From NCBI RefSeq assembly GCF_019635935.1, contig NZ_JAHBYN010000001.1, positions 868,001 to 932,000 on the forward strand: a stretch of 64,000 nt of DNA. Reading direction: 5' to 3'. Both the position numbers and the translations under genes were made by a program. Each line of letters begins with the position of its first letter. Position 1 is the stretch's first letter. The notes under the pieces were generated by a model that worked only from the letters and a program-made list of their open reading frames with translations, was not told the DNA's origin and did no database searches. Shown here piece after piece: positions 1-64,000 of the stretch. This stretch comes from Parvibaculum sp. Lineage in GTDB: Bacteria; Pseudomonadota; Alphaproteobacteria; Parvibaculales; Parvibaculaceae.

Positions 1-6
1 CCGCAT
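1..6 (-). CDS. Start codon of the next dcw gene, presumably murC (partial)
   Basis: On the minus strand an ATG occupies positions 6-4 and overlaps the TGA of murG (8-6) in the ATGA arrangement seen at most junctions of this cluster. Only two codons are inside the window. In alphaproteobacterial dcw clusters the gene after murG is usually murC; that identity is inferred from gene order alone. Confidence 0.4.
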
Positions 7-1196
7 CATGCACCTCCGATCGCGAATTCGAGGGCGCCGGTGCCGCCGGCGTCGCCGGTCTTGCGTTCCGGCGCGGCGAGCGCCTGCAACTCGCCGCGGC
101 CGAGCCGCTCGACGAGATCGGCAAGCGCGCGCACGGCATCGGGCTGGCCTTGCGCCCTGGCGGCGCGCGCGGCGGCGGTCAGTTGCGCCGGGTCGGCCAG
201 CAACGATGTCAGCATGTTCGCGAGCGCCTCTTCGGTGAAATTCCTCTGCTCGATGGCCCAGGCCGCGCCCGCGCTTGCGAGCTTCTCGGCATTGGCCTTC
301 TGGTCGTTGTCGAGCGAATGCGGCAGCGGCACGAGAATTGACGGCCGGCCGACAACGGCAAGCTCGCTGATCGTCGAGGCGCCCGAACGCCCGATCACCA
401 GATGCGCGGTCGCGATGCGCTGCGGCATGTCGTCGAAGAAGGGGCTGAGTTCGGCGTCGATGCCGGCGGCTTCGTAAATCGCGGCGGCACGGTCCATGTC
501 TTCCGGCCGCGCCTGCTGCACGACCGCGAGGCGGCGGCGCAAGGCGTCGGGAAGCCGCGCCAGCGCGCCCGGCACGACATCGCTCATCACGCGCGCGCCC
601 TGACTGCCGCCGAACACCAGCAAGTGGATCGGGCCCTCGCCGGCAGGCGCTTCGTAGGCGCGGCCGGCAACCGCGATCACCGCGTCGCGCACCGGATTGC
701 CGGTCAGCACGAGCTTTCCGGCGTCCTTGGCGCGCAGGAATTTCGGCGCATCGAAAGTCGAGGCGATGGCGGCGACATAAGGCGCGACCAGCCGGTTGAC
801 GCGGCCAAGCACCGCGTTTTGTTCATGCACGCACACCGGGACGCCGCGAAGGAGCGCCGCGGCAACCGGCGGCAAGGTCGGATAGCCGCCAAAGCCGATC
901 AGCGCGGCGGGCTTGATCCGGCCGAGAATGCCGAAGGAACGAGCGACGCCCGCGAGTATGGCGGGCGCCGCCCTCACAAGACCGGCCGCACCTTTGCCTG
1001 AAGGTGTCGCGGCCGGAACGGGATAGATGTCGGCATCGGGAAAGAGCCGGTCGAAACGCTGCACGCGCTCGTCGGTGATGAGCGCGATGCGGCGGCCGCG
1101 GCGGCGCAATTCCTGCGCCAGCGCCTGGCCGGGGAACAAATGACCGCCCGTACCGCCGGCTGCAATCACGATCGGACCTTGCGGATAGCGCCTCAT
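6..1196 (-). CDS. murG: UDP-N-acetylglucosamine transferase MurG
   Basis: MurG transfers GlcNAc from UDP-GlcNAc to lipid I to make lipid II at the cytoplasmic face of the inner membrane. The 396-residue product has the N-terminal glycine-rich loop GGTGGH (residues 14-19), a HEQNAVLGRVNR segment, GGSQGA in the second Rossmann fold and a GRSGASTISE donor-binding motif. The length is slightly above the usual 355-370 because of a C-terminal tail. The start was chosen because its ATG overlaps the ftsW stop as ATGA; a longer open frame upstream is only the antisense-free read-through of ftsW in another frame. It is the last complete gene of the dcw cluster here. Confidence 0.95.
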   Translation of the reverse strand: MRRYPQGPIVIAAGGTGGHLFPGQALAQELRRRGRRIALITDERVQRFDRLFPDADIYPVPAATPSGKGAAGLVRAAPAILAGVARSFGILGRIKPAALIGFGGYPTLPPVAAALLRGVPVCVHEQNAVLGRVNRLVAPYVAAIASTFDAPKFLRAKDAGKLVLTGNPVRDAVIAVAGRAYEAPAGEGPIHLLVFGGSQGARVMSDVVPGALARLPDALRRRLAVVQQARPEDMDRAAAIYEAAGIDAELSPFFDDMPQRIATAHLVIGRSGASTISELAVVGRPSILVPLPHSLDNDQKANAEKLASAGAAWAIEQRNFTEEALANMLTSLLADPAQLTAAARAARAQGQPDAVRALADLVERLGRGELQALAAPERKTGDAGGTGALEFAIGGA

Positions 1197-2341
1197 GCGT
1201 GCGCCCTCCGTCCGCTGGGCGGTTCGACATTGCTGCCTGCCCGGCGCCGCGTCAGCGCCAGCAGCATGCCCATCGCCAGCGCCAGCGCCAGCAGCGACGA
1301 GCCGCCATAGGAAATGAACGGCAGCGTCATGCCTTTGGCCGGAACGAGGTTGACATTGACCGCCATGTTGATGAGCGCCTGCAATCCGAACAACGCGACG
1401 AGCCCGCAAGTCGCGAACTGCACGAAGAGATCGCGCTCTTCCGCCGCACGCTTCAGCGGCCGCACGACGATGAATGCGAAGAGGCCGATAATCATCAGCC
1501 CGACCACGACGCCGAATTCCTCGGCCGCCACCGCGAAGATGAAATCGGTATGAGCGTCCGGCAGGATGCGCTTCACCACGCCCTCGCCCGGCCCGCGTCC
1601 GAAAAATCCGGCTGCGTAGAAGGCGTCCAGCGCACGATCGATCTGGTAGGTGTCGCCCGATTCCGGATTGAGGAAGCGGTCGACGCGGCTTGCGACATGC
1701 GGCATCAGCGTATAGGCGCAAACGACGCCGGCCGTTGCCAGCGCACCGAGCGAACCGATCCAGCCCCAGGAGAGCCCGGCCATGAAAAACATTGCGCCGA
1801 AAACCATCGTCACCAGCATCAGCTGGCCGAAATCCGGTTGCAGCGCCAGCACCGCCACGACCGTGGCATAAAGCGCCAGCGCGATGCCGGTGCCGGGAAT
1901 GCCGGGGCTGCGCTGCGCTTCGGCGAAGAGCCAGGCGACGAGCACAACGAAAGCCGGCTTGATGAACTCCGACGGCTGGATGCCGATGGGCCCCAGATAG
2001 AGCCAGCGATGCGCGCCCTTGATTTCCGGACCGGCCAGCAGCGCCAGCACCATCAGCATCAGCGCCGTGGCGAAAACAAACGCCGCCAGACGCCGCACCT
2101 GCCGCACATTGAGCAGCGATACGCCGATCATTACCGCGAGCGCCGGCAGGAAAAACGCCATCTGCCGGTAGACGAAGTGGAAGGGCGGCAGGTCGATACG
2201 CATGGCGACCGCCGGGCTTGCGGCGAGCGCCAGCACCGTGCCGAGCACCATCAGGCAGACGAGGCAGAGCAACGTCCACTTGTCGACGGTCCACCACCAT
2301 TCGGCGGCAAGGCTGCGGTTGGTGCGCGCGAGACGGATCAT
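1193..2341 (-). CDS. ftsW: Lipid II-polymerising SEDS glycosyltransferase FtsW
   Basis: FtsW is the division-specific SEDS peptidoglycan polymerase that works with FtsI. The 382-residue protein has about ten hydrophobic segments, and the SEDS features GPEIKGAHRWL, PSEFIKPA and GLQALINMAVN are readable. The chosen ATG at 2341 overlaps the murD TGA in an ATGA junction; an upstream in-frame extension would overlap murD coding sequence by about 190 nt and reads as low-complexity Arg/Gly-rich shadow. The gene overlaps murG by 4 nt, so translation is probably coupled. Confidence 0.95.
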   Translation of the reverse strand: MIRLARTNRSLAAEWWWTVDKWTLLCLVCLMVLGTVLALAASPAVAMRIDLPPFHFVYRQMAFFLPALAVMIGVSLLNVRQVRRLAAFVFATALMLMVLALLAGPEIKGAHRWLYLGPIGIQPSEFIKPAFVVLVAWLFAEAQRSPGIPGTGIALALYATVVAVLALQPDFGQLMLVTMVFGAMFFMAGLSWGWIGSLGALATAGVVCAYTLMPHVASRVDRFLNPESGDTYQIDRALDAFYAAGFFGRGPGEGVVKRILPDAHTDFIFAVAAEEFGVVVGLMIIGLFAFIVVRPLKRAAEERDLFVQFATCGLVALFGLQALINMAVNVNLVPAKGMTLPFISYGGSSLLALALAMGMLLALTRRRAGSNVEPPSGRRAHA

Positions 2342-3747
2342 GCGGCGGCCCCTCCCGTTTCGGCGAGCACGCGCTGCACTTCGCGGCGGAACATGTCGCC
2401 GCGTTCCTCGAAATTCCGGAACTGGTCGAACGAGGCACAGGCCGGCGACAGCAACACGATCCGCGTCTCGGCCTCGCCCGTCGCCGCATCCTTCGTCGCC
2501 GCCTCGACGGCCTTCGGCAGTGTTCCGCATTGCCGGTAGTCGACTTTGCCCTCGAGCGTGCGGGCGAAATCCGCCGCCGCATCACCGATCAGGTAGGCGC
2601 GCGAAATATGCGGGAAGAGCGCTTCGAGGCTTTCGATGCCGCCCTCCTTCGCCTTGCCGCCGGCAATCCAGTAGACGTTGCGATAGGCGCCCAGCGCCTT
2701 CGATGCGGCATCCGCATTGGTCGCCTTGCTGTCATTGACGAAGCGCACACCGTCGCGCTCCGCGACGATCTCCATGCGGTGGGCGAGACCGGGGAAGCTC
2801 TCGAAAGCGGCAAAAATCTTTTCGCGCGTATAGCCAAGCGCACGCCCCGCCGCATAGGCCGCCGCCGCGTTCTGCCAGTTATGCGCGCCCGCCAGCGTCC
2901 GCATCTCGCGCAGATCGCCGGCCTTCACGGCTTGCGACCCTGCATTGTCGTAGAGGATGCCGTCGATTGCATAAACGCCGCGCCCCAACGTCTTGCCGAC
3001 CGAGATCGGCACGACCTTCGCCATGCGCCGCGCGCCGATGCCGGTGCAGATGTCCTTCGACAGCGCATCGTCGATGCCGATAATCGCCGTGCCGCCCTCG
3101 CCCTGTCGCGCGAACAGCCGCGCCTTGACGGCCGCGTAATGTTCAAGCGTGCCGTGCCGGTCGATATGATCCGGCGTGATGTTGAGCAGGATCGCGATGT
3201 CGGGTGCAAGGCTCGGCGCCAGATCGATCTGGTAGGACGACACTTCGATTGCATAGACGGTCGCCGCCGCCGGCGCCTCGAGTTCGAGCACCGCCTTGCC
3301 GATGTTTCCGCCGACCTGCGCATGACCGCCGCAGCGCCGGATCATGTGACCGATCAGCGCCGTCGTCGTCGACTTGCCATTGGTGCCGGTGATAGCGACG
3401 ATCTTGGCGCCGGTGCCGCTTGCCGTCACGGCGCGCTGAAAAAGCTCGATGTCGCCGATGATCTCGACGCCCGCGGCCTGCGCCATCGACACGACCGGAT
3501 GCGGCTCGGGATGCGTCAGCGGCACGCCGGGGCTCAGCACCAGCGCCGCAAGCTCCCGCCACGGCCAGTCCTTTATGTCCGTGACATTGAAGCCGCCGGC
3601 CGCCGCTTCGGCCCGCTTCGTCTCGCTGTCGTCCCAGGACATCACAGTCGCCGCACCCGCCTCGAGCGCGCGCACGGTTGCAAGGCCCGACGTACCGAGC
3701 CCGAACACCGCCACCTTGCGCTTTGCGAAACCGGTCGCCGCGATCAT
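2338..3747 (-). CDS. murD: UDP-N-acetylmuramoyl-L-alanine--D-glutamate ligase MurD
   Basis: MurD adds D-glutamate to UDP-MurNAc-L-Ala in the cytoplasm. The 469-residue product starts with a Rossmann-like N-terminal domain (VFGLGTSGLAT), followed by the Mur-ligase P-loop TGTNGKST and the C-terminal ligase domain with a FVNDSKATN stretch. Length and order match the family. It lies 4 nt downstream of mraY and overlaps ftsW by 4 nt within the dcw operon. Confidence 0.96.
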   Translation of the reverse strand: MIAATGFAKRKVAVFGLGTSGLATVRALEAGAATVMSWDDSETKRAEAAAGGFNVTDIKDWPWRELAALVLSPGVPLTHPEPHPVVSMAQAAGVEIIGDIELFQRAVTASGTGAKIVAITGTNGKSTTTALIGHMIRRCGGHAQVGGNIGKAVLELEAPAAATVYAIEVSSYQIDLAPSLAPDIAILLNITPDHIDRHGTLEHYAAVKARLFARQGEGGTAIIGIDDALSKDICTGIGARRMAKVVPISVGKTLGRGVYAIDGILYDNAGSQAVKAGDLREMRTLAGAHNWQNAAAAYAAGRALGYTREKIFAAFESFPGLAHRMEIVAERDGVRFVNDSKATNADAASKALGAYRNVYWIAGGKAKEGGIESLEALFPHISRAYLIGDAAADFARTLEGKVDYRQCGTLPKAVEAATKDAATGEAETRIVLLSPACASFDQFRNFEERGDMFRREVQRVLAETGGAAA

Positions 3748-3751
3748 CCCC

Positions 3752-4840
3752 TCACCTCAACTTCAAAGTTGCGAGACCGGCCATGGCGAGCACGACCGAG
3801 ATGATCCAGAAGCGCACGACGATGGTCGGTTCCGCCCAGCCCTTCTGTTCGAAATGATGATGCAGCGGCGCCATGCGAAAGACGCGCTTGCCGGTCGTCT
3901 TGAACGAAATGACCTGCACGATCACCGACACCGCTTCGAGCACGAACAATCCGCCGATGATGGCAAGCACCAGTTCGTGCTTGGCCGCCACCGCGATCGT
4001 GCCGAGAGCCGCGCCGAGGGCCAGCGATCCGGTGTCGCCCATGAACACCATCGCCGGCGGCGCGTTGTACCAGAGGAAGCCGAGCCCCGCCCCGATCAGC
4101 GCCCCGCAAACAATCGCAAGCTCGCCTGTGCCCGGCACGAAATGTACCTGCAGGTAATCGGCGAAGACCGCGTTGCCGACCAGATAGACGATGAGGCCGA
4201 ACGCCGCCGCCGCGATCATCACCGGCACGATGGCCAGCCCGTCGAGCCCGTCGGTCAGGTTGACCGCATTCGACGATCCGACGATGACAAGCGCTCCGAA
4301 CAGGAAGAAGAAGCCGCCGAGCTGCAGAAGCACGCCCTTGAAGAACGGCACGGTCAACGCCGTCTGCAACGGCTCGTTGGCCACCAGCACCAGCGCCCAC
4401 ATCGCCGCGATCGCGATGACGAATTCGAAGAACAACTTCACACGGCCCGGCACGCCCTTCGGCGAAATCTTCGACACCTTGAGATAGTCGTCGGCAAAGC
4501 CCACCGCACCGAAGCCGAGCGTCACCAGCAGCACGATCCACACATATTTGTTGGAAAGGTCGGCCCACAGCAGCACCGCCGGCACGAGGCCGACGAGAAT
4601 GAGAAACCCGCCCATCGTCGGCGTGCCCTGCTTTTGCACGATATGCGTCTGCGGCCCGTCCTCGCGGATCGGCTGGCCGCGCCGCTGCCGCGATTTCAGC
4701 ATTGCGATGATGCGCGGCCCGAACATGAAGCTGATCAGGAGCGCCGTCAACGTCGCGCCGCCGGTGCGGAATGTGATGTAGCGAAACACGTTGAGCGCTG
4801 GATATTCGACGCCCATGCCGCCGAGAAGATCGTACAGCAT
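3752..4840 (-). CDS. mraY: Phospho-N-acetylmuramoyl-pentapeptide transferase MraY
   Basis: MraY makes lipid I by transferring phospho-MurNAc-pentapeptide to undecaprenyl phosphate in the inner membrane. The 362-residue protein is polytopic and shows the diagnostic FADDYLK motif (Asp pair and Lys of the active site) and [10 protein letters not shown]. The length is typical (about 360). It sits 3 nt after murF and 4 nt before murD on the same strand. Confidence 0.97.
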
Positions 4841-4843
4841 CCC

Positions 4844-6280
4844 CTATATCCCCCTGTTGCGCCGGAGGCTGGCGCCGTCGTCGTCGCCCATCCCCAGCAG
4901 CATCTCGACCAGCGGCCCCATCCGCGACCCGAGCGAACCCTTGACCATCGCGACGTCGCCGGCGCGGATCGCATCGCGCAAGCCTGGCGCCAGCGCCTCC
5001 GAGTTTTCGGCATAGCCGCCCTGCGCCGCCGCCGGCAGCACCTTGAACATCTCGCGCATATGCGGTCCGCAGGCGAAAACGAGATCGATCCCCGCCGCCT
5101 CAACATCCGCCGCGAGTTCGCGATGCATCGCAATCGACGTCTCGCCGATCTCCAGCATGTCGCCCATCACGGCGATGCGCCGCCCGCCGCCTGCCGGCTT
5201 CGCCTGCGCCAGCGCGGCCAGCGCCGCGCGCATCGACGCCGGATTGGCATTGTAGCTTTCGTCGATCACCGTGAAGTCGCCGAGCGGCGCGGCCACGACA
5301 TGCCGCTCGCCGCGCCCCTTCGGCGCCTTGAGCTGCGCCATCGCCAGCGCCGCCAGCGCGAGGTCGGCGTCGAGCGCCTTGACGCAGGCAAGAACCGCGA
5401 GGCTGTTCATCGCGATATGCCGTCCCGGCACCGCGAGCTTGTAGGTCACTTTCTGGCCGCAGATCGTCGCCGACACGCAGGAGCAGTCTTCCTTCAGCGC
5501 CAGCTTGTCGAGCCGCGCATCGGCTTGCGGGTTTTCGCCGAACGAAATGATCCGCGCCGCGCCGCGCGCCTCGGCCCGCGCCCTGAGCCGCGCATAATGC
5601 GGGTTGTCGCGGTTGAGGATCGCGACGCCGCCCTCCTGCAGCCCGTCGAAAATCTCCGCCTTGGCGTCGGCGATTTCTTCGACCGAATTGAAAAACGCCA
5701 TGTGCACGGCCTCGACCGTGGTGATGAGCGCCACAAACGGCTCGACCAGTTTCGACAGCGGCGTGATTTCGCCGGGATGGTTCATGCCGACTTCGAAAAT
5801 GCCGAACTGCGTGTCGGCCGGCATCCGCGCCAGCGACAGCGGCACGCCCCAGAGATTGTTATAGGAAGCAGCCGACGCATGGGTTGCCCCCTGCTCGGAA
5901 AGCACGAAGCGCAGCGCCTCCTTGGTGCCGGTCTTGCCGACGCTGCCGGTCACCGCAACGATGCGCGCCTGCGCCCGCGCCCGCGCCGCCCGGCCAAGCG
6001 CGTTGAGCGCTTCGAGCGTATCGCCGACAACGACCAGCGGCCCCGCCGCACGCATCTTGTCCGTCGGCGCCGACACGATGGCCGCCGCCGCGCCCTTGGC
6101 GAACGCGCCTTCGACAAAGGCGTGTCCGTCGGAATTTTCGCCCGCGATCGCAACAAAGAGATCGCCCGCCTGCAATGTCCGGCTGTCGATCGACACGCCG
6201 CTCGCCGTCCAGCGCGCGCCCTCGGCCTTGCCGCCGGTCGCGGCGATCGCATCTTCCTGTGTCCAGAGAGGTGTGCTCAT
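4844..6280 (-). CDS. murF: UDP-MurNAc-tripeptide--D-alanyl-D-alanine ligase MurF
   Basis: MurF adds D-Ala-D-Ala to complete the UDP-MurNAc-pentapeptide. The 478-residue product has a MurF-type N-terminal domain (SIDSRTLQAGDLFVAI), the P-loop TGSVGKTGTKE, an ESYNANP segment and the C-terminal ligase domain. Its ATG overlaps the murE stop in an ATGA junction (6277-6280). Confidence 0.97.
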   Translation of the reverse strand: MSTPLWTQEDAIAATGGKAEGARWTASGVSIDSRTLQAGDLFVAIAGENSDGHAFVEGAFAKGAAAAIVSAPTDKMRAAGPLVVVGDTLEALNALGRAARARAQARIVAVTGSVGKTGTKEALRFVLSEQGATHASAASYNNLWGVPLSLARMPADTQFGIFEVGMNHPGEITPLSKLVEPFVALITTVEAVHMAFFNSVEEIADAKAEIFDGLQEGGVAILNRDNPHYARLRARAEARGAARIISFGENPQADARLDKLALKEDCSCVSATICGQKVTYKLAVPGRHIAMNSLAVLACVKALDADLALAALAMAQLKAPKGRGERHVVAAPLGDFTVIDESYNANPASMRAALAALAQAKPAGGGRRIAVMGDMLEIGETSIAMHRELAADVEAAGIDLVFACGPHMREMFKVLPAAAQGGYAENSEALAPGLRDAIRAGDVAMVKGSLGSRMGPLVEMLLGMGDDDGASLRRNRGI

Positions 6281-7746
6281 GCGCCCCCTCCGATCTTTTT
6301 CGCGGCCGCCGCGACGGCGTCGTGATCCGAAAACGGGATGACCTTGTCGCCGACGGTCTGTCCGGTCTCATGCCCCTTGCCCGCGACGACCAGCACATCG
6401 CCCGATTGAAGCGCCCGCATCGCCGTTTCGACGGCGGCGGCGCGGTCGCCAATCTCGGTCGCGCCGGGACATGCCTTCAGGATCGCGGCGCGAATGGCGG
6501 CCGCGGCTTCGCTGCGCGGGTTGTCGTCGGTGACATAGACCGTGTCGGCGAGCCGCGCCGCGATCTCGCCCATCTGCGACCGCTTGCCGGCATCGCGGTC
6601 GCCACCGCAGCCGAACACGACGGCAAGCTTGCCCGTCGCATGCGGACGCATCGCTTCGAGCATGTTCTCAAGCGCATCCGGCGTATGCGCATAATCGATA
6701 TAGACGGAGGCGCCGTTCGGCAGATGCGCCGCCTCTTCCATGCGCCCGCGCGCGCCTTTGAGATTTTCCAGCGCCTCGAACACGCGCGAAGCCGCCCCGC
6801 CGCAGCCGATGACGAGACCCGCCGCCACAAGCGCGTTCGATGCCTGGAACGCGCCAACCAGCGGCAACTGCACTTCGTAATTCGCGCCGCCATGCACCAG
6901 TTCCAGCGCCTGACCGCGCGCCGTCGGCCGCGCCGCGATGAGGCAAATGCCGCGCCCCTTGCGCCCGACCGAAATGATCCGGTGTCCGCGCGCCCAGCAC
7001 AGCGCCTCGAATTCGGCGGCCTGCGCGCTGTCGGCATTGATGACGGCGACGCCGCCCGGCCCCATCACCTCGCCGAAGAGCCGCAGCTTCGCATAGAGGT
7101 AGTCGTCGAAGCTGGTGTGATAGTCCATATGGTCGCGCGTGATATTGGTGAAGCCGGCTGCGGCGAGCTTCACGCCATCGAGCCGGTATTGCGCGAGCCC
7201 GTGGCTCGACGCTTCCATCGCCAGATGCGTCACGCCTTCGTCGGCCAACGCCGCGAGTTCCGCCTGCAGCGCGACGGGATCGGGCGTCGTGAAGCCGAGC
7301 TCGCGCGCGCCCCCGGCGCTTTCGATGCCGAGCGTCCCGAGGCTCGCCGCCTCGATGCCGAGTGCCGCCCAGATCTGGCGCACGAAAGTCGCAACCGATG
7401 TCTTGCCGTTGGTGCCGGTCACCGCCGCGACGATGCCGGGCTGCTTGCCGAAAAACCGCGCCGCCATCAGCGCCAGGCGCCGGCGCGGATTGCGCACCGC
7501 GATCACCGGCACGCCCACCTCGACCCCGGCGCCCTGCGGTACCAGCAGCGCCGCCGCGCCCTGCGCCAGCGCCTGCGGGATGAAGCGGCTGCCATCGACC
7601 TTGGTGCCGGGTAGCGCCGCGAACAGGAAGCCGGGCTTCACCGCGCGGCTGTCCGCCGTCAGGCCGCGTATCTCCGTGGCCCCCCCCATCGGGAGCGCCG
7701 GGAGGTCCGACCCCATCAACGCCGCAAGCTGCATATCGCCCAACAT
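6277..7746 (-). CDS. murE: UDP-MurNAc-L-alanyl-D-glutamate--meso-DAP ligase MurE
   Basis: MurE adds the third stem-peptide residue. The sequence has a P-loop TGTNGKT and a DDNPRSE motif; DNPR is the signature of enzymes specific for meso-diaminopimelate, so the peptidoglycan is expected to be DAP-type. The start is uncertain: ATG at 7746 is preferred (489 aa), with alternatives at 7734 (ATG) and 7767 (TTG). None has a strong Shine-Dalgarno sequence, and the gap to ftsI is only tens of bases. Confidence 0.95.
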   Translation of the reverse strand: MLGDMQLAALMGSDLPALPMGGATEIRGLTADSRAVKPGFLFAALPGTKVDGSRFIPQALAQGAAALLVPQGAGVEVGVPVIAVRNPRRRLALMAARFFGKQPGIVAAVTGTNGKTSVATFVRQIWAALGIEAASLGTLGIESAGGARELGFTTPDPVALQAELAALADEGVTHLAMEASSHGLAQYRLDGVKLAAAGFTNITRDHMDYHTSFDDYLYAKLRLFGEVMGPGGVAVINADSAQAAEFEALCWARGHRIISVGRKGRGICLIAARPTARGQALELVHGGANYEVQLPLVGAFQASNALVAAGLVIGCGGAASRVFEALENLKGARGRMEEAAHLPNGASVYIDYAHTPDALENMLEAMRPHATGKLAVVFGCGGDRDAGKRSQMGEIAARLADTVYVTDDNPRSEAAAAIRAAILKACPGATEIGDRAAAVETAMRALQSGDVLVVAGKGHETGQTVGDKVIPFSDHDAVAAAAKKIGGGA

Positions 7747-7777
7747 TCCCGTTTGCCGTCTACTCAACGAAACGCCT

Positions 7778-9535
7778 TCACTGTCCGCCCGCGCCGAACG
7801 ACACGAGGCTCGCTTCCCTCAACATGTCCGCTTCCTGCGGCTTGGTGGCCGGGCGAAGCCCGAGCAGCGGCGCCACGCGCGCCACCACGCGCGCCGTCAC
7901 CGGCGCCGCGTTCCAGCCCGCCGTCGCATAGCCGTAGGTATCCTTGGTCGGCTTCGGTTCATCGAACATCACGATCATGGCGTAACGAGGGTCGTTGGCC
8001 GGAAAGGCGCTGATGAACGATGTGATGAGCTTGTTGCGCGCATAGCGGCCGTTCTCGGCCTTCTCGGCCGTCCCCGTCTTGCCCATCACCGGATAACCCG
8101 GCACATCGGCCTTGCGGCCCGTGCCTTCGGCAACGACCATCCGCAACAGCCCGCGCATCGTCCGGCTGACCTCGGGCGAGATCACGCGCGCGCCAAGCTG
8201 TGCTTCGTTGCGGCGCAGGAAGGTCGGCTCGACCTTGAAGCCGCCATTGACGACGGTCGCAACCGCGCTGACGACCTGCAGCGGCGTCACGGCAATGCCG
8301 TGACCGTATGACGTCGTGATCGTCGACAATTCGGTCCAGCGTGGCGGCATCAGCGGCGATCCCGCTTCCGGCAGTTCGATCTGCGGCCGCGTCAACATGC
8401 CGAAGCGGCGCAGATATTCGCGATGTTCGTCGCCGCCCAGTTGCAACGCGATCTTCGCCGTACCGATATTGGAGGAATGCACAAAGACCTCCGGCACGGA
8501 GAGCCAGCGGTTCTGTGCGTGGAAATCGTGAATCTTGAAGCGCGCCACCTGCATCGGCTGCGTCGCGTCGAAGCGCCCGTCGAGCTTGACCCTGCCGCTG
8601 TCGAGAGCGGCGGCAAGCGTCAACGCCTTGAAGACCGAACCCATCTCGTAGACGCCGAGCGTCGCGCGGTTGAAGCGTGCGTTCTCGGCCGACGCCATCG
8701 GATCGTTGGGGTTGAAGTCGGGCAGCGACGTCATCGCGACGACCTCGCCCGTATGCACGTCCATGATGATGCCGACGGCCGCCAGCGCCTTGAATTCGGC
8801 CATCGCCTTTTCGAGCTCGTCGCTCAACGCATGCTGCGCCTTCAGATCGATCGACAACATCACGGTCCGGTTGCGGTCGAAGCGCGGCGTTCCGTTCGCG
8901 TCCGGACGCGCCACCACGCGGTCCATATAGCGCTCGATACCGGCGATACCGTTATTGTCGACATCGACCATGCCGAGCACGCTGGCGCCGGTCTTGCCGT
9001 TCGGATAGACGCGCTTGCGCTCGTTGCGGAAGTCGAGCCCCGGCAAACCGAGATAATGCACCGCATATTGCTGACGCGGCGCGAGATCGCGCTTGACCCA
9101 CATGAAGGCCCGGCCCGACGCGAGCTTCGTCGTCATGTCGGCAACATTGAGTTCCGGCAGCACCGTCGCCAGCTGGCGCGCCGTCTCGGCCGGATCGATG
9201 ACGCTGCGCGCATCGGCATAAAGCGAGGCCGTGCCGATATCGGTCGCCATCACCTCGCCGTTGCGGTCCACAATGTCGGGCCGCTGGATCGGGGCGCGGT
9301 TGTCGACCGCGGCAATGCGCGCGCCGCCGTCGCCGCCAACAATGGCGAGCCCGACGAGCCGGGCGCCGATCAGCGCGAAACAGGCGGCGAAAACCGCAAT
9401 GGCGAGCGCGATGCGGCGCTCCGACGGCGTGCGGGTCTGCCCCTCGCCCGCGGCCCGGCGCGACCTGGCGATGGCGTCGTAGCCCGGCAGCAGAAAGCGC
9501 GCCGGTGCTTGCGGCGATGTGCGGCGTCCGATCAT
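7778..9535 (-). CDS. ftsI: Division-specific transpeptidase FtsI (PBP3)
   Basis: FtsI cross-links septal peptidoglycan in the periplasm. The 585-residue protein has one N-terminal membrane segment, a PBP dimerisation domain and a transpeptidase domain with all three penicillin-binding motifs: SVFK (active-site Ser and Lys), SSN and KTGT. The start at 9535 is fixed by an ATGA overlap with the ftsL stop; longer in-frame extensions overlap ftsL and are Arg/Gly-rich shadow sequence. Confidence 0.96.
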   Translation of the reverse strand: MIGRRTSPQAPARFLLPGYDAIARSRRAAGEGQTRTPSERRIALAIAVFAACFALIGARLVGLAIVGGDGGARIAAVDNRAPIQRPDIVDRNGEVMATDIGTASLYADARSVIDPAETARQLATVLPELNVADMTTKLASGRAFMWVKRDLAPRQQYAVHYLGLPGLDFRNERKRVYPNGKTGASVLGMVDVDNNGIAGIERYMDRVVARPDANGTPRFDRNRTVMLSIDLKAQHALSDELEKAMAEFKALAAVGIIMDVHTGEVVAMTSLPDFNPNDPMASAENARFNRATLGVYEMGSVFKALTLAAALDSGRVKLDGRFDATQPMQVARFKIHDFHAQNRWLSVPEVFVHSSNIGTAKIALQLGGDEHREYLRRFGMLTRPQIELPEAGSPLMPPRWTELSTITTSYGHGIAVTPLQVVSAVATVVNGGFKVEPTFLRRNEAQLGARVISPEVSRTMRGLLRMVVAEGTGRKADVPGYPVMGKTGTAEKAENGRYARNKLITSFISAFPANDPRYAMIVMFDEPKPTKDTYGYATAGWNAAPVTARVVARVAPLLGLRPATKPQEADMLREASLVSFGAGGQ

Positions 9536-9897
9536 TGGATCGACCTCCCGCTTTCGGGCGCCGCTTCGGCATAGCCGCCAAGCGGCTGCCGGCCCGACGG
9601 CACATAATAGTCGTCCGCCATATGCGGCATCGGCACATCCTCGAATTCGCCGATTTGCCGGGCGGTCAGCGGCTTCAGCGCCGTGTAGCGCGCCGCCAGT
9701 TCCTGCAACCGTTCGGGTTGGTTGAGATAGCTCCATTCGGCGCGCAACACGCGAATGGCTTCCTGCTCGGCGGCAATCTGCGCGGCAAGCCGGCTTGCCT
9801 GCCGGTCGGCGCCCTCGGCGCGATACTTGATGTCGTAGAGCCCGACCGACAAACCGATCACGGCGGCGACCAGCAGCAGGTTGATGAAGCGGATCAT
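9532..9897 (-). CDS. ftsL: Cell-division protein FtsL
   Basis: This is a 121-residue bitopic protein with a membrane segment at about residues 4-21 followed by a helical, coiled-coil-like stretch (about 30-75) and a Pro/Tyr-rich tail. FtsL bridges FtsB and the FtsWI synthase. Recognition rests on size, topology and position between rsmH and ftsI rather than on sharp motifs, as is normal for this fast-evolving protein. Both ends overlap neighbours by 4 nt. Confidence 0.8.
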
Positions 9898-10925
9898 GCC
9901 GCACCTCCCGTCGGCGACAGCCGGTCGAGCGCGGGCACGACGCGCAGGCCGAGCGCCGCGGTGTCGAGCGGCAGCACGGGCGCCGCCGTCCGTTCGGCCG
10001 CGCGCAGCTTCGCGGAGCGCGCGCGGGGATTTGCGTCGATTTCGGCGTCGGCGGCCTTGCGGGCCTTGTGCTCGATTTCGAGGAACGACGGGGCCGCCTC
10101 GTCGCGCTCCGGCATGTGGCGATTGGCGCGCCCGCCCCGGCCCGTCCGCGCGGTCAGGAAGCGTTTGACGGCGCGATCCTCGAGCGAATGGAAGGTGACG
10201 GCCGCGAGGCGTCCGCCCTCATGCAGCAGTTCTTCGGCGCCGGAAAGGCCGCGCGCCAGCTCACCAAGCTCGTCATTGACGAAAATCCTGAGCGCCTGGA
10301 AAGTCCGCGTCGCCGGGTGGATACGGTCCTGCGGCCGGCGGCCGATGACGCGCGCCACCGTTTCGGCGAGCTCGAGTGTCCGCTTGAATTCGGCCTGCGC
10401 GCGCGCCGCGACGATCGCCTTGGCCACCGCCCGCGCACGCTTTTCCTCGCCATAGACGGCGATGATGCGGGCGAGATCGCCCTCTTCGAAAGTATTGACC
10501 ACATCCGCGGCCGACGGCCCCTCGCCGCCCATCCGCATGTCGAGCGGTCCGTCCTGCTGGAACGAGAAACCGCGTTCGGCCTGGTCGAGCTGCATCGACG
10601 ATACGCCGAGATCGAGCACCACCCCGTCGACCGTTGCATGGCCGAGCGCCCGGACGAGCCGCACCATGTCGCCGAAGCAACCTTCGATCAGCGTCAGCCG
10701 TCCGACGAATTCGGTCGCGAGTTCGCGGCCGCGCAGGATCGCGCTCGGGTCGCGGTCGATCGCCAGCACCGCGCAATCGGCCGACCCGAGGATCGCCCGC
10801 GTATAACCGCCCGCGCCGAAAGTTCCGTCGACATAAATCCCGCCATCGCGCGGCCGGAGGACATCGAGGACATCGGCGAGCATCACCGGGATATGAGGGG
10901 CGCTGCTCCGGCCGCTGTCGCTCAT
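9894..10925 (-). CDS. rsmH: 16S rRNA (cytosine-1402-N4)-methyltransferase RsmH
   Basis: RsmH (MraW) methylates C1402 of 16S rRNA in the ribosomal P site. The 343-residue product has a family-typical N-terminus ([13 protein letters not shown]), a SAM-binding GTFGAGGYT loop, [19 protein letters not shown] and [14 protein letters not shown]. It overlaps mraZ and ftsL by 4 nt each. Confidence 0.96.
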
Positions 10926-11395
10926 CGGCCGCCTCCATCGACAGGCGGCGGCGCCTTCAGCATGGCGCGGAAGTTCGGCACCTGCTTGCGCGCCTCGACG
11001 GTGAAAGCCGCATGGGCCTTCGGTTCCCAGATCTGAAACCGCTCGCCCGCGCCCACAAACACCGCCTCGTCGGTGATGCCGGCGAACTCGCGCAGGCTCT
11101 CCGGCAGAATGACGCGCCCGTCGGCGTCGAACATCAGCTCGGCGCTCTCGCCGTGCAGCACGGAAGCCAGCATGTCGCGCTCGGTCGAAAACGGGTCGAG
11201 CCGCGCCAGCATCTGGTCGATCGTCGCGGCAAAGGCTGGCCCGCAGCCTTCGATGAAGCGACCCTCGCTCAGCGGCGGAAAACAGATGATCCCGTTGAAG
11301 CCCTGCGCAACCGTCACGGCGCGAAACTTCGCGGGCACGGACACGCGACCCTTCGCATCGATCTTGTTCGTGAAACGCCCCCGGAACGACTCCAT
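10922..11395 (-). CDS. mraZ: Transcriptional regulator MraZ
   Basis: MraZ is the AbrB-fold DNA-binding regulator that heads dcw clusters and represses its own promoter in characterised bacteria. The 157-residue product has two SpoVT/AbrB-type repeats; the first begins [18 protein letters not shown], the second contains [14 protein letters not shown]. It is the first gene of the cluster, and phased TGGGA-like boxes sit 100-144 nt upstream. Confidence 0.95.
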
Positions 11396-11494
11396 CGGCC
11401 GACCTCTCCCCTCTCTCGGGCCGCCCCCTCCTGCCTGAGGGGACTTGTGCCCGTGGGACCGGCAGGCGCTTTACGGGCGCGCTCTGGCCTTATA

Positions 11495-11539
11495 CGGGAC
11501 ATCATGGGATACCATGGGATTTCATGGTCGTCAACGGGA
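11495..11539 (-). promoter_or_regulatory. Five 10-bp-phased MraZ-type boxes upstream of mraZ
   Basis: Five YGGGA-like pentamers lie exactly 10 bp apart on the plus strand: CGGGA at 11495, TGGGA at 11505, TGGGA at 11515, TGGTC at 11525 and CGGGA at 11535. Direct TGGGN repeats separated by 5 nt are the known MraZ operator in E. coli. They are read here on the strand opposite to mraZ transcription. A TTGACG that could act as a -35 (minus strand, 11532-11527) lies inside the array, which fits autorepression. Confidence 0.75.
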
Positions 11540-11591
11540 AAGCCTAGTATTTTCGCGGTTTTCCGCCCCATTTTGACCCGTCTGAACTGTC

Positions 11592-11606
11592 TTAACGGAC
11601 CGTTAA
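11592..11606 (-). promoter_or_regulatory. CtrA-type binding site (TTAA-N7-TTAA)
   Basis: The 15 bases form a perfect inverted repeat TTAACGG-A-CCGTTAA, which is also a full TTAA-N7-TTAA CtrA consensus. CtrA is the alphaproteobacterial cell-cycle regulator. The site lies about 200 nt upstream of mraZ, between the LexA-type box and the MraZ boxes. Binding is inferred from the match. Confidence 0.55.
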
Positions 11607-11623
11607 AACTGTCGATAACTTGA

Positions 11624-11638
11624 GAACATAGGAAGAAC
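11624..11638 (-). promoter_or_regulatory. LexA-type box (GTTC-N7-GTTC) upstream of mraZ
   Basis: On the minus strand the sequence reads GTTC, seven bases, GTTC, the direct-repeat SOS box of alphaproteobacteria. It lies 229-243 nt upstream of the mraZ ATG. A second copy with a similar core stands upstream of the gene at 50958-51305. SOS control of the dcw cluster is inference. Confidence 0.5.
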
Positions 11639-11722
11639 ATATGTATTGGCCGCAAGTCGGCATCCGGCAGCCGTGGCGGCGGGGGGTTGCGACAATTGGA
11701 AGATAGATTTTTGGAAGAGAGT

Positions 11723-12095
<373 letters not shown>

Positions 12096-12198
12096 TTGAA
12101 TGAGATGAGCCTGAAAATCGTCCGCGTCAAGACGCTTGCGGATTGCCCGCGCGATACCGACATTGCCCCTAACGACAATCCACACATGGGAGAACGCG

Positions 12199-13161
12199 AT
12201 GAAGGCCGCTGTCTATTACGAAAACGGTCCGCCCTCGGTATTGAAATACGAGGACGTGCCCGATCCGCAATGCCTGCCGCAAGGCATCGTCATCAAGGTC
12301 GAGGCGGTCAGCATCGAAGGCGGCGACACGCTGAACCGCGCCGGCGGCGAACTGGCGAGTGTGCCGCATATCGTCGGCTATCAGGCGGCTGGAACGATCA
12401 TCGAGGTCGGCGCAGAGGTCACGCATCTCAAACCCGGCCAGCGCGTGACGACGGTCAACATGCACGGCTCGCATGCCGAACTTCGTTCGGTGTTCGCGCG
12501 CACGGCATGGGCGATCCCCGACAACATGGATATCAAGGTGGCGTCCGCCATTCCCGTTCCCTTCGGCACCGCGCATGATTGCCTGTTCGAGTTCGGCCGC
12601 TTGAAGGCCGGCGAAACGGTGCTCGTGCAGGCAGGTGCCGGCGCCGTCGGCCTCGCCGCGATCCAGCTTGCGAAAAAAGCCGGCGCCACGGTCATCGCAA
12701 CGGCGTCGAGCGACGACAGGCTCGAAGGCCTGAAGCAATACGGCATGGACCACGGCATCAACTACCGCACGCAGGATCTCGTCGCCGAAGCGAAGCGGCT
12801 CACCGACAACAAGGGCGTCGATCTCGTCGTCGATCCGGTCGGCGGCTCGACGCTGCAGAAATCGATCCTGTCGCTCGGCTATCGCGGCCGCATTTCGATG
12901 GTCGGCCGCGCCGGCCGCGAAGACATGCGCGTCGATGTAACGACGATGATGGGTGGCAACCAGTCGCTGTCGGGCGTCTTCCTCGGCGCCGAAATCTTCA
13001 CCGACCGCGTCCACGACAACATCCAGAAACTGATCGGCGACATCGCGAAGGGCGAGCTGAAAGTCGTGCTCGACAAATCCTTCGCGCTGAAGGACGCGGC
13101 GGCGGCACACGAATATATCGAGAGCCGCAAGGCCTTCGGTCGCGTGACGTTGATCCCCTAA
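12199..13161 (+). CDS. Zinc-independent alcohol dehydrogenase / NADPH:quinone oxidoreductase family protein
   Basis: The 320-residue MDR-family protein has a GroES-like N-terminal domain and a Rossmann domain with AGAGAVGLAAIQLAK (cofactor loop). It lacks the Cys/His zinc ligands of alcohol dehydrogenases, pointing to the quinone-reductase (QOR) branch that reduces quinones or enones with NADPH. The ATG at 12199 is preferred because GGGAGA lies 6 nt upstream. Its stop codon overlaps that of the convergent amidase gene (13158-13161). The substrate is unknown. Confidence 0.85.
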   Translation: MKAAVYYENGPPSVLKYEDVPDPQCLPQGIVIKVEAVSIEGGDTLNRAGGELASVPHIVGYQAAGTIIEVGAEVTHLKPGQRVTTVNMHGSHAELRSVFARTAWAIPDNMDIKVASAIPVPFGTAHDCLFEFGRLKAGETVLVQAGAGAVGLAAIQLAKKAGATVIATASSDDRLEGLKQYGMDHGINYRTQDLVAEAKRLTDNKGVDLVVDPVGGSTLQKSILSLGYRGRISMVGRAGREDMRVDVTTMMGGNQSLSGVFLGAEIFTDRVHDNIQKLIGDIAKGELKVVLDKSFALKDAAAAHEYIESRKAFGRVTLIP

Positions 13162-13901
13162 GCGGCGGCCTTCGCGGCCTCGACGAGACGGCGAAGGGTG
13201 GCGACGGTCGAAAGATCCGCCACCCCGTCGACCTTCGCGGGCCGGAAATGCCGCTGGAAGGCGGTGACGACATCTTGCGTCGCCGCATCGTAATGGCCGA
13301 GCACTTCGAGCCCGTAGCCATAACTGGCAAGCATGAATTGAAACTCGGCCACCGTGTCGCCGCGATCGCCGGGCGCCAGCGACGGCCCCTCGACGATCGG
13401 CTCCGGCGCGACCCAGAGCCCGATACCGGCGCGCGCCAGACGCGCCCAGTCGAACCATTCGCCGGGATCGGCCTTGCGCCCCGGCGCAATGTCCGAATGG
13501 CCGAGCACGCGCGCCGGCGGGATCGGATGGCGCGAAAGAATGTCGAGACAAAGCGCTTCGACCGCCGCCATCTGCACATCCGGATAGGGCGGCGATCCAA
13601 AATCATGCCCGCCATTTGCGATCTCGATGCCAATGGAACGGCCGTTGATGTCGCTCTCGCCCGCCCACCGGCCGACACCCGCATGCCAGGCGCGCAAATC
13701 TTCGGGCACCATGCGCGTGACGCGCCCGCCTTCGTCGACGAAATAATGCGCCGACACTTTCGCGTCCGCGTCGCATAGCCGGTCGAGCGCGGCTTCGGCG
13801 CTCGCCATGCCCGTGTAGTGCAGCAGCAGAATATCGACCGCGCATCCGTCCGGACGCGCGTTGAAATTCGGCGAGGATCGTTCGTCGCAGGAAAATGTCA
13901 T
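13158..13901 (-). CDS. N-acetylmuramoyl-L-alanine amidase with peptidoglycan-binding domain (AmiD-type)
   Basis: The 247-residue product contains an Amidase_2 domain (about residues 20-165) with zinc-ligand histidines in LLLHYTG and GHSDIAPGRKADPG, then a PG_binding_1 domain (about 178-240). Such enzymes cleave the MurNAc-L-Ala bond of muropeptides or murein. No clear signal peptide is visible at the N-terminus, so a role in cytoplasmic muropeptide recycling is possible. Its ATG overlaps the TGA of the upstream transporter gene by 1 nt, so the two are probably cotranscribed. Confidence 0.88.
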   Translation of the reverse strand: MTFSCDERSSPNFNARPDGCAVDILLLHYTGMASAEAALDRLCDADAKVSAHYFVDEGGRVTRMVPEDLRAWHAGVGRWAGESDINGRSIGIEIANGGHDFGSPPYPDVQMAAVEALCLDILSRHPIPPARVLGHSDIAPGRKADPGEWFDWARLARAGIGLWVAPEPIVEGPSLAPGDRGDTVAEFQFMLASYGYGLEVLGHYDAATQDVVTAFQRHFRPAKVDGVADLSTVATLRRLVEAAKAAA

Positions 13902-14767
13902 CAGGGGCCGGTATCCACAATCCGCTTCTGGCGTATCGACACGATCAGAACGCCGGTCAAGGCGATGAGCGCGCCGACAAGCATACGCTCCGTCAGGACT
14001 TCGCCAAGCAGGGTGACGGCGAAAAATACCGTAAAGATCGGCGCCAGCAGCGTCAGCGGCGCGGTTTGCGTCACCTCATAACGTTGCAACAGGTAGTAGA
14101 TGCCTGCGTGACCGACCAGGCTGGAGGCAAAGGCGACATAGAAGACGCCGGCCCACTCCATCAGATTCGCATCGAGTAACGCCGCGATCTGCCCCTGCTC
14201 GACCGCGAGCGACGCGGCGATCATCAGCGGCGCGGCCGCCAGCGCCACCCATGCCTGCATTTCGAAGACGCCGACATTCCGGATCTGGCGCTGATAGATC
14301 GTGCCGATGGAACCGACCAACGCCGAGGCGACGACGAACAGCAGCCCGTCGATATAGGTGAAGACCGCCGGATCGAAACTGATTACCATGACGCCGGAGA
14401 ACGAAAGGATGATGCCGAGCCAGCGCCGCCAATGCACCTGCTCCTTCAGAAAGACGATCGACATGATGGTGGCGAACGGCACGCCGAGCTGGCTGGTGAC
14501 GGCAACGACGGAAGCAGTGGACAAGGACAGACCGACAAAGAACAGACCGAAGCCGACCGGGCCCGCGCATAGCGCGATGATGATGACTTCCTTCATCCGT
14601 CCACGATGGATTTTCAGGAACGGAAACAGCACCATCACGATCAGCGTGAAGCGCAGCGCCGCGAAAAGCAGCGGCGGGAAATGGTCGAGCGACACCTTGG
14701 CCGCGATCAGCGCGAAGCCCCAGATGAAGTTGATGAGGACCATGAAGCCCAGATGGAGGGGTGTCAT
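13901..14767 (-). CDS. EamA/DMT-superfamily membrane transporter
   Basis: The 288-residue protein consists of about ten hydrophobic segments in two EamA repeats, the fold of drug/metabolite exporters. The substrate cannot be read from the sequence. It is the first gene before the amidase gene and overlaps it by 1 nt. A Pho-box-like array lies 96-135 nt upstream of the start, although in the orientation that reads away from this gene. Confidence 0.85.
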   Translation of the reverse strand: MTPLHLGFMVLINFIWGFALIAAKVSLDHFPPLLFAALRFTLIVMVLFPFLKIHRGRMKEVIIIALCAGPVGFGLFFVGLSLSTASVVAVTSQLGVPFATIMSIVFLKEQVHWRRWLGIILSFSGVMVISFDPAVFTYIDGLLFVVASALVGSIGTIYQRQIRNVGVFEMQAWVALAAAPLMIAASLAVEQGQIAALLDANLMEWAGVFYVAFASSLVGHAGIYYLLQRYEVTQTAPLTLLAPIFTVFFAVTLLGEVLTERMLVGALIALTGVLIVSIRQKRIVDTGP

Positions 14768-14862
14768 CGCAAATCCATGCCTTCGGAGCGCCGTCAGGCC
14801 GGCGCCCTGCGGGCGTTGTTAGCGCAGGCGCAAGGCCGCGCATAGGGCCGATTCGGCCCCGA

Positions 14863-14902
14863 CTGTCATCGATCTGTCACTGAACTGTCAAAAAACTGTC
14901 AC
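14863..14902 (+). promoter_or_regulatory. Tandem Pho-box-like array (four CTGTCA repeats, 11-bp period)
   Basis: TGTCA occurs at 14864, 14875, 14886 and 14897, exactly 11 bp apart, each preceded by C. This equals two overlapping Pho boxes (consensus CTGTCATAWAWCTGTCAY), the PhoB-binding element of phosphate starvation. Forward orientation faces the 14903-15044 gap, which has no recognisable gene; the EamA gene lies behind it. The gap holds three TTTTCCCG repeats at 14932, 14945 and 14959. The regulated target is uncertain. Confidence 0.65.
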
Positions 14903-14931
14903 ATGCAGCACAGCGGCAAATTTTTGGTGCG

Positions 14932-14966
14932 TTTTCCCGACCCGTTTTCCCGGGACAATTTTCCCG
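14932..14966 (+). repeat. Three direct TTTTCCCG repeats
   Basis: TTTTCCCG starts at 14932, 14945 and 14959 (13- and 14-bp steps), directly downstream of the Pho-box-like array in a gene-free gap. The spacing suggests a phased protein-binding site, but no regulator is recognised. The rest of 14903-15044 shows no coding sequence or terminator. Confidence 0.5.
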
Positions 14967-15044
14967 AAAAAAAGATATCCCCGCTTTGCAGGCGGTCCCG
15001 CCCGGATTCCGGCGGCGGCCCTTTACTTCAACTATACTTGCGGC

Positions 15045-15755
15045 TCAAACGGCGATGCCCCGCGCCTTCACGATCCGGTCATAGGCGACATTGATCGCCG
15101 AGAGCTTCTCGTTGGCGATGGTGACAAGCTCCTTCGGCACGCCGCGCGCGATCAGCATGTCGGGGTGATTCTCCCGGACCAGACGCCGATAGGCCTTTTT
15201 GAGGTCATCGTTCGAAATGTCGGGCGTGATGCCGAGCACCAGATAGGGATCGCCCTTCTCGTGGCCGAGATGGCTGGCGCGGATGCGCGCGAACTCGATT
15301 TCCGAAAAGCCGAAAATATCGGCGACCGTGCGCAGATATTCGAGCTCCTGCGGATGGACATAGCCGTCCGCCTTGGCGATGTGAAAGAGCGCATCGAGTA
15401 CGTCTTCCAGCACAGCGGGCTTGTTCGCATAGATGCGCGCCACCTGCGCCGCATAGGCCTCGAAACCGGCGACATCCTGCTGGGCGATGCGGTAGACGCG
15501 CTCGACATTGCGCGCCTCGCCGGGCGGCACATGAAAAATTTCCTCGAAAGCGCGCACTTCCGCGTCGCTGACCTCGCCATCGGCCTTGGCCATCTTGGCC
15601 GAGAGCGCGATGAGGGCGATCGTGAACACGACTTCGCCGTCCTGGAGTGCGCGGTCGATGACGATATGTCCGGCGACCGCGCCCAGAAGCGCGCCAAGAG
15701 GCCCACCGACGGCCAATCCGACGCCGGCGCCCGCGATTTTTCCCCAAATCGACAT
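15045..15755 (-). CDS. TerB/DnaJ-domain protein (DjlA-like)
   Basis: The 236-residue product starts with a glycine-rich hydrophobic segment ([20 protein letters not shown]), then a TerB-like helical domain (about 50-160, with [17 protein letters not shown]) and a C-terminal J domain with the HPD tripeptide (RENHPDM). This is the architecture of DjlA-type membrane-anchored DnaK co-chaperones. The ATG at 15755 was chosen because upstream in-frame sequence runs into the promoter region of the divergent oxoprolinase gene and has no protein character. Confidence 0.85.
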
Positions 15756-15897
15756 GGGCGCCAGCTTAGGATGTTTCGCAGGCCTTCGCATCTGCGAAAT
15801 GCGAGGGACACCTTGCGGAAATTGCGGGGTAAGCCCCGAAAACAGCTCCTTGCCTTTCCGTTTCCGCCCGGCCGGGGCCTGTGGCAGGTTGCACCGC

Positions 15898-18800
15898 ATG
15901 ACGGACATCGACATGCCCGACAACCGATGGGATTTCTGGATCGACCGGGGCGGCACCTTCACCGACATCCTTGGCCGCGCGCCGGACGGCCGCCTGACGG
16001 CAAGGAAGCTGCTCTCCGAGAACCCGGAGCACTACGAGGATGCGGCGCTGCAGGGCATTCGCGACCTGCTGGGCGTGGCGGCGGGCGCAGCCTTGCCGGC
16101 CGGCCGCATCGGCGCGGTCAAGATGGGAACGACGGTCGCGACCAATGCGCTGCTCGAACGCAAGGGCGAGCGCACGCTCTTCCTGACCACGCGCGGCTTT
16201 GCCGATGCACTCGCCATCGGCTATCAGGCCCGGCCGCATCTCTTCCGGCTGAAGATCGAAAAGCCCGAACTTCTCTACGCGCGCGTCGCGGAGGTCGGAG
16301 AGCGCGTCACCGCCGAAGGCGAGGTGCTGGCGCCGCTGGACCGCGACGGGACACGCGCCGAATTGCAAGCGGCATTTAAGGCGGGCATTCGCGCCGTCGC
16401 AATCTGCTTCATGCATGGCTACCGCTACCCGGCGCATGAAAACGAGGCCGCCGCCATCGCGCGCGAAACCGGCTTCACGCAGGTTTCGGTGGGCCACAAG
16501 GCGAGCCCGCTGATCAAATTCGTCGCGCGCGGCGACACGACGGTCGTCGACGCCTATCTCTCGCCCTTGCTGCGCCACTATGTCGATGGCGTGGCGCGCG
16601 AGATCGGCGCCGACGACAAGGAAACGCGGCTTTTCTTCATGCAGTCGTCGGGCGCGTTGACCGACGCGGCATTGTTCGAGGGCAAGGACGCAATCCTGTC
16701 CGGCCCTGCGGGTGGCGTGGTCGGCGCGGCGGCGACGGCGGCGGAAGCGGGGTTTACCCGCGTCATCGGCTTCGACATGGGCGGCACCTCGACCGACGTG
16801 TCGCATTTCGGCGGCGAATACGAACGGAGCTTCGAGACCGAGGTTGCGGGCGTACGCATGCGCGTGCCGATGATGCGCATTCACACGGTGGCGGCCGGCG
16901 GCGGCTCGATCCTCCATTATGAAGACGGACGCTTTCAAGTGGGTCCGGACTCGGCGAGCGCCAACCCCGGCCCCGCCTGCTACCGGCGCGGTGGGCCGCT
17001 GGCCGTCACCGACGCCAATGTGATGCTGGGGAAACTGCAACCCGATCTCTTCCCGCCGATCTTCGGCCCAGCGCAAAACGAGCCGCTGGACGCCGATGCG
17101 GTGCGCAAACGCTTTGCCGAGCTTGCCGCACGCATCGGCGGACGAACGCCGGAAGAAGTGGCCGAAGGTTTTCTGCGCGTCGCCGTCGAAAACATGGCCA
17201 ACGCCATCAAGAAAATTTCGGTGGAACGCGGCCATGACGTGACGGCCTATACGCTTTCCTGTTTCGGCGGCGCCGGCGGCCAGCATGCCTGCCTCGTTGC
17301 GGGTGCGCTGGGCATGAAGACCATACATATTCATCCTTTCTCGGGCCTGCTGTCGGCCTATGGCATCGGTCTGGCGCGCATTGCCGCCACGCAGGCGCGC
17401 GCCGTGATTCAGCCCTTCGACGAAGAATTGGCGGCGGAACTCGACGGGACGATTGCCGAACTGACCGGGGACGTGCTGGCGGAACTCGCGGCGCAGGGCG
17501 TCGATACGGCACGCGCGAACATGCGGACGATCCTGCATCTGCGCTATGACGGCAGCGACACGACGCTGCCGTCCGACTTCACGGATCGCGACCGGCAGGC
17601 CGCCATCGAACATTTCGAGGCGGCGCATCGCGCGCAATTCGGTTTCAGTTTCGAGGGCCGGACCGTCATGTTGGAAGCGGTTGAAGTATCCGCCGAAGAC
17701 GCGAGCCGCCCGCACCGCGAGAACGAGAATCCGGCGCGGGCAAGCGGCGCGCCCGAACCGCATGACAGGCGGCGCATCCATACCGGCGGCGAATGGCGCG
17801 CGGCAAACATCTATATGCGGTCGGCGCTGACGGCCGGCCATGAAATGAACGGGCCCGCGATTATCGTCGAGCCGAACCAGACAATCGTCATCGAGCCCGG
17901 CTGGCGCGCCGAGGTGACGGCGAAGGATCACATCGTGATGCGCCGGGTCGAGCCCCTGCCCGTACGCACGGCCATCGGCACCGGCGCCGATCCGGTGATG
18001 CTCGAGATTTTCAACAACCGCTTCATGTCGATTGCCGAACAGATGGGCGCGGCGCTGCAGAACACGGCCTCGTCGGTCAACATCAAGGAGCGGCTGGATT
18101 TTTCCTGCGCGGTTTTCGACCGCGCGGGCGGCCTCGTGTCGAACGCGCCGCATATGCCGGTGCATCTGGGCTCGATGGGCGCCAGCGTGCGCGCCGTGAT
18201 CGAACAGAACCCCGATATGGGCTCCGGCGACGTCTTCGTGCTGAATGCGCCTTACAATGGCGGCACGCATCTGCCGGACGTGACGGTCGTTGCGCCGGTT
18301 TACGACGCGGCGAATGAGACCCGGCTCTTCTATGTCGCGGCGCGCGGCCACCATGCCGATATCGGCGGCATTACGCCGGGCTCGATGCCCGCGCATTCGC
18401 GCAATGTCGAGGAAGAAGGCGTGCTGATCGACAATTTCCGCATTGTCGAGCGCGGGCGCCTGCGTGAAGAAGAGCTGCGCCGCCTGCTGACAGGCGGCAA
18501 ATATCCGGCGCGCAATCCCGAACAGAACATCGCCGATCTCCGCGCCCAGATCGCGGCTTGCGAAAAAGGCGCGCGGGAATTGCGCCGCATGGTCGCCGAA
18601 TTCGGGCTCGATGTCGTCGAGGCCTACATGACCCATGTGCAGGACAATGCCGAGGAAAATGTGCGCCGCGTGATCGGCCGGCTGAAGGAAGCAAGCTTCG
18701 AACAGAAGATGGACGACGGCTCGGTCATTCGCGTGGCCGTCAGCGTCGACCGCGAGGCCCGCACCGCGCGGATCGACTTCACCGGCACAAGCGCCGAACG

Positions 18801-19512
18801 CGCCACCAATCTCAACGCGCCGTCCGCCGTCGCCCGCGCCGCTGTGCTCTATGTTTTCCGCTGCATGGTGGATGACGACATTCCGCTCAACGAAGGTTGC
18901 CTGAAGCCCATCGAGATCGTCATTCCCGAAGGCTCGATGCTCGCGCCCCGCTATCCCGCCGCCGTCGTCGGCGGCAATGTCGAGACGAGCCAGGCGGTGA
19001 CGGACGCGCTCTTTGCCGCTTTCGGCGCGATGGCCTCGGCGCAGGGCACGATGAACAATTTGACCTTCGGCAACGACCGCCACCAGTATTACGAGACGAT
19101 TGCCGGCGGCGCGGGCGCCGGCCCCGATTTCAACGGCGCCGACGCCGTGCAGACGCATATGACGAATTCGCGGCTGACCGACCCGGAAGTTCTCGAATGG
19201 CGCTTCCCGGTGCTGCTCGAAGAGTTTTCCATCCGCCGCGGCTCGGGCGGCAACGGCAAACACAAAGGTGGCGACGGCGCGGTGCGCGTCATCCGCTTCC
19301 GCGAAAAGATGAGCCTGTCGATCCTTTCGACGCGCCGCGTCGTTGCGCCTTTCGGATTGATGGGCGGCGAGGACGCGGCGACGGGCGAGAATTATATCCG
19401 CCGCGCCAGCGGCGCGATGGAACGGCTCGACGGTTCGGCGCAAGCCGAACTCGACGCCGGCGATGCGGTGATCGTCAGGACGCCGGGCGGCGGCGGCTTC
19501 GGCAAAGGCTGA
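15898..19512 (+). CDS. 5-oxoprolinase / hydantoinase, fused HyuA-HyuB protein
   Basis: The 1204-residue product joins a HyuA-type ATP-binding part (about 1-690; [27 protein letters not shown]-like [13 protein letters not shown]) to a HyuB part (about 700-1204; [35 protein letters not shown]). The fused length is that of ATP-dependent 5-oxoprolinase, which opens 5-oxo-L-proline to glutamate, but hydantoinases and acetophenone-type carboxylases share the fold. It is divergent from the DnaJ-like gene. The first ATG (15898) fits the family N-terminus. Confidence 0.88.
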
Positions 19513-19764
19513 AATTCGCCGGCGCCCGATCGCCGCGATGCACCGGCGCCGCACGGGCAACATCCAATGGCCGCAATTAATGAGTCGGCGATAAAAAACC
19601 GGATTTTTATCCAAAACGGATTCCGTGGCCGGTTTCAAGGCGTTGGCGACCGAAGTTCATACGCCTCGATTTCATGTTGCGGCGCAGCCACGAAACCGCT
19701 TGCGAAAGGTCATGTTTTTGCCCGAGAGTCCCCCTCCACCCACGACGATTGAGTGGAGGCTGAA

Positions 19765-19845
19765 ATGCTGACGATGAAAGTCGGGTATCTGGCTACTGGT
19801 ATGGCGTTTCTGTTCGTCGGTGCCGTGACAATGGGCCTGATCTGA
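19765..19845 (+). CDS. 26-residue membrane peptide
   Basis: A GGAGG sequence 4 nt before an ATG opens a 26-codon frame whose product is almost wholly hydrophobic (KVGYLATGMAFLFVGAVT in the middle), enough for one membrane span. It ends in TGA and is followed 38 nt later by a strong intrinsic terminator. No family is recognised. The strong ribosome site plus dedicated terminator argue for a real transcript, whether or not the peptide is the functional product. Confidence 0.45.
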   Translation: MLTMKVGYLATGMAFLFVGAVTMGLI

Positions 19846-19883
19846 CGAGACCGGCCCGGAAGATAACCCCCCAAAAGAGCTCC

Positions 19884-19918
19884 GAGGGCGCGTCCGCAAG
19901 ACGCGCCCTCTTCATTTT
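19884..19918 (+). terminator. Intrinsic terminator, 11-bp perfect stem
   Basis: GAGGGCGCGTC (19884-19894) pairs perfectly with GACGCGCCCTC (19900-19910) around a 5-nt loop and is followed by TTCATTTT. It ends the transcript of the 26-aa peptide and lies just beyond the stop of the opposing CMD-family gene at 19924. The minus-strand side also has an A/T-rich flank (AAAAG read as CTTTT), so it may work in both directions. Confidence 0.85.
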
Positions 19919-19923
19919 GGATG

Positions 19924-20478
19924 TCAGGCAGCGGTTCGCGGAAAACGCGCGGCGTAATCCTCGAGCGGCAGCCGCGTCGCGTTCACCACGAACGAGACCA
20001 TGTGGTAGAGCCCGGCAAGAACGATCATCTCGAGCAATTGCTCGTCGCTGAACGCGGCCTTGAGCGCCGTCCACAGCGCGTCGTCGACCGTGCTCGTGTC
20101 GTGCAACCGGTCGACCAGCCGGACGATGAGTTTTTCGTTCGCATTCCAGCATTCGGCATCCGCGCCCGGCGCTACCGTGGCGGCGATTTCCGCCGGTCCG
20201 AAACCCGCGCGCGCGCCGAAAAAAGCGATATGCACGCCCCATTCATATTCGCCGCCACACCGCGCGCAGGCGCGATCGATGACGATTTCGCGCTCGCGCA
20301 GCGAGAGCGTCCCCTTGTCGAGGAGCCCGCCCGCCATAAAGCGCCGGAAGACCCGCGGATTGCGGGCCAGCGTGCGGAAAAGCACCAGCGGCTCGACGCC
20401 GGGCGGCATCAGCCTTTCCAGCGTCTTCTCCATGTCGTCGTCGTAGGGCCTTGCGGCAGGTTCGATCCGGGCTGTCAT
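19924..20478 (-). CDS. Carboxymuconolactone decarboxylase (AhpD-like) family protein
   Basis: The 184-residue helical protein contains a CARCGGEYEWGVH segment that matches the CxxC-x(n)-H active-site pattern of AhpD-like peroxidase partners within the CMD family. Such proteins reduce peroxides or act on lactones; the specific role is unknown. The gene is divergent from an HxlR regulator with an inverted-repeat operator between them, so it is probably that regulator's target. Confidence 0.85.
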   Translation of the reverse strand: MTARIEPAARPYDDDMEKTLERLMPPGVEPLVLFRTLARNPRVFRRFMAGGLLDKGTLSLREREIVIDRACARCGGEYEWGVHIAFFGARAGFGPAEIAATVAPGADAECWNANEKLIVRLVDRLHDTSTVDDALWTALKAAFSDEQLLEMIVLAGLYHMVSFVVNATRLPLEDYAARFPRTAA

Positions 20479-20494
20479 GGCGCCATCTCCATTT

Positions 20495-20513
20495 TGCTAC
20501 GATTTCAGTAGCA
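20495..20513. promoter_or_regulatory. Operator: inverted repeat TGCTAC-N7-GTAGCA
   Basis: TGCTAC (20495-20500) and GTAGCA (20508-20513) are perfect inverted halves 7 nt apart, in the 82-bp gap between the divergent CMD-family gene and the HxlR gene. A further GTAGC half-site follows near 20536. Position and symmetry fit a dimeric winged-helix regulator such as the adjacent HxlR protein; binding is inferred. Confidence 0.7.
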
Positions 20514-20560
20514 TCAACATGGCGCTTCTCTTTTCGTAGCGCAAGGGCTAATCTGACGGC

Positions 20561-20905
20561 ATGACGAAACCGCCGAAAACCGCCCCCCGTCCCGGCCACC
20601 GCGTCCGCGGCTCGGCGACCGGCCGCCCGGTCATGGTCCTGCTCGACCTTCTGGGGCGGCGCTGGGTCTTGCGCATCCTTTGGGAACTACGCGGCGAACC
20701 GCTGACCTTCCGCGCCTTGCAGGCGGCCTGCGGCGGTCTTTCGCCGAGTGTCCTGAACGCCCGCCTCGCCGAACTGCGCGACAACCTGATCGTCGAACAG
20801 CGTCCCGACGAGGGCTATGCGCTGACACGGCAAGGGCGCGAACTGCTCACGCAACTCGCGCCCCTGACGGCCTGGTCCGAAAAATGGGCCAAATCGCTCG
20901 GCTGA
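20561..20905 (+). CDS. HxlR-family transcriptional regulator
   Basis: The 114-residue protein is a single HxlR winged-helix domain: LLGRRWVLRILWELRGEPLTF, SPSVLNARLAEL and an EGYALTRQGREL wing. HxlR regulators sense aldehydes, quinones or oxidants, often through a cysteine; one Cys is present (AACGG). The gene faces away from the CMD-family gene across a palindromic operator and converges with metH2, whose stop is 3 nt away. Confidence 0.9.
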   Translation: MTKPPKTAPRPGHRVRGSATGRPVMVLLDLLGRRWVLRILWELRGEPLTFRALQAACGGLSPSVLNARLAELRDNLIVEQRPDEGYALTRQGRELLTQLAPLTAWSEKWAKSLG

Positions 20906-20908
20906 AAC

Positions 20909-23593
20909 TCAGGCAGCTTCCTCTTCCGGTTCCGCGCCCGGCGTGTAGTTGAGGATCGGCGCCAGCCAGCGCTCGCATTCGGCAAGCTCCATGCCCTTGC
21001 GCGCCGCATAATCCACCACCTGATCGCGGCCGATCTTGCCGACCCCGAAATACTCCGACTGCGGGTGGCTGAAATAGAGCCCGCTCACCGCCGCCCCCGG
21101 CCACATGGCGCAGCTTTCGGTCAGCTTCATGCCGATTTTCGCCTCGACGTCGAGCAGCTTGAAGAGCGTGCGCTTCTCGGTGTGGTCCGGTTGCGCCGGA
21201 TAGCCCGGCGCCGGACGAATGCCCTGATACTTCTCCGCGATCAGCTCTGCGTTGCTGAGCCTTTCCTTCGCTGCGTAGCCCCAGAACTCGCGGCGCACGC
21301 GCTCGTGCATGTGTTCGGCAAAGGCTTCCGCCAGCCGGTCCGCCAGCGCCTTCGACAGGATCGCCTTGTAGTCGTCATTCGCTTCCTCGAAGCGCTTTGC
21401 GACCTCGTCCTCGCCGAAGCCGGCCGTGACCGCAAAGCCGCCGACATAATCCTCGATGCCGGTTTCCTTCGGCGCAACGAAATCCGCCAGCGACATGTTG
21501 GCGCGATCGGAACTGCGCTTCATCTGCTGGCGCAATGAATGCAGCATGGCAAGCGTCTGCTTGCGCGTGTCGTCCTCGAAGAGCTCAATGTCGTCGTCCG
21601 CAACCTGATTGGCGGGCCAGAAACCGATGACGGCGGAAGCCTTGAGCCATTTCTCTTCCACCATCTGCTTCAGCATGGCCTGCGCATCGTCGAACAGCCC
21701 GCGCGCCGCCTCGCCCACCTTGTCGTCCTTCAGGATCTGCGGATATTGCCCCGCCAGCTCCCAGGTCTGGAAGAACGGCGTCCAGTCGATATAGGGCACG
21801 AGCTTGTCGAGCGGATAATCCTCGAAGACTTTCGTGCCGAGAAAGCTCGGCCGCGTCGGCTTGTAGCCCTCCCATTCGATCTTGAGCCGGTTGTCGCGCG
21901 CGGCGGCCAGTGTCTGCCGGTCCTTCTTGTCGCGCGCGCCGGCATGCGCCGTTGCCATCTTCGCGTATTCGTCGCGAATGTCGGCAATGAACTTTCCGCG
22001 CGCCGTTTCCGAAATGAGGTTCGACGCAACGCCCACGGCGCGGCTCGCATCCGTCACATAGATCGCCTGCCCGCGCTTGTAGTTCGGGTTGATCTTGACG
22101 GCGGTGTGGATGCGGCTCGTCGTCGCGCCGCCGATCAGCAGCGGAATGTCGAAGCCCTCGCGCTCCATTTCGGCCGCGACATGACACATCTCGTCGAGGC
22201 TCGGCGTGATGAGACCCGAAAGGCCGATGATGTCGACTTTCTTCTCCCGCGCGACCTGCAAGATCTTGTCGGCCGGCACCATGACGCCGAGATCGATCAC
22301 CTCGTAATTGTTGCACTGGAGCACGACGCCGACGATGTTCTTGCCGATGTCGTGCACATCGCCCTTCACGGTCGCCATCAGAATGGTCGCCGCCGCTTCC
22401 TTCTGCGTCGCGCCCGTGAGCTCTTTTTCCTTTTCCATGAAAGGCATCAGATAGGCGACGGCCTGCTTCATCACGCGGGCGCTCTTCACCACCTGCGGCA
22501 GGAACATTTTTCCGGCGCCGAAAAGATCGCCGACGATGTTCATGCCGTCCATCAGCGGCCCTTCGATGACATGCAGCGGGCGCTCGGCCTGTTGCCGCGC
22601 CTCTTCCACATCTTCCTCGACATAGGCGTTGATGCCCTTGACCAGCGAATGGGCAAGCCGTTCATTAACGGGCTTTTCGCGCCAGGAGAGATCTTCCTCG
22701 CGCTTCTTGCCGGCCCCGCCCTTGTACTGCTCGGCTGCCTCCAGCAGACGCTCGGTCGCATCCGGCCGCCGGTTGAGGATCACATCCTCCACCTTCTCGC
22801 GCAGGCCCGGCTCGATCTCGTCATAGATCGCGAGCTGACCGGCATTGACGATGCCCATATCCATGCCCGCCTTGATGGCGTGGTAGAGGAACACCGAATG
22901 CATCGCCTCGCGCACCGGCTCGTTGCCGCGGAACGAGAACGACACGTTGGACACACCGCCCGACACATGTGCGTAAGGCAATTGCTGGCGGATGCGCTTC
23001 GTCGCGTCGATGAATTCGACGGCGTAGTTGTTGTGTTCCTCGATGCCGGTGGCGACCGCGAAGATGTTGGGATCGAAAATAATGTCTTCCGGCGGAAACC
23101 CGACCACTTCCGTCAGCAGCTTGTAGGCGCGCTCGCAAATCTCGAATTTGCGGTTGGCGGTATCGGCCTGGCCTTCCTCGTCGAACGCCATGACGACGGC
23201 CGCCGCACCGTAGCGCTTCACCTTGCGGGCATGTTCGAGAAAGGCTTCCTCGCCTTCCTTGAGACTGATGGAATTCACCACCGCCTTGCCCTGCACGCAT
23301 TTGAGGCCGGCCTCGATCACCTCCCATTTCGATGAGTCGATCATGATCGGCACGCGCGAAATGTCGGGCTCGGAGGCGATGAGATTGAGAAACCGGACCA
23401 TCGCCGCCTTCGAATCGAGCATCCCTTCATCCATATTGATGTCGATGATCTGGGCGCCGTTCTCCACCTGCTGACGCGCGACATCGAGCGCTTCGTCGAA
23501 GCGATCCTCGACGATCAGTTTTTTGAATTTGGCGGAGCCCGTCACATTGGTGCGTTCGCCAATGTTGATGAAGTTCGCGGTCGATTGAGTCAT
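20909..23593 (-). CDS. metH: Cobalamin-dependent methionine synthase, C-terminal subunit (folate, B12 and activation domains)
   Basis: The 894-residue product carries the pterin-binding domain (about 1-260), the B12 cap (about 310-395), the cobalamin-binding domain with DVHDIGKN (His414 as cobalt ligand), and the SAM-binding reactivation domain (about 580-890). The homocysteine domain is absent and is encoded by the next gene upstream, so the two subunits together make MetH, which methylates homocysteine to methionine. It starts 49 nt after metH1 stops; no good Shine-Dalgarno precedes it. Split metH is known in alphaproteobacteria. Confidence 0.95.
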
Positions 23594-23628
23594 GAGATTC
23601 TGTATCTAACTTTTTTGAAGGAAAGTGA

Positions 23629-23653
23629 CGGCGGCCCGAAAATCAGGCCGCCG
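23629..23653 (-). other. Stem-loop between the two metH genes
   Basis: CGGCGGCC and GGCCGCCG form a perfect 8-bp stem with a 9-nt loop that contains the metH1 stop codon. No U-run follows, so it is unlikely to be a full terminator. It could set the ratio of the two subunits by partial termination, RNA processing or 3'-end protection. Confidence 0.6.
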
Positions 23654-24704
23654 TGAAGGCTTCGAGACCGGAAAGGCGCAGGCGCGGTTCGATCTCCGGC
23701 GCCGTTCGAGGCTTCACGCCCTTCACCGCCTCGGCGATCGCATGAATATGCTCCGGTGTCGTGCCGCAACAGCCACCGACGATGTTCACAAGGCCCGACG
23801 CTGCGAACTCGCCGACAAGCGCCGACATTTGCGCGGCGTCCTGATCGTACTCGCCCATTTCGTTCGGCAGGCCCGCATTCGGATGCGCGCTGACATTGGC
23901 ATCCGCGATGCGCGACAGCGTCGCGATATGGGGCCGCATCTCCTTGGCGCCCAGCGCGCAATTGAGCCCGATCGAAAAGGGCTTCACATGCCGCACCGAG
24001 TTCCAGAAGGCTTCCGGCGTCTGGCCGGACAACAGGCGTCCGGACATGTCGGTGATCGTGCCCGAGATCATCACCGGCAGCTCGAAGCCCAGTTCCTCGA
24101 AAACCTCTTCGACCGCAAAGAGCGCCGCCTTGGCGTTCAGCGTGTCGAAAATCGTCTCGACCAGAATGGTGTCCGCGCCACCCTCGATGAGGCCCTTGGT
24201 CGCTTCCTTGTATGCCGTCACAAGCTCGTCGAAATCGACATTCCGAAAGCCCGGATCGTTGACCTTGGGCGAAATCGAAGCCGTCCGGTTGGTCGGCCCG
24301 AGCACACCGGCGACGAAGCAGACACGTCCGGGCGTTTCGCTCTCCGCGATATCCGCCGCCTCGCGCGCGATGCGGGCACTTTCGACATTCATCTCATAGG
24401 CAAGATGCTCGAGATGATAGTCGGCCTGCGCGATGCGCGTGGCGCTGAACGTGTTGGTCTCGGCAAAATCGGCGCCGGCGCGATAATATTTCAGATGGAT
24501 TTCACGCAGAATGTCGGGTTGCGACAGCGAGATCAGCTCGTTGTCGCCCTTCACGTCATGAGCATGGTCCTTCAGCCGCTCGCCGCGAAAATCCGCCTCG
24601 GTGAGCCTGTAGCCCTGAATCATCGTGCCCATCGCCCCGTCGAGCACCAGAATGCGCTCCTTTGCGAGCGCCTTCAGCTTTTCAATCCGTTCGTCTCTGG
24701 TCAT
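23643..24704 (-). CDS. Methionine synthase homocysteine-binding subunit (split MetH)
   Basis: The 353-residue product is a stand-alone homocysteine S-methyltransferase domain: [10 protein letters not shown] near the N-terminus, and zinc-ligand cysteines in GLNCALGA and [12 protein letters not shown]. It supplies the homocysteine-activating part missing from the downstream MetH subunit. The ATG at 24704 is chosen because AAGGAGA lies 6 nt upstream; the ATG at 24719 would consume that site. It follows metF by 11 nt. Confidence 0.93.
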
Positions 24705-24715
24705 GGCGCTCTCCT

Positions 24716-25618
24716 TCACGCGGGTTCCGCCGGCGTCAATGCCGCCTGCGGACGCAAGCCCAGCACATGGCAGATCGCGAAGGTGAGATCCGCCTGGTTG
24801 AGCGTATAGAAATGGAACCGGTCGAAGCCGTAGGCGCGCAACCGGTTCACCTGTTCGGCCGCGACATAGGCGGCGATCAGCTTGCGGGTCTCGAGCTCAT
24901 CGTCGAGTCCGATGTAATAATCTTCCAGCCATTGTGGAATGCTGGCGCCGCAGCGCTCCGCCATCCGCTTCGTGCCCTTGAAATTGGTCGTCGGCATGAT
25001 GCCCGGAACGATCGGCACCGAAATTCCGGCCTTCTGTGTTTTCTCCAGAAAACGGACATGCTTCTCCGTGTCGAACACGAACTGCGTGATGGCCCGTGTC
25101 GCACCGGCATCGACCTTCTTTTTCAGCAACTCGATGTCGGCATCGAGCGAAACGGATTCCGGATGCTTTTCCGGATAGGCCGAGACGATGACATCGAAAT
25201 CGCCGATCTTGCGGATCGCGGCAATGAGTTCCGGTGTCGACTGATAGCCTTCCGGATGCGGCCGATAGGGTGCGCCGAGCTCGGGCATGTCGCCGCGCAG
25301 CGCCACGATATGCCGAATACCCGCGTCCCAATAGGCGCGAATGACATCGTTCACCTCCGCGCGCGTCGCGCCGACGCAGGTGAGATGTGCGACGGGTTCG
25401 AGCGTCGTCTCGTCGAGAATGCGCTTCACCGTTGCATGCGTGCGTTCGCGCGTCGAACCGCCGGCGCCATAGGTCACGGAAACGAATTCCGGCTGCAGCG
25501 GCTCGAGACGCCGGATCGAACGCCACAGCGTCTGCTCCATCTCCGGCGTCTTGGGCGGAAAAAATTCGAACGAAACGCGTGTCCGTTCCCGCTTTTCCCT
25601 GGTTGCATCACCGCTCAT
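24716..25618 (-). CDS. metF: Methylenetetrahydrofolate reductase MetF
   Basis: MetF reduces 5,10-methylene-THF to 5-methyl-THF, the methyl donor for the MetH pair encoded next. The 300-residue TIM-barrel protein shows SFEFFPPKT at the N-terminus, [15 protein letters not shown] and HLTCVGATR, all typical of the family. Its start overlaps the stop of the ArsR-methyltransferase gene as ATGA. Confidence 0.97.
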
Positions 25619-26610
25619 CGCGTCGCTCCTTCATATTCGATATGGCGTTCGGTCTGTCGCGCCCGCTTCCCCGGTTTGTCGGCAACCCAGATCGAGACCG
25701 TCAGTTTTGCGTCTTCGCCACCTGTCGGCGGCAGATGTCTTGTCTCGCCGACATCGAGGCCGGCCTCCGAAAGCCATGCCGTCACTTCGTCCTCGCCAAA
25801 TCCCAATCGCCGGTGCGCATGGCTCTCGCGCAAAAAATCGAGTTCGTGCGGCGCAAAATCGGCGATCAGCAAACGGCCGCCCGGTTTCAGAACCCGCGCC
25901 GCCTCGGCGATCGAGGCCGCCGGATCGTCCAGATAGTGCAGCACCATGTGCAGCGTCACGAGATCGACCGTCGCGTCCTGCATCGGCAGGTCGTAGAGGT
26001 CGCCCTGGCGCACCGAGCAATGTGCGAGCTCGGGTCGTGCAAGCTGCGCGCGGGCAAGCGCAAGCATTTCCGGGCTGAGATCGATACCGATGCCGCTTCT
26101 GGCCTTCGGTCCGAAAAGTTCGAGCATCCGTCCGGTGCCCGTGCCGAGATCCGCGACCGCCTCCATCTCGCCGGCGGCGCCGAGATCCACCATCGCCTGC
26201 TCGACCTTGTCTTCCGGCACATAAAGCGAACGAATCCGGTTCCACTCATCGGCATTGGCGCGAAAATATGCGGCAGCCTTTTCCGCGCGCGCCGTCCGCA
26301 CCGCTTCCAGACGTTCGCAATCGCGTGCGATCACGATGTCTTCCTGCGGAATCAATCCCGTCAACACCTCGGCAAGAGCCGCCACCGCGCCGCCGCTGGC
26401 CAGACGGTAGAAAACCCAGCTCCCCTCCCGAAACCGTTCGAGAAGTCCGGCCTCGCACAACAGCTTGAGATGACGGCTGACGCGCGGCTGGCTCTGCCGC
26501 AAAATCTGCGTCAGCTCGGTGACCGTCAGTTCGCCACGGGCCAGCAGCGCCAGCAGACGCAACCGCGTCGGCTCACCGGCCGCCCTCAAACCTGCCAGAA
26601 GCTGTTCCAT
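25615..26610 (-). CDS. ArsR-type regulator fused to a SAM-dependent methyltransferase domain
   Basis: The 331-residue product has an N-terminal ArsR winged helix (about 1-85; TELTQILRQSQPRVSRHLKLL) and a class I methyltransferase domain (about 100-310; VADLGTGTGRMLEL). Being the first gene before metF and metH, it is a candidate for a SahR-like regulator that reads S-adenosylhomocysteine or SAM to control methionine synthesis. An inverted repeat 37-50 nt upstream is a possible operator. Whether the domain is catalytic or only a ligand sensor is not visible. Confidence 0.88.
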   Translation of the reverse strand: MEQLLAGLRAAGEPTRLRLLALLARGELTVTELTQILRQSQPRVSRHLKLLCEAGLLERFREGSWVFYRLASGGAVAALAEVLTGLIPQEDIVIARDCERLEAVRTARAEKAAAYFRANADEWNRIRSLYVPEDKVEQAMVDLGAAGEMEAVADLGTGTGRMLELFGPKARSGIGIDLSPEMLALARAQLARPELAHCSVRQGDLYDLPMQDATVDLVTLHMVLHYLDDPAASIAEAARVLKPGGRLLIADFAPHELDFLRESHAHRRLGFGEDEVTAWLSEAGLDVGETRHLPPTGGEDAKLTVSIWVADKPGKRARQTERHIEYEGATR

Positions 26611-26646
26611 GCATCATCCATCCGTCATCGATCGCGAAGCATATAA

Positions 26647-26660
26647 ACATATCCTTATGT
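26647..26660 (-). promoter_or_regulatory. Inverted repeat ACATA-N4-TATGT upstream of the met operon
   Basis: ACATA (26647-26651) and TATGT (26656-26660) are perfect inverted halves, 37-50 nt upstream of the first gene of the methionine operon and inside an A/T-rich patch that probably holds its promoter. It suits an ArsR-family dimer. The rest of 26611-26950 shows no gene; it must also hold the promoter of mlaA on the plus strand. Confidence 0.5.
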
Positions 26661-26950
26661 CTTTCAAAAGACCTTTATCCGGCTGCTACATTTCCGCAAC
26701 AGCCCGGCCGAATTGACCGGTTTCCGGACCCTCGATAGCTGGTTAACGCATATGCCCTGTGGTACCTAGAAACTGTTGCAGCGCACGAATCGAGACATAA
26801 ATGTCAGGAATTCTGCGCCGTTCATGCGGAATTAAGCGATCCGCTGAATGCTGTGGGGGGCTTGCGTACAGTCGGACGGGATGACGCGCGCGCGACAGCG
26901 GCCGGTTGCTGCAATGTGCCTGGCCGGGCATCGGATTGAGGACGGACGGG

Positions 26951-27742
26951 ATGGCGGACAACAGACTTCGTGCGACAAGACGGCAGCGGCTGATGGGCGC
27001 GGTCATCGCATTCGCGATGCTCGGCGGCGCACCGGCGCTGGCGGCCGACGCGGACGGCGAGAACGACCCGCTCGAGCCGATGAACCGCTACTTCTTCGAA
27101 CTCAACATCTTCTTCGACACGATCCTGCTGAAGCCGGTCGCCACCTGGTATGACGGCGTCGTGCCGCGACCGGGCCGCGACGGCATCCGCAATTTCCTCG
27201 ACAATCTGAGAAGCCCGGTGATCCTCGCCAACGACCTGTTGCAAGGCGAATGGGACCGCGCCGGCACGACCGCGAGCCGCTTCGGCATCAACACGACGGT
27301 CGGCGTGCTCGGCCTTTTCGACCCGGCCTCGCGCTGGGGGATGAAGCAGCACAGCGAGGATTTCGGCCAGACGCTTGCGGTCTGGGGAACGGGCGAAGGC
27401 CCCTACCTCTTCCTGCCGGTTCTCGGCCCCGCCCCGCCCCGCGACCTGACCGGCTTCGTCGTCGACCAGGCCTTCGACCCGCTGACTTATATCTATTGGG
27501 ATCGCCCGAAGACGGTGCCCGTCACACGCTTCGTGGTGAACGGCGTCGACCAGCGCGCCCGCAGCCTGACGACGCTCGACCAGATCGAACGCACCTCCGT
27601 CGACTATTACGCGACGGTGCGCAATCTCTACCGGCAGAGCCGGGCAAACGAGATTTCCAATGGCGAAACCGATTACGATGCGCTGCCGGACATCGATTAT
27701 CTCACTTTCGACACAAACGAACCGGACACTGCCGGCATGTAA
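26951..27742 (+). CDS. mlaA: MlaA family protein (VacJ), phospholipid transport
   Basis: MlaA removes phospholipids from the outer leaflet of the outer membrane and passes them to MlaC. The 263-residue product has a signal peptide ending near APALAAD and the family core NDPLEPMNRYFFELN, RFGINTTVGVLGLFDPA and EDFGQTLAVWGTGEGPYLFLPVLGP. Unlike the E. coli protein it has no lipobox cysteine after the signal peptide. The ATG at 26951 follows GAGGACGG. It is 61 nt upstream of mlaC. Confidence 0.92.
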   Translation: MADNRLRATRRQRLMGAVIAFAMLGGAPALAADADGENDPLEPMNRYFFELNIFFDTILLKPVATWYDGVVPRPGRDGIRNFLDNLRSPVILANDLLQGEWDRAGTTASRFGINTTVGVLGLFDPASRWGMKQHSEDFGQTLAVWGTGEGPYLFLPVLGPAPPRDLTGFVVDQAFDPLTYIYWDRPKTVPVTRFVVNGVDQRARSLTTLDQIERTSVDYYATVRNLYRQSRANEISNGETDYDALPDIDYLTFDTNEPDTAGM

Positions 27743-27803
27743 CGCTAGCCGGAGGCGCGGGACACACGCGCCCGCCGTCCGGCCAACGAGCAGGAGATCG
27801 CGC

Positions 27804-28463
27804 ATGTCGCCCCATGCTTCGATGAAGACCGCCCTCGCATCCATCGCGCTCTGCGCAACGCTGGCGCTTTTTCAGGGCCCCGCCACTGCGCAAGCCGCCG
27901 GCGACCCGAAAGCCTTTGTCGACGGCGTCGCCGAACAGGCCATCGCGATCATCAGCGACGACGCGGCAAGCACGAAGCAGCGCGAGGAAGCCTTCCGCGA
28001 CCTGCTGCGCGAAAACGCCGACCTCGACCGCGTCGCCGCCTTCGCGCTCGGTCAATATCTGCGCACGCCCGACGACGCGCAGCGCGCCGAATATCGCGAA
28101 CTGGTCGAGACCTTCATCGTCAAGGTCTATGTGACGCGCCTCTCCGACTACAACGACGAGAAGCTCGAAATAACCGGCGCGCAGAAGCGCGGCGAAAATC
28201 AGGCGATCGTCAAAAGCGAGATCCGCTTCACCAGCGGCCGCGAGCCCGTGACCGTCGATTGGTGGCTGATCGAGAAGGACGGCGCCTACAAGATTTTCGA
28301 CGTCAATGTCGTCGGCATCTGGCTGGCCCAGGAGCAGCGCTCGACCTTCACGACCGTGATCCGCAACAATGGCGGCCGGTTCGACGCGCTCCTCGAACAC
28401 CTCCGCGCCCAGATCGGCAAGGCCGAAAAGGGCGACCTCTCGGGCATCGCCCAGGGCGGCTAG
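27804..28463 (+). CDS. mlaC: MlaC family periplasmic phospholipid carrier
   Basis: The 219-residue product has a signal peptide (cleavage probably after TAQAA) and the Tol_Tol_Ttg2 fold: VDGVAEQAIAIISD, FALGQYLRTP, YVTRLSDYNDEKLEI and YKIFDVNVVGIWLAQEQRSTF. MlaC ferries phospholipid between MlaA and the MlaFEDB inner-membrane transporter. AGGAGA lies 7 nt before the ATG. No mlaFEDB genes are nearby. Confidence 0.93.
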   Translation: MSPHASMKTALASIALCATLALFQGPATAQAAGDPKAFVDGVAEQAIAIISDDAASTKQREEAFRDLLRENADLDRVAAFALGQYLRTPDDAQRAEYRELVETFIVKVYVTRLSDYNDEKLEITGAQKRGENQAIVKSEIRFTSGREPVTVDWWLIEKDGAYKIFDVNVVGIWLAQEQRSTFTTVIRNNGGRFDALLEHLRAQIGKAEKGDLSGIAQGG

Positions 28464-28502
28464 AGAGCGGCTGGAAAAATACCGTAGACGGACGAAATCG
28501 CC

Positions 28503-28540
28503 GCGGCGCTTCCCGAATGGGCAGCGCCGCAGCCCGTTTT
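28503..28540 (+). terminator. Probable terminator after mlaC
   Basis: GCGGCGCT (28503-28510) pairs with AGCGCCGC (28523-28530) around a 12-nt loop, followed by AGCCCG and TTTT (28537-28540). The U-run is short and offset, so efficiency is uncertain. Confidence 0.5.
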
Positions 28541-28559
28541 GACGCCCGAAAAACCCCTT

Positions 28560-28588
28560 CTGTCATCGATCTGTCAAAAAACTGTCAC
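28560..28588 (+). promoter_or_regulatory. Pho-box-like array (three CTGTCA repeats, 11-bp period)
   Basis: TGTCA starts at 28561, 28572 and 28583, exactly 11 bp apart, each preceded by C. The sequence closely copies the array at 14863-14902 with one repeat fewer. Two such repeats make a PhoB-binding Pho box. It reads towards the MFS gene that starts 226 nt downstream; no good -10 is obvious. The remainder of 28464-28814 has only the terminator above. Confidence 0.65.
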
Positions 28589-28814
28589 GAACGCCGCGCG
28601 GGCGACTTATCCCCGTCCTATCCCCCTGCGGCCCATCCGCCACAGCCACATGTCACAGTGACGCGAAAGGCACGGGCAGCAGAACGGCCACACCCTTGAG
28701 TGGCCGCGGGGACACGGGGGCCGATGCCCTCCCCTTGCCTCTTTTCCCGAACCTCCCCACATTCGGCGGACGCAACCGGAAGGATTGCGAATCTCTTCCG
28801 GGGGCGATCATCCC

Positions 28815-30008
28815 ATGACATTCGGCAAGCCCATGCACCGGCAGGTGCTGCTGCTGGCGACCGCGCAGGCGCTGTTCCAGACGACGGCCGTCCTTGTCAT
28901 GACGATCGGCGCGCTGGCGGGCGCGACGGTGGCGCCGCGGCCGGAGCTTGCGACCGCGCCGATTGCCGCCATGCTGCTCGGCACGACGCTGGCGACCGTG
29001 CCGGCCTCGATGCTGATGGCGCGGGTGGGACGGCGGCCGGGCTTCATTCTCGGCGCGCTGGCAGGCACCGCAGGCGGGTTCGCGGCGGCGGCCGGCATGT
29101 GGACAGGCTCGCTGCCGCTGCTCGCAGGCGGGACTTTTCTGGTCGGCGTCTATCAGGGCTTCGCGCAGTTTTACCGCTTCGCGGCGTCGGAAGTCGCCGA
29201 CGCGGATTTCCGGCCGCGCGCCATATCGCTGGTGCTGGCGGGCGGCGTCGCGGCGGCGATCCTCGGGCCGGCGCTGGCGCAATGGGGCGGGCCCATGCTG
29301 GTGCCGGTCTATACGGGCTCGTTCCTGCTGCTGGCGCTGGTGTCGATCGTCGCCTCCGTTCTTCTGCTCGGCCTCAACGTGCCGCGCCCGGCGCCGCGCG
29401 CCGAAGGTGCGGATGGCGGCCGCCCGCTCGGCGCCATTGTCCGGCAACCGGCCTATGCGGTGGCGCTGTTCGGCGCCGCGACCGGCGGCGGCGTGATGAT
29501 CCTCGCGATGACGGCGACGCCGCTGGCGATGACCCATCACCATCATCATCTCTCCGACACCGCGCTGGTGATCCAGCTTCACGTGCTCGGCATGTTCCTG
29601 CCCTCCTTCTTCACCGGCTCGCTGATCGCGCGCTTCGGCGTGTTGCGCATCATGCTGGCGGGCGTCGCGCTGCTGGCGGGTCATGTGACGATGAGCCTGT
29701 CGGGAACCGATTTCGTTTCCTTCGCCTCGGCGCTGGTGCTGCTCGGCGTCGGCTGGAATTTTCTCTATATCGGCGGCACGACGCTTCTGACCGAAACCTA
29801 CAGCGACGCCGAAAAGGGCCGCGCCCAGGCCATGAACGACATGACGGTGTTCGGCGGCAGCCTCCTCGCCTCGCTGAGCGCCGGGGCGCTGCATCAAATG
29901 CTGGGCTGGCAGACGATGAACATGCTGCTGCTCCCCTGGCTCGGCGCGGCGGCGCTGGCATTGCTCTGGCTGACGATCCGGCGGCGGGCCGTCGCCGATA
30001 TTCTGTGA
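28815..30008 (+). CDS. Major facilitator superfamily transporter
   Basis: The 397-residue protein has about twelve hydrophobic segments, a first-loop MARVGRRPGFILGAL motif typical of MFS and a second-half LIARFGVLRIML counterpart. A histidine-rich cytoplasmic or loop stretch (THHHHHLSD) precedes the seventh segment. The substrate is unknown. The ATG at 28815 is preferred over 28785 because a G-rich ribosome site lies just upstream. A Pho-box-like array upstream suggests phosphate-starvation control. Confidence 0.85.
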   Translation: MTFGKPMHRQVLLLATAQALFQTTAVLVMTIGALAGATVAPRPELATAPIAAMLLGTTLATVPASMLMARVGRRPGFILGALAGTAGGFAAAAGMWTGSLPLLAGGTFLVGVYQGFAQFYRFAASEVADADFRPRAISLVLAGGVAAAILGPALAQWGGPMLVPVYTGSFLLLALVSIVASVLLLGLNVPRPAPRAEGADGGRPLGAIVRQPAYAVALFGAATGGGVMILAMTATPLAMTHHHHHLSDTALVIQLHVLGMFLPSFFTGSLIARFGVLRIMLAGVALLAGHVTMSLSGTDFVSFASALVLLGVGWNFLYIGGTTLLTETYSDAEKGRAQAMNDMTVFGGSLLASLSAGALHQMLGWQTMNMLLLPWLGAAALALLWLTIRRRAVADIL

Positions 30009-30137
30009 GATAATGCGGTATGCGGGTTAAATTGGGGAGCGGCGCGGCCGCAATCCGCGCCCGCGCCCTTCCGTTTCAGACTTCTTAAAACTTCGGCCTT
30101 CAGGATGAACAGGTGAGTTCGGGCACCCGTTTGTTGC

Positions 30138-30701
30138 GTGAGGTGGGTTTTGGGCACGGATACTTCTTCGGGCGGCACGGCGGCGGCAACGAAGCCGCCG
30201 CGTTCGGCGTTGAGCCATGCGTTCGAGGCGGCGTGGTCGGCAATCCCGAGACACGGCGCGCGCATTCCCGACAAGGCCGATTTCCGGCCCGAACGCTTTG
30301 CGCGTTTTCTGCCCGACATCTATCTGGTCGAACTCAGCGACGATCCGCAGAACCGCCTGCCGATCCGGCTCGCTGGCAACAATATCCGCGATCACCTCGG
30401 CGTCGATGTGAAGGGCATGAACTATGCCGACTTCGTGCCGCCGGAACGCCACGCGCTGGCCGGCGCAACGATGCCGCTCATGTTCGCCGACCCGCCGCTC
30501 GGCCGCTGGATCCGCAAGGACATCATCCACCGCGACGGCTTTCGCGAGATGATCGAGATGACACAACTGCCGATGCTCGAGGCCGCGACCGGCACAAGGC
30601 TGGTGGTGGGGCTGATCGAGGGCTTCGGCGCCGAACTGCACGGCGAAGGCCATTTCCGCTTCGAGGATCGCGACAGCGAGCTGTTTTTCGAGCCGGCGTG
30701 A
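30138..30701 (+). CDS. PAS-domain protein (PAS_5 type)
   Basis: The 187-residue product matches the PAS_5 family of alphaproteobacterial single-domain proteins (DIYLVELSDDPQNRLPIRLAGNNIRDHLGVD, then FVPPERHALAG). No output domain is present. GTG at 30138 is the start taken; it lacks a convincing ribosome site, so the true start may be internal. It converges with the hybrid kinase gene 25 nt away, but no functional link is shown. Confidence 0.75.
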   Translation: MRWVLGTDTSSGGTAAATKPPRSALSHAFEAAWSAIPRHGARIPDKADFRPERFARFLPDIYLVELSDDPQNRLPIRLAGNNIRDHLGVDVKGMNYADFVPPERHALAGATMPLMFADPPLGRWIRKDIIHRDGFREMIEMTQLPMLEAATGTRLVVGLIEGFGAELHGEGHFRFEDRDSELFFEPA

Positions 30702-30726
30702 GGAAGCGGGGTACCCGCCGACGCCG

Positions 30727-32361
30727 TCAGGCGCGGCGCATTTCGGGGAAGGCGTTTTTCGGCGTCGGGGCGCGGCCGAACTTCTTTTCCAGCACGCGGC
30801 CGATCTCGACGATCAGTTCGCGGTGGTCGATGGGTTTGCCGACATAGCCGTCGGCGCCCATTTTGTCGTAGCGCGTATTGTCGCGACCGAGCGAATCCGC
30901 GGTGAGCGCAATCACCGGCACGTCGCGGAACGCCGCATCGTGGCTGCGGATGTGGCGCAGCGTTTCCTCGCCGTTCATCACCGGCATATGCATGTCGAGC
31001 AGCACGAGATCGAAAACCCGCGTCTGCAATTCGCGGATCGCGTCGGCGCCGTTTTCGACTTCCGTGATCGCAATGCCGAGCGGTTCGAGGAAGAGGCGCG
31101 CGACCTTGCGGTTGAGCGCGTGGTCGTCGACGAGGAGCACCGACATGCCGTCGGCCCAGCGCGCGCCGCCGGTCTGATCGACATCGGCATTTTCCGGCGC
31201 CTCGCTGACGCGGCGTCCGATATGCGCACGGAAGGTGAAGGTGAAGGTCGAACCCTTGCCTTCCTCGCTTGTCGCCGTGACATCGCCGTCCATCAGCCGC
31301 GCCAGCTTGCGGCTGATCGAAAGGCCGAGGCCGGTGCCGCCGAAGCGGCGCGCGGTGGAGGTTTCGGCCTGGGTGAAAGGCGCAAAAAGCTTGTCGAGCG
31401 TTTGGGCGCTCATGCCCATGCCGGTATCGGCAATCGAGATTCGCACCTCGAACCCATCGTCGCCGGCCGGAACGGTCGCGGCCGAGATCGTCACCGTGCC
31501 CTTTTCGGTGAACTTGATCGCGTTCGAAATCAGGTTCGACACGCATTGGCGCACACGCACCGGATCGAAGCGAAGGAAGGACACCATGTCCGGATTGATC
31601 GACAGCGTGAGGCCGATGCCCTTTTCGGCGGCGCGCGGCGCGAAGAGCTTTTCGACGCGGTGCAGCAGATGGCCGAGATCGTTGTCGATGGGCGAGATGT
31701 CGAACTTGCCGGCCTCGATCTTGGAGAGGTCGAGCACGTCGTTGAGGATCGCCATCAGCGTCTTGCCGCTGTCGAGGATCGTGTCGATCTGGTCTTTCTG
31801 TTCGGCCGTAAGGTCGCCGGCCGCCATGTGCTGCGCCATGCCGAGAATGCCGTTCAAGGGCGTGCGGATTTCGTGGCTGATATTGGCGAGGAAGGCCGAC
31901 TTCGCTTCATTGGCGGCCTCGGCCTGCTTGCGCGCTTTCTTGAGTTCGCGCTCACGCTCCCTGAGCGCCGTCACATCGGCCCCGACCGCGACCCAGCCGC
32001 CGAAGGAAAGCGGAATCTCTACAACCTGCATCACCGTGCCGAGATGGGTCCGCAGCTCGACCGGCTCGCCGCGCATCAGCGTCTCGTTGATGCCCTGCGC
32101 CACCGCGCGCGCCTGGTCGTCCGGCAAGTCGGGCACGACCTCCTTGACCGCGACATATGTTGCCTCGAGATAAGACTTGCCCTCGCGCAGCGCCTGATTG
32201 GTGAAAGGGAAGTCGCGCTCGTTCTGCGCGTTCGACAACAGGATTTCGTGATCCGGGCCGAAAATAACGAAGCCGCCCGGCAGACGGTCCACCGCCTCCC
32301 GCACGATCGCGGCCATTTCGTGCTGGTTGATTTTTTTCTTTTTGCCCATCGTCGCGCCCAT
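30727..32361 (-). CDS. PAS-containing hybrid sensor histidine kinase
   Basis: The 544-residue soluble protein has a PAS domain (about 20-130), a short coiled coil, HisKA with SHEIRTPLNG (His163), a HATPase domain with the N-box NLISNAIKF and G-boxes DTGMGMS and GGTGLGLS, and a C-terminal receiver with phospho-acceptor Asp456 (LVLLDMHMP). No membrane segment is predicted, so it senses a cytoplasmic signal. No cognate regulator gene is adjacent. Confidence 0.93.
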   Translation of the reverse strand: MGATMGKKKKINQHEMAAIVREAVDRLPGGFVIFGPDHEILLSNAQNERDFPFTNQALREGKSYLEATYVAVKEVVPDLPDDQARAVAQGINETLMRGEPVELRTHLGTVMQVVEIPLSFGGWVAVGADVTALRERERELKKARKQAEAANEAKSAFLANISHEIRTPLNGILGMAQHMAAGDLTAEQKDQIDTILDSGKTLMAILNDVLDLSKIEAGKFDISPIDNDLGHLLHRVEKLFAPRAAEKGIGLTLSINPDMVSFLRFDPVRVRQCVSNLISNAIKFTEKGTVTISAATVPAGDDGFEVRISIADTGMGMSAQTLDKLFAPFTQAETSTARRFGGTGLGLSISRKLARLMDGDVTATSEEGKGSTFTFTFRAHIGRRVSEAPENADVDQTGGARWADGMSVLLVDDHALNRKVARLFLEPLGIAITEVENGADAIRELQTRVFDLVLLDMHMPVMNGEETLRHIRSHDAAFRDVPVIALTADSLGRDNTRYDKMGADGYVGKPIDHRELIVEIGRVLEKKFGRAPTPKNAFPEMRRA

Positions 32362-32529
32362 GCGCCGCGCCGCCGAACGCCGCGAAGCATGGCTCCTGTC
32401 CCCAATCCCTCGGGTAATCCTAGGGTTTCGGGCTTAAGAGGCCGTGAATCCGCCACGCCGGAGAAGCCTTGCGGCACAAGGGTTTCCGGGCGATTTCGCT
32501 GAAATCCGGGTTTTTGGGCGGCGGCGCGG

Positions 32530-34185
<1,656 letters not shown>

Positions 34186-34260
34186 GAGGGGCTTCGTCCT
34201 TCGCGGGGAAAGGGAAATCGGCGCCCCTTCTAGCGGATCGCTCCCCGGCGGGCAATCGGC

Positions 34261-34749
34261 CTAGACGGTTTTCATGTATTCGACGAGCTGGTCGAGCGCC
34301 GTGCCCCAGCCGTCCTGGAAGCCCATTTCGGCGTGGCGCTTCGCGCTTTCCTCGTCCGGATGCACCGCAATGGCCGTGTATTTCGTCCCCTGCCCCTGCG
34401 GCTCCATCAGGATGAAGGCGGTGAAGAAGAGATCGTGAACCCGCGCCACGGCCGGGCGGTATCCGGGCCCGAGCGCCGAGGTCCAGACGAGCCGGCGCTC
34501 CTTCTCGACTTCGAGATAGCAGCCCGAGCCGCCCTCCATGTTCTCGCCTTCGGGCGAGCGCATCTGCGTGTAGAACTCGCCGCCGGGACGGAGATCGATC
34601 CGGCATTCGACCGTCTGCCAAGGCCGCGGGCAGAACCACTTCATCAGATGTTCGGGCTCCGTCCAGGCGCGCCAGACAAGCGCCGGGCTGACATCCACCA
34701 CGCGCTCCAGCACGAGGTCGGTTTTCGGATCGATGACCGGGATACTCAT
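34261..34749 (-). CDS. SRPBCC / AHSA1-like domain protein
   Basis: The 162-residue product is a START-like SRPBCC domain (LVLERVVDVSPALVWRAWTEPEHLMKWF, then DLRPGGEFYTQMRSPEG). Family members bind hydrophobic ligands in a helix-grip cavity; the ligand is unknown. The ATG at 34749 overlaps the stop of the upstream ArsR gene as ATGA. ArsR-SRPBCC pairs are common and probably form a self-regulated unit. Confidence 0.9.
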   Translation of the reverse strand: MSIPVIDPKTDLVLERVVDVSPALVWRAWTEPEHLMKWFCPRPWQTVECRIDLRPGGEFYTQMRSPEGENMEGGSGCYLEVEKERRLVWTSALGPGYRPAVARVHDLFFTAFILMEPQGQGTKYTAIAVHPDEESAKRHAEMGFQDGWGTALDQLVEYMKTV

Positions 34750-35084
34750 GTCTCGCTCTCCTTCATCTGCAACAGGTAGTCGTCGAACCGGTCGAGCCGC
34801 GCCTCCCAGAGCGCGCGCTGTTCGACCATCCATTTTTCGGCCGCCTTCAACGGCTTCGGCTGGAGCCGGTAGGTGCGCACACGGCCCACCTTGCGCGAGC
34901 GGACAAGACCGCATTTCTCGAGCGCCGCCAGATGCTGCATGAAGGACGGCAACGCCATCTTGTGCGGGCGCGCCAGTTCGCCGACAGAGGCCGGCCCCTG
35001 CCCCAGACGCCGCACCACCGCGCGGCGTGTGGGGTCGCCGAGGGCATGGAAAACGCGGTCGAGCTGAAGTTGTTGGTTAGCCAT
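34746..35084 (-). CDS. ArsR-family transcriptional regulator
   Basis: The 112-residue protein is a single ArsR winged helix (LGDPTRRAVVRRLGQGPASVGELARPHKMALPSFMQHLAAL). It has no CxC metal-binding motif, so it is unlikely to be a metal sensor. An inverted repeat CCATA-N8-TATGG (35081-35098) overlaps its own start codon and may be its operator. It precedes the SRPBCC gene with which it overlaps. Confidence 0.9.
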   Translation of the reverse strand: MANQQLQLDRVFHALGDPTRRAVVRRLGQGPASVGELARPHKMALPSFMQHLAALEKCGLVRSRKVGRVRTYRLQPKPLKAAEKWMVEQRALWEARLDRFDDYLLQMKESET

Positions 35085-35098
35085 ATGCCTAAGTATGG
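35081..35098. promoter_or_regulatory. Inverted repeat CCATA-N8-TATGG over the arsR-type start codon
   Basis: The two 5-bp halves are perfectly inverted and the left half includes the ATG of the ArsR-family gene. Binding there would block both transcription and ribosome access. The region 35099-35234 shows no other structure. Confidence 0.35.
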
Positions 35099-35234
35099 AG
35101 ACACAAGATAGTCAGGTCAAGACCTGAGTTTTGAAAAAGGGAATTGAGACGATATGGTTCGCCGGGCCGTCCCCCTTCGCCAAGGCTTCGGGGGACACGC
35201 CTTCGCCCGCATGCGGGCGCGCGTGCCTCATATC

Positions 35235-36221
35235 TCAAGGGTAGAGGCGATGCGCCTTGAGTATGCCGTTCTGCCAGAAGACCGCATAGGCCGATTTTTC
35301 GAACCGCTCGAGGACCAGGACATCGCCGTCGGCTTCCGGCCGCATTTCCTCGTCGACATATAGCGGGATGCGAGAAAATGGCTCAATCCGCCACCCCTCG
35401 ACCTGCCGGAGATAGGAAGCCGGCATGCCCAATGTGTCGGCTGCACGGTACTCGTCGAGAATTGACAACCATGTACCAGCCCGGCAGATCGCCAGCGCGC
35501 GCGCTTCGCCGCCAACATCGGAAACCGGTGCCATGAAGTCGATCGCGTCGTCGCCGTCGAAGTCGCCTTCGAGCCAGCGCGGAAGCAGCCAGGCCTCAAG
35601 CCGATAGGCCGGCGGCAGACCGCAGGCGCGCATCCGCTCTTCTTCTTCCGGCACGAAGTTCGGATCTATGGCCGATGCCGCCGCATCGATCTCGGCTTGC
35701 GACTTCGGAACGACGAGACAGACGTCGAAACGCATATAGACCATGCGGGCGCGGGCGCGGGGTTCCAGATCGGCAAGGCCGTAGTCGAGAATCTTCAGCC
35801 ACCCGTATCCTTCATCGGTATCGCCGCTTCGGGCGATGACGAAATTTCTTTCGCGTTGCGGCGCGTTGACATCGCCGAGATTGGGGCCGCTGTTGTCGAG
35901 GCTCCTGAAGTGCCAGCCGTAGAGGTCCCGTGGATTCGTTTCGCCGCGCAGTGGCGGTGTTGCCGCGGACAAGTCGCGGCCGCCGGCGTCGAGCAGGCGC
36001 AGTTGCCAGCCATGCGGCCGCGGCTCCAGCATGAAGTTCCAGCCCTGGGCCGTTTCGAATCCGAAGTAATGCGCGCCCGCGACTTCGCCGCCGAAGCGTT
36101 GCGCGTCCTGCCGGTCGTTCGATTCACAGGAAAGCGCCTGCGCCCTGCCCGCGCCAAGGGCGGTGGCAGCAAGAAGAACCACCAGCGCCGCGACGCGCGG
36201 CGCGGCTTGCCGCCTTGTCAT
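35235..36221 (-). CDS. Exported protein of unknown function
   Basis: The 328-residue product has a cleavable signal peptide (hydrophobic about 8-24, AQALS) and no recognised domain. Two features stand out: a first half rich in aromatic and charged residues, and a GDFDGDDAIDFMAP stretch resembling a calcium-binding repeat of the FG-GAP/dockerin kind. It is the last gene of a tightly packed five-gene operon and overlaps the gene before it by 4 nt. Function unknown. Confidence 0.8.
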   Translation of the reverse strand: MTRRQAAPRVAALVVLLAATALGAGRAQALSCESNDRQDAQRFGGEVAGAHYFGFETAQGWNFMLEPRPHGWQLRLLDAGGRDLSAATPPLRGETNPRDLYGWHFRSLDNSGPNLGDVNAPQRERNFVIARSGDTDEGYGWLKILDYGLADLEPRARARMVYMRFDVCLVVPKSQAEIDAAASAIDPNFVPEEEERMRACGLPPAYRLEAWLLPRWLEGDFDGDDAIDFMAPVSDVGGEARALAICRAGTWLSILDEYRAADTLGMPASYLRQVEGWRIEPFSRIPLYVDEEMRPEADGDVLVLERFEKSAYAVFWQNGILKAHRLYP

Positions 36222-36604
36222 TCCACCGGAGCGACAACAGGGGCCAACGTCTTCGTCACCGTTGTTGACCTTGTCTCCGTTTCTTCCTGCGCAACGCGCG
36301 CCGCGCTGAGCTGCTGGTAGCGAAGATACAGAACACCGGCGATCGCACCGGTGACAAGGACGGCGACGAGAAAAACCCGCATCAACGCCCGCGTGTCGAG
36401 ACGCCAGACCAATACGCCCGCGGCGATGGCGGCAACGCCCGCCACCAGGAGCCCGTAGCCCAGCGCCTCAACCGGACCGGCAAGGCCGGAACCGGCCGGC
36501 ACCAGAAAGGTCGACGCCAGCGACGTTCCGGCGGCAAGGCCGAGCGCCGCCGCGCAGACGACGATCACGGCCGTCAGCAGGACATGCATACCGATCCCCT
36601 TCAC
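36218..36604 (-). CDS. Small membrane protein of unknown function
   Basis: The 128-residue product has three hydrophobic segments (about 8-34, 46-66, 73-93) and a Thr/Val-rich C-terminal tail. No family is recognised. It overlaps the OmpA-domain gene upstream and the exported-protein gene downstream by 4 nt each, so the three are almost certainly translated together. Confidence 0.75.
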   Translation of the reverse strand: MKGIGMHVLLTAVIVVCAAALGLAAGTSLASTFLVPAGSGLAGPVEALGYGLLVAGVAAIAAGVLVWRLDTRALMRVFLVAVLVTGAIAGVLYLRYQQLSAARVAQEETETRSTTVTKTLAPVVAPVE

Positions 36605-37788
36605 GGCCGCTCGACCAGTTCGACGCGACGGTTCTTCGTTCGCCCGCCGTCGGACGAATTCGAGAACACGGGCACCAGCGGACCGATGCCATGTGCTTCG
36701 AGGCGCGAAGCCTTTATGCCGTAGCGGTCGACCAGTTCCTTTGCCACGGCCGCCGCGCGGCGCTCGGAGAGCGACTTGTTGTAGGCGAAGGCGCCGGTCG
36801 CGTCCGTATGCCCCACGACATAGAAGTTCATCGAGCCGCGGGATTTCAGGAATTTGGCAATCTCGTCGAGAGCCGGCTTCGAGGCCGACGTCAGCGTCGC
36901 CTTGTCGTGATCGAAGAAGAGGCCGTCCAGCGTCACGCGTCCATATTCATCGATCTCGTTTCCCATCGCCTCGGCGTTCACCGTGACGAGGCCGGTCTTG
37001 ACCTCGTCGACCTCGATGACATCGACCAGCGTTGCGACGATGTCCTGCGCATGTTGCGCGATGCCGATGGCGACATAGATCGTGCCCGCCGCGCGCGCCT
37101 TGCGGGCGGCAAGGAAGCCCGAGCCGCCGCTTGTCGATGAACCGGCGAGCAGGCGGAGACCGACCGGCGGTATTTCGTTGCGCCGGTACTGAACCTCAAG
37201 CCAGGTCCGGCTGCCGATCGCCGGCGTGCGGTTCGATTGCGGAAAGAGGCCTTGCGCGATGAACTCGAAACCTTCTTCTTCCAGCGCTCTCTTGTAGTTG
37301 GCGTAGACTTCGGTGTGGGTCTTGTCGCCTTCCAACTCATAATAGACGCGCGTCAGCCGGCCTTCGGCTTCGGTCCATTCGTCGATTTGCCGGTAGCCGG
37401 TAACCGGGCCCGTGGCGATCGCGTAGGGATTGAAGGCTTGCGTGTCGTGCCACTTGATGAGTGAGCCCGGATAGCGCGACACCGCCGGGTGATCCTGTGC
37501 GCCGGGGACATCGCCGGGCTGCGACCCGCCGGCGGCCGGGCGGCCCGGACTTTCGACCAGTTCGACCGTATCGCCGCGCGCCTCCGCCGTCCTGACGCAA
37601 GCCGTGTCGCCCATCGCGCAGCGGACCGCACGGCGCGACTCCTGATCGACCTTGCGCTGCAGCTCGCTTTCGACCGCGCGTTGCGCCGTGCCGAGCAGGC
37701 TGTCGGTGAAGTCGATCGCGGCTGCCGGCCCGCTCAAGCCGGCGAGGCACAAGACGATGGCGGCGGTCGATATGACAAATTTTTTCAT
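36601..37788 (-). CDS. OmpA-family C-terminal domain protein
   Basis: The 395-residue product has a signal peptide (AAIVLCLAGLSGPAAA), a novel central region with several cysteines, and a C-terminal OmpA-like peptidoglycan-binding domain (about 280-395; YVVGHTDATGAFAYNKSLSERRA, RRVELVERP). The peptidoglycan-contacting Asp and Arg of the family are in place. There is no N-terminal beta-barrel, so it is likely a periplasmic or lipid-free anchor. It sits in the middle of the five-gene envelope operon. Confidence 0.88.
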   Translation of the reverse strand: MKKFVISTAAIVLCLAGLSGPAAAIDFTDSLLGTAQRAVESELQRKVDQESRRAVRCAMGDTACVRTAEARGDTVELVESPGRPAAGGSQPGDVPGAQDHPAVSRYPGSLIKWHDTQAFNPYAIATGPVTGYRQIDEWTEAEGRLTRVYYELEGDKTHTEVYANYKRALEEEGFEFIAQGLFPQSNRTPAIGSRTWLEVQYRRNEIPPVGLRLLAGSSTSGGSGFLAARKARAAGTIYVAIGIAQHAQDIVATLVDVIEVDEVKTGLVTVNAEAMGNEIDEYGRVTLDGLFFDHDKATLTSASKPALDEIAKFLKSRGSMNFYVVGHTDATGAFAYNKSLSERRAAAVAKELVDRYGIKASRLEAHGIGPLVPVFSNSSDGGRTKNRRVELVERP

Positions 37789-37838
37789 CGGTTTCTCTCC
37801 GGGTTTCCCAAATATGCGGTGTGTGGCAAATCGTTCTG

Positions 37839-39404
37839 TCAGCGGCGTGGATCGAACCAGAGCACGGCGATCTTCTCGCCCTCGTCGACCAGTTCGACAT
37901 TGTAGTTGAGCGACCATTCCCTCAGTCCGCGCGCGACGATATCTCCGGCGCTGGCCTGCCCGGTCATTGAAATCGGAAGTGCGTCGAGCGAAATTCCCTC
38001 CGGCATCATTGCCTGCAATTGTTCGGCGTCTGGCACGTCCTTGCCGCCCGACATGGCGCGCGCCATCGCAAGTGCGTCGGCTATGGGCATCGAGTTGACG
38101 GGCGCGTTGGCATGCGCGGCCGGCGCCTGGGGCACGGACCCGCGCCCGATCAGGTTGACCGACCCGCCCGGCCAGCTCATGTATCCGGCGGCATAGCCCG
38201 AAGGAATTTCGACTTCCTCAATGTTGGCGCAGGCGTCGAGGACGACGGAAATCATGTAGTCGACATTCAGTCCCTCGAAGGTGTTTGAGCCATCGGACAC
38301 GCGCTGTTGCGCGTGCTCGGCGACCTTGCGCGTCTGCGGATCGCCACCGTGAAACGCCTGCCCGGCGAATTTCACCATTTCGATCATCGTGGCTATGGAG
38401 CTGTCGAAACTCTGACCGGCCGCGCGATTGACCGCCTCGACCACGGCCCAGGAGACGACGCCGCCGACACCGGCGGCAATTCGCGGTGCATGCTGGAAGA
38501 TCGGGGTGAGAACCGCATTGATGAGGCCGGTCCCGGAATTCATGTTGCCGACGGCGTCGACCGCCTGACGCATGTTGAACGTGCCGTCGCCGAAACTTGC
38601 CTCGCTGCCATTGTTGAAGCCCTCAGGCACGGGCGGGGGACCGAATGCGCTCCAGTCGACGGGGTTGTTGTCGCCATGCGCGATCATTCCCCAGCTTCGG
38701 TTCATTTCGCGGTACATCTCGCCGGCGGCATTCTCGAATTGAGCGCAGGCATTCTCGAAGTCCGACGGGTCGATGTCCGAGGCGCGCGGATAGGCGGTGA
38801 AGTGGAGCGGCGCGATGTGGCCCGCCGTGGCGTATTCCATCCGCAGCATGCCCTTGCCGCTGCTGATCTCGGCCATGCCGCCATCGGTGCAGAAGGTTTC
38901 GCCGGGCGCCCATTCGCGCACATCGCCGTGCAGATAAAGCGCGGCTTGCTCGGTTTCCTGATTGACGACCAATCGGCTCAGTTGTTCGCCTGCCATGAAC
39001 GGGCCGTTGCCCGTCCAGACCTGCATCGCGACCTGACGGAAATCCGACATGCCGGGCTCGTTCGGATTGCACAGATCGGCGCCGGGAACCACCCTGGTCA
39101 GAAACACCGACGCGCGCGCCATGAAATCCGTATCAACGCCTTTCGATGTACCGAAGCTGTGGTCTTCGATGGCGCCGAGTTGAAGCGTCGAGGCACGCAC
39201 CGGATAGACCCAGGTGCCCTTCTGAACCTGCAAACCTCCCATGCCGGCCATCGGCGGCATCGCTCCACCCGCGCCGGCCTGTTCCATCATCTGGCGGATC
39301 AAGGCCTCCGGGTCGCCGCTCTGTGCGAGGGCCGGGGGGGCGGCTTGCAGGAGAACCGGCAACCCGAAGGCCAAGAGCGCCAGAAATCGAATCGAATGAA
39401 ACAT
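37839..39404 (-). CDS. Large exported protein of unknown function
   Basis: The 521-residue product has a signal peptide (LALLAFGLPVLLQAAPPALAQ), a Met/Gly-rich stretch (about 40-57), and a long body without known motifs; a glycine-rich hydrophobic segment (IAAGVGGVVSWAVV) lies near residue 312. It is second in the operon, 50 nt before the OmpA-domain gene. Function unknown. Confidence 0.8.
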   Translation of the reverse strand: MFHSIRFLALLAFGLPVLLQAAPPALAQSGDPEALIRQMMEQAGAGGAMPPMAGMGGLQVQKGTWVYPVRASTLQLGAIEDHSFGTSKGVDTDFMARASVFLTRVVPGADLCNPNEPGMSDFRQVAMQVWTGNGPFMAGEQLSRLVVNQETEQAALYLHGDVREWAPGETFCTDGGMAEISSGKGMLRMEYATAGHIAPLHFTAYPRASDIDPSDFENACAQFENAAGEMYREMNRSWGMIAHGDNNPVDWSAFGPPPVPEGFNNGSEASFGDGTFNMRQAVDAVGNMNSGTGLINAVLTPIFQHAPRIAAGVGGVVSWAVVEAVNRAAGQSFDSSIATMIEMVKFAGQAFHGGDPQTRKVAEHAQQRVSDGSNTFEGLNVDYMISVVLDACANIEEVEIPSGYAAGYMSWPGGSVNLIGRGSVPQAPAAHANAPVNSMPIADALAMARAMSGGKDVPDAEQLQAMMPEGISLDALPISMTGQASAGDIVARGLREWSLNYNVELVDEGEKIAVLWFDPRR

Positions 39405-39422
39405 GCCGGTCTCCGATACGGG

Positions 39423-39809
39423 CTACTGGATACGCGGCATTTTCGACATTTCGTCGCTGATGATTCTGAGGGCCGCCTGGTCGCGCATGGCGAGGCTGCT
39501 CATCGCCGTCGCCAGACGCATCTGCGCCTGCTGCATTTCCTTGGCATGCGCGGCAGCGGCTATCCCTCTTTGCGCTTCGCTCATGCCCTCCAGCGCCTTG
39601 CTCGCCTCTTCCATCTTTCGCTGCGCATCGGCAATCAGATGCGCGACGCCGCGCGCGTCCTCTTCGTTGTTCACCTGTTCGACGGCCTCGGCAATGCGGT
39701 TCATTTCGCCGGCAAACGTCTCCATTTGCGCGCCGCCACTGTCGCCGCAGCCGGCCAATGCCAAGCCGCCGCCCATCAAGACGAGCGCTGCGATAAGCCT
39801 GATTTTCAT
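39423..39809 (-). CDS. Small lipoprotein of unknown function
   Basis: The 128-residue product has a lipoprotein signal (LALAGCGDSGG, lipobox Cys near residue 24) followed by an Ala/Glu/Met-rich helical region likely to form a coiled coil. It is the first gene of the minus-strand envelope operon, 18 nt before the 521-residue protein gene. The ATG at 39809 gives the canonical signal peptide; the longer frame does not. Confidence 0.82.
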   Translation of the reverse strand: MKIRLIAALVLMGGGLALAGCGDSGGAQMETFAGEMNRIAEAVEQVNNEEDARGVAHLIADAQRKMEEASKALEGMSEAQRGIAAAAHAKEMQQAQMRLATAMSSLAMRDQAALRIISDEMSKMPRIQ

Positions 39810-39969
39810 GCGTACTTCCCCCTGCGTTGGTCCCGAAGAGTGACCCTGCGGAACAAGTCTCTCAACCCGGTCACATGGCCTAGTTAATTGCCCGCACAAG
39901 AAGCGGCTATTCTTGGTAAAGTGTCGGAGACGGAGCGCCGGACGCCATCTTCAGGGGACAGACATTTCA

Positions 39970-40380
39970 ATGCGAGCCTTGTTGAAGAAGGTGCTGTGCG
40001 CGGCGGGTGTCGTCTCGATACTGGCAACTACGGGGTGTACGGACGAGGGTACTGCCGGCAGCTATTCCGGCTATTACCGGCAAGGCTTCGAGCAGAGCGA
40101 CTTCTACACGCATGACGGCCAGGGCCCGTGGTGGGTCGATGCCGGCGAGCCTGAGTGGGAGAAATTCATGGCGCATATCGTGCCCGCTTCGGGGCGCGGA
40201 AGCGCCGCGACCTTGCGCATGATTGTCGAAGGCCGGCTGACGGCGGGCGGCGGCTTCGGTCATCTCGGACAATACGACAAGCGCCTCTTCGTGACGCGTA
40301 TCGTCGACATCGAGCCCGTTTCGGCGGAGCACTATCAGGCCGTCATTGCCGAATTTCGTGCATCGCCGGCAACGAACTGA
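39970..40380 (+). CDS. Small lipoprotein of unknown function
   Basis: The 136-residue product starts with a lipoprotein signal (AAGVVSILATTGCTDEG) and has a Tyr/Trp-rich middle (GYYRQGF, GPWWVDAG). No family is recognised. It is divergent from the envelope operon and 20 nt upstream of a LuxR-type response regulator with which it is probably cotranscribed. Confidence 0.75.
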   Translation: MRALLKKVLCAAGVVSILATTGCTDEGTAGSYSGYYRQGFEQSDFYTHDGQGPWWVDAGEPEWEKFMAHIVPASGRGSAATLRMIVEGRLTAGGGFGHLGQYDKRLFVTRIVDIEPVSAEHYQAVIAEFRASPATN

Positions 40381-40400
40381 AACGAGGCCTCGGGGGAACC

Positions 40401-41048
40401 ATGCTCAACGTCATCATCGCCGACGATCATCCGATCTTCCGGGCGGGCATCAGAACGACACTGACCGATGCGCTGGGCGAGGCGACAATACGCGAGGCCG
40501 GCGACATGGCGGCGTTGCGGGCGCGGCTCGACGACGCGGCGGCGGACCTTTTGTTACTCGATGTGTTTTTTCCCGGTCTCGAGCCCGAGGCCGACGTCAA
40601 GGGTTTGCGCCGCGCCTATCCGCCGATGGCCATTCTGATGGTTTCGATGCTGACCGAGCGCAGCGCCGTCGAGCGGCTGTTACGGGCGGGCGCCAACGGT
40701 TTCATCGGGAAGTCGGCGCCGCCGGACAGTCTCGCGCGCGGACTGAAGGAGGTCATGGCGGGCGATCGGCCCGTCTATATGCCGGCGCCGGGCCGCGGGC
40801 GGCGGGCCACATCTGGCGATAATCCAGTCGCCGCCCTGCCCCGCCGGCAGCTTCAGATATTGCGGTTCATTTGCCTCGGGCTATCCAACAAGGAAATCGC
40901 GGCGGAACTCGACCTTTCGATCTCGACCGTTCGCCATCACGTTTCAGCGTTGCTGCACCGGCTGAATGTCGCCAATCGCGCCTCCGCCGCAAGCTACGGC
41001 GTCGCGCAGGGTGTGCTTGCGTCAACCGAGCACGCTGAGGATGGCTGA
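40401..41048 (+). CDS. NarL/LuxR-type response regulator
   Basis: The 215-residue product has a receiver domain (ADDHP acidic pocket, phospho-acceptor Asp54 in LLLLDVFFPG, Lys in FIGKS) and a C-terminal LuxR helix-turn-helix (LGLSNKEIAAELDLSISTVRHHVSALL). The following hybrid kinase gene converges and overlaps it by 27 nt at the 3' ends. The pair may form one signalling system despite opposite orientation. Confidence 0.93.
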   Translation: MLNVIIADDHPIFRAGIRTTLTDALGEATIREAGDMAALRARLDDAAADLLLLDVFFPGLEPEADVKGLRRAYPPMAILMVSMLTERSAVERLLRAGANGFIGKSAPPDSLARGLKEVMAGDRPVYMPAPGRGRRATSGDNPVAALPRRQLQILRFICLGLSNKEIAAELDLSISTVRHHVSALLHRLNVANRASAASYGVAQGVLASTEHAEDG

Positions 41049-42761
41049 ACGAAGCTGGGCCGGCCGCACCGGCTTGTGAAGCAACACAAGATTTTCGCGC
41101 AAGACGCGCTCGCGCATTTCAGGTGTCGAACTTCCCGATATGATGAGTGCCGGAACGGGGCCGTGCGCGGCACGAAGAGTGGAAATAATGTCGAGGCCGG
41201 TACGGCCGGTGCCGAGGTCGTGATCCGAAACGATCAGATCGGGTGGTTCGATCTCGTAAATTTTCGCGGCCGGAACATCGGCGCATGTTTCGACTTCCCA
41301 GCCCCATCTCGCAAGGAGGGCCGCAACCGCCTCGCAGACGGCGCGGTCGTCGTCGATCACCAGCGCGCGTCCGGGCGATGCGGCGGCGGGCTCGATTTCC
41401 TCGACAGGCTTCGCATCGTCGACAAATGCCGCCTTCTCGAAGGGACCGACCGAGAAGGTCGTGCCGCTGCCCGGCCGCGAGCGCAGCGAAACACCGATCT
41501 GCAGGACCTCGGACAAGCGCCGTACGATCGCCAGACCGAGGCCGAAGCCGTCGACCGCTTCGGCGGCGGCCCCGCTGCGCTCGAACTCCTCGAAAATGCG
41601 CGCCTGCTCCGACGGCGCAATGCCGCGCCCGGTGTCGCTGACGTCGAAGAAAATCCCGGCCGCTTCCTCGCGCACATGGACACGGACATCCGTTCCTTGC
41701 GCGTGCTTGATCGCGTTGGAGACCAGGTTTTGGAGGATCCGCCGGACAATCAACGGATCGCTGCGGATAATCGCGCCGCTCGATTTGTACGACAGCCGGA
41801 CGCCGGCGACACGCGCAGCCAGCGCGAACTCTTCGCATATGCCCTCGACCGGTTCCGAGGCGGCGAAGCGCGAGATTTCGGGCCGGGTCTGGCCGGTGTC
41901 GAGCAGTGTGACATCGAGAAGCGAATTGAAAAGCTTGGACAGGGCGTCGACCGATTGCTCGATACGCGTCAGAATTTCGCGCGTGCGCGCCGGCAGCGCG
42001 TCTTTCGACAGCGCCGCCAGGAAGAGACCCATCGAATGTACCGGCTGGCGCAGATCGTGGCTGGCCTGGGCGAAGAACAACGACTTGGCTTCGTTGGCGG
42101 CATCGGCTTCCGCGCGCGCGGATTTCAGAATTTCCGCCTGCGCCTCAAGCTGACGCGCCAGTTCCATTTTTTCCCATTGCAGCAGGAATCCACGACGCGT
42201 GAAGGAGCGCAACGCCCAGCCGAGCGCCAGCATCAGGACCATGAAGACGAGAAGCATTGCGCCCGGAATTACGCCTTTGGCATCCGGGTGTTCGATCAGC
42301 AGCCGTATTACCTGGGCCGGCACGATGATCGAAAGCGTGGCGGCAAGCATCGGAAAATGCATGTTGTGCGTACCGACGCCTGTCAACACGGCACCGCCGA
42401 TGATGAAGCCGATGAACACCTGCAGGTCCGTGTCGCCGGCCGGAAAGAAAACAAGGCCGAGGAAGCCCCAGCTCAGGGCGAGGAGAACGGCCGATACGTC
42501 GAAGGCGAGCGGCAGGTGGCCGAGTGGCGCGCCGGCGGCGGCGAGCGCCGAACCACGAAAACAGATCACCCCCTGCCACAGCGCAAACAGAACCATCCAC
42601 GCAGCCCAGGCCGCGATCAGCGGCGCCGGAAAGTGAATCCGGAGCGAATAGGAGAGCAGCGCGGCAGACAAGACGTGCATCGGCCAGACATAGCGTCCAA
42701 GCCGCAATATCAGCGCGTTGCCCTGATAGCGCAGATAGTCTTCGCTGGCGTCCTGTGCCAT
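41022..42761 (-). CDS. Membrane-bound hybrid histidine kinase (HDLRQP type)
   Basis: The 579-residue protein has about six membrane segments (residues 25-188), a coiled coil, a HisKA variant SHDLRQPVHS (His235), a HATPase domain (NLVSNAIKH, DTGRGIA, GFGLGLA) and a C-terminal receiver with Asp513. The HDLRQP H-box defines a subgroup of hybrid kinases that often donate phosphate to NarL-type regulators. Its 3' end overlaps the convergent response-regulator gene. It is the last gene before the accessory region. Confidence 0.9.
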   Translation of the reverse strand: MAQDASEDYLRYQGNALILRLGRYVWPMHVLSAALLSYSLRIHFPAPLIAAWAAWMVLFALWQGVICFRGSALAAAGAPLGHLPLAFDVSAVLLALSWGFLGLVFFPAGDTDLQVFIGFIIGGAVLTGVGTHNMHFPMLAATLSIIVPAQVIRLLIEHPDAKGVIPGAMLLVFMVLMLALGWALRSFTRRGFLLQWEKMELARQLEAQAEILKSARAEADAANEAKSLFFAQASHDLRQPVHSMGLFLAALSKDALPARTREILTRIEQSVDALSKLFNSLLDVTLLDTGQTRPEISRFAASEPVEGICEEFALAARVAGVRLSYKSSGAIIRSDPLIVRRILQNLVSNAIKHAQGTDVRVHVREEAAGIFFDVSDTGRGIAPSEQARIFEEFERSGAAAEAVDGFGLGLAIVRRLSEVLQIGVSLRSRPGSGTTFSVGPFEKAAFVDDAKPVEEIEPAAASPGRALVIDDDRAVCEAVAALLARWGWEVETCADVPAAKIYEIEPPDLIVSDHDLGTGRTGLDIISTLRAAHGPVPALIISGSSTPEMRERVLRENLVLLHKPVRPAQLRSAILSVLG

Positions 42762-42837
42762 GCCGATGCCGCCCCCGTCCCAACGCCGGCAGCATAGCAG
42801 GTGAAGGCCGATGCGTCGCAGCCCCCTGACCCGAAGT

Positions 42838-43063
42838 GCTTGTAAATGAGAGCTTTCGATACCTGCGCATGCCTTGCAATGTCGGAAGGGCCGACAGGAT
42901 TGGCACGGCTCTCCGTCATGGCAGCAAAGACCGCGCTCCTCAGACGTTCTTCCCTTGCCTCACGATTCCATGGACGCAGAAGTGCCCGACGGTGCTGCTG
43001 CCCAGGAAGGCTCTGATGCTCAGCGCCAGGCGGCAGCTTTGACCCGCTCTGAAGTTGAGTCAT
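42838..43063 (-). pseudogene. Truncated TetR-family regulator (DNA-binding domain only)
   Basis: Read on the minus strand, a TetR helix-turn-helix is clear (REERLRSAVFAAMTESRA, then DIARHAQVSKALIYKHF), but the homology stops after the HTH at about 42838 and the frame runs into unrelated sequence in front of the kinase gene. The ligand-binding domain is missing. This break is the best candidate for the left boundary of the accessory region. The true N-terminus is unclear. Confidence 0.65.
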
Positions 43064-43227
43064 TTCAGCTTGGATTTGAATCACTTTGAAGTTGCGGCGA
43101 TACTATGCGCACCGGTTGAAAGTGATTCAGTCAAACATTGATTTTATTGAACTTTTTCGGGAGCCCGTGACTCGTTTCACCGGCTTAACGTGACTCAGAT
43201 GAGGTGGTTTTCAAGTTCGTTTGACTC
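43055..43227. repeat. Cluster A: six copies of an AAAGTGAYTCA-like motif
   Basis: Copies on the plus strand: AAAGTGATTCA at 43119, GTGACTC at 43167, GTGACTCA at 43190, TTGACTC at 43221. Copies on the minus strand: 43055-43067 and 43076-43087. Several short, similar, partly inverted sites within 170 bp resemble the TnsB-site arrays at Tn7-like transposon ends. The same motif recurs upstream of tnsA (44691-44934). Confidence 0.55.
43184..43227 (+). repeat. 44-bp inverted repeat, left copy
   Basis: This segment is the inverted partner of 44710-44753, with 35 of 44 positions identical by eye, including a 14-base run TTTTCAAGTTCGT flank and GATG core. The pair encloses the debris and toxin-antitoxin genes. 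Confidence 0.75.
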
Positions 43228-43288
43228 GATACAGCTAAGCAGCTGATTTCGCCTCCCTTTCGGCAGAGCACAGACACCCCAAAAATAT

Positions 43289-43405
43289 CGGCGTCAAATA
43301 GCGTTCACGCCCGACATGGTCGCAAAGCACTACGGCCGATTCCTGCCGCAGGACAAAGCCGCGCTTGCGGCACAGGTGCTCAACAGGGTGTGGACAGCAT
43401 CCTGA
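43289..43405 (+). pseudogene. Debris, possibly the C-terminal end of an integrase
   Basis: A frame ending in TGA at 43403-43405 encodes a tail containing MVAKHYGRFLPQDKAALA, which resembles the C-terminus of tyrosine recombinases (…HY…LP…AA). The catalytic region is absent. The rest of 43228-43558 has stops in all frames beyond short stretches, plus another unassigned remnant on the minus strand (43420-43530). Assignment is tentative. Confidence 0.35.
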
Positions 43406-43558
43406 ATTGGTCCGCTCGATCAGGATACCGACCGCCAGACTTCGCCGGCGGCGCCGTCCAGCCACTTCACGTAGTCGACCTCGGCGCCACTCCAATGATG
43501 AGTCTGGAACAGCGCCAAGTCGTTTCCTATATGGCAAAAGAAGCCATAATGGCAATAA

Positions 43559-43587
43559 TTGACAAATCTGGCTATTTTGGTTAGAAT
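43559..43587 (+). promoter_or_regulatory. Sigma-70-type promoter of the toxin-antitoxin pair
   Basis: TTGACA (43559-43564), a 17-bp spacer and TAGAAT (43582-43587) form a near-consensus promoter 29 nt upstream of the antitoxin ATG. The palindrome GCCAT-A-ATGGC at 43543-43553 abuts the -35 and is a likely autoregulatory operator for the antitoxin. Confidence 0.75.
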
Positions 43588-43615
43588 TTTCGCGTCGATC
43601 TCAATGGAGTGGAAG

Positions 43616-43966
43616 ATGCCCGCCGATATCATCCCCAGTCTGAAAACACTGCCGCAGCGGAGCGCAACGCAGGTGAAGAACAGATGGGCGGACGTGGTGC
43701 GCGAGGTGCGCAAGCTCGGCAGCGTCGCTATCACGCAGCACAACCAGGTTGAAATGGTGGTGATGAGCGCTGAGAGCTACCAAAAGATCTCCGCCCATGC
43801 CGAGGAAGCCCGTGCCCGTGGCGAAGCGGGGCTTGCCACACTTTCAGATGACTTCGATCGGCGCCTCGCGTCGTTCAATACCGATGGGATCCGCGATCGG
43901 GTCGAGAACGTGATGTCCGCGCGCGGCCGCATCAAACGTCCTGCGAAAGCTGGCGCCACTTACTGA
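43616..43966 (+). CDS. Phd/YefM-type antitoxin
   Basis: The 116-residue product has a Phd/YefM N-terminal domain (RSATQVKNRWADVVREVRKLGSVAITQHNQVEMVVMSAESY), which binds DNA and neutralises the partner toxin through the C-terminal tail. ATG at 43616 follows a GGAG-like site. Its TGA overlaps the ATG of the zeta-type toxin gene by 1 nt, a typical antitoxin-first arrangement. Confidence 0.88.
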   Translation: MPADIIPSLKTLPQRSATQVKNRWADVVREVRKLGSVAITQHNQVEMVVMSAESYQKISAHAEEARARGEAGLATLSDDFDRRLASFNTDGIRDRVENVMSARGRIKRPAKAGATY

Positions 43967-44616
43967 TGCCCGCAAAGCTGGCTCGTCCCGTCATTTTCGT
44001 GCTGGCCGGCGTCAATGGTGCCGGCAAAAGCTCGGTGGGCGGCGCGCTCCTCAAGGAATATGGCCTGGAGTGGTTCAATCCCGATACCTTCTCGCGAGAG
44101 CGGGTGGCGCAAGGCATCGACAAGGATAAGGCGGACGCCGAAGCCTGGGCCTATGGCAAGTCCCGGCTCGAAGGGGCGATTGCCGGAGGCACCGATTTTG
44201 CCTTCGAGACCACCCTTGGCGGCAACACGATCACGGCGCTGCTGGCCAAGGCCGCGGCCACGCATGACATCGTCATGATCTTCTGTGGCCTCGATACGGT
44301 GGAGCGCCATATCGCGCGCGTTGCCCTCAGGGTGAGGCATGGCGGGCACGACATCCCTGAACAGAGGATCCGGGAACGGTGGATGACCGCGCGGCGGAAC
44401 CTGATATTCCTGTTACCGCATCTCAAGGCGCTGCAGGTTTTTGACAATAGTCTCGATGCGGCGCCCGGCAAGACGATTCCGAAGCCTCTCCTGGTCCTGG
44501 AGATGGAGGATGGGCGCGCGCTTTATCCTGTGCAGGATGATCTCGCGGCTCTCAAGACGACGCCGGACTGGGCAAAGCCGATCGTCGAAGCGATGCTGCG
44601 CGCCGAAACGTCCTGA
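43966..44616 (+). CDS. Zeta-toxin-type P-loop kinase
   Basis: The 216-residue product has Walker A GVNGAGKS (residues 15-22), FNPDTFSRE with the catalytic-type Asp40 and FETTLGG with Glu81, and a distal Arg-rich helix, the layout of zeta toxins that phosphorylate UDP-N-acetyl sugars and block peptidoglycan synthesis. The usual zeta partner is an epsilon antitoxin; here the partner is Phd-like. Substrate not proven by the sequence. Confidence 0.85.
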   Translation: MPAKLARPVIFVLAGVNGAGKSSVGGALLKEYGLEWFNPDTFSRERVAQGIDKDKADAEAWAYGKSRLEGAIAGGTDFAFETTLGGNTITALLAKAAATHDIVMIFCGLDTVERHIARVALRVRHGGHDIPEQRIRERWMTARRNLIFLLPHLKALQVFDNSLDAAPGKTIPKPLLVLEMEDGRALYPVQDDLAALKTTPDWAKPIVEAMLRAETS

Positions 44617-44690
44617 CGGTCCACAGCCGCCAGCGCCCGTGGGAGGGTGCCGTGTTCGAGTGCCGGTGTTTTTCTGAAAGGGGGATGAAA

Positions 44691-44934
44691 TCAATCACAT
44701 ACCCTTTTTGAGTTAGACGAACTTGAAAAATGCCGCATCTGAATCACGCCAAGCGGTGTGACGTGATAGTGTGGACAGCTCCCACCTTCGGCATTTGAGT
44801 GCCAAGATTAGGTTTGCTGTTCAACACAATCAGGTCAAGCGCTGTACGCTCCCGCCACCAGACAAAAAGTGACTAGACAGTTACTTTTAATCATCCTAAA
44901 TTTTAGATGAATTTGGCGGGACGGAATGTGACTC
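44691..44934. repeat. Cluster B: AAAGTGAYTCA-like motifs upstream of tnsA
   Basis: Copies: minus strand 44691-44698 and 44740-44747; plus strand AAAGTGACT at 44866; minus strand AAAAGTAACT at 44888-44879, which makes a near-palindrome with the previous copy; plus strand GTGACTC at 44928. In Tn7 the end next to tnsA carries several TnsB sites that overlap the tns promoter; this cluster occupies that place. The exact terminus cannot be fixed. 44935-45231 shows no gene. Confidence 0.55.
44710..44753 (-). repeat. 44-bp inverted repeat, right copy
   Basis: Inverted partner of 43184-43227 (35/44 identity). Together they bracket about 1.5 kb with the toxin-antitoxin pair. A TGTCCACAC sequence stands just outside on the minus strand (44777-44769) and is found again at 43399-43391. 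Confidence 0.75.
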
Positions 44935-45231
44935 CGAAATAAATAAGAACATATACGGGTCTGCCTTCAACGTGGCTGAGAGGTGGCACCACCAGCCGTC
45001 TGGCCGCCTTCAACCAGGAAACCAGGAGAAGCAGACTAATGACAGTGCCTTTCATCTAATTTCCGATTGCGTCGCGCCAAGCAGAACAGCCTTTCGGCCT
45101 TCTGCCCGTTTGCGGATCGCCCCGATACCAGCCGGCGCCCCAATCACAACAACAACCGACAAATCATCGTCACGCAGACCGTGTTCCGGCTGCGACAGGC
45201 TTTGCACGTCCGATTCATCAGGAGATAGCGC

Positions 45232-45978
45232 TTGAACAAGCATCTTGGAGATTTTCAATGCTTTACCGACCTCTCGAAGGTCAAGGCTGACATCAAAAGT
45301 ATTAGCAGGGTGGCGCGGATCGTTTTCAGCACGACGGGCGGCCCCCTTCGCACGATCATCACGGGTACCAAGTGCCGCCCGACTGGCATCTATCACAGTG
45401 TCAAGACCGGTCACGCTCAACCCTACGAATCCCAAGCCGAGCTTCTCTTCATGCAGCAGTGCGAAGCGGACCACGAAGTGGCCGCTTGGCTTGCTCAGCC
45501 TCATCGCCTGGAAATGTTCATTGAAGGAAAGAAGCTGATCTATTTCCCCGACTTCTCGGTGCTCTATGCCGACGATCGGGAGGAGGTCATCGAGGTCAAA
45601 CGGGACAAGGCAAGGGAAGTATCCGGTGATCTCGCAGCCAAACTTGAACGGGCGGAGCGCATCTATCTATCTGCCAATGTGAAGCTCCGCATCCTCGACT
45701 TCTCCGACTTGCGAACGGAGCCGCGCCACTCGAACGCCGAAGAAATCCAGCGCCACTCGCGTACGCGCTACTTCCAGCACGAAGTCTTCTGGCTGACTGA
45801 GCATATCCACCGAGATCCGAGTGGAACCATACCCTTTGCCAAAGCCATCGAGCTTCTGGGTGGAGGCGTCGTCGGCAAAAAGAAGCTCTGCGCCATGATT
45901 GTCCGCAGGCATTTCGGCGTCGACCTCGATGCAAACCTGACCGGCGCCTCGCCTGTCTTTCCTGTTTCGACCGACTGA
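45232..45978 (+). CDS. tnsA: TnsA-like transposon endonuclease
   Basis: The 248-residue product matches TnsA: YESQAELLF with candidate Glu66/Glu70, FPDFSV with Asp107 and EVIEVKR with Glu121/Lys123 form a restriction-enzyme-like E-D-ExK site. TnsA cuts the 5' ends of the element so that transposition is cut-and-paste rather than replicative. The start is a TTG preceded by GGAG at 7 nt; no suitable ATG is nearby. A C-terminal helical region would contact TnsC. Confidence 0.88.
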   Translation: MNKHLGDFQCFTDLSKVKADIKSISRVARIVFSTTGGPLRTIITGTKCRPTGIYHSVKTGHAQPYESQAELLFMQQCEADHEVAAWLAQPHRLEMFIEGKKLIYFPDFSVLYADDREEVIEVKRDKAREVSGDLAAKLERAERIYLSANVKLRILDFSDLRTEPRHSNAEEIQRHSRTRYFQHEVFWLTEHIHRDPSGTIPFAKAIELLGGGVVGKKKLCAMIVRRHFGVDLDANLTGASPVFPVSTD

Positions 45979-45998
45979 GCACATAGGGAGCGATACCG

Positions 45999-48167
45999 AT
46001 GTTTCTGAGACTGGACGTTGGCGACATTGTCTTGGCGGTCGAGGGTGACTACGAGATCAAGAACATTATGCTCGATGGAAGCCTCGTGCTGCAGAAGCAG
46101 TTCGGGCAGGACAGCTTGTTTATGTCGCAAAGCGAGCTCCTCAAGCGGTACGCCGACCGCCGCCTCAGAATTGTGAAACGGGAAGACCGTCGGCGAACGA
46201 GGGTAGAAACATTCGGCAAGACCACAGCCAGAGATCCCAATATCGATCCCGGCCCGCAGGCCAGGATCCGTCAGCTGCTGCTGGTCGCGTATGACAAATC
46301 GCCGGTCGCTCTGTCCGACAAATCGCTTAAAGCATTCATCCGGAACTTTGACCTGCCGAAGGATCTTAACGAGGCAAATTGCCGGCCAAGCGCAGGAACA
46401 TTGAGAAGAGACATAAGGAACAGAATCGAAAACGGCCATCGGCCGATCTCCATTATGGGTTACAAATCAAGCCGATCTGCGTCTCTCCGAATGGCGGAGG
46501 ATGTAGTGACGCTGCTTCTCAAAAGCGTTTACTGGTTCTACGAGAAGCGAGAGAGGACAGTTGCCGAGGCCTATGATCGATTGAAGAGCGTCGTAGACAT
46601 CCTCAATTTGCGCGCCAGAAGATATGGCCGGTATTCCGGACTGAAATGTCCAAGTCACGAAACCGTCCGCCACTGGATCAGACGGTGCGAGAACTACGAC
46701 CTCCACAAGAAGAAGTATGGGGACAAGGCGGCGCGCCGTCGGTATCAAGGATCCAGTGGCGCCCGAGAGGCGAAGCGGCCGCTCGATGTCGTCATGATCG
46801 ACGCGACGACCCTCGACGCCTTCACCATCGTGGACAATGACCGCCGAAATGTTCTTGGGCGCCCGACACTGGTGGCCGCCATCGATGTATGCACGAGGAT
46901 GATCCTCGCGATATTCATCACTTTCGAACCGCCCAGCATCTATGCCGTCATGAACTGCATCAAAGATGCCTTGACGCCGAAACAAGATATCATTGCGCGG
47001 GAGTTTCCTGACATTCGCAAGCCGTTCGTAGCGTTTGGATGTATGCGTTGTGTAATTCTGGATAATGCGTTGGAGAATGTCAGCTCTTCGACGCAGGACA
47101 ACCTGCGCGACTTCGGCATTGATGTCGAATGGGCGCCCGTGAAGACACCGGAGTTCAAGGTGTACATCGAGCGTTTCTTTGGCACTCTCAATACAGGCCT
47201 GCTGCACAAATTGCCCGGGGGAGTTCCCGCACCGCCGAAAGAGCTGCGTGAACAGGACATAGATCCCCGCAAGCAGGCATGCATGACAATCAATCATCTG
47301 GAGGAGCTTGTTCTACAGTTCGTTCTTGAAGTCTATCAGTACCGGCACCACCGCGGTATTGATGACATACCGATAAAGCGTTGGGAGAGGCTGACGAAGG
47401 AGCATGGTATCGATGTCCTCGATGATCTGACGCGCATCGACGACGCTTGTGGCTATGTCAGAAACGCGAATCTGACAAGAGACGGCGTGAAGGTTGAGGG
47501 GCTGAGATTTCACGACAGAAATACCGTCACCGAACTTCTCGCCGATCTGTTGCCGTCGGCTCCCCGGGGGAAGCGACGCAAATCGTCCAACAGCGTTCCG
47601 GTCAAAATCAAGCTCGACCCTGCGGACATCTCGAGTATCCGGGTGTGGAATTCACATACGCGGAGCTACCAGGAACTACCCAATGTACAGCAACACTACA
47701 GCAAAGGTGTATCTCTCTGGTTCCACAGGTTTCTGAAGAAACGGGCCAGGCAGGAAGAGGAAGAGTTCGTCTCCGAAAGCGACCGGGTAAAGGCGCGAGT
47801 AAGGCTGACGCGTTCCGTGGAGAATGCCGGAGCGACCGACAAGCTCAGGCGCGCTCGCTTTATGACGCAGATCGAATCTTCGTCCTCGTTGGAAGTCCAG
47901 CACGCACCTCCCCGGCACGACGGCAATGCGCCGGTGGTGAGCATCACGCCGGGCATGGAGAACCGTGCGGACGGTGGAGAATCGCCGGCTGGATTTCTGC
48001 GCGGCAGAGCCGCGCGCAAAGTGAACGCGAACAAGCGTCAAAAATCAGCTGCCTCGCGCTCGAAAAAGCAGTCCACAACAGTTTCGGAAACGGGTCTCAG
48101 GCTCAAGGATCCTTCTTCTTTCATGGCACACATCGGCACGGCCGAGGGATGGGACGAACGTGATTGA
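45999..48167 (+). CDS. tnsB: TnsB/TniA-like DDE transposase
   Basis: The 722-residue product has N-terminal HTH-rich DNA-binding regions (about 80-240), an rve-type catalytic core with Asp268 (VVMIDAT), Asp355 (CVILDNA) and Glu391 (VYIERFFGT), the last two separated by 35 residues as in the D,D-35-E family, and a C-terminal Mu-B-like tail. It binds the transposon ends and joins the 3' ends to target DNA. It starts 20 nt after tnsA and overlaps tnsC by 8 nt. Confidence 0.93.
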   Translation: MFLRLDVGDIVLAVEGDYEIKNIMLDGSLVLQKQFGQDSLFMSQSELLKRYADRRLRIVKREDRRRTRVETFGKTTARDPNIDPGPQARIRQLLLVAYDKSPVALSDKSLKAFIRNFDLPKDLNEANCRPSAGTLRRDIRNRIENGHRPISIMGYKSSRSASLRMAEDVVTLLLKSVYWFYEKRERTVAEAYDRLKSVVDILNLRARRYGRYSGLKCPSHETVRHWIRRCENYDLHKKKYGDKAARRRYQGSSGAREAKRPLDVVMIDATTLDAFTIVDNDRRNVLGRPTLVAAIDVCTRMILAIFITFEPPSIYAVMNCIKDALTPKQDIIAREFPDIRKPFVAFGCMRCVILDNALENVSSSTQDNLRDFGIDVEWAPVKTPEFKVYIERFFGTLNTGLLHKLPGGVPAPPKELREQDIDPRKQACMTINHLEELVLQFVLEVYQYRHHRGIDDIPIKRWERLTKEHGIDVLDDLTRIDDACGYVRNANLTRDGVKVEGLRFHDRNTVTELLADLLPSAPRGKRRKSSNSVPVKIKLDPADISSIRVWNSHTRSYQELPNVQQHYSKGVSLWFHRFLKKRARQEEEEFVSESDRVKARVRLTRSVENAGATDKLRRARFMTQIESSSSLEVQHAPPRHDGNAPVVSITPGMENRADGGESPAGFLRGRAARKVNANKRQKSAASRSKKQSTTVSETGLRLKDPSSFMAHIGTAEGWDERD

Positions 48168-49101
48168 CAACCACCAACATGCTCGATTGATGCGCTTCAA
48201 GGCGATCACCATTCGATATCCAAGAATGAATGAAGTCTTCAAGAGGTTCGATTTTCTGCGCGCCGAGGCGCAGGCGGTGCGCAACCTTGGACCTTCTGAT
48301 GCACTCGATATCACCAGCCTGTCCGCTTTGCCGCTCATTGCGCCAACGGGGAGCGGAAAGACTCGCATCATCAACGCTTACCAGAAGAAAATTCAGAAGG
48401 AGCAACATCCACCGGGAATTTCACCTGTTGTGGTCGTGAACCTCTCTACGAATGTCACCGTCAAGGGCTTCTACGCCGACGTCCTGAAGGGATTTGGCGA
48501 TCCAAACTTCGCCAAAGGCACACAGCAGCTACTCGAGAAGCGGACCCAGACGTTTATTCGAAAATGCGGCGTAGAGCTGTTGATTATCGATGAGGTGCAT
48601 CACCTGATCAGTGCCGAGACCAACAAGGTTCGGTGGGACGTTGCCGAGCTCTTCAAAAACATACTCAACGACAAGACTTGCTGTCTCGCTCTGAGCGGTA
48701 TCGAGAAGGCGGCCGTACTTTTTGAGAAGGGTGGCCAGCTCGCAAGGAGGTGCATCAGTCCTGTCCCGCTGGGGCCACTCGATATGCAGAACAACTCCGA
48801 AAGGGAGATGTTCCTGGGCTTCATCGGACGACTGGACGACCTGATGTTGAAGGAGAAGGTCACCGATGCGGAAAACGGCCTCCTTGAAGGAGATGTGCCT
48901 GCGTGTCTGTATGAGGTCTCTGGCGGCGTTATCGGAATAGCCTCACACCTTGTCTATCACGCGCTTATCTGCTGCTTTTCACGGGGTGGTACGTCACTCG
49001 AAAGATGCGATTTCGTGAGGGCTACGGACGACTGGGCGGTGTCGACGGGCTTCGCTACGCAAAACCCGTTCAGGACGCAAGCGCAGAGGTTGACGGCATG
49101 A
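48160..49101 (+). CDS. tnsC: TnsC/TniB-like AAA+ transposition regulator
   Basis: The 313-residue AAA+ ATPase has Walker A APTGSGKT (residues 61-68) and Walker B LLIIDEVHH (Asp144, Glu145). It links target-bound TniQ to the TnsAB transposase. At 313 residues it is close to TniB of Tn5053 and to the TnsC of I-F3 elements, and much shorter than the 555-residue TnsC of Tn7. Its stop overlaps the tniQ start as ATGA. Confidence 0.92.
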   Translation: MIDNHQHARLMRFKAITIRYPRMNEVFKRFDFLRAEAQAVRNLGPSDALDITSLSALPLIAPTGSGKTRIINAYQKKIQKEQHPPGISPVVVVNLSTNVTVKGFYADVLKGFGDPNFAKGTQQLLEKRTQTFIRKCGVELLIIDEVHHLISAETNKVRWDVAELFKNILNDKTCCLALSGIEKAAVLFEKGGQLARRCISPVPLGPLDMQNNSEREMFLGFIGRLDDLMLKEKVTDAENGLLEGDVPACLYEVSGGVIGIASHLVYHALICCFSRGGTSLERCDFVRATDDWAVSTGFATQNPFRTQAQRLTA

Positions 49102-50933
49102 GCTTGCCAAAGTTCGTCGTGCCGGTCTCTCCGCTGAAAGGAGAGAGTCTCGCGGGTCTTGTCGCCCGGGCTGCCTGTGAAAATCTGATCACGAGCCCGG
49201 CCCATGTCTTTTCCCATCTGGGCATGCCGACAGCCCGTCTCGGGAGCGTTGCGACGCGACATGCTGCGTATTGCAATGACTTGGCATATCTCATTGGCAC
49301 CATGGCGGAGGAGCTTCGGCCGCTCTTCTATAAACGGACGGACAGGCAAGTTGCGGGATTGGGCGCTGAAGTCAACTTCTTCGGCACTCACCTCGCATTG
49401 AGATGTCGGGAGTCGAAGATAAGGCGCCTGTCTCCGGCGAGTCTCCGCGTATCGGCGCATCATCGAGCGGCATGGGAGCTGCGCTTCCTCCATTGGTGTC
49501 CGGAGTCACTTCAGTATCTTCTTAGCCATTGCCCGTCATGCGGCAAAAGCTTCGGTTGGGAAAAATTGGCGGGTATCCATATCTGCGAGCATTGCGGCGC
49601 GGATGTCCGTGAGCAGGAAGCCGAATATGTCGCCGAGCGCGACAAGGCCACCGCCCACCTTCTTTCGGATCTCGTGCTGAACCGGGACGAGACCGCAAAC
49701 ATACGAGCGTCGCTACATGAAGATCTGCGTCAACTTGTAGACGCCGACCTGCTTTGCCTTACCCTCATGCTCGCCTCCGGCTTCGAATGGTCGCCAAAGA
49801 TACTTCACAATGCGCTTTACGACATCAACAGAGCGAGCGCTCCATCCCTTGAGATGTGGCGCGTGGGTTTTGAGCGCATCCGAAACTGGCCTGAATCCGC
49901 TTGTGAGCTCGTCTGGAAACAGCTTGAGACTCCAAAGGAGGACGCAGGCTATGGCATGATCGAGGAACTTGGTCCTGTCGCTGCGCATCTCATGCCGGTG
50001 AACGCCGACCTGGCGAAGACGCTCCGGAAAATGGTTGACGACAGCTACTTGCGTAAAGGGGTGATCGCTCTACGCCCTATCGGGGGTAGCGCGGAGTGGC
50101 ACCGGCCCGGCTGGTTGCCCTCAAGCGAGGCAAAAAAGAAGTACAAACTTACGGACTGGACGATTGATCAGGCACTTCGCTCCCCGGAAGTCCGGAGAAT
50201 TTCTCACGAGCGGGGAGAAAGATCACCGACCCTTCTGCATGAGGCGGATCTGCTCCAGTGGGTTGATAAACTGAAAGAAGCGCTCGATGTACCGACTGCC
50301 ATGCAGCGCATCGGAATTCCGGAGCATGCACTCTGGGAGTTACTCGAATTCGGACACCTGAAGTTCCTGACCACCGAAATCAGAATCCTGACGCCGCGGA
50401 AAGGCTTCATTGAAGCAAGCTCCGTAAAAGACCTTGGCAATGCGCTGCTTGATCGTTGCGCGCCGATGCCCAGCGACAACGAAAACCTTGTACCTCTGAG
50501 CGAGGCGGTGGAGCGTTCGCGTTCTCCGGTTTCGCCCTGGACAACGGCCATCATTGCCATACTGAAAGGGAAGTTGAATGTCTGGCGGCGTGAGGCTCCG
50601 TCTTCGGCCTATGTCGATGCCTTGCTCGTGAGGCCAGATCAGTTCGAGGCTGAAGTCGGCGGAAAAATCGTACTTCCCGAGTTCCGGGAAGCTCCTCTCC
50701 TCATGACCTATAACGATGCCGCAGCCCTGTTGCGAACATCGCCTGATGCGATCGTCCAATTGACCAGAGCGCAGAAAATCGACTCGGAGAACGGCGGCCC
50801 CGGGCGAAGAGCTGTGCGGCGATCCGTCTACAGCTATGCCATGGCACATTTGGGCTCGATAAAACCGATGCAGAGCAAATCAGGGCCGGCGGAAATGGAT
50901 AGCCGCGCCGAAACGATGCCGCAGCGTACTTAG
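49098..50933 (+). CDS. tniQ: TniQ-family target-selection protein (long form)
   Basis: The 611-residue product has a TniQ domain with zinc-ribbon cysteines (Cys134; Cys145-x2-Cys148; Cys163-x2-Cys166) and a long C-terminal half with several helix-turn-helix-like segments (YKLTDWTIDQALRSPEVRR; TYNDAAALLRTSPDAIVQL). The length is that of TnsD-type proteins, which recognise a fixed attachment site, rather than short CRISPR-linked TniQ. The target here is unknown. Confidence 0.9.
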   Translation: MSLPKFVVPVSPLKGESLAGLVARAACENLITSPAHVFSHLGMPTARLGSVATRHAAYCNDLAYLIGTMAEELRPLFYKRTDRQVAGLGAEVNFFGTHLALRCRESKIRRLSPASLRVSAHHRAAWELRFLHWCPESLQYLLSHCPSCGKSFGWEKLAGIHICEHCGADVREQEAEYVAERDKATAHLLSDLVLNRDETANIRASLHEDLRQLVDADLLCLTLMLASGFEWSPKILHNALYDINRASAPSLEMWRVGFERIRNWPESACELVWKQLETPKEDAGYGMIEELGPVAAHLMPVNADLAKTLRKMVDDSYLRKGVIALRPIGGSAEWHRPGWLPSSEAKKKYKLTDWTIDQALRSPEVRRISHERGERSPTLLHEADLLQWVDKLKEALDVPTAMQRIGIPEHALWELLEFGHLKFLTTEIRILTPRKGFIEASSVKDLGNALLDRCAPMPSDNENLVPLSEAVERSRSPVSPWTTAIIAILKGKLNVWRREAPSSAYVDALLVRPDQFEAEVGGKIVLPEFREAPLLMTYNDAAALLRTSPDAIVQLTRAQKIDSENGGPGRRAVRRSVYSYAMAHLGSIKPMQSKSGPAEMDSRAETMPQRT

Positions 50934-50957
50934 CCCACACCTCCGTTCGGATGACCC

Positions 50958-51305
50958 TCAGAAAAGCCATTTCGCCATTGCCGACGACGGCGAGCCGAGC
51001 CTGTAGTAGCGGGAGAAAGTGCGGGCCCAACCAAGATCGGGGGCAAACACATAAAGATCCGACGTTATGGCCGTGGTTGTTCCAATAAGGGGGTGGTTCG
51101 TGACCTTACCCTGAAGCGCCGTCACACCACGTTGAACGAAGGCATAGTCATCAATGAGAGGCGCGCTCTCGAGTTCCTCGAGTGAGGGCCTGACAACGCC
51201 CGCCCTCAACCATTCGAGATCGGCACACAGGCTCTTCATGCTTTCCAGTTGTTCACTCAGACGCGCCGTCTGCAGGACGCCATCTCTTCCAACATAAATG
51301 ACCAT
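50958..51305 (-). CDS. Small protein of unknown function behind a LexA-type box
   Basis: The 115-residue product (N-terminus MVIYVGRDG) has no recognised domain. The start is firm: AAGGAGGT lies 6 nt upstream of the ATG. A GTTC-N7-GTTC box 45 nt upstream predicts induction by DNA damage. It converges with tniQ, 24 nt away, and so lies within or at the edge of the Tn7-like element. Confidence 0.7.
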   Translation of the reverse strand: MVIYVGRDGVLQTARLSEQLESMKSLCADLEWLRAGVVRPSLEELESAPLIDDYAFVQRGVTALQGKVTNHPLIGTTTAITSDLYVFAPDLGWARTFSRYYRLGSPSSAMAKWLF

Positions 51306-51349
51306 GTCCGACCTCCTTGTTGATGGGAGGCAGACTAAGCGCAAGGCTA

Positions 51350-51364
51350 GAACATAACAAGAAC
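51350..51364 (-). promoter_or_regulatory. LexA-type box (GTTC-N7-GTTC)
   Basis: On the minus strand the sequence reads GTTC, seven bases, GTTC, at 45-59 nt upstream of the 115-residue protein gene, where a promoter is expected. The core resembles the box at 11624-11638 (both end TATGTTC). Confidence 0.7.
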
Positions 51365-51685
51365 AAAAACATGGGCGATATCCCGAGTCAAGGCTGAAAA
51401 TCTATACGCGCTGGTGCGCACTCCAACCGAACCAAGCAAGCCGTAGACGCTGAGCGGCAAGGGAACAGGTCATGAGCGCCTGCCGGCATTTATGAGAAAC
51501 CAGATGGCGCTGCCGCCGGCTTCGTCGCCTCAGCGGCAGCCTGCACGACCGGCCTTGCAAGCTGGCAAGGGACGGACGGCCCGTCGCAACTGGTGCGTCA
51601 ATGATCAGATTACCAGCTTTGGCCCGCCGCCCTGCCCCGCCTGTGGCTGTTCAAAAAAGCATTCCTGAGAAGGCAGAGACCCGTC
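51365..51685. other. Gap between the SOS-type gene and the IS element
   Basis: No gene, repeat or terminator is recognised in these 321 bases. Base composition is more GC-rich than in the tns genes, so it may be a remnant of other DNA. This is where one Tn7-like end could have been expected, but no AAAGTGAYTCA cluster is seen. Confidence 0.4.
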
Positions 51686-53309
51686 GTCCGCTTTGCGCCG
51701 ATATTGTTGATTTAGTCGTTGCGTGATCGACAGCTTGTCCGTGGGCCGATGATTTCGGGCCCGTTGTCCGGGGCGGCCTGATGCCCGATAGCCTTTATGA
51801 CGGCGGGCCGTTACCCGGTAGACGCTGTTTCATGCCGCCGCGTGGCCGTGGCTCGGCATTGCTCGAAGCTTCGCCAGCTTCCTCAGGTTTTGTGCGGTGG
51901 CGGCGAGGAGGAACTCATCCCTGGCACCCTTCGGTCCACGCAGGCGCAGGCGGCCGAGCCTGAGGATGCGCTTGAGGTGGGCGAAGAGCATCTCGACCTT
52001 CTTGCGCCGATGCCGCGAACGCTCATAGGCCGGCGTGTTCGCCAGAGCCCGAGCCACATCGCGCGCGTCTTCGTCGATGTCCCGCGGCACCTTGCGCTGT
52101 GGCGTGTTCGGACAGCACTTCATCTTGAAGGCGCAGTTCTGGCAATCGGACTTGCTCGACCGGTATAGCCGCGTTCCGTCCTTGGTGATGCCCGAACGCG
52201 GCGTCTTGTAGGTTCGCCTGAACTGCACCAGCAGCTTGCCGCCCGGGCAGGTGTAGTGATCCCGCTCAGCATCGAAGACGAAGTCGGAGCGCGAGAAGGT
52301 GCCGTCGGTCCGGTTCGATTTGTCGAAGACGGGGATATGCGGCTCGATCTGCCGCTCCTTGACCAGCCAGGCGAGGTTCGCCGCCGATCCATAGGCGCTG
52401 TCGGCCGCCAGATGCCGAGGCTTGAGGCCGAAGCGCTTGTCAGTCCTGTCGATCATCGTTCTCGACGCGCCCACCTCGGCCTGCCGGATGGCGCGGCTGG
52501 CCTCGACGTCGAGGATGATCGCATTCTCGGTATCGATCAGATAGTTGGTGGCATAGGCGAAGAAGGCATGCCCCTTGTGAGCACCGGTCCACTGAGCGGC
52601 CGGATCCGAGGGCGAGACGAACTTCGGCTTCACCGCGCTGGCGGCGCCGAAGGCCGCATCGTCCAGTGTGGCCAGATACGCACGGACAGCCTGTCCTGCA
52701 TCCGGGCCAAGTTCATCGGGGTGCCACTCGTCACCGGGAACAGAGCGCTGCTTGTTGGCATCCGCCGCGATCAGGCTCGCATCGACCGCAAAGCCTTCGC
52801 CACCGACCAGCCCCTCGCGCAGGCAGCGTTCCACCACCGTCTCGAACAGATGCCGCAGGATATCGCTCTGCCGGAAGCGGCCGTGTCGATTGCGCGAGAA
52901 GGTCGAATGGTCGGGCACCTTGCCGTCGAGCCCCAGACGGCAAAACCACCGATAGGCCAGGTTGAGATGGACCTCCTCGCACAGGTGCCGTTCGGACCGA
53001 ATGCCGAGGCTGTAGCCCACGATCAGCATCCGCATCATCAGCTCCGGATCGATCGAGGGCCGCCCGATGCCGCTGTAGAAGGGCTTCAGCTCCGTGCGAA
53101 CCGTCTCGAGATCGAGGAACCGGTCGATACGTCGCAACAGGTGATCGTCAGGAACATGATCGTCGAGACAGAAATCGTAAAACAGCTGCGCCGGCGCCAC
53201 CTGTGTTCCCATCATCGTTCTGCCCTCCGATCAGCACAGCACGATGGAATCACGCTCCAGAAGCCCGTTCAACCGTCGATTAAATCAACACAATCCGCCA
53301 AGAGCGGAC
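51686..53309 (-). mobile_element. IS1182-family insertion sequence, complete
   Basis: Imperfect 33-bp terminal inverted repeats (51686-51718 and 53277-53309; 24 of 33 positions match, both starting GTCCGCT and ending GTTGATTTARTCG) enclose one transposase gene. The element is 1624 bp. A clear target-site duplication is not seen in the flanks, which may reflect later change or a different exact terminus. Confidence 0.8.
51830..53215 (-). CDS. IS1182-family transposase
   Basis: The 461-residue DDE transposase has the IS1182 layout: N-terminal DUF772-type domain (YSGIGRPSIDPELMMRMLIV, then SERHLCEEVHLNLAYRWFC), catalytic Asp in FAVDASLIAADA, Asp in LAADSAYGS, a zinc-like Cys cluster (SDCQNCAFKMKC) and Glu in KKVEMLFAHLKR. 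A strong GGAGGG ribosome site precedes ATGATG. The frame is intact, so the element may be active. Confidence 0.93.
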   Translation of the reverse strand: MMGTQVAPAQLFYDFCLDDHVPDDHLLRRIDRFLDLETVRTELKPFYSGIGRPSIDPELMMRMLIVGYSLGIRSERHLCEEVHLNLAYRWFCRLGLDGKVPDHSTFSRNRHGRFRQSDILRHLFETVVERCLREGLVGGEGFAVDASLIAADANKQRSVPGDEWHPDELGPDAGQAVRAYLATLDDAAFGAASAVKPKFVSPSDPAAQWTGAHKGHAFFAYATNYLIDTENAIILDVEASRAIRQAEVGASRTMIDRTDKRFGLKPRHLAADSAYGSAANLAWLVKERQIEPHIPVFDKSNRTDGTFSRSDFVFDAERDHYTCPGGKLLVQFRRTYKTPRSGITKDGTRLYRSSKSDCQNCAFKMKCCPNTPQRKVPRDIDEDARDVARALANTPAYERSRHRRKKVEMLFAHLKRILRLGRLRLRGPKGARDEFLLAATAQNLRKLAKLRAMPSHGHAAA

Positions 53310-53607
53310 CCTTGCGCTGGCACGACCAGATATCGACATGTTTGGCGGCTTCTAGGTGCCACCCCTAACACTGCCGAAGAGTCGGAAGCAGCCAATGAAA
53401 TGATGTGTTCGGACGGCGCCGCAAAACCCATTCGCATAGCCTATGTCAGGCTGGGTTCTCGGTCTTGTTCGCTGCGACAAACAAGCTCATTGGCCGTTCG
53501 CGATAAAAGATATATTGCATATACCTCTTATTGAACTGTCAGTATCATCGTATGTGCGTCAACTCTCTTTCCAATCGGCTTAAGCAACTACAAGAATTCG
53601 CTGTCCC
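53310..53607. other. Upstream region of the cbb3 operon
   Basis: These 298 bases between the IS end and ccoN should hold the oxidase promoter. I see no TTGAT-N4-ATCAA FNR/Anr-type site, which is usual before ccoN in alphaproteobacteria. A/T-rich stretches near 53505-53530 could serve as promoter. A short frame here gives no recognisable protein. Confidence 0.4.
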
Positions 53608-55251
53608 ATGATTGCAACGCTGACAAACAATGAACGACAGGCCGCAATCGGCATCTCCGTTCTCGTGGCCATATGCGGCCTCGCACTTGCGGCCGCTGGC
53701 CGACACGATCTACTGGAAATTCATGGCTACCTAATTCTGGTTTCGGGGATTCTATGCACATTTACTGTCATTCATGGCTATTACGAGCCTGAGCCAACTC
53801 CAGAAAGACTGTCGGACTACTACGACGCGCCCATCAAAGCAGGGATCGCGGTGGCGATGGCATGGGCGGTGTTTGCCATGTTTGTTGGTGTCTGGGTAGC
53901 GTCGTTACTCGCCTGGCCCGAGCTCACACTTGATCAAGCATGGGCCAGCTTCGGACGTCTACGCCCAGTCCACACCACAGGTATCATCTTCGGATTTGGC
54001 GGCAATGCGCTGATTGCAACTTCTTTCCACGTGATGCAACGCACATCGCGTGCACGTATGCCTGACCAACTCTCTGCTTGGTTTGTCCTCGTCGGTTTCA
54101 ACCTCTTCTGTCTCCTTTCTGTGACTGGATACCTCATGGGGATCACACAGTCGAAGGAGTATGCTGAAGCGGAATGGTACGCAGATATATGGCTCGTCAT
54201 CGTCTGGGTGGTCTATTTCATCCTCTACATCCGCACCATCGCCCGACGAAAAGAACCGCATATCTATGTCGCCAACTGGTATTTCCTGGCGTTCATTCTC
54301 GTTGTCGCGATCCTGCACATAGTGAACAACATCGCCGTTCCAGTTTCTCTTGGACACGCCAAGAGCTACACCGTCTGGTCCGGCGTACAGGATGCTATGG
54401 TGCAGTGGTGGTATGGGCACAACGCAGTCGCATTCTTCCTGACGGCTGGCTTTCTTGGCATGCTCTATTACTACCTCCCCGTCAGAGCGCAACGACCGAT
54501 CTTTTCCTACAGACTTTCAATCCTCAGCTTCTGGGGTATCACGTTTTTCTACATGTGGGCCGGCTCACACCATCTCCACTACACCGCCTTGCCGCATTGG
54601 GTGCAGACGCTGGGAATGACTTTCTCGGTGATGCTGCTGGTTCCGTCATGGGCATCGGCCGGTAACGCATTACTCACCCTCAACGGTGCCTGGCACCGAG
54701 TGCGTGACGACGCAACACTTCGCTTCATGATGGTGGCTGCCGTGTTCTACGGACTGGCTACCTTCGAGGGGTCATTCATGGCGATCCGGCCGGTCAATTC
54801 TCTCTCGCATTATACGGACTGGACTGTCGGCCACGTTCACGCCGGGGCCCTCGGATGGGTCGCGCTAATCACGTTCGGTTCTTTCTATACGCTAGTGCCC
54901 GGACTGTGGAAGCGCGAGCGCATGTATTCACCCACGCTAGTCGAAGTCCACTTCTGGCTCGCTCTGGCCGGAACCCTCGTTTACATCTTAGCGATGTGGA
55001 ACTCCGGGATCATTCAGGGTCTGATGTGGCGGACGTACACGGAAGACGGTACGCTCGCCTATTCCTTCGTCGACTCGCTGACCGCGATGTACCCCTACTA
55101 CATCGCGCGGGCTTTCGGTGGCCTTCTCTTCCTTCTCGGCGCTATCATCGCCTCCTACAATATCTGGATGACGGTTCGCGCAGTGCCCTTGGCCGCTGAC
55201 CGCGGCTCGGACGTTCCCGACTCAAACGCCGTTGCGGCGGCGGGGGAATGA
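53608..55251 (+). CDS. ccoN: cbb3-type cytochrome c oxidase subunit I CcoN
   Basis: CcoN is the catalytic subunit that reduces oxygen with high affinity. The 547-residue protein has about 12-14 membrane segments and the haem-copper ligands: low-spin haem His in LEIHGYL, CuB His with the cross-linked Tyr region in WWYGHNAVAFFLTAGFLGMLYYYLP, the CuB pair in SHHLHYT and haem His residues in VGHVHAGALGW. Start follows no strong ribosome site. It leads ccoO-Q-P. Confidence 0.96.
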   Translation: MIATLTNNERQAAIGISVLVAICGLALAAAGRHDLLEIHGYLILVSGILCTFTVIHGYYEPEPTPERLSDYYDAPIKAGIAVAMAWAVFAMFVGVWVASLLAWPELTLDQAWASFGRLRPVHTTGIIFGFGGNALIATSFHVMQRTSRARMPDQLSAWFVLVGFNLFCLLSVTGYLMGITQSKEYAEAEWYADIWLVIVWVVYFILYIRTIARRKEPHIYVANWYFLAFILVVAILHIVNNIAVPVSLGHAKSYTVWSGVQDAMVQWWYGHNAVAFFLTAGFLGMLYYYLPVRAQRPIFSYRLSILSFWGITFFYMWAGSHHLHYTALPHWVQTLGMTFSVMLLVPSWASAGNALLTLNGAWHRVRDDATLRFMMVAAVFYGLATFEGSFMAIRPVNSLSHYTDWTVGHVHAGALGWVALITFGSFYTLVPGLWKRERMYSPTLVEVHFWLALAGTLVYILAMWNSGIIQGLMWRTYTEDGTLAYSFVDSLTAMYPYYIARAFGGLLFLLGAIIASYNIWMTVRAVPLAADRGSDVPDSNAVAAAGE

Positions 55252-55255
55252 AACG

Positions 55256-56008
55256 ATGCCCGAACTCTTCCACCGCAAACTCGAACGTTCCACGATCGGT
55301 TTCGTGCTCGCCATCATTGCCGTGGCAAGTGTCGGCGGTATCGTGGAGATCGCCCCGCTCTTCACCATCGACGAGACGGTCGAGGAAGCCCCCGACATGC
55401 GACTCTACACGCCGTTAGAGCTGGCGGGCCGCAATATTTATATCCGCGAAGGTTGCTATGCGTGTCACAGCCAGATGATCCGAACATTGCGTGACGAGGT
55501 CGAGCGTTATGGCCCTTACTCACTCGCTGTGGAGTCGCGCTACGATCATCCGATGTTATGGGGTTCCAAAAGAACAGGCCCGGATCTTGCCAGGGTCGGC
55601 GGCAAATACTCGGATCTCTGGCATGTCGACCACCTGACCAATCCTCGCGATGTTGTTCCGGAGTCGAATATGCCAGCCTATCGCTGGCTGGCTCGGAATT
55701 CACTGAAGATCGACGATCTTCCGCTACACCTCGCGGCGCAGCGCGCGGTCGGTGTGCCGTACACTGATGCCATGATAGAGAATGCCACGGAAGATGCATA
55801 TGGTCAGGCTACCCCTGAAAGCGATGCCGCGTCAGGTGTTGCGGAGCGCTATGGCGAGGAAACCCATATTCGTACCTTCGATGGCGTCGCCACGCGCCTA
55901 ACGGAAATGGATGCTTTGATCGCCTATCTTCAGATTCTCGGCCGGCTGACAGACGCGGCGCATGAGCACACAGTCGCCCCCCAGAAACCACCCGAACCAA
56001 TCGAATGA
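55256..56008 (+). CDS. ccoO: cbb3-type oxidase subunit II CcoO (monohaem cytochrome c)
   Basis: The 250-residue membrane-anchored cytochrome has one N-terminal membrane segment (about 15-35) and one haem c site CYACH, followed by the family segment GPYSLAVESRYDHPMLWGSKRTGPDLARVGG. It passes electrons from CcoP to CcoN. The gene starts 4 nt after ccoN. Confidence 0.96.
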   Translation: MPELFHRKLERSTIGFVLAIIAVASVGGIVEIAPLFTIDETVEEAPDMRLYTPLELAGRNIYIREGCYACHSQMIRTLRDEVERYGPYSLAVESRYDHPMLWGSKRTGPDLARVGGKYSDLWHVDHLTNPRDVVPESNMPAYRWLARNSLKIDDLPLHLAAQRAVGVPYTDAMIENATEDAYGQATPESDAASGVAERYGEETHIRTFDGVATRLTEMDALIAYLQILGRLTDAAHEHTVAPQKPPEPIE

Positions 56009-56021
56009 AGGAGAACGCGTG

Positions 56022-56192
56022 ATGGGAATCGATCACGATACTCTGGTTTTCTTTTCGAAGAGCTGGGGGTTGTTCTACCTGTGGGCGTTCGCAATCTGCG
56101 TTCTCGTCTACACGTTCTGGCCCTCCAACAGGAAGCGTTTCAACAACGCCAAGAAAAGCATTCTCGATCCGGAAGACAAGCCATGGCAGTAG
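56022..56192 (+). CDS. ccoQ: cbb3-type oxidase subunit CcoQ
   Basis: The 56-residue protein has one membrane segment (about 17-32) followed by a basic RKRFNNAKKSIL stretch, as in CcoQ, which stabilises the oxidase. AAGGAGAACG lies before the ATG. Its 3' end overlaps the start of ccoP by 10 nt. Confidence 0.85.
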   Translation: MGIDHDTLVFFSKSWGLFYLWAFAICVLVYTFWPSNRKRFNNAKKSILDPEDKPWQ

Positions 56193-57061
56193 AAGAGCGC
56201 GATCCGATCAGCGGGCGAAAAACGACCGGGCACGAATGGAACGGCATCAAGGAGCTGGATACGCCGGTGCCCAAAGGCGTGCTAATTTTCCTGATCGTCA
56301 CACATATTTTTGCGGTGCTCTGGTGGTTCCTGATGCCGACCTGGCCTCTTGGCACGACCTACACAAGAGGGCTTCTGGACGTCGATCAACGCAAGACGGT
56401 TGAAGAACAACTGACCAGATCAGCCGCTCAGCGTTCTTTTTGGATGGACAGGATGGAAAGCTTGAGTTTCGTGCAGATTCAGGCTGACCCGGAACTCATG
56501 TCGATCGTTGCAAGCAGTGGCCATCAATTGTTTGGAGACAACTGTGCAGCCTGTCACGGTGTTGATGGAAAGGGCGGCGCCAATTATCCCGACCTGACAG
56601 ATGACGGCTGGCTTTGGGGTGGAGATATCGAGACCATCGCCGAGACGATACGTGTCGGGATCAACAGCGCACATCCCGAAAGCCGTTTTGCTCAAATGCC
56701 GTCATTTGGGGCCGATGGAATTCTTGACCGCGAAGAGGTGCGGAGTGTGGCTGCTTATGTCTACTCGCTCAGGCATGCAGATTATTCAACGCGCGAAAAT
56801 ATCGGAAAAATCGAAGCCGGGAAGGAAGTCTTCATCGCCAGTTGTGCGGCCTGTCACGGCGAGGACGCGCGTGGGAACCGTGACCTCGGCGCACCAAATC
56901 TGACAGATCCATATTGGGTGTATGGCGGCGATTTACAGACGATCGTGAATTCCGTTCATGGAGGCAGACAGGGACATATGCCGGCATGGGATGAGCGGCT
57001 GAGCACCGCGAGCATTAATATCCTCGCCCTCTACGTTCACTCTCTGGGAACGGACGACTAA
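56183..57061 (+). CDS. ccoP: cbb3-type oxidase subunit III CcoP (dihaem cytochrome c)
   Basis: The 292-residue protein has one clear membrane segment (about 33-52, VLIFLIVTHIFAVLWWFLM) and two haem c sites, CAACHGVDG and CAACHGEDA, the usual CcoP pattern. It receives electrons from soluble cytochromes. Its stop overlaps the next start as TAATG. Confidence 0.95.
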   Translation: MAVEERDPISGRKTTGHEWNGIKELDTPVPKGVLIFLIVTHIFAVLWWFLMPTWPLGTTYTRGLLDVDQRKTVEEQLTRSAAQRSFWMDRMESLSFVQIQADPELMSIVASSGHQLFGDNCAACHGVDGKGGANYPDLTDDGWLWGGDIETIAETIRVGINSAHPESRFAQMPSFGADGILDREEVRSVAAYVYSLRHADYSTRENIGKIEAGKEVFIASCAACHGEDARGNRDLGAPNLTDPYWVYGGDLQTIVNSVHGGRQGHMPAWDERLSTASINILALYVHSLGTDD

Positions 57062-57258
57062 TGACAACGGATCTCGAGAGAAACCGTCTTAGCAAGATAT
57101 TGTTCGTCTGGATAATCATACCGGCTGCGCTGGTGCTATTTGTCGCCGCCAATGCCCATCTCGTGTACGTCGCGTATGAGTCTCGGCCAGACTGTGTTCC
57201 GCACCTCAAAGAGGTCGGTCACGAAGGGAAGTTCAGAGCTGCTAAATCTGCCTGCTGA
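57061..57258 (+). CDS. Small membrane protein in the cbb3 operon
   Basis: The 65-residue product has one membrane segment (about 13-32) and a conserved-looking C-terminal tail with two cysteines (RPDCVPHLKE, FRAAKSAC). It overlaps ccoP by one base, so it is translationally coupled. The place suggests an accessory or assembly role for the oxidase; it is not recognisable as CcoG, CcoH or CcoI. Confidence 0.7.
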   Translation: MTTDLERNRLSKILFVWIIIPAALVLFVAANAHLVYVAYESRPDCVPHLKEVGHEGKFRAAKSAC

Positions 57259-57271
57259 GGAGATTCAACTG

Positions 57272-58090
57272 ATGAACGAAGCCGACAGTTCCTATGGCTT
57301 GTTGAGCCAAACCTCCAGCATCGCCGAAACGAGAAACGAGCGGCTACAGAGACACTTGCCGGTCTGGATCAGCCTGCAATGGTTGCGCGCGGGCTGGCGG
57401 GATCTGACTACCCGACCGAGTCTAAGTCTTGCTTATGGCTTTGGGATATTTCTCATTTCCCTGACCCTTGTCTGGTTGCTGATCTATTTCGGACTGGATT
57501 ACATTCTTTTCCCCGCCCTTGCTGGATTCATGATCGTAGCTCCCGTTCTCGCCATTGGGCTCTATGAAAAAAGCAGGACGCTGGGGGACGGGAAGAACGT
57601 AACGCTCAGTCATATGATCCTGGTCAAGCCCCGTGCCGGCGCTCAGGTTTATTTTGTCGGCGTAATGTTCTGCCTACTTATGCTTTTATGGATGCGGGCC
57701 GCCGTTCTAATTTATGCCCTTTTCTTCGGCGTGAGGCCCTTTCCGGGACTAGATCACATTGCGGAATTGCTCCTTACACAACCAGTCGGGTGGGCAATGC
57801 TCTTCGTCGGAACGATCGTCGGTGGACTCTTTGCGTCATTTGCCTTCGCAATCAGTGTCTTTTCAATTCCCATGCTGCTCGATAAATCGACCGATGCCAT
57901 GACAGCCATGGGGATGAGTATGGCACTCGTCTGGAACAATTTCATTCCAATGGTGGTATGGGGAATAATCGTCGCTGCGTTCTTCACGGCATGCGTGCTG
58001 ACAGGGTTGATCGGGCTGATTGTAGTCTTTCCACTGTTGGGACATGCGACGTGGCACGCATATCTTGCTGTCGCCCGAACGGAGGAATAA
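57272..58090 (+). CDS. DUF2189 family membrane protein
   Basis: The 272-residue product has about six membrane segments and the DUF2189 pattern (WLRAGWRDLTTRPSLSLAYG near the N-terminus, LGHATWHAYLAV at the C-terminus). The function of this family is unknown; members often lie beside terminal oxidase genes. GAGGAGA precedes the ATG by 8 nt. Confidence 0.85.
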   Translation: MNEADSSYGLLSQTSSIAETRNERLQRHLPVWISLQWLRAGWRDLTTRPSLSLAYGFGIFLISLTLVWLLIYFGLDYILFPALAGFMIVAPVLAIGLYEKSRTLGDGKNVTLSHMILVKPRAGAQVYFVGVMFCLLMLLWMRAAVLIYALFFGVRPFPGLDHIAELLLTQPVGWAMLFVGTIVGGLFASFAFAISVFSIPMLLDKSTDAMTAMGMSMALVWNNFIPMVVWGIIVAAFFTACVLTGLIGLIVVFPLLGHATWHAYLAVARTEE

Positions 58091-58184
58091 GGCGATATAT
58101 AGAGGACTGGATCCGAGCTCCGCCTGAGTCAAAGAGCCGATCCCTCTGGGTGATCGCAACATCTCGACAACAGGACCCTGTACA

Positions 58185-58415
58185 ATGATTGTTTTAGTGT
58201 GGCTCGTTCCAATAGCGCTGGCAATGGGGTTCGTGGCACTTTGCGCATTTCTGTGGTCGATAGGAAGCGATCAATATGATGATCTGGATGGAGCGGCGGA
58301 ACGTGTTCTTCTCCATCAGCAGGAGGACTACCCACTCCTGGACAAGGTCACGCACACACCCACGGGAAAAGAACGCGACCTCGACGATACGCAGCGGGTA
58401 CGAGAAATGATCTGA
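58185..58415 (+). CDS. ccoS: cbb3 oxidase maturation protein CcoS
   Basis: The 76-residue product has one N-terminal membrane segment and the FLWSIGSDQYDDLDGAAERVL stretch typical of CcoS, needed for cofactor insertion into cbb3 oxidase. The partners ccoG, ccoH and the copper ATPase ccoI are not in the window. Confidence 0.82.
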   Translation: MIVLVWLVPIALAMGFVALCAFLWSIGSDQYDDLDGAAERVLLHQQEDYPLLDKVTHTPTGKERDLDDTQRVREMI

Positions 58416-58466
58416 ACATATAGACACATGTATCGCCGAGATTGCCGTCAGATTGAGAATGCTCCC

Positions 58467-58601
58467 ATGCCAGACATCACAAAGCTGAAAGTCGACCCGG
58501 TTGCCGCGGTAGCATGTTTGTTCGGGGCTGCTGTTATCATCCCCAGTCTGATCGTGCTCATGATTACTCTCTTCTCTGTCGCTTGCGTGATTCTGGGTTG
58601 A
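58467..58601 (+). CDS. 44-residue hydrophobic peptide
   Basis: The frame encodes one long hydrophobic segment (VACLFGAAVIIPSLIVLMIT). An in-frame ATG at 58428 would give 57 residues. Neither start has a good ribosome site. It follows ccoS by about 50 nt and may be a last member of the oxidase operon. Function unknown; expression unproven. Confidence 0.35.
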   Translation: MPDITKLKVDPVAAVACLFGAAVIIPSLIVLMITLFSVACVILG

Positions 58602-58686
58602 TTGGGAGTTTTTTGCTTTCACTCCGGTCACGTACCGAAATCATGGACAACAGAACACCCACCGCCTGCGGCCAAACCAAACAACA

Positions 58687-59424
58687 TCAGGACCGAAAAT
58701 CACTTTCCGGACAGATGCGCCTCTCCGAGAGCATTGTGAGAACCCTCTGATTGATCCTCTCGCAGCGTTCTCCGAGGAAGGGAAACGCGTCCTGCATGGT
58801 GGAGCTAAAAACCTCGTTCAGCTGAACCCGCAGCTGACGGCGGGCCCGGTGAAGACGCGTTTTTACTGTCTCAGGCTTGATTCCCAGGGACGCAGCGGTC
58901 TCGTCTACGGAGTAGTCTTGTATATCCCGAAGAACAAAAACGAGGCGAAACGGTTCGGGTAACTCGTCGACGGCGTTCTCTATGAGGGTCCGTATCTGGC
59001 TACGGGCAACCTCGGCTTCGGGATTTTCCATCACATACGCTCCCCGAAACGGAATGACCAGCGAACCTTCCTTCTGTGCAACTTCTACCTCCGCGAGATT
59101 CACCGTCTTTTTCCGGCTTCTCAAACGCCCTCGAGCTTCGTTGATCGTGATTCTCGTCAGCCAGGTCGAGAGGCTCGAGTCGCCGCGGAAAGTTGCGAGG
59201 GCCTTAAACGCCTTGAAATAGCTCTCCTGCACGACATCTTCGGCCTCTGAATCGTCCGACACTATTGCCCGGGCGACCCGGAACAAGGGCTGATTGCATC
59301 GTTGCATGATTACGCCAAATGCGTCGCTTTCGCCCCGGCATGCATGGGCGACCAGTTCAGGCTCCTCCATATCGGCATAAACAGGCGCGGCTTCCGTTCG
59401 AGCAATCGGCCGGGCAATCGGCAT
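58687..59424 (-). CDS. ECF-type RNA polymerase sigma factor
   Basis: The 245-residue product has sigma region 2 (about 45-110; DAFGVIMQRCNQPLFRVARAIVSDDSEAEDVVQESYFKAFKAL) and region 4 (about 165-215; LPEPFRLVFVLRDIQDYSVDETAASLGI), plus a roughly 30-residue C-terminal extension with a single Cys. No anti-sigma gene is adjacent. GGGAGGAT precedes the ATG. Its own upstream region and those of folE and the DUF4142 gene share one promoter type. Confidence 0.93.
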   Translation of the reverse strand: MPIARPIARTEAAPVYADMEEPELVAHACRGESDAFGVIMQRCNQPLFRVARAIVSDDSEAEDVVQESYFKAFKALATFRGDSSLSTWLTRITINEARGRLRSRKKTVNLAEVEVAQKEGSLVIPFRGAYVMENPEAEVARSQIRTLIENAVDELPEPFRLVFVLRDIQDYSVDETAASLGIKPETVKTRLHRARRQLRVQLNEVFSSTMQDAFPFLGERCERINQRVLTMLSERRICPESDFRS

Positions 59425-59447
59425 GACGTGATCCTCCCAAATAGAGA

Positions 59448-59475
59448 TTAGATGAAAAAGGACCACACGGGTTCC
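59448..59475 (-). promoter_or_regulatory. ECF-type promoter of the sigma gene
   Basis: On the minus strand GGAAC (59475-59471), 18 bases, TCTAA (59452-59448), about 24 nt upstream of the sigma start codon. Same sequence and spacing as the promoters at 59520 and 60242, so autoregulation is likely. Confidence 0.72.
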
Positions 59476-59519
59476 CGGCATCCATCCTTTTTTTGCCTTC
59501 CGGCCGGAAAGGGATTTCG

Positions 59520-59547
59520 GGAACCTTGCCGGCTCTTCTCCGTCAAA
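59520..59547 (+). promoter_or_regulatory. ECF-type promoter of folE
   Basis: GGAAC (59520-59524), 18 bases, TCAAA (59543-59547), 33 nt upstream of the folE ATG. Preceded by G and followed by C/T as in the other two copies (GGGAACC). Confidence 0.75.
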
Positions 59548-59580
59548 TGGGCATTCCCATTCTCAATAGCGAGAAAAGAC

Positions 59581-60228
59581 ATGCCCTTGCGCCCTCTCCC
59601 GTCGACGGACAATACCCCTGCCCTCAAAACCTTTGCCGGCAAGCGCAAATGCTTAGCGCAGCACGACCGCGTCAGCCGTGAAGAAGCCGAAACCGCCGTA
59701 CGTACACTAATCAACTGGGCTGGAGACGATCCGTCCCGCGAAGGCCTTGCGGACACGCCAGCACGCGTCGTGCGCGCCTACGAGGAATGGTTTTCCGGAT
59801 ACACACAGATGCCGGACGCCATTCTCCAGCGCACTTTCGGCGAGGTAGGCGGCTACGACGAAATGATCGTGTTGCGGGACATCCCTTTCGAATCCACCTG
59901 CGAACATCACATGGCACCCATCCGCGGCGTTGCCCATGTCGCCTATCTGCCGAGAGACCGCGTTGTCGGCATCTCGAAACTCGCACGCCTTGTCGATGCC
60001 TATGCGCGCCGACTTCAGATACAGGAGCGTCTGACGGCCGAAATTGCGGGCACGATAGACAAGGTGCTCAAACCTCGCGGCGTGGCGGTGGTCATCGAAG
60101 CCGATCACGCATGCATGACCTCTCGCGGTGTTCGAAAACATGATGGTTCTCTCGTCACCAGGTCGTTCAAGGGCGCCTACAAGAATGAACTCGCCCGCCG
60201 CGAGGTGCTGAAAGCCCTGGGTGTTTGA
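59581..60228 (+). CDS. folE: GTP cyclohydrolase I FolE
   Basis: FolE converts GTP to dihydroneopterin triphosphate, the entry to folate and pterin synthesis. The 215-residue product has the zinc and active-site motifs [11 protein letters not shown] and HACMTSRGV, and [17 protein letters not shown]. The start at 59581 gives family-like length and lies behind an ECF promoter. Being in a sigma-factor unit, this may be a stress-specific copy rather than the housekeeping one. Confidence 0.95.
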
Positions 60229-60241
60229 CAGCACCCGATAC

Positions 60242-60269
60242 GGGAACCTTTTCCGCAATGCCCCATCAA
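60242..60269 (+). promoter_or_regulatory. ECF-type promoter of the DUF4142 gene
   Basis: GGAAC (60242-60246), 18 bases, TCAAA (60265-60269), 44 nt upstream of the DUF4142 ATG. Third copy of the same promoter architecture in 0.8 kb. Confidence 0.72.
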
Positions 60270-60313
60270 ATGAATATGCCCGCAACCGGGCAATATTCAT
60301 CGGGAGACGAACC

Positions 60314-60835
60314 ATGCTTAAACATACGGCAATTGCCTTTATCTTTTCACTCGTGAGCACGATATCCCTGGCGCAGGAAGCGCCGCATCTGAATGACGCG
60401 CAGATTGCGCATATCGCCTATACCGCTGGACAAATCGATGTGTCCGCCGCGAAACTCGCGCTCGAAAAAAGCGAAGACCCGAAAGTGCGTTCCTTCGCCG
60501 AGCTGATGGAGAACGATCACAGTGCCGTCAACGAGGAAGCGCTCGCGCTTGTGAGCCGCCTGAACGTCACGCCGGAGGAGAATGCGGTCAGCTCTTCGCT
60601 CGCCAATCAGGCCCTTGAAGCAGAACAGCGCCTCCGTTCGCTGTCGGGCGGTGAATTCGACAGGGCCTATGTCGAAAACGAAGTCGCCTACCACCAGGCC
60701 GTGAACGAGGCGCTCAAAGGCGTTCTCATTCCCAATGCGCAAAACAGCGAGCTGAAATCGCTTCTCGAGACGGGACTTGCCCTGTTTCAGGAGCATCAGA
60801 GCCATGCGGAACACCTTCTTCACGAGATGAAGTAA
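60314..60835 (+). CDS. DUF4142 exported protein
   Basis: The 173-residue product has a signal peptide (AIAFIFSLVSTISLAQ) and a DUF4142 four-helix, ferritin-like domain (IAYTAGQIDVSAAKLALEKSEDPKVRSFAELMENDHSAVN). The family is periplasmic and of unknown biochemical role, often in stress regulons. GGGAGA precedes the ATG. It is followed after 2 nt by the cupredoxin gene. Confidence 0.88.
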   Translation: MLKHTAIAFIFSLVSTISLAQEAPHLNDAQIAHIAYTAGQIDVSAAKLALEKSEDPKVRSFAELMENDHSAVNEEALALVSRLNVTPEENAVSSSLANQALEAEQRLRSLSGGEFDRAYVENEVAYHQAVNEALKGVLIPNAQNSELKSLLETGLALFQEHQSHAEHLLHEMK

Positions 60836-60837
60836 CC

Positions 60838-61170
60838 GTGCGCCTCATTTCCCGTCGAACGATGCTGGCGATATTGGCGGGAGCGTCTTTTGCTCCCGCT
60901 GTCGCCGCGCGTACCGACGCACAGCTTCATGTGATCGAGATCGACAAGATGAAGTTCGGCGCCGCGCCGGCCGAGATTCATGTCGGTGACACGATTGTCT
61001 GGAAGAACATCGATCTCGTGAAGCATACCGCGACGGCGCGCGACGGATCGTTCGACATCGATCTTCCACGCAAGTCGCAGGACAGCATGATCGTCAAGAC
61101 GCCGGGTACGGTGGAAGTCTATTGCCGCTACCATCCCGGCATGGTCATGACGCTTGTGGTCACGGCGTGA
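60838..61170 (+). CDS. Exported cupredoxin (plastocyanin/azurin-like)
   Basis: The 110-residue product starts at GTG, has a Tat-like signal (SRRTMLAILAGASFAPAVAA) and a type 1 copper site: His in VKHTATA and the Cys-His-Met loop YCRYHPGM. It is a small periplasmic copper protein for electron transfer or copper handling. It is cotranscribed with the DUF4142 gene. Confidence 0.9.
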   Translation: MRLISRRTMLAILAGASFAPAVAARTDAQLHVIEIDKMKFGAAPAEIHVGDTIVWKNIDLVKHTATARDGSFDIDLPRKSQDSMIVKTPGTVEVYCRYHPGMVMTLVVTA

Positions 61171-61184
61171 CAAGCGCCCTGTCG

Positions 61185-61208
61185 CCCGGAGGAAAACTCT
61201 CCTCCGGG
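61185..61208. terminator. Hairpin between convergent genes
   Basis: CCCGGAGG (61185-61192) and CCTCCGGG (61201-61208) form a perfect 8-bp stem with an 8-nt loop between the cupredoxin gene and the oppositely directed PLP-enzyme gene. U-runs are weak on both sides, but the position suits a bidirectional terminator. Confidence 0.6.
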
Positions 61209-61229
61209 AGAACAATGTTTCCTTGTAGA

Positions 61230-62396
61230 TCAGCAGGCAGCGAGACCGCATTGCAATCCCGCAATGAGGTCGCTCTCTGCTTCCAGGCCGACCGACAACC
61301 TCAAGAGCGTTTCCTTTATGCCTGCCCTGCCCCGGGCTTCCTCACCCATATCGGCATGCGTCATTGTCGCGGGGTGCGAGACGAGGCTTTCGACACCGCC
61401 GAGCGATTCCGCGAGCGTGAAGAGTTTAACCGCTTCGATGAACCGCCGGACCCCCTCCACGCCGCCTTCAAGCTCGAAGCTCAGCATCGCGCCATACCCC
61501 TTTTGCTGGCGAAGCGCGATGTCGTGCGTGTCGTGGCTCTCAAGGCCGGGGTAATAGACTTTCGAAACGGCGGGATGATCCGCCAGATAGCGCGCAATGG
61601 ACATGGCGCTCGCCTGCTGCTGACGCATCCGCGGATAGAGTGTTCTCAGGCCCCGCAGCGTCAGCCACGCATCGAAAGGCGCGCCACAGCTTCCGACGAC
61701 ACTCGACCAGTATGCCAATTCTTCGGCCTGCCCGGGATCGGCGGCAATCACGGCGCCACCAACAATGTCGGAATGGCCATTCAGATATTTTGTGGTCGAA
61801 TGAATGGCAAAATCCGCACCGAGTTCCAGCGGACGCTGGCAGGCGGGTGACAGGAAGGTGTTGTCGACGGCAACCTTCGCCCCCGCCTCGTGCGCAAGCG
61901 CCGCGAGCGCGGCAATGTCAACGACCCGCATCATCGGGTTGCTTGGCGTTTCCACGATCATCAGAGCCGGACGGCCCTCCAGTGCGCGCCCGACTTCGCG
62001 CATATCGCCCTGATCGACGAAGCATGCCCGAAGCTGACCGAGCCCGGCGCGGGCCTTCAAAAGGCGCATGGTCCCGCCATAGCAATCGTGAGGCGCCAGA
62101 ACCAGGTCGTCCGGGCGGAGACGGCCGATCAGAAGATCGATCGCAGCCATCCCGCTCGAAGTGATGACGGCGCCGGCACCGCCTTCAAGAGCGGCCAGGG
62201 CCTCCGCGAGCATGTCGCGGGTGGGATTCCCGGCGCGCCCGTAATCATAGGGGCCCTGCTGCTCATATCCCGCGAAGGCGTAAGTGCTGGAAAGATAGAG
62301 CGGCGGCACCACGGCGGCGTAGGAAGGATCGCTCGCAACGCCATAGGACGACGCGATCGTTTCCGGTTTGGGACCGTCGGCAGCTCCGTCAGTCAT
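61230..62396 (-). CDS. Cys/Met-metabolism PLP-dependent enzyme (cystathionine gamma-synthase-like)
   Basis: The 388-residue product is a fold-type I PLP enzyme: YGRAGNPTRDMLAEALAALEGG, SSGMAAIDLL, the PLP lysine in HSTTKYLNGHSD and SLGGVESLVSHPATMTH. Gamma-synthase, gamma-lyase and O-succinylhomoserine sulfhydrylase are hard to separate by eye. The 8-nt overlap with cysI suggests use of the sulfide made by CysI, favouring a synthase or sulfhydrylase role. Confidence 0.88.
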   Translation of the reverse strand: MTDGAADGPKPETIASSYGVASDPSYAAVVPPLYLSSTYAFAGYEQQGPYDYGRAGNPTRDMLAEALAALEGGAGAVITSSGMAAIDLLIGRLRPDDLVLAPHDCYGGTMRLLKARAGLGQLRACFVDQGDMREVGRALEGRPALMIVETPSNPMMRVVDIAALAALAHEAGAKVAVDNTFLSPACQRPLELGADFAIHSTTKYLNGHSDIVGGAVIAADPGQAEELAYWSSVVGSCGAPFDAWLTLRGLRTLYPRMRQQQASAMSIARYLADHPAVSKVYYPGLESHDTHDIALRQQKGYGAMLSFELEGGVEGVRRFIEAVKLFTLAESLGGVESLVSHPATMTHADMGEEARGRAGIKETLLRLSVGLEAESDLIAGLQCGLAAC

Positions 62397-64000
62397 TGAA
62401 GAACCGCCCTTCGGTTACTTCGCGAACGATTCCGGCGCGGATACAGAAATCGCCGAAGCGTTCGCCCGGCTCGCGTTCGCGCGCATACCGGCCGATGGCA
62501 TCGTCCAGCACTTCCAGAATGGCGGGCTCGGCGACATTCTCCCTGATCATCCGGTTCAGGCGCTGGCCGTGAAAGCCTCCACCGAGATAGAGATTGTATT
62601 TCCCCGGCGCGCGTCCCGTCAGAGCAATCTCGGCGATGTAAGGCCGCGAGCAGCCATTCGGGCAGCCGCTCGTCCTGACCGTTATGGCCTCATCGCCCAG
62701 GCCGTGTCGCTCGACGATCTTCTCGATCTTCGTCAAAAGGTCGGGCAGATAGCGTTCGCTTTCCGCCATTGCAAGGCCGCAGGTCGGAAAGGCAACGCAG
62801 GCGATAGCATTCTTGCGGAGCGTCGAAATGCCCTCTTCCGACAGGTCATGCGCATCGAGAAGCGATTCAATAGCATCCTTCTCGCCCTCCTCCACTCCCG
62901 CGATAACGAGGTTCTGGTTCGGGGTCAGGCGGAAGGTGCCCTTGTGGGCACGCGCTATATCCCGCATGGCGTCGAGCAGACGGAGGGTCAGGCGACCGCC
63001 CTGCACGAAAACCGTCCGGTGATGGCATCCGTCGGGTGTCGTGTTCCAGCCGAAGCTGTCTCCGTTGGTCCCGAACTCAAATGGGCGCGCTTCGTCGAAA
63101 GTGGCGCCCATGTTCTTTTCGATCTCGGCCTTGATCCAGTCGAGTCCCTTGTCGTCGATCGTATATTTGAAGCGAGCGTGCAGGCGATCCTTCCTGTCGC
63201 CATAGTCGCGTTGAACCGCCATCACAGCATCCGCGCAGGCGACAACACGGTCGACCGGCACAAAGCCGATCAGACTTGCAAGACGCGGGTAGGTGCGCGG
63301 TGCTTGATCGGTCCGCCCCATGCCGCCACCGATGACCACGTTGAAGCCTTCGAGGCCTTCGGGACCACCAATGGCAATGAATCCGAGATCCTGAGCATAG
63401 ACATCGATGTCGTTGGACGGCGGAAGCGCAAAGCCGATCTTGAACTTTCGCGGCATATAGGTCCGGCCATAGAAGGGTTCTTCCGGCTCGGACGAAGCGA
63501 CACGTTCATCTCCGTACCAGATTTCATGATAGGCGCGCGTCTTCGGGATGACGTGGTCGCTTACGCGCTTCGCCATCGTCGCCACTTCGGCATGAAAGCG
63601 CGAGCTTTGGGGATCGACGGTGCACATCACGCCGCGACTGTCGTCACCGCAAGCGGCAACCGTGTCCAGCAGCGTCTCGTGCAGGCCGCGAATGATCGGG
63701 CGCAGACTGTCTTTCAGAACCCAATGAAACTGAAAGGTCTGCCGCGTCGTCAGCCTCAATGTCTCGCCGCCATGAGCACGCGCAAGTTCATCCAGTTTCA
63801 ACCATTGCGCAGGGGTGCAGACGCCTCCCGGAAGCCGGACGCGGATCATGAACTGATAGGCGGGTTCGAGTTTCTGCCGGCGCCGTTCGTCTCTCAGGTC
63901 GCGGTCGTCCTGCTGGTAGATTCCGTGAAACTTCATCAGCTTCACGTCGTCCGGTGATGGAACGGCCCCCGTTATCCTGTCCAGGAGCCCGTCGGCAATC
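62389..64000 (-). CDS. cysI: Sulfite reductase (haemoprotein beta-component) CysI, 5' end outside the window
   Basis: CysI reduces sulfite to sulfide. The product shows the two nitrite/sulfite reductase half-domains and the [4Fe-4S]-siroheme cysteines in CVAFPTCGLAMAE and SGCPNGCSRP. The frame stays open past 63945 to the right edge with family-like sequence (ADGLLDRITGAVPSPDDVK), so the apparent GTG at 63945 is not the start and the gene is partial. Confidence 0.92.
   Translation of the reverse strand, partial: IADGLLDRITGAVPSPDDVKLMKFHGIYQQDDRDLRDERRRQKLEPAYQFMIRVRLPGGVCTPAQWLKLDELARAHGGETLRLTTRQTFQFHWVLKDSLRPIIRGLHETLLDTVAACGDDSRGVMCTVDPQSSRFHAEVATMAKRVSDHVIPKTRAYHEIWYGDERVASSEPEEPFYGRTYMPRKFKIGFALPPSNDIDVYAQDLGFIAIGGPEGLEGFNVVIGGGMGRTDQAPRTYPRLASLIGFVPVDRVVACADAVMAVQRDYGDRKDRLHARFKYTIDDKGLDWIKAEIEKNMGATFDEARPFEFGTNGDSFGWNTTPDGCHHRTVFVQGGRLTLRLLDAMRDIARAHKGTFRLTPNQNLVIAGVEEGEKDAIESLLDAHDLSEEGISTLRKNAIACVAFPTCGLAMAESERYLPDLLTKIEKIVERHGLGDEAITVRTSGCPNGCSRPYIAEIALTGRAPGKYNLYLGGGFHGQRLNRMIRENVAEPAILEVLDDAIGRYAREREPGERFGDFCIRAGIVREVTEGRFFND

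Follow-up and report, generated by a model that had tools for sequence, protein, structure and literature searches.

In Tn7, TnsA and TnsB excise the element, TnsC licenses and a TniQ-domain protein selects the site. The end of Tn7 on the tnsA side faces its attachment site. TnsD proteins that home alone have long C-terminal HTH regions, while the TniQ proteins used with a guide RNA are mostly core (PMC10293859). In Tn6022, TniQ serves as a hub for TnsF, which picks comM (PMC10293859). Attachment to tRNA genes is known among Tn7-like elements, both via TniQ/TnsD and via guide RNA (PMC11406308). TniQ/TnsD is held to target tRNA genes, with insertion downstream, in the I-B2 and I-D CASTs and in cyanobacterial relatives (PMC10293859, PMC11406308); CyCAST inserts 30-33 nt downstream of the tRNA (PMC10293859).

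We analyzed a 64,000-nt stretch of a Parvibaculum genome (the window; the genome is G000 below) that encodes a tnsA-tnsB-tnsC-tniQ operon. Positions are those of the window, and numbers above 64000 continue beyond its right edge. Our preferred reading, at a probability of roughly 0.83, is that the operon belongs to a complete Tn7-superfamily transposon of 55.5 kb that moves by cut and paste, with the C-terminal half of TniQ homing on a tRNA gene with a CAT anticodon. A survey of 40 genomes of the family turned up close relatives in the same genus only (G013, G015, G026 and G027; TnsB 62-83% identical). Operon order is identical in G013, G015 and G027; for G026 the match covers tnsA and tnsB up to residue 445. 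Plasmid-borne relatives share about 25-36% identity over parts of TnsB only. In the literature searched we found nothing published about Tn7-like elements of Parvibaculum or about DUF6634, a gene family met below.

The preliminary description had reported four intact genes with readable catalytic residues, and we found the same. All four lie on the plus strand. The endonuclease gene tnsA (45232-45978; 248 aa; PF08722, E 9e-8) carries its catalytic residues and begins with a TTG codon, a position kept in five relatives. It is followed by tnsB for the DDE transposase (45999-48167; 722 aa; best solved relative Tn6677 TnsB, E 4e-35), tnsC for the AAA+ regulator (48160-49101; 313 aa; PF05621, TniB, E 9e-21; best solved relative VchTnsC, E 6e-18) and a TnsD-sized tniQ (49098-50933; 611 aa; Pfam TniQ, E 4e-6). 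Residues E70/D107/E121/K123 of TnsA are unchanged in all 20 aligned homologues, D268/D355/E391 of TnsB in 35 of 35, and K67 (Walker A) and D144-E145 (Walker B) of TnsC in 33 of 33. The locus thus has the gene set of the Tn7 superfamily: a DDE TnsB, a TnsC-family ATPase and a TniQ/TnsD protein. TniQ, encoded once in the whole genome, has an N-terminal TniQ domain (residues 10-136), a CxxC...CxxC zinc motif (145-166) and, by one weak match, a C-terminal HTH (about 535-573). An AlphaFold model of TniQ built from two sequences was discarded (mean pLDDT 40). Downstream of the intact operon of G015 lies a pseudogene piece of a second TniQ C-terminal region (L012, 13103-13369 of G015:C22).

The genes stand where the preliminary description put the core (45232-50933), but by DNA comparison the conserved block is larger, 44861-51400, since a leader ahead of tnsA and a minus-strand DUF6634 gene also belong to it. 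The leader (44865-45231, plus strand, AAAAGTGACT..GACAGTTACTTTT) was delimited in a five-genome alignment and folded computationally. In the predicted folds, a hairpin GTCTGCCTTC...GGAGAAGCAGAC encloses the Shine-Dalgarno sequence. Five relatives keep the segment GTCTGCCTTC...ACCAGGAGAAGCAGAC and then a mini-ORF of six codons (ATG-N5-stop, starting at 45039), with the stop at a constant position and the stop codon varying (TAA, TAG, TGA). Two inner pairs show double changes; the outer pairs are invariant, so covariation is uninformative for them.

The DUF6634 gene (50958-51344, minus strand; PF20339, E 1e-12), with its coding start probably at an ATG at about 51305, adjoins three of the four fully examined operons. 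It is 79-80% identical beside the operons of G027 and G015 and absent from the G013 locus. The predicted fold of its transcript, which begins with GTCTGCCTnC, similar to the tns leader, again has the Shine-Dalgarno sequence inside a hairpin. Upstream, at 51350-51364 and kept in G027 and G015, is GAAC-N7-GAAC, the alphaproteobacterial LexA pattern (PMC3091678). Leader hairpins and this LexA-type box may be regulatory, judging by sequence and predicted folds. A general role of DUF6634 as a Tn7 accessory was rejected, the gene being found in 2 of 289 genomes of the class. The present genome has a second DUF6634 gene away from the element (G000:C1:214347-214556).

We placed the lineage with TnsB and TnsC trees, a check that the preliminary description had proposed, and they put it outside the well-described families. 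The genus clade (support 100/100) is separate from the I-F3 branch and groups with other alphaproteobacterial loci (G677, G050, G623 and G499). It shares a side of the tree with an Aeromonas I-F3 CAST and an Allocoleopsis element, the Tn5053 group standing apart; these placements are relative to one I-F3 reference, Tn7 was included for TnsB alone, where its branch is long, and some deep branches are long and weakly supported. The solved structures agree with the trees, the best matches being Tn6677 TnsB and VchTnsC. The combination of a short TnsC with a long TniQ had been singled out in the preliminary description. The sizes are right (313 and 611 aa), but this pattern is the rule in the branch and not unusual: in sister loci, TnsC ORFs measure 337-361 aa and TniQ ORFs 628-988 aa, and the I-F3 TnsC of known structure has 330 aa.

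Of the characterized systems, I-F3 CASTs have the nearest TnsB and TnsC by sequence. Like the present element, they lie on this side of the tree and have separate TnsA and TnsB, a TnsC of about 310-350 aa and a 5-bp duplication. They differ in having Cascade cas genes and a CRISPR array, in a TniQ of about 410 aa as against 611 aa, and in their sites, which are guaC, yciA, ffs or rsmJ (PMC11406308) and not a tRNA gene. We found no CRISPR-like repeats or CRISPR RNA families between 43.0 and 98.7 kb, that is, across the whole element, and no cas genes among the cargo proteins scanned, extending what had been said of the window. That the element is a CRISPR-associated transposon after loss of its cas genes, or takes a stray guide RNA in trans, would fit the position of TnsB and TnsC on the I-F3 side and a weak match of TniQ to the PADLOC TniQ_IF model. 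We consider this very improbable, given that neither cas genes nor repeats were found in the element and that TniQ is long in the sister loci too, in contrast to the I-F3 protein. The lineage looks CRISPR-free, apparently restricted to the genus, and outside the well-described families.

Tn7 likewise has TnsABC with a TnsD-sized site selector, uses a safe chromosomal site and makes a 5-bp duplication. However, its TnsC has 555 aa, it inserts at glmS and also encodes TnsE, and its TnsB is only distantly related to the present one. Tn5053/Tn402 (TniABQR) share the TniB-sized ATPase but lack TnsA, have a short TniQ and a serine resolvase, target res sites, and form a clade separate from that of the present, TnsA-bearing element.

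The ends of the element were found by comparison with related genomes, including one that lacks the insertion, as had been suggested. Each terminus was set where the first TGAYTC ends 25 nt further in. The element then spans 43104 to 98610 (55,507 bp), reaching 34.6 kb past the window. A 5-bp duplication, GATAC at 43099-43103 (reverse complement GTATC), is matched at about 98611-98615, beside the opposite end, so that GTATC is repeated perfectly outside both termini. Perfect 5-bp duplications flank three independent elements (GTATC in G000, TGCCG in G013 and TATTT in G015, whose element is spread over two contigs). The far end of the G013 element was located 65 kb away.

Putative TnsB-type sites with a consensus of about CAAGcTnAnNTGACTCAnn form arrays at both ends, mutually inverted. 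The tnsA-side end (43104-43231, plus strand, terminus TATGCGCACC...) has sites at 43109, 43177 and 43208 and a weak one at 43154, a layout repeated in G013 and G015; its terminus is TAT, and those of the relatives are TGC or TGA. TGACTCA-type motif repeats occur near 43.1 kb and also adjoin the 3' end of the tRNA gene in G027. We scanned 104 kb of G000, where about 0.17 matches of at least 18 bits are expected by background, with a site matrix built solely from other genomes. Clusters appeared only at 43.05-43.23 kb and 98.3-98.6 kb, apart from a degenerate one at 44.7 kb and a stray hit at 12.1 kb. The duplications, the matrix matches at both ends and an empty site in G020, described below, therefore define the element as 43104-98610. 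The start of similarity among relatives, 44861, was rejected as a terminus: it is the operon leader, and the true end lies 1.8 kb further out.

Remnant ends lie close by. Immediately outside the element, at 43053-43098 on the minus strand, two TnsB-type sites (22.4 and 19.8 bits with the matrix made without G000) have the spacing of the intact tRNA-side end. A tetR gene fragment is beside them (42710-43084), and positions 42828-42971 share 87% identity with the sequence immediately within the G027 end. This remnant end with its tetR fragment suggests that an earlier element occupied the same tRNA and was later displaced. Within the element, 44706-44760 (minus strand) is a degenerate inverted copy of the tnsA-side end, 80% identical over 50 nt to 43178-43227, which may have been left by a nested insertion. 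The copy (44706-44760, against 43177-43231) lies about 1.6 kb inside the element, and the pair brackets the antitoxin and AAA_33 genes described below. It led us to consider a smaller transposon at 43.1-44.8 kb, which was rejected as the inverted copy has no clear terminus. The TAT terminus, the inverted end fragment at 44.7 kb, the remnant ends alongside and an IS1182 copy in the cargo could together mean a decayed island with old ends that is no longer mobile. We regard this as unlikely, since the four genes are intact, the duplication is perfect, and close relatives vary in cargo and location. We infer that the element is still active today.

The attachment gene is a single-copy tRNA gene with a CAT anticodon (C1:966622-966699), 34.6 kb past the right edge of the window. 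ARAGORN calls it Met; it could be a CAT isoleucine tRNA. The element ends 11 nt behind the 3' CCA. A pattern search for this tRNA across 27 genomes of the genus gave downstream sequence in 23. Four tns-bearing elements end at the same tRNA, 6-14 nt behind the CCA (G000, 11 nt; G013, 14; G026, 7; G027, 6), and ends also lie behind it in G034 (9 nt) and G014 (20 nt), where no tns genes of the lineage were found. G020 has the empty site, its tRNA and the flank of the G013 element being contiguous over 1.6 kb at 83% identity. The operon is always on the strand opposite the tRNA, 20-48 kb off, and in each of the four tns-bearing elements it is the end distal to tnsA that faces the tRNA, the reverse of Tn7. 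Insertion at a safe site, specific in position and orientation, is thus found for four elements, with one relative, G015, elsewhere.

Several further features were seen around this tRNA. G000, G013, G015 and G034 have in common a tetR gene directly within the tRNA-side end. In G014, end-like site clusters lie at or near the same tRNA (L072, G014:C7, 250-8700) in a genome without tns genes of the lineage; from their sequence they may be core-less or non-autonomous elements. An arsR-type gene adjoins the tRNA in G027 and is 63 kb from it in G000 (35095 versus 98622). There the tRNA is inverted relative to that gene, a rearrangement at the island. In G050, the sister locus has a tRNA-Leu gene roughly 3 kb past tniQ (L106, 8829-8914), a possible attachment site of that lineage.

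These results agree with the suggestion that the lineage uses a fixed site through a single long TniQ, with no guide RNA involved. The simplest reading is that a protein guides homing to the tRNA, because TniQ combines the core, the zinc motif and an HTH match and no CRISPR part was found. In this mechanism TnsB would bind the repeated sites at both ends, and TnsA and TnsB would excise the element. TnsC would connect them to TniQ, whose C-terminal half would recognize the CAT-anticodon tRNA gene; insertion would therefore have a fixed orientation, lie a few nucleotides past the CCA and leave the tRNA intact. Against this reading we count the location of G015, the TAT terminus, the 6-14 nt spread in distance and the low confidence of the TniQ model.

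The G015 element sits upstream of a chromosomal tetR gene while its tRNA site is unoccupied, so targeting may not be strictly single-site. Its TniQ is 61% identical, and a swap of the target domain was rejected because similarity runs the full length of the protein without a break. A similar TniQ at a different site is what one might see if another factor chose the tRNA, either a host protein at the tRNA gene or the DUF6634 product, with TniQ as an adaptor. The hub role of TniQ in Tn6022 and the retention of DUF6634 beside most of the operons point the same way. However, G013 is at the tRNA without an operon-adjacent DUF6634 gene and G015 has the gene without being at the tRNA, the core has no tnsF-like gene, and the long C-terminal half of TniQ, with its HTH match, resembles that of the TnsD proteins that home alone. 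We therefore think such a factor improbable and favor recognition by TniQ itself. A more elaborate idea, improbable at present, is of a new two-mode family next to the I-F3 CASTs in which one TniQ serves both the CAT tRNA as home and, as G015 would exemplify, other sites, with a switch linked to DNA damage via a DUF6634 gene under LexA-box control and linked also to the similar hairpin leader of both transcripts.

From the tnsA side, the order is end, antitoxin and AAA_33 genes, leader, tnsA-tnsB-tnsC-tniQ, DUF6634, IS1182, metabolic cargo, NnrS, CBASS, STAND-like genes, tetR, end and tRNA. A Phd/YefM-type antitoxin (43559-43966, plus strand; PF02604, E 2e-8) precedes an AAA_33 or zeta-toxin-like kinase (43966-44616, plus strand; PF13671, E 2e-6; PF06414, E 5e-4), its possible toxin partner. 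Beyond the operon are an IS1182-family insertion sequence (51830-53215, minus strand; NF033551, E 7e-123) and, at 53608-64000, ccoNOP for a cbb3 oxidase, DUF2189, an ECF sigma factor, a Cys/Met PLP enzyme and a sulfite/nitrite reductase. The cargo past the window, to 98610, comprises NnrS, a CBASS cyclase and phospholipase, two STAND-like proteins and tetR before the tRNA-side end. The CBASS pair, with its phospholipase effector, lies with a PDC-S71-like protein at 80396-84627. At 89338-97466 two proteins of more than 1300 aa have weak STAND NTPase and Cap4 nuclease matches, the Cap4 match being at the N terminus of one of them. By these similarities the CBASS pair, the PDC-S71-like protein and the STAND-like proteins are likely defence cargo.

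A new family and a new attachment site had both been suggested as possible. The clade falls in no well-described family; the class of site is not new, because tRNA sites are known for other Tn7-like elements (PMC11406308). As in the tRNA-homing I-B2 and I-D CASTs and their cyanobacterial relatives, insertion is downstream of the tRNA. Those elements have a fused TnsAB, unlike the separate tnsA and tnsB here, and use Leu and Val tRNA genes in place of a CAT-anticodon tRNA. I-B2 and I-D CASTs have a second TniQ with CRISPR, whereas here there is one TniQ and no CRISPR was found, and CyCAST inserts further from the tRNA, at 30-33 nt as against 6-14 nt behind the CCA. The lineage thus differs from known tRNA-site elements in TnsAB organization, tree position, distance and tRNA. 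It provides a CRISPR-free relative on the I-F3 side whose ends, attachment site and empty site are delimited and which has a single long TniQ. How guide RNA replaced protein targeting in this branch can therefore be put to the test using few, well-defined parts. The alphaproteobacteria also gain another carrier of defence cargo with known limits.
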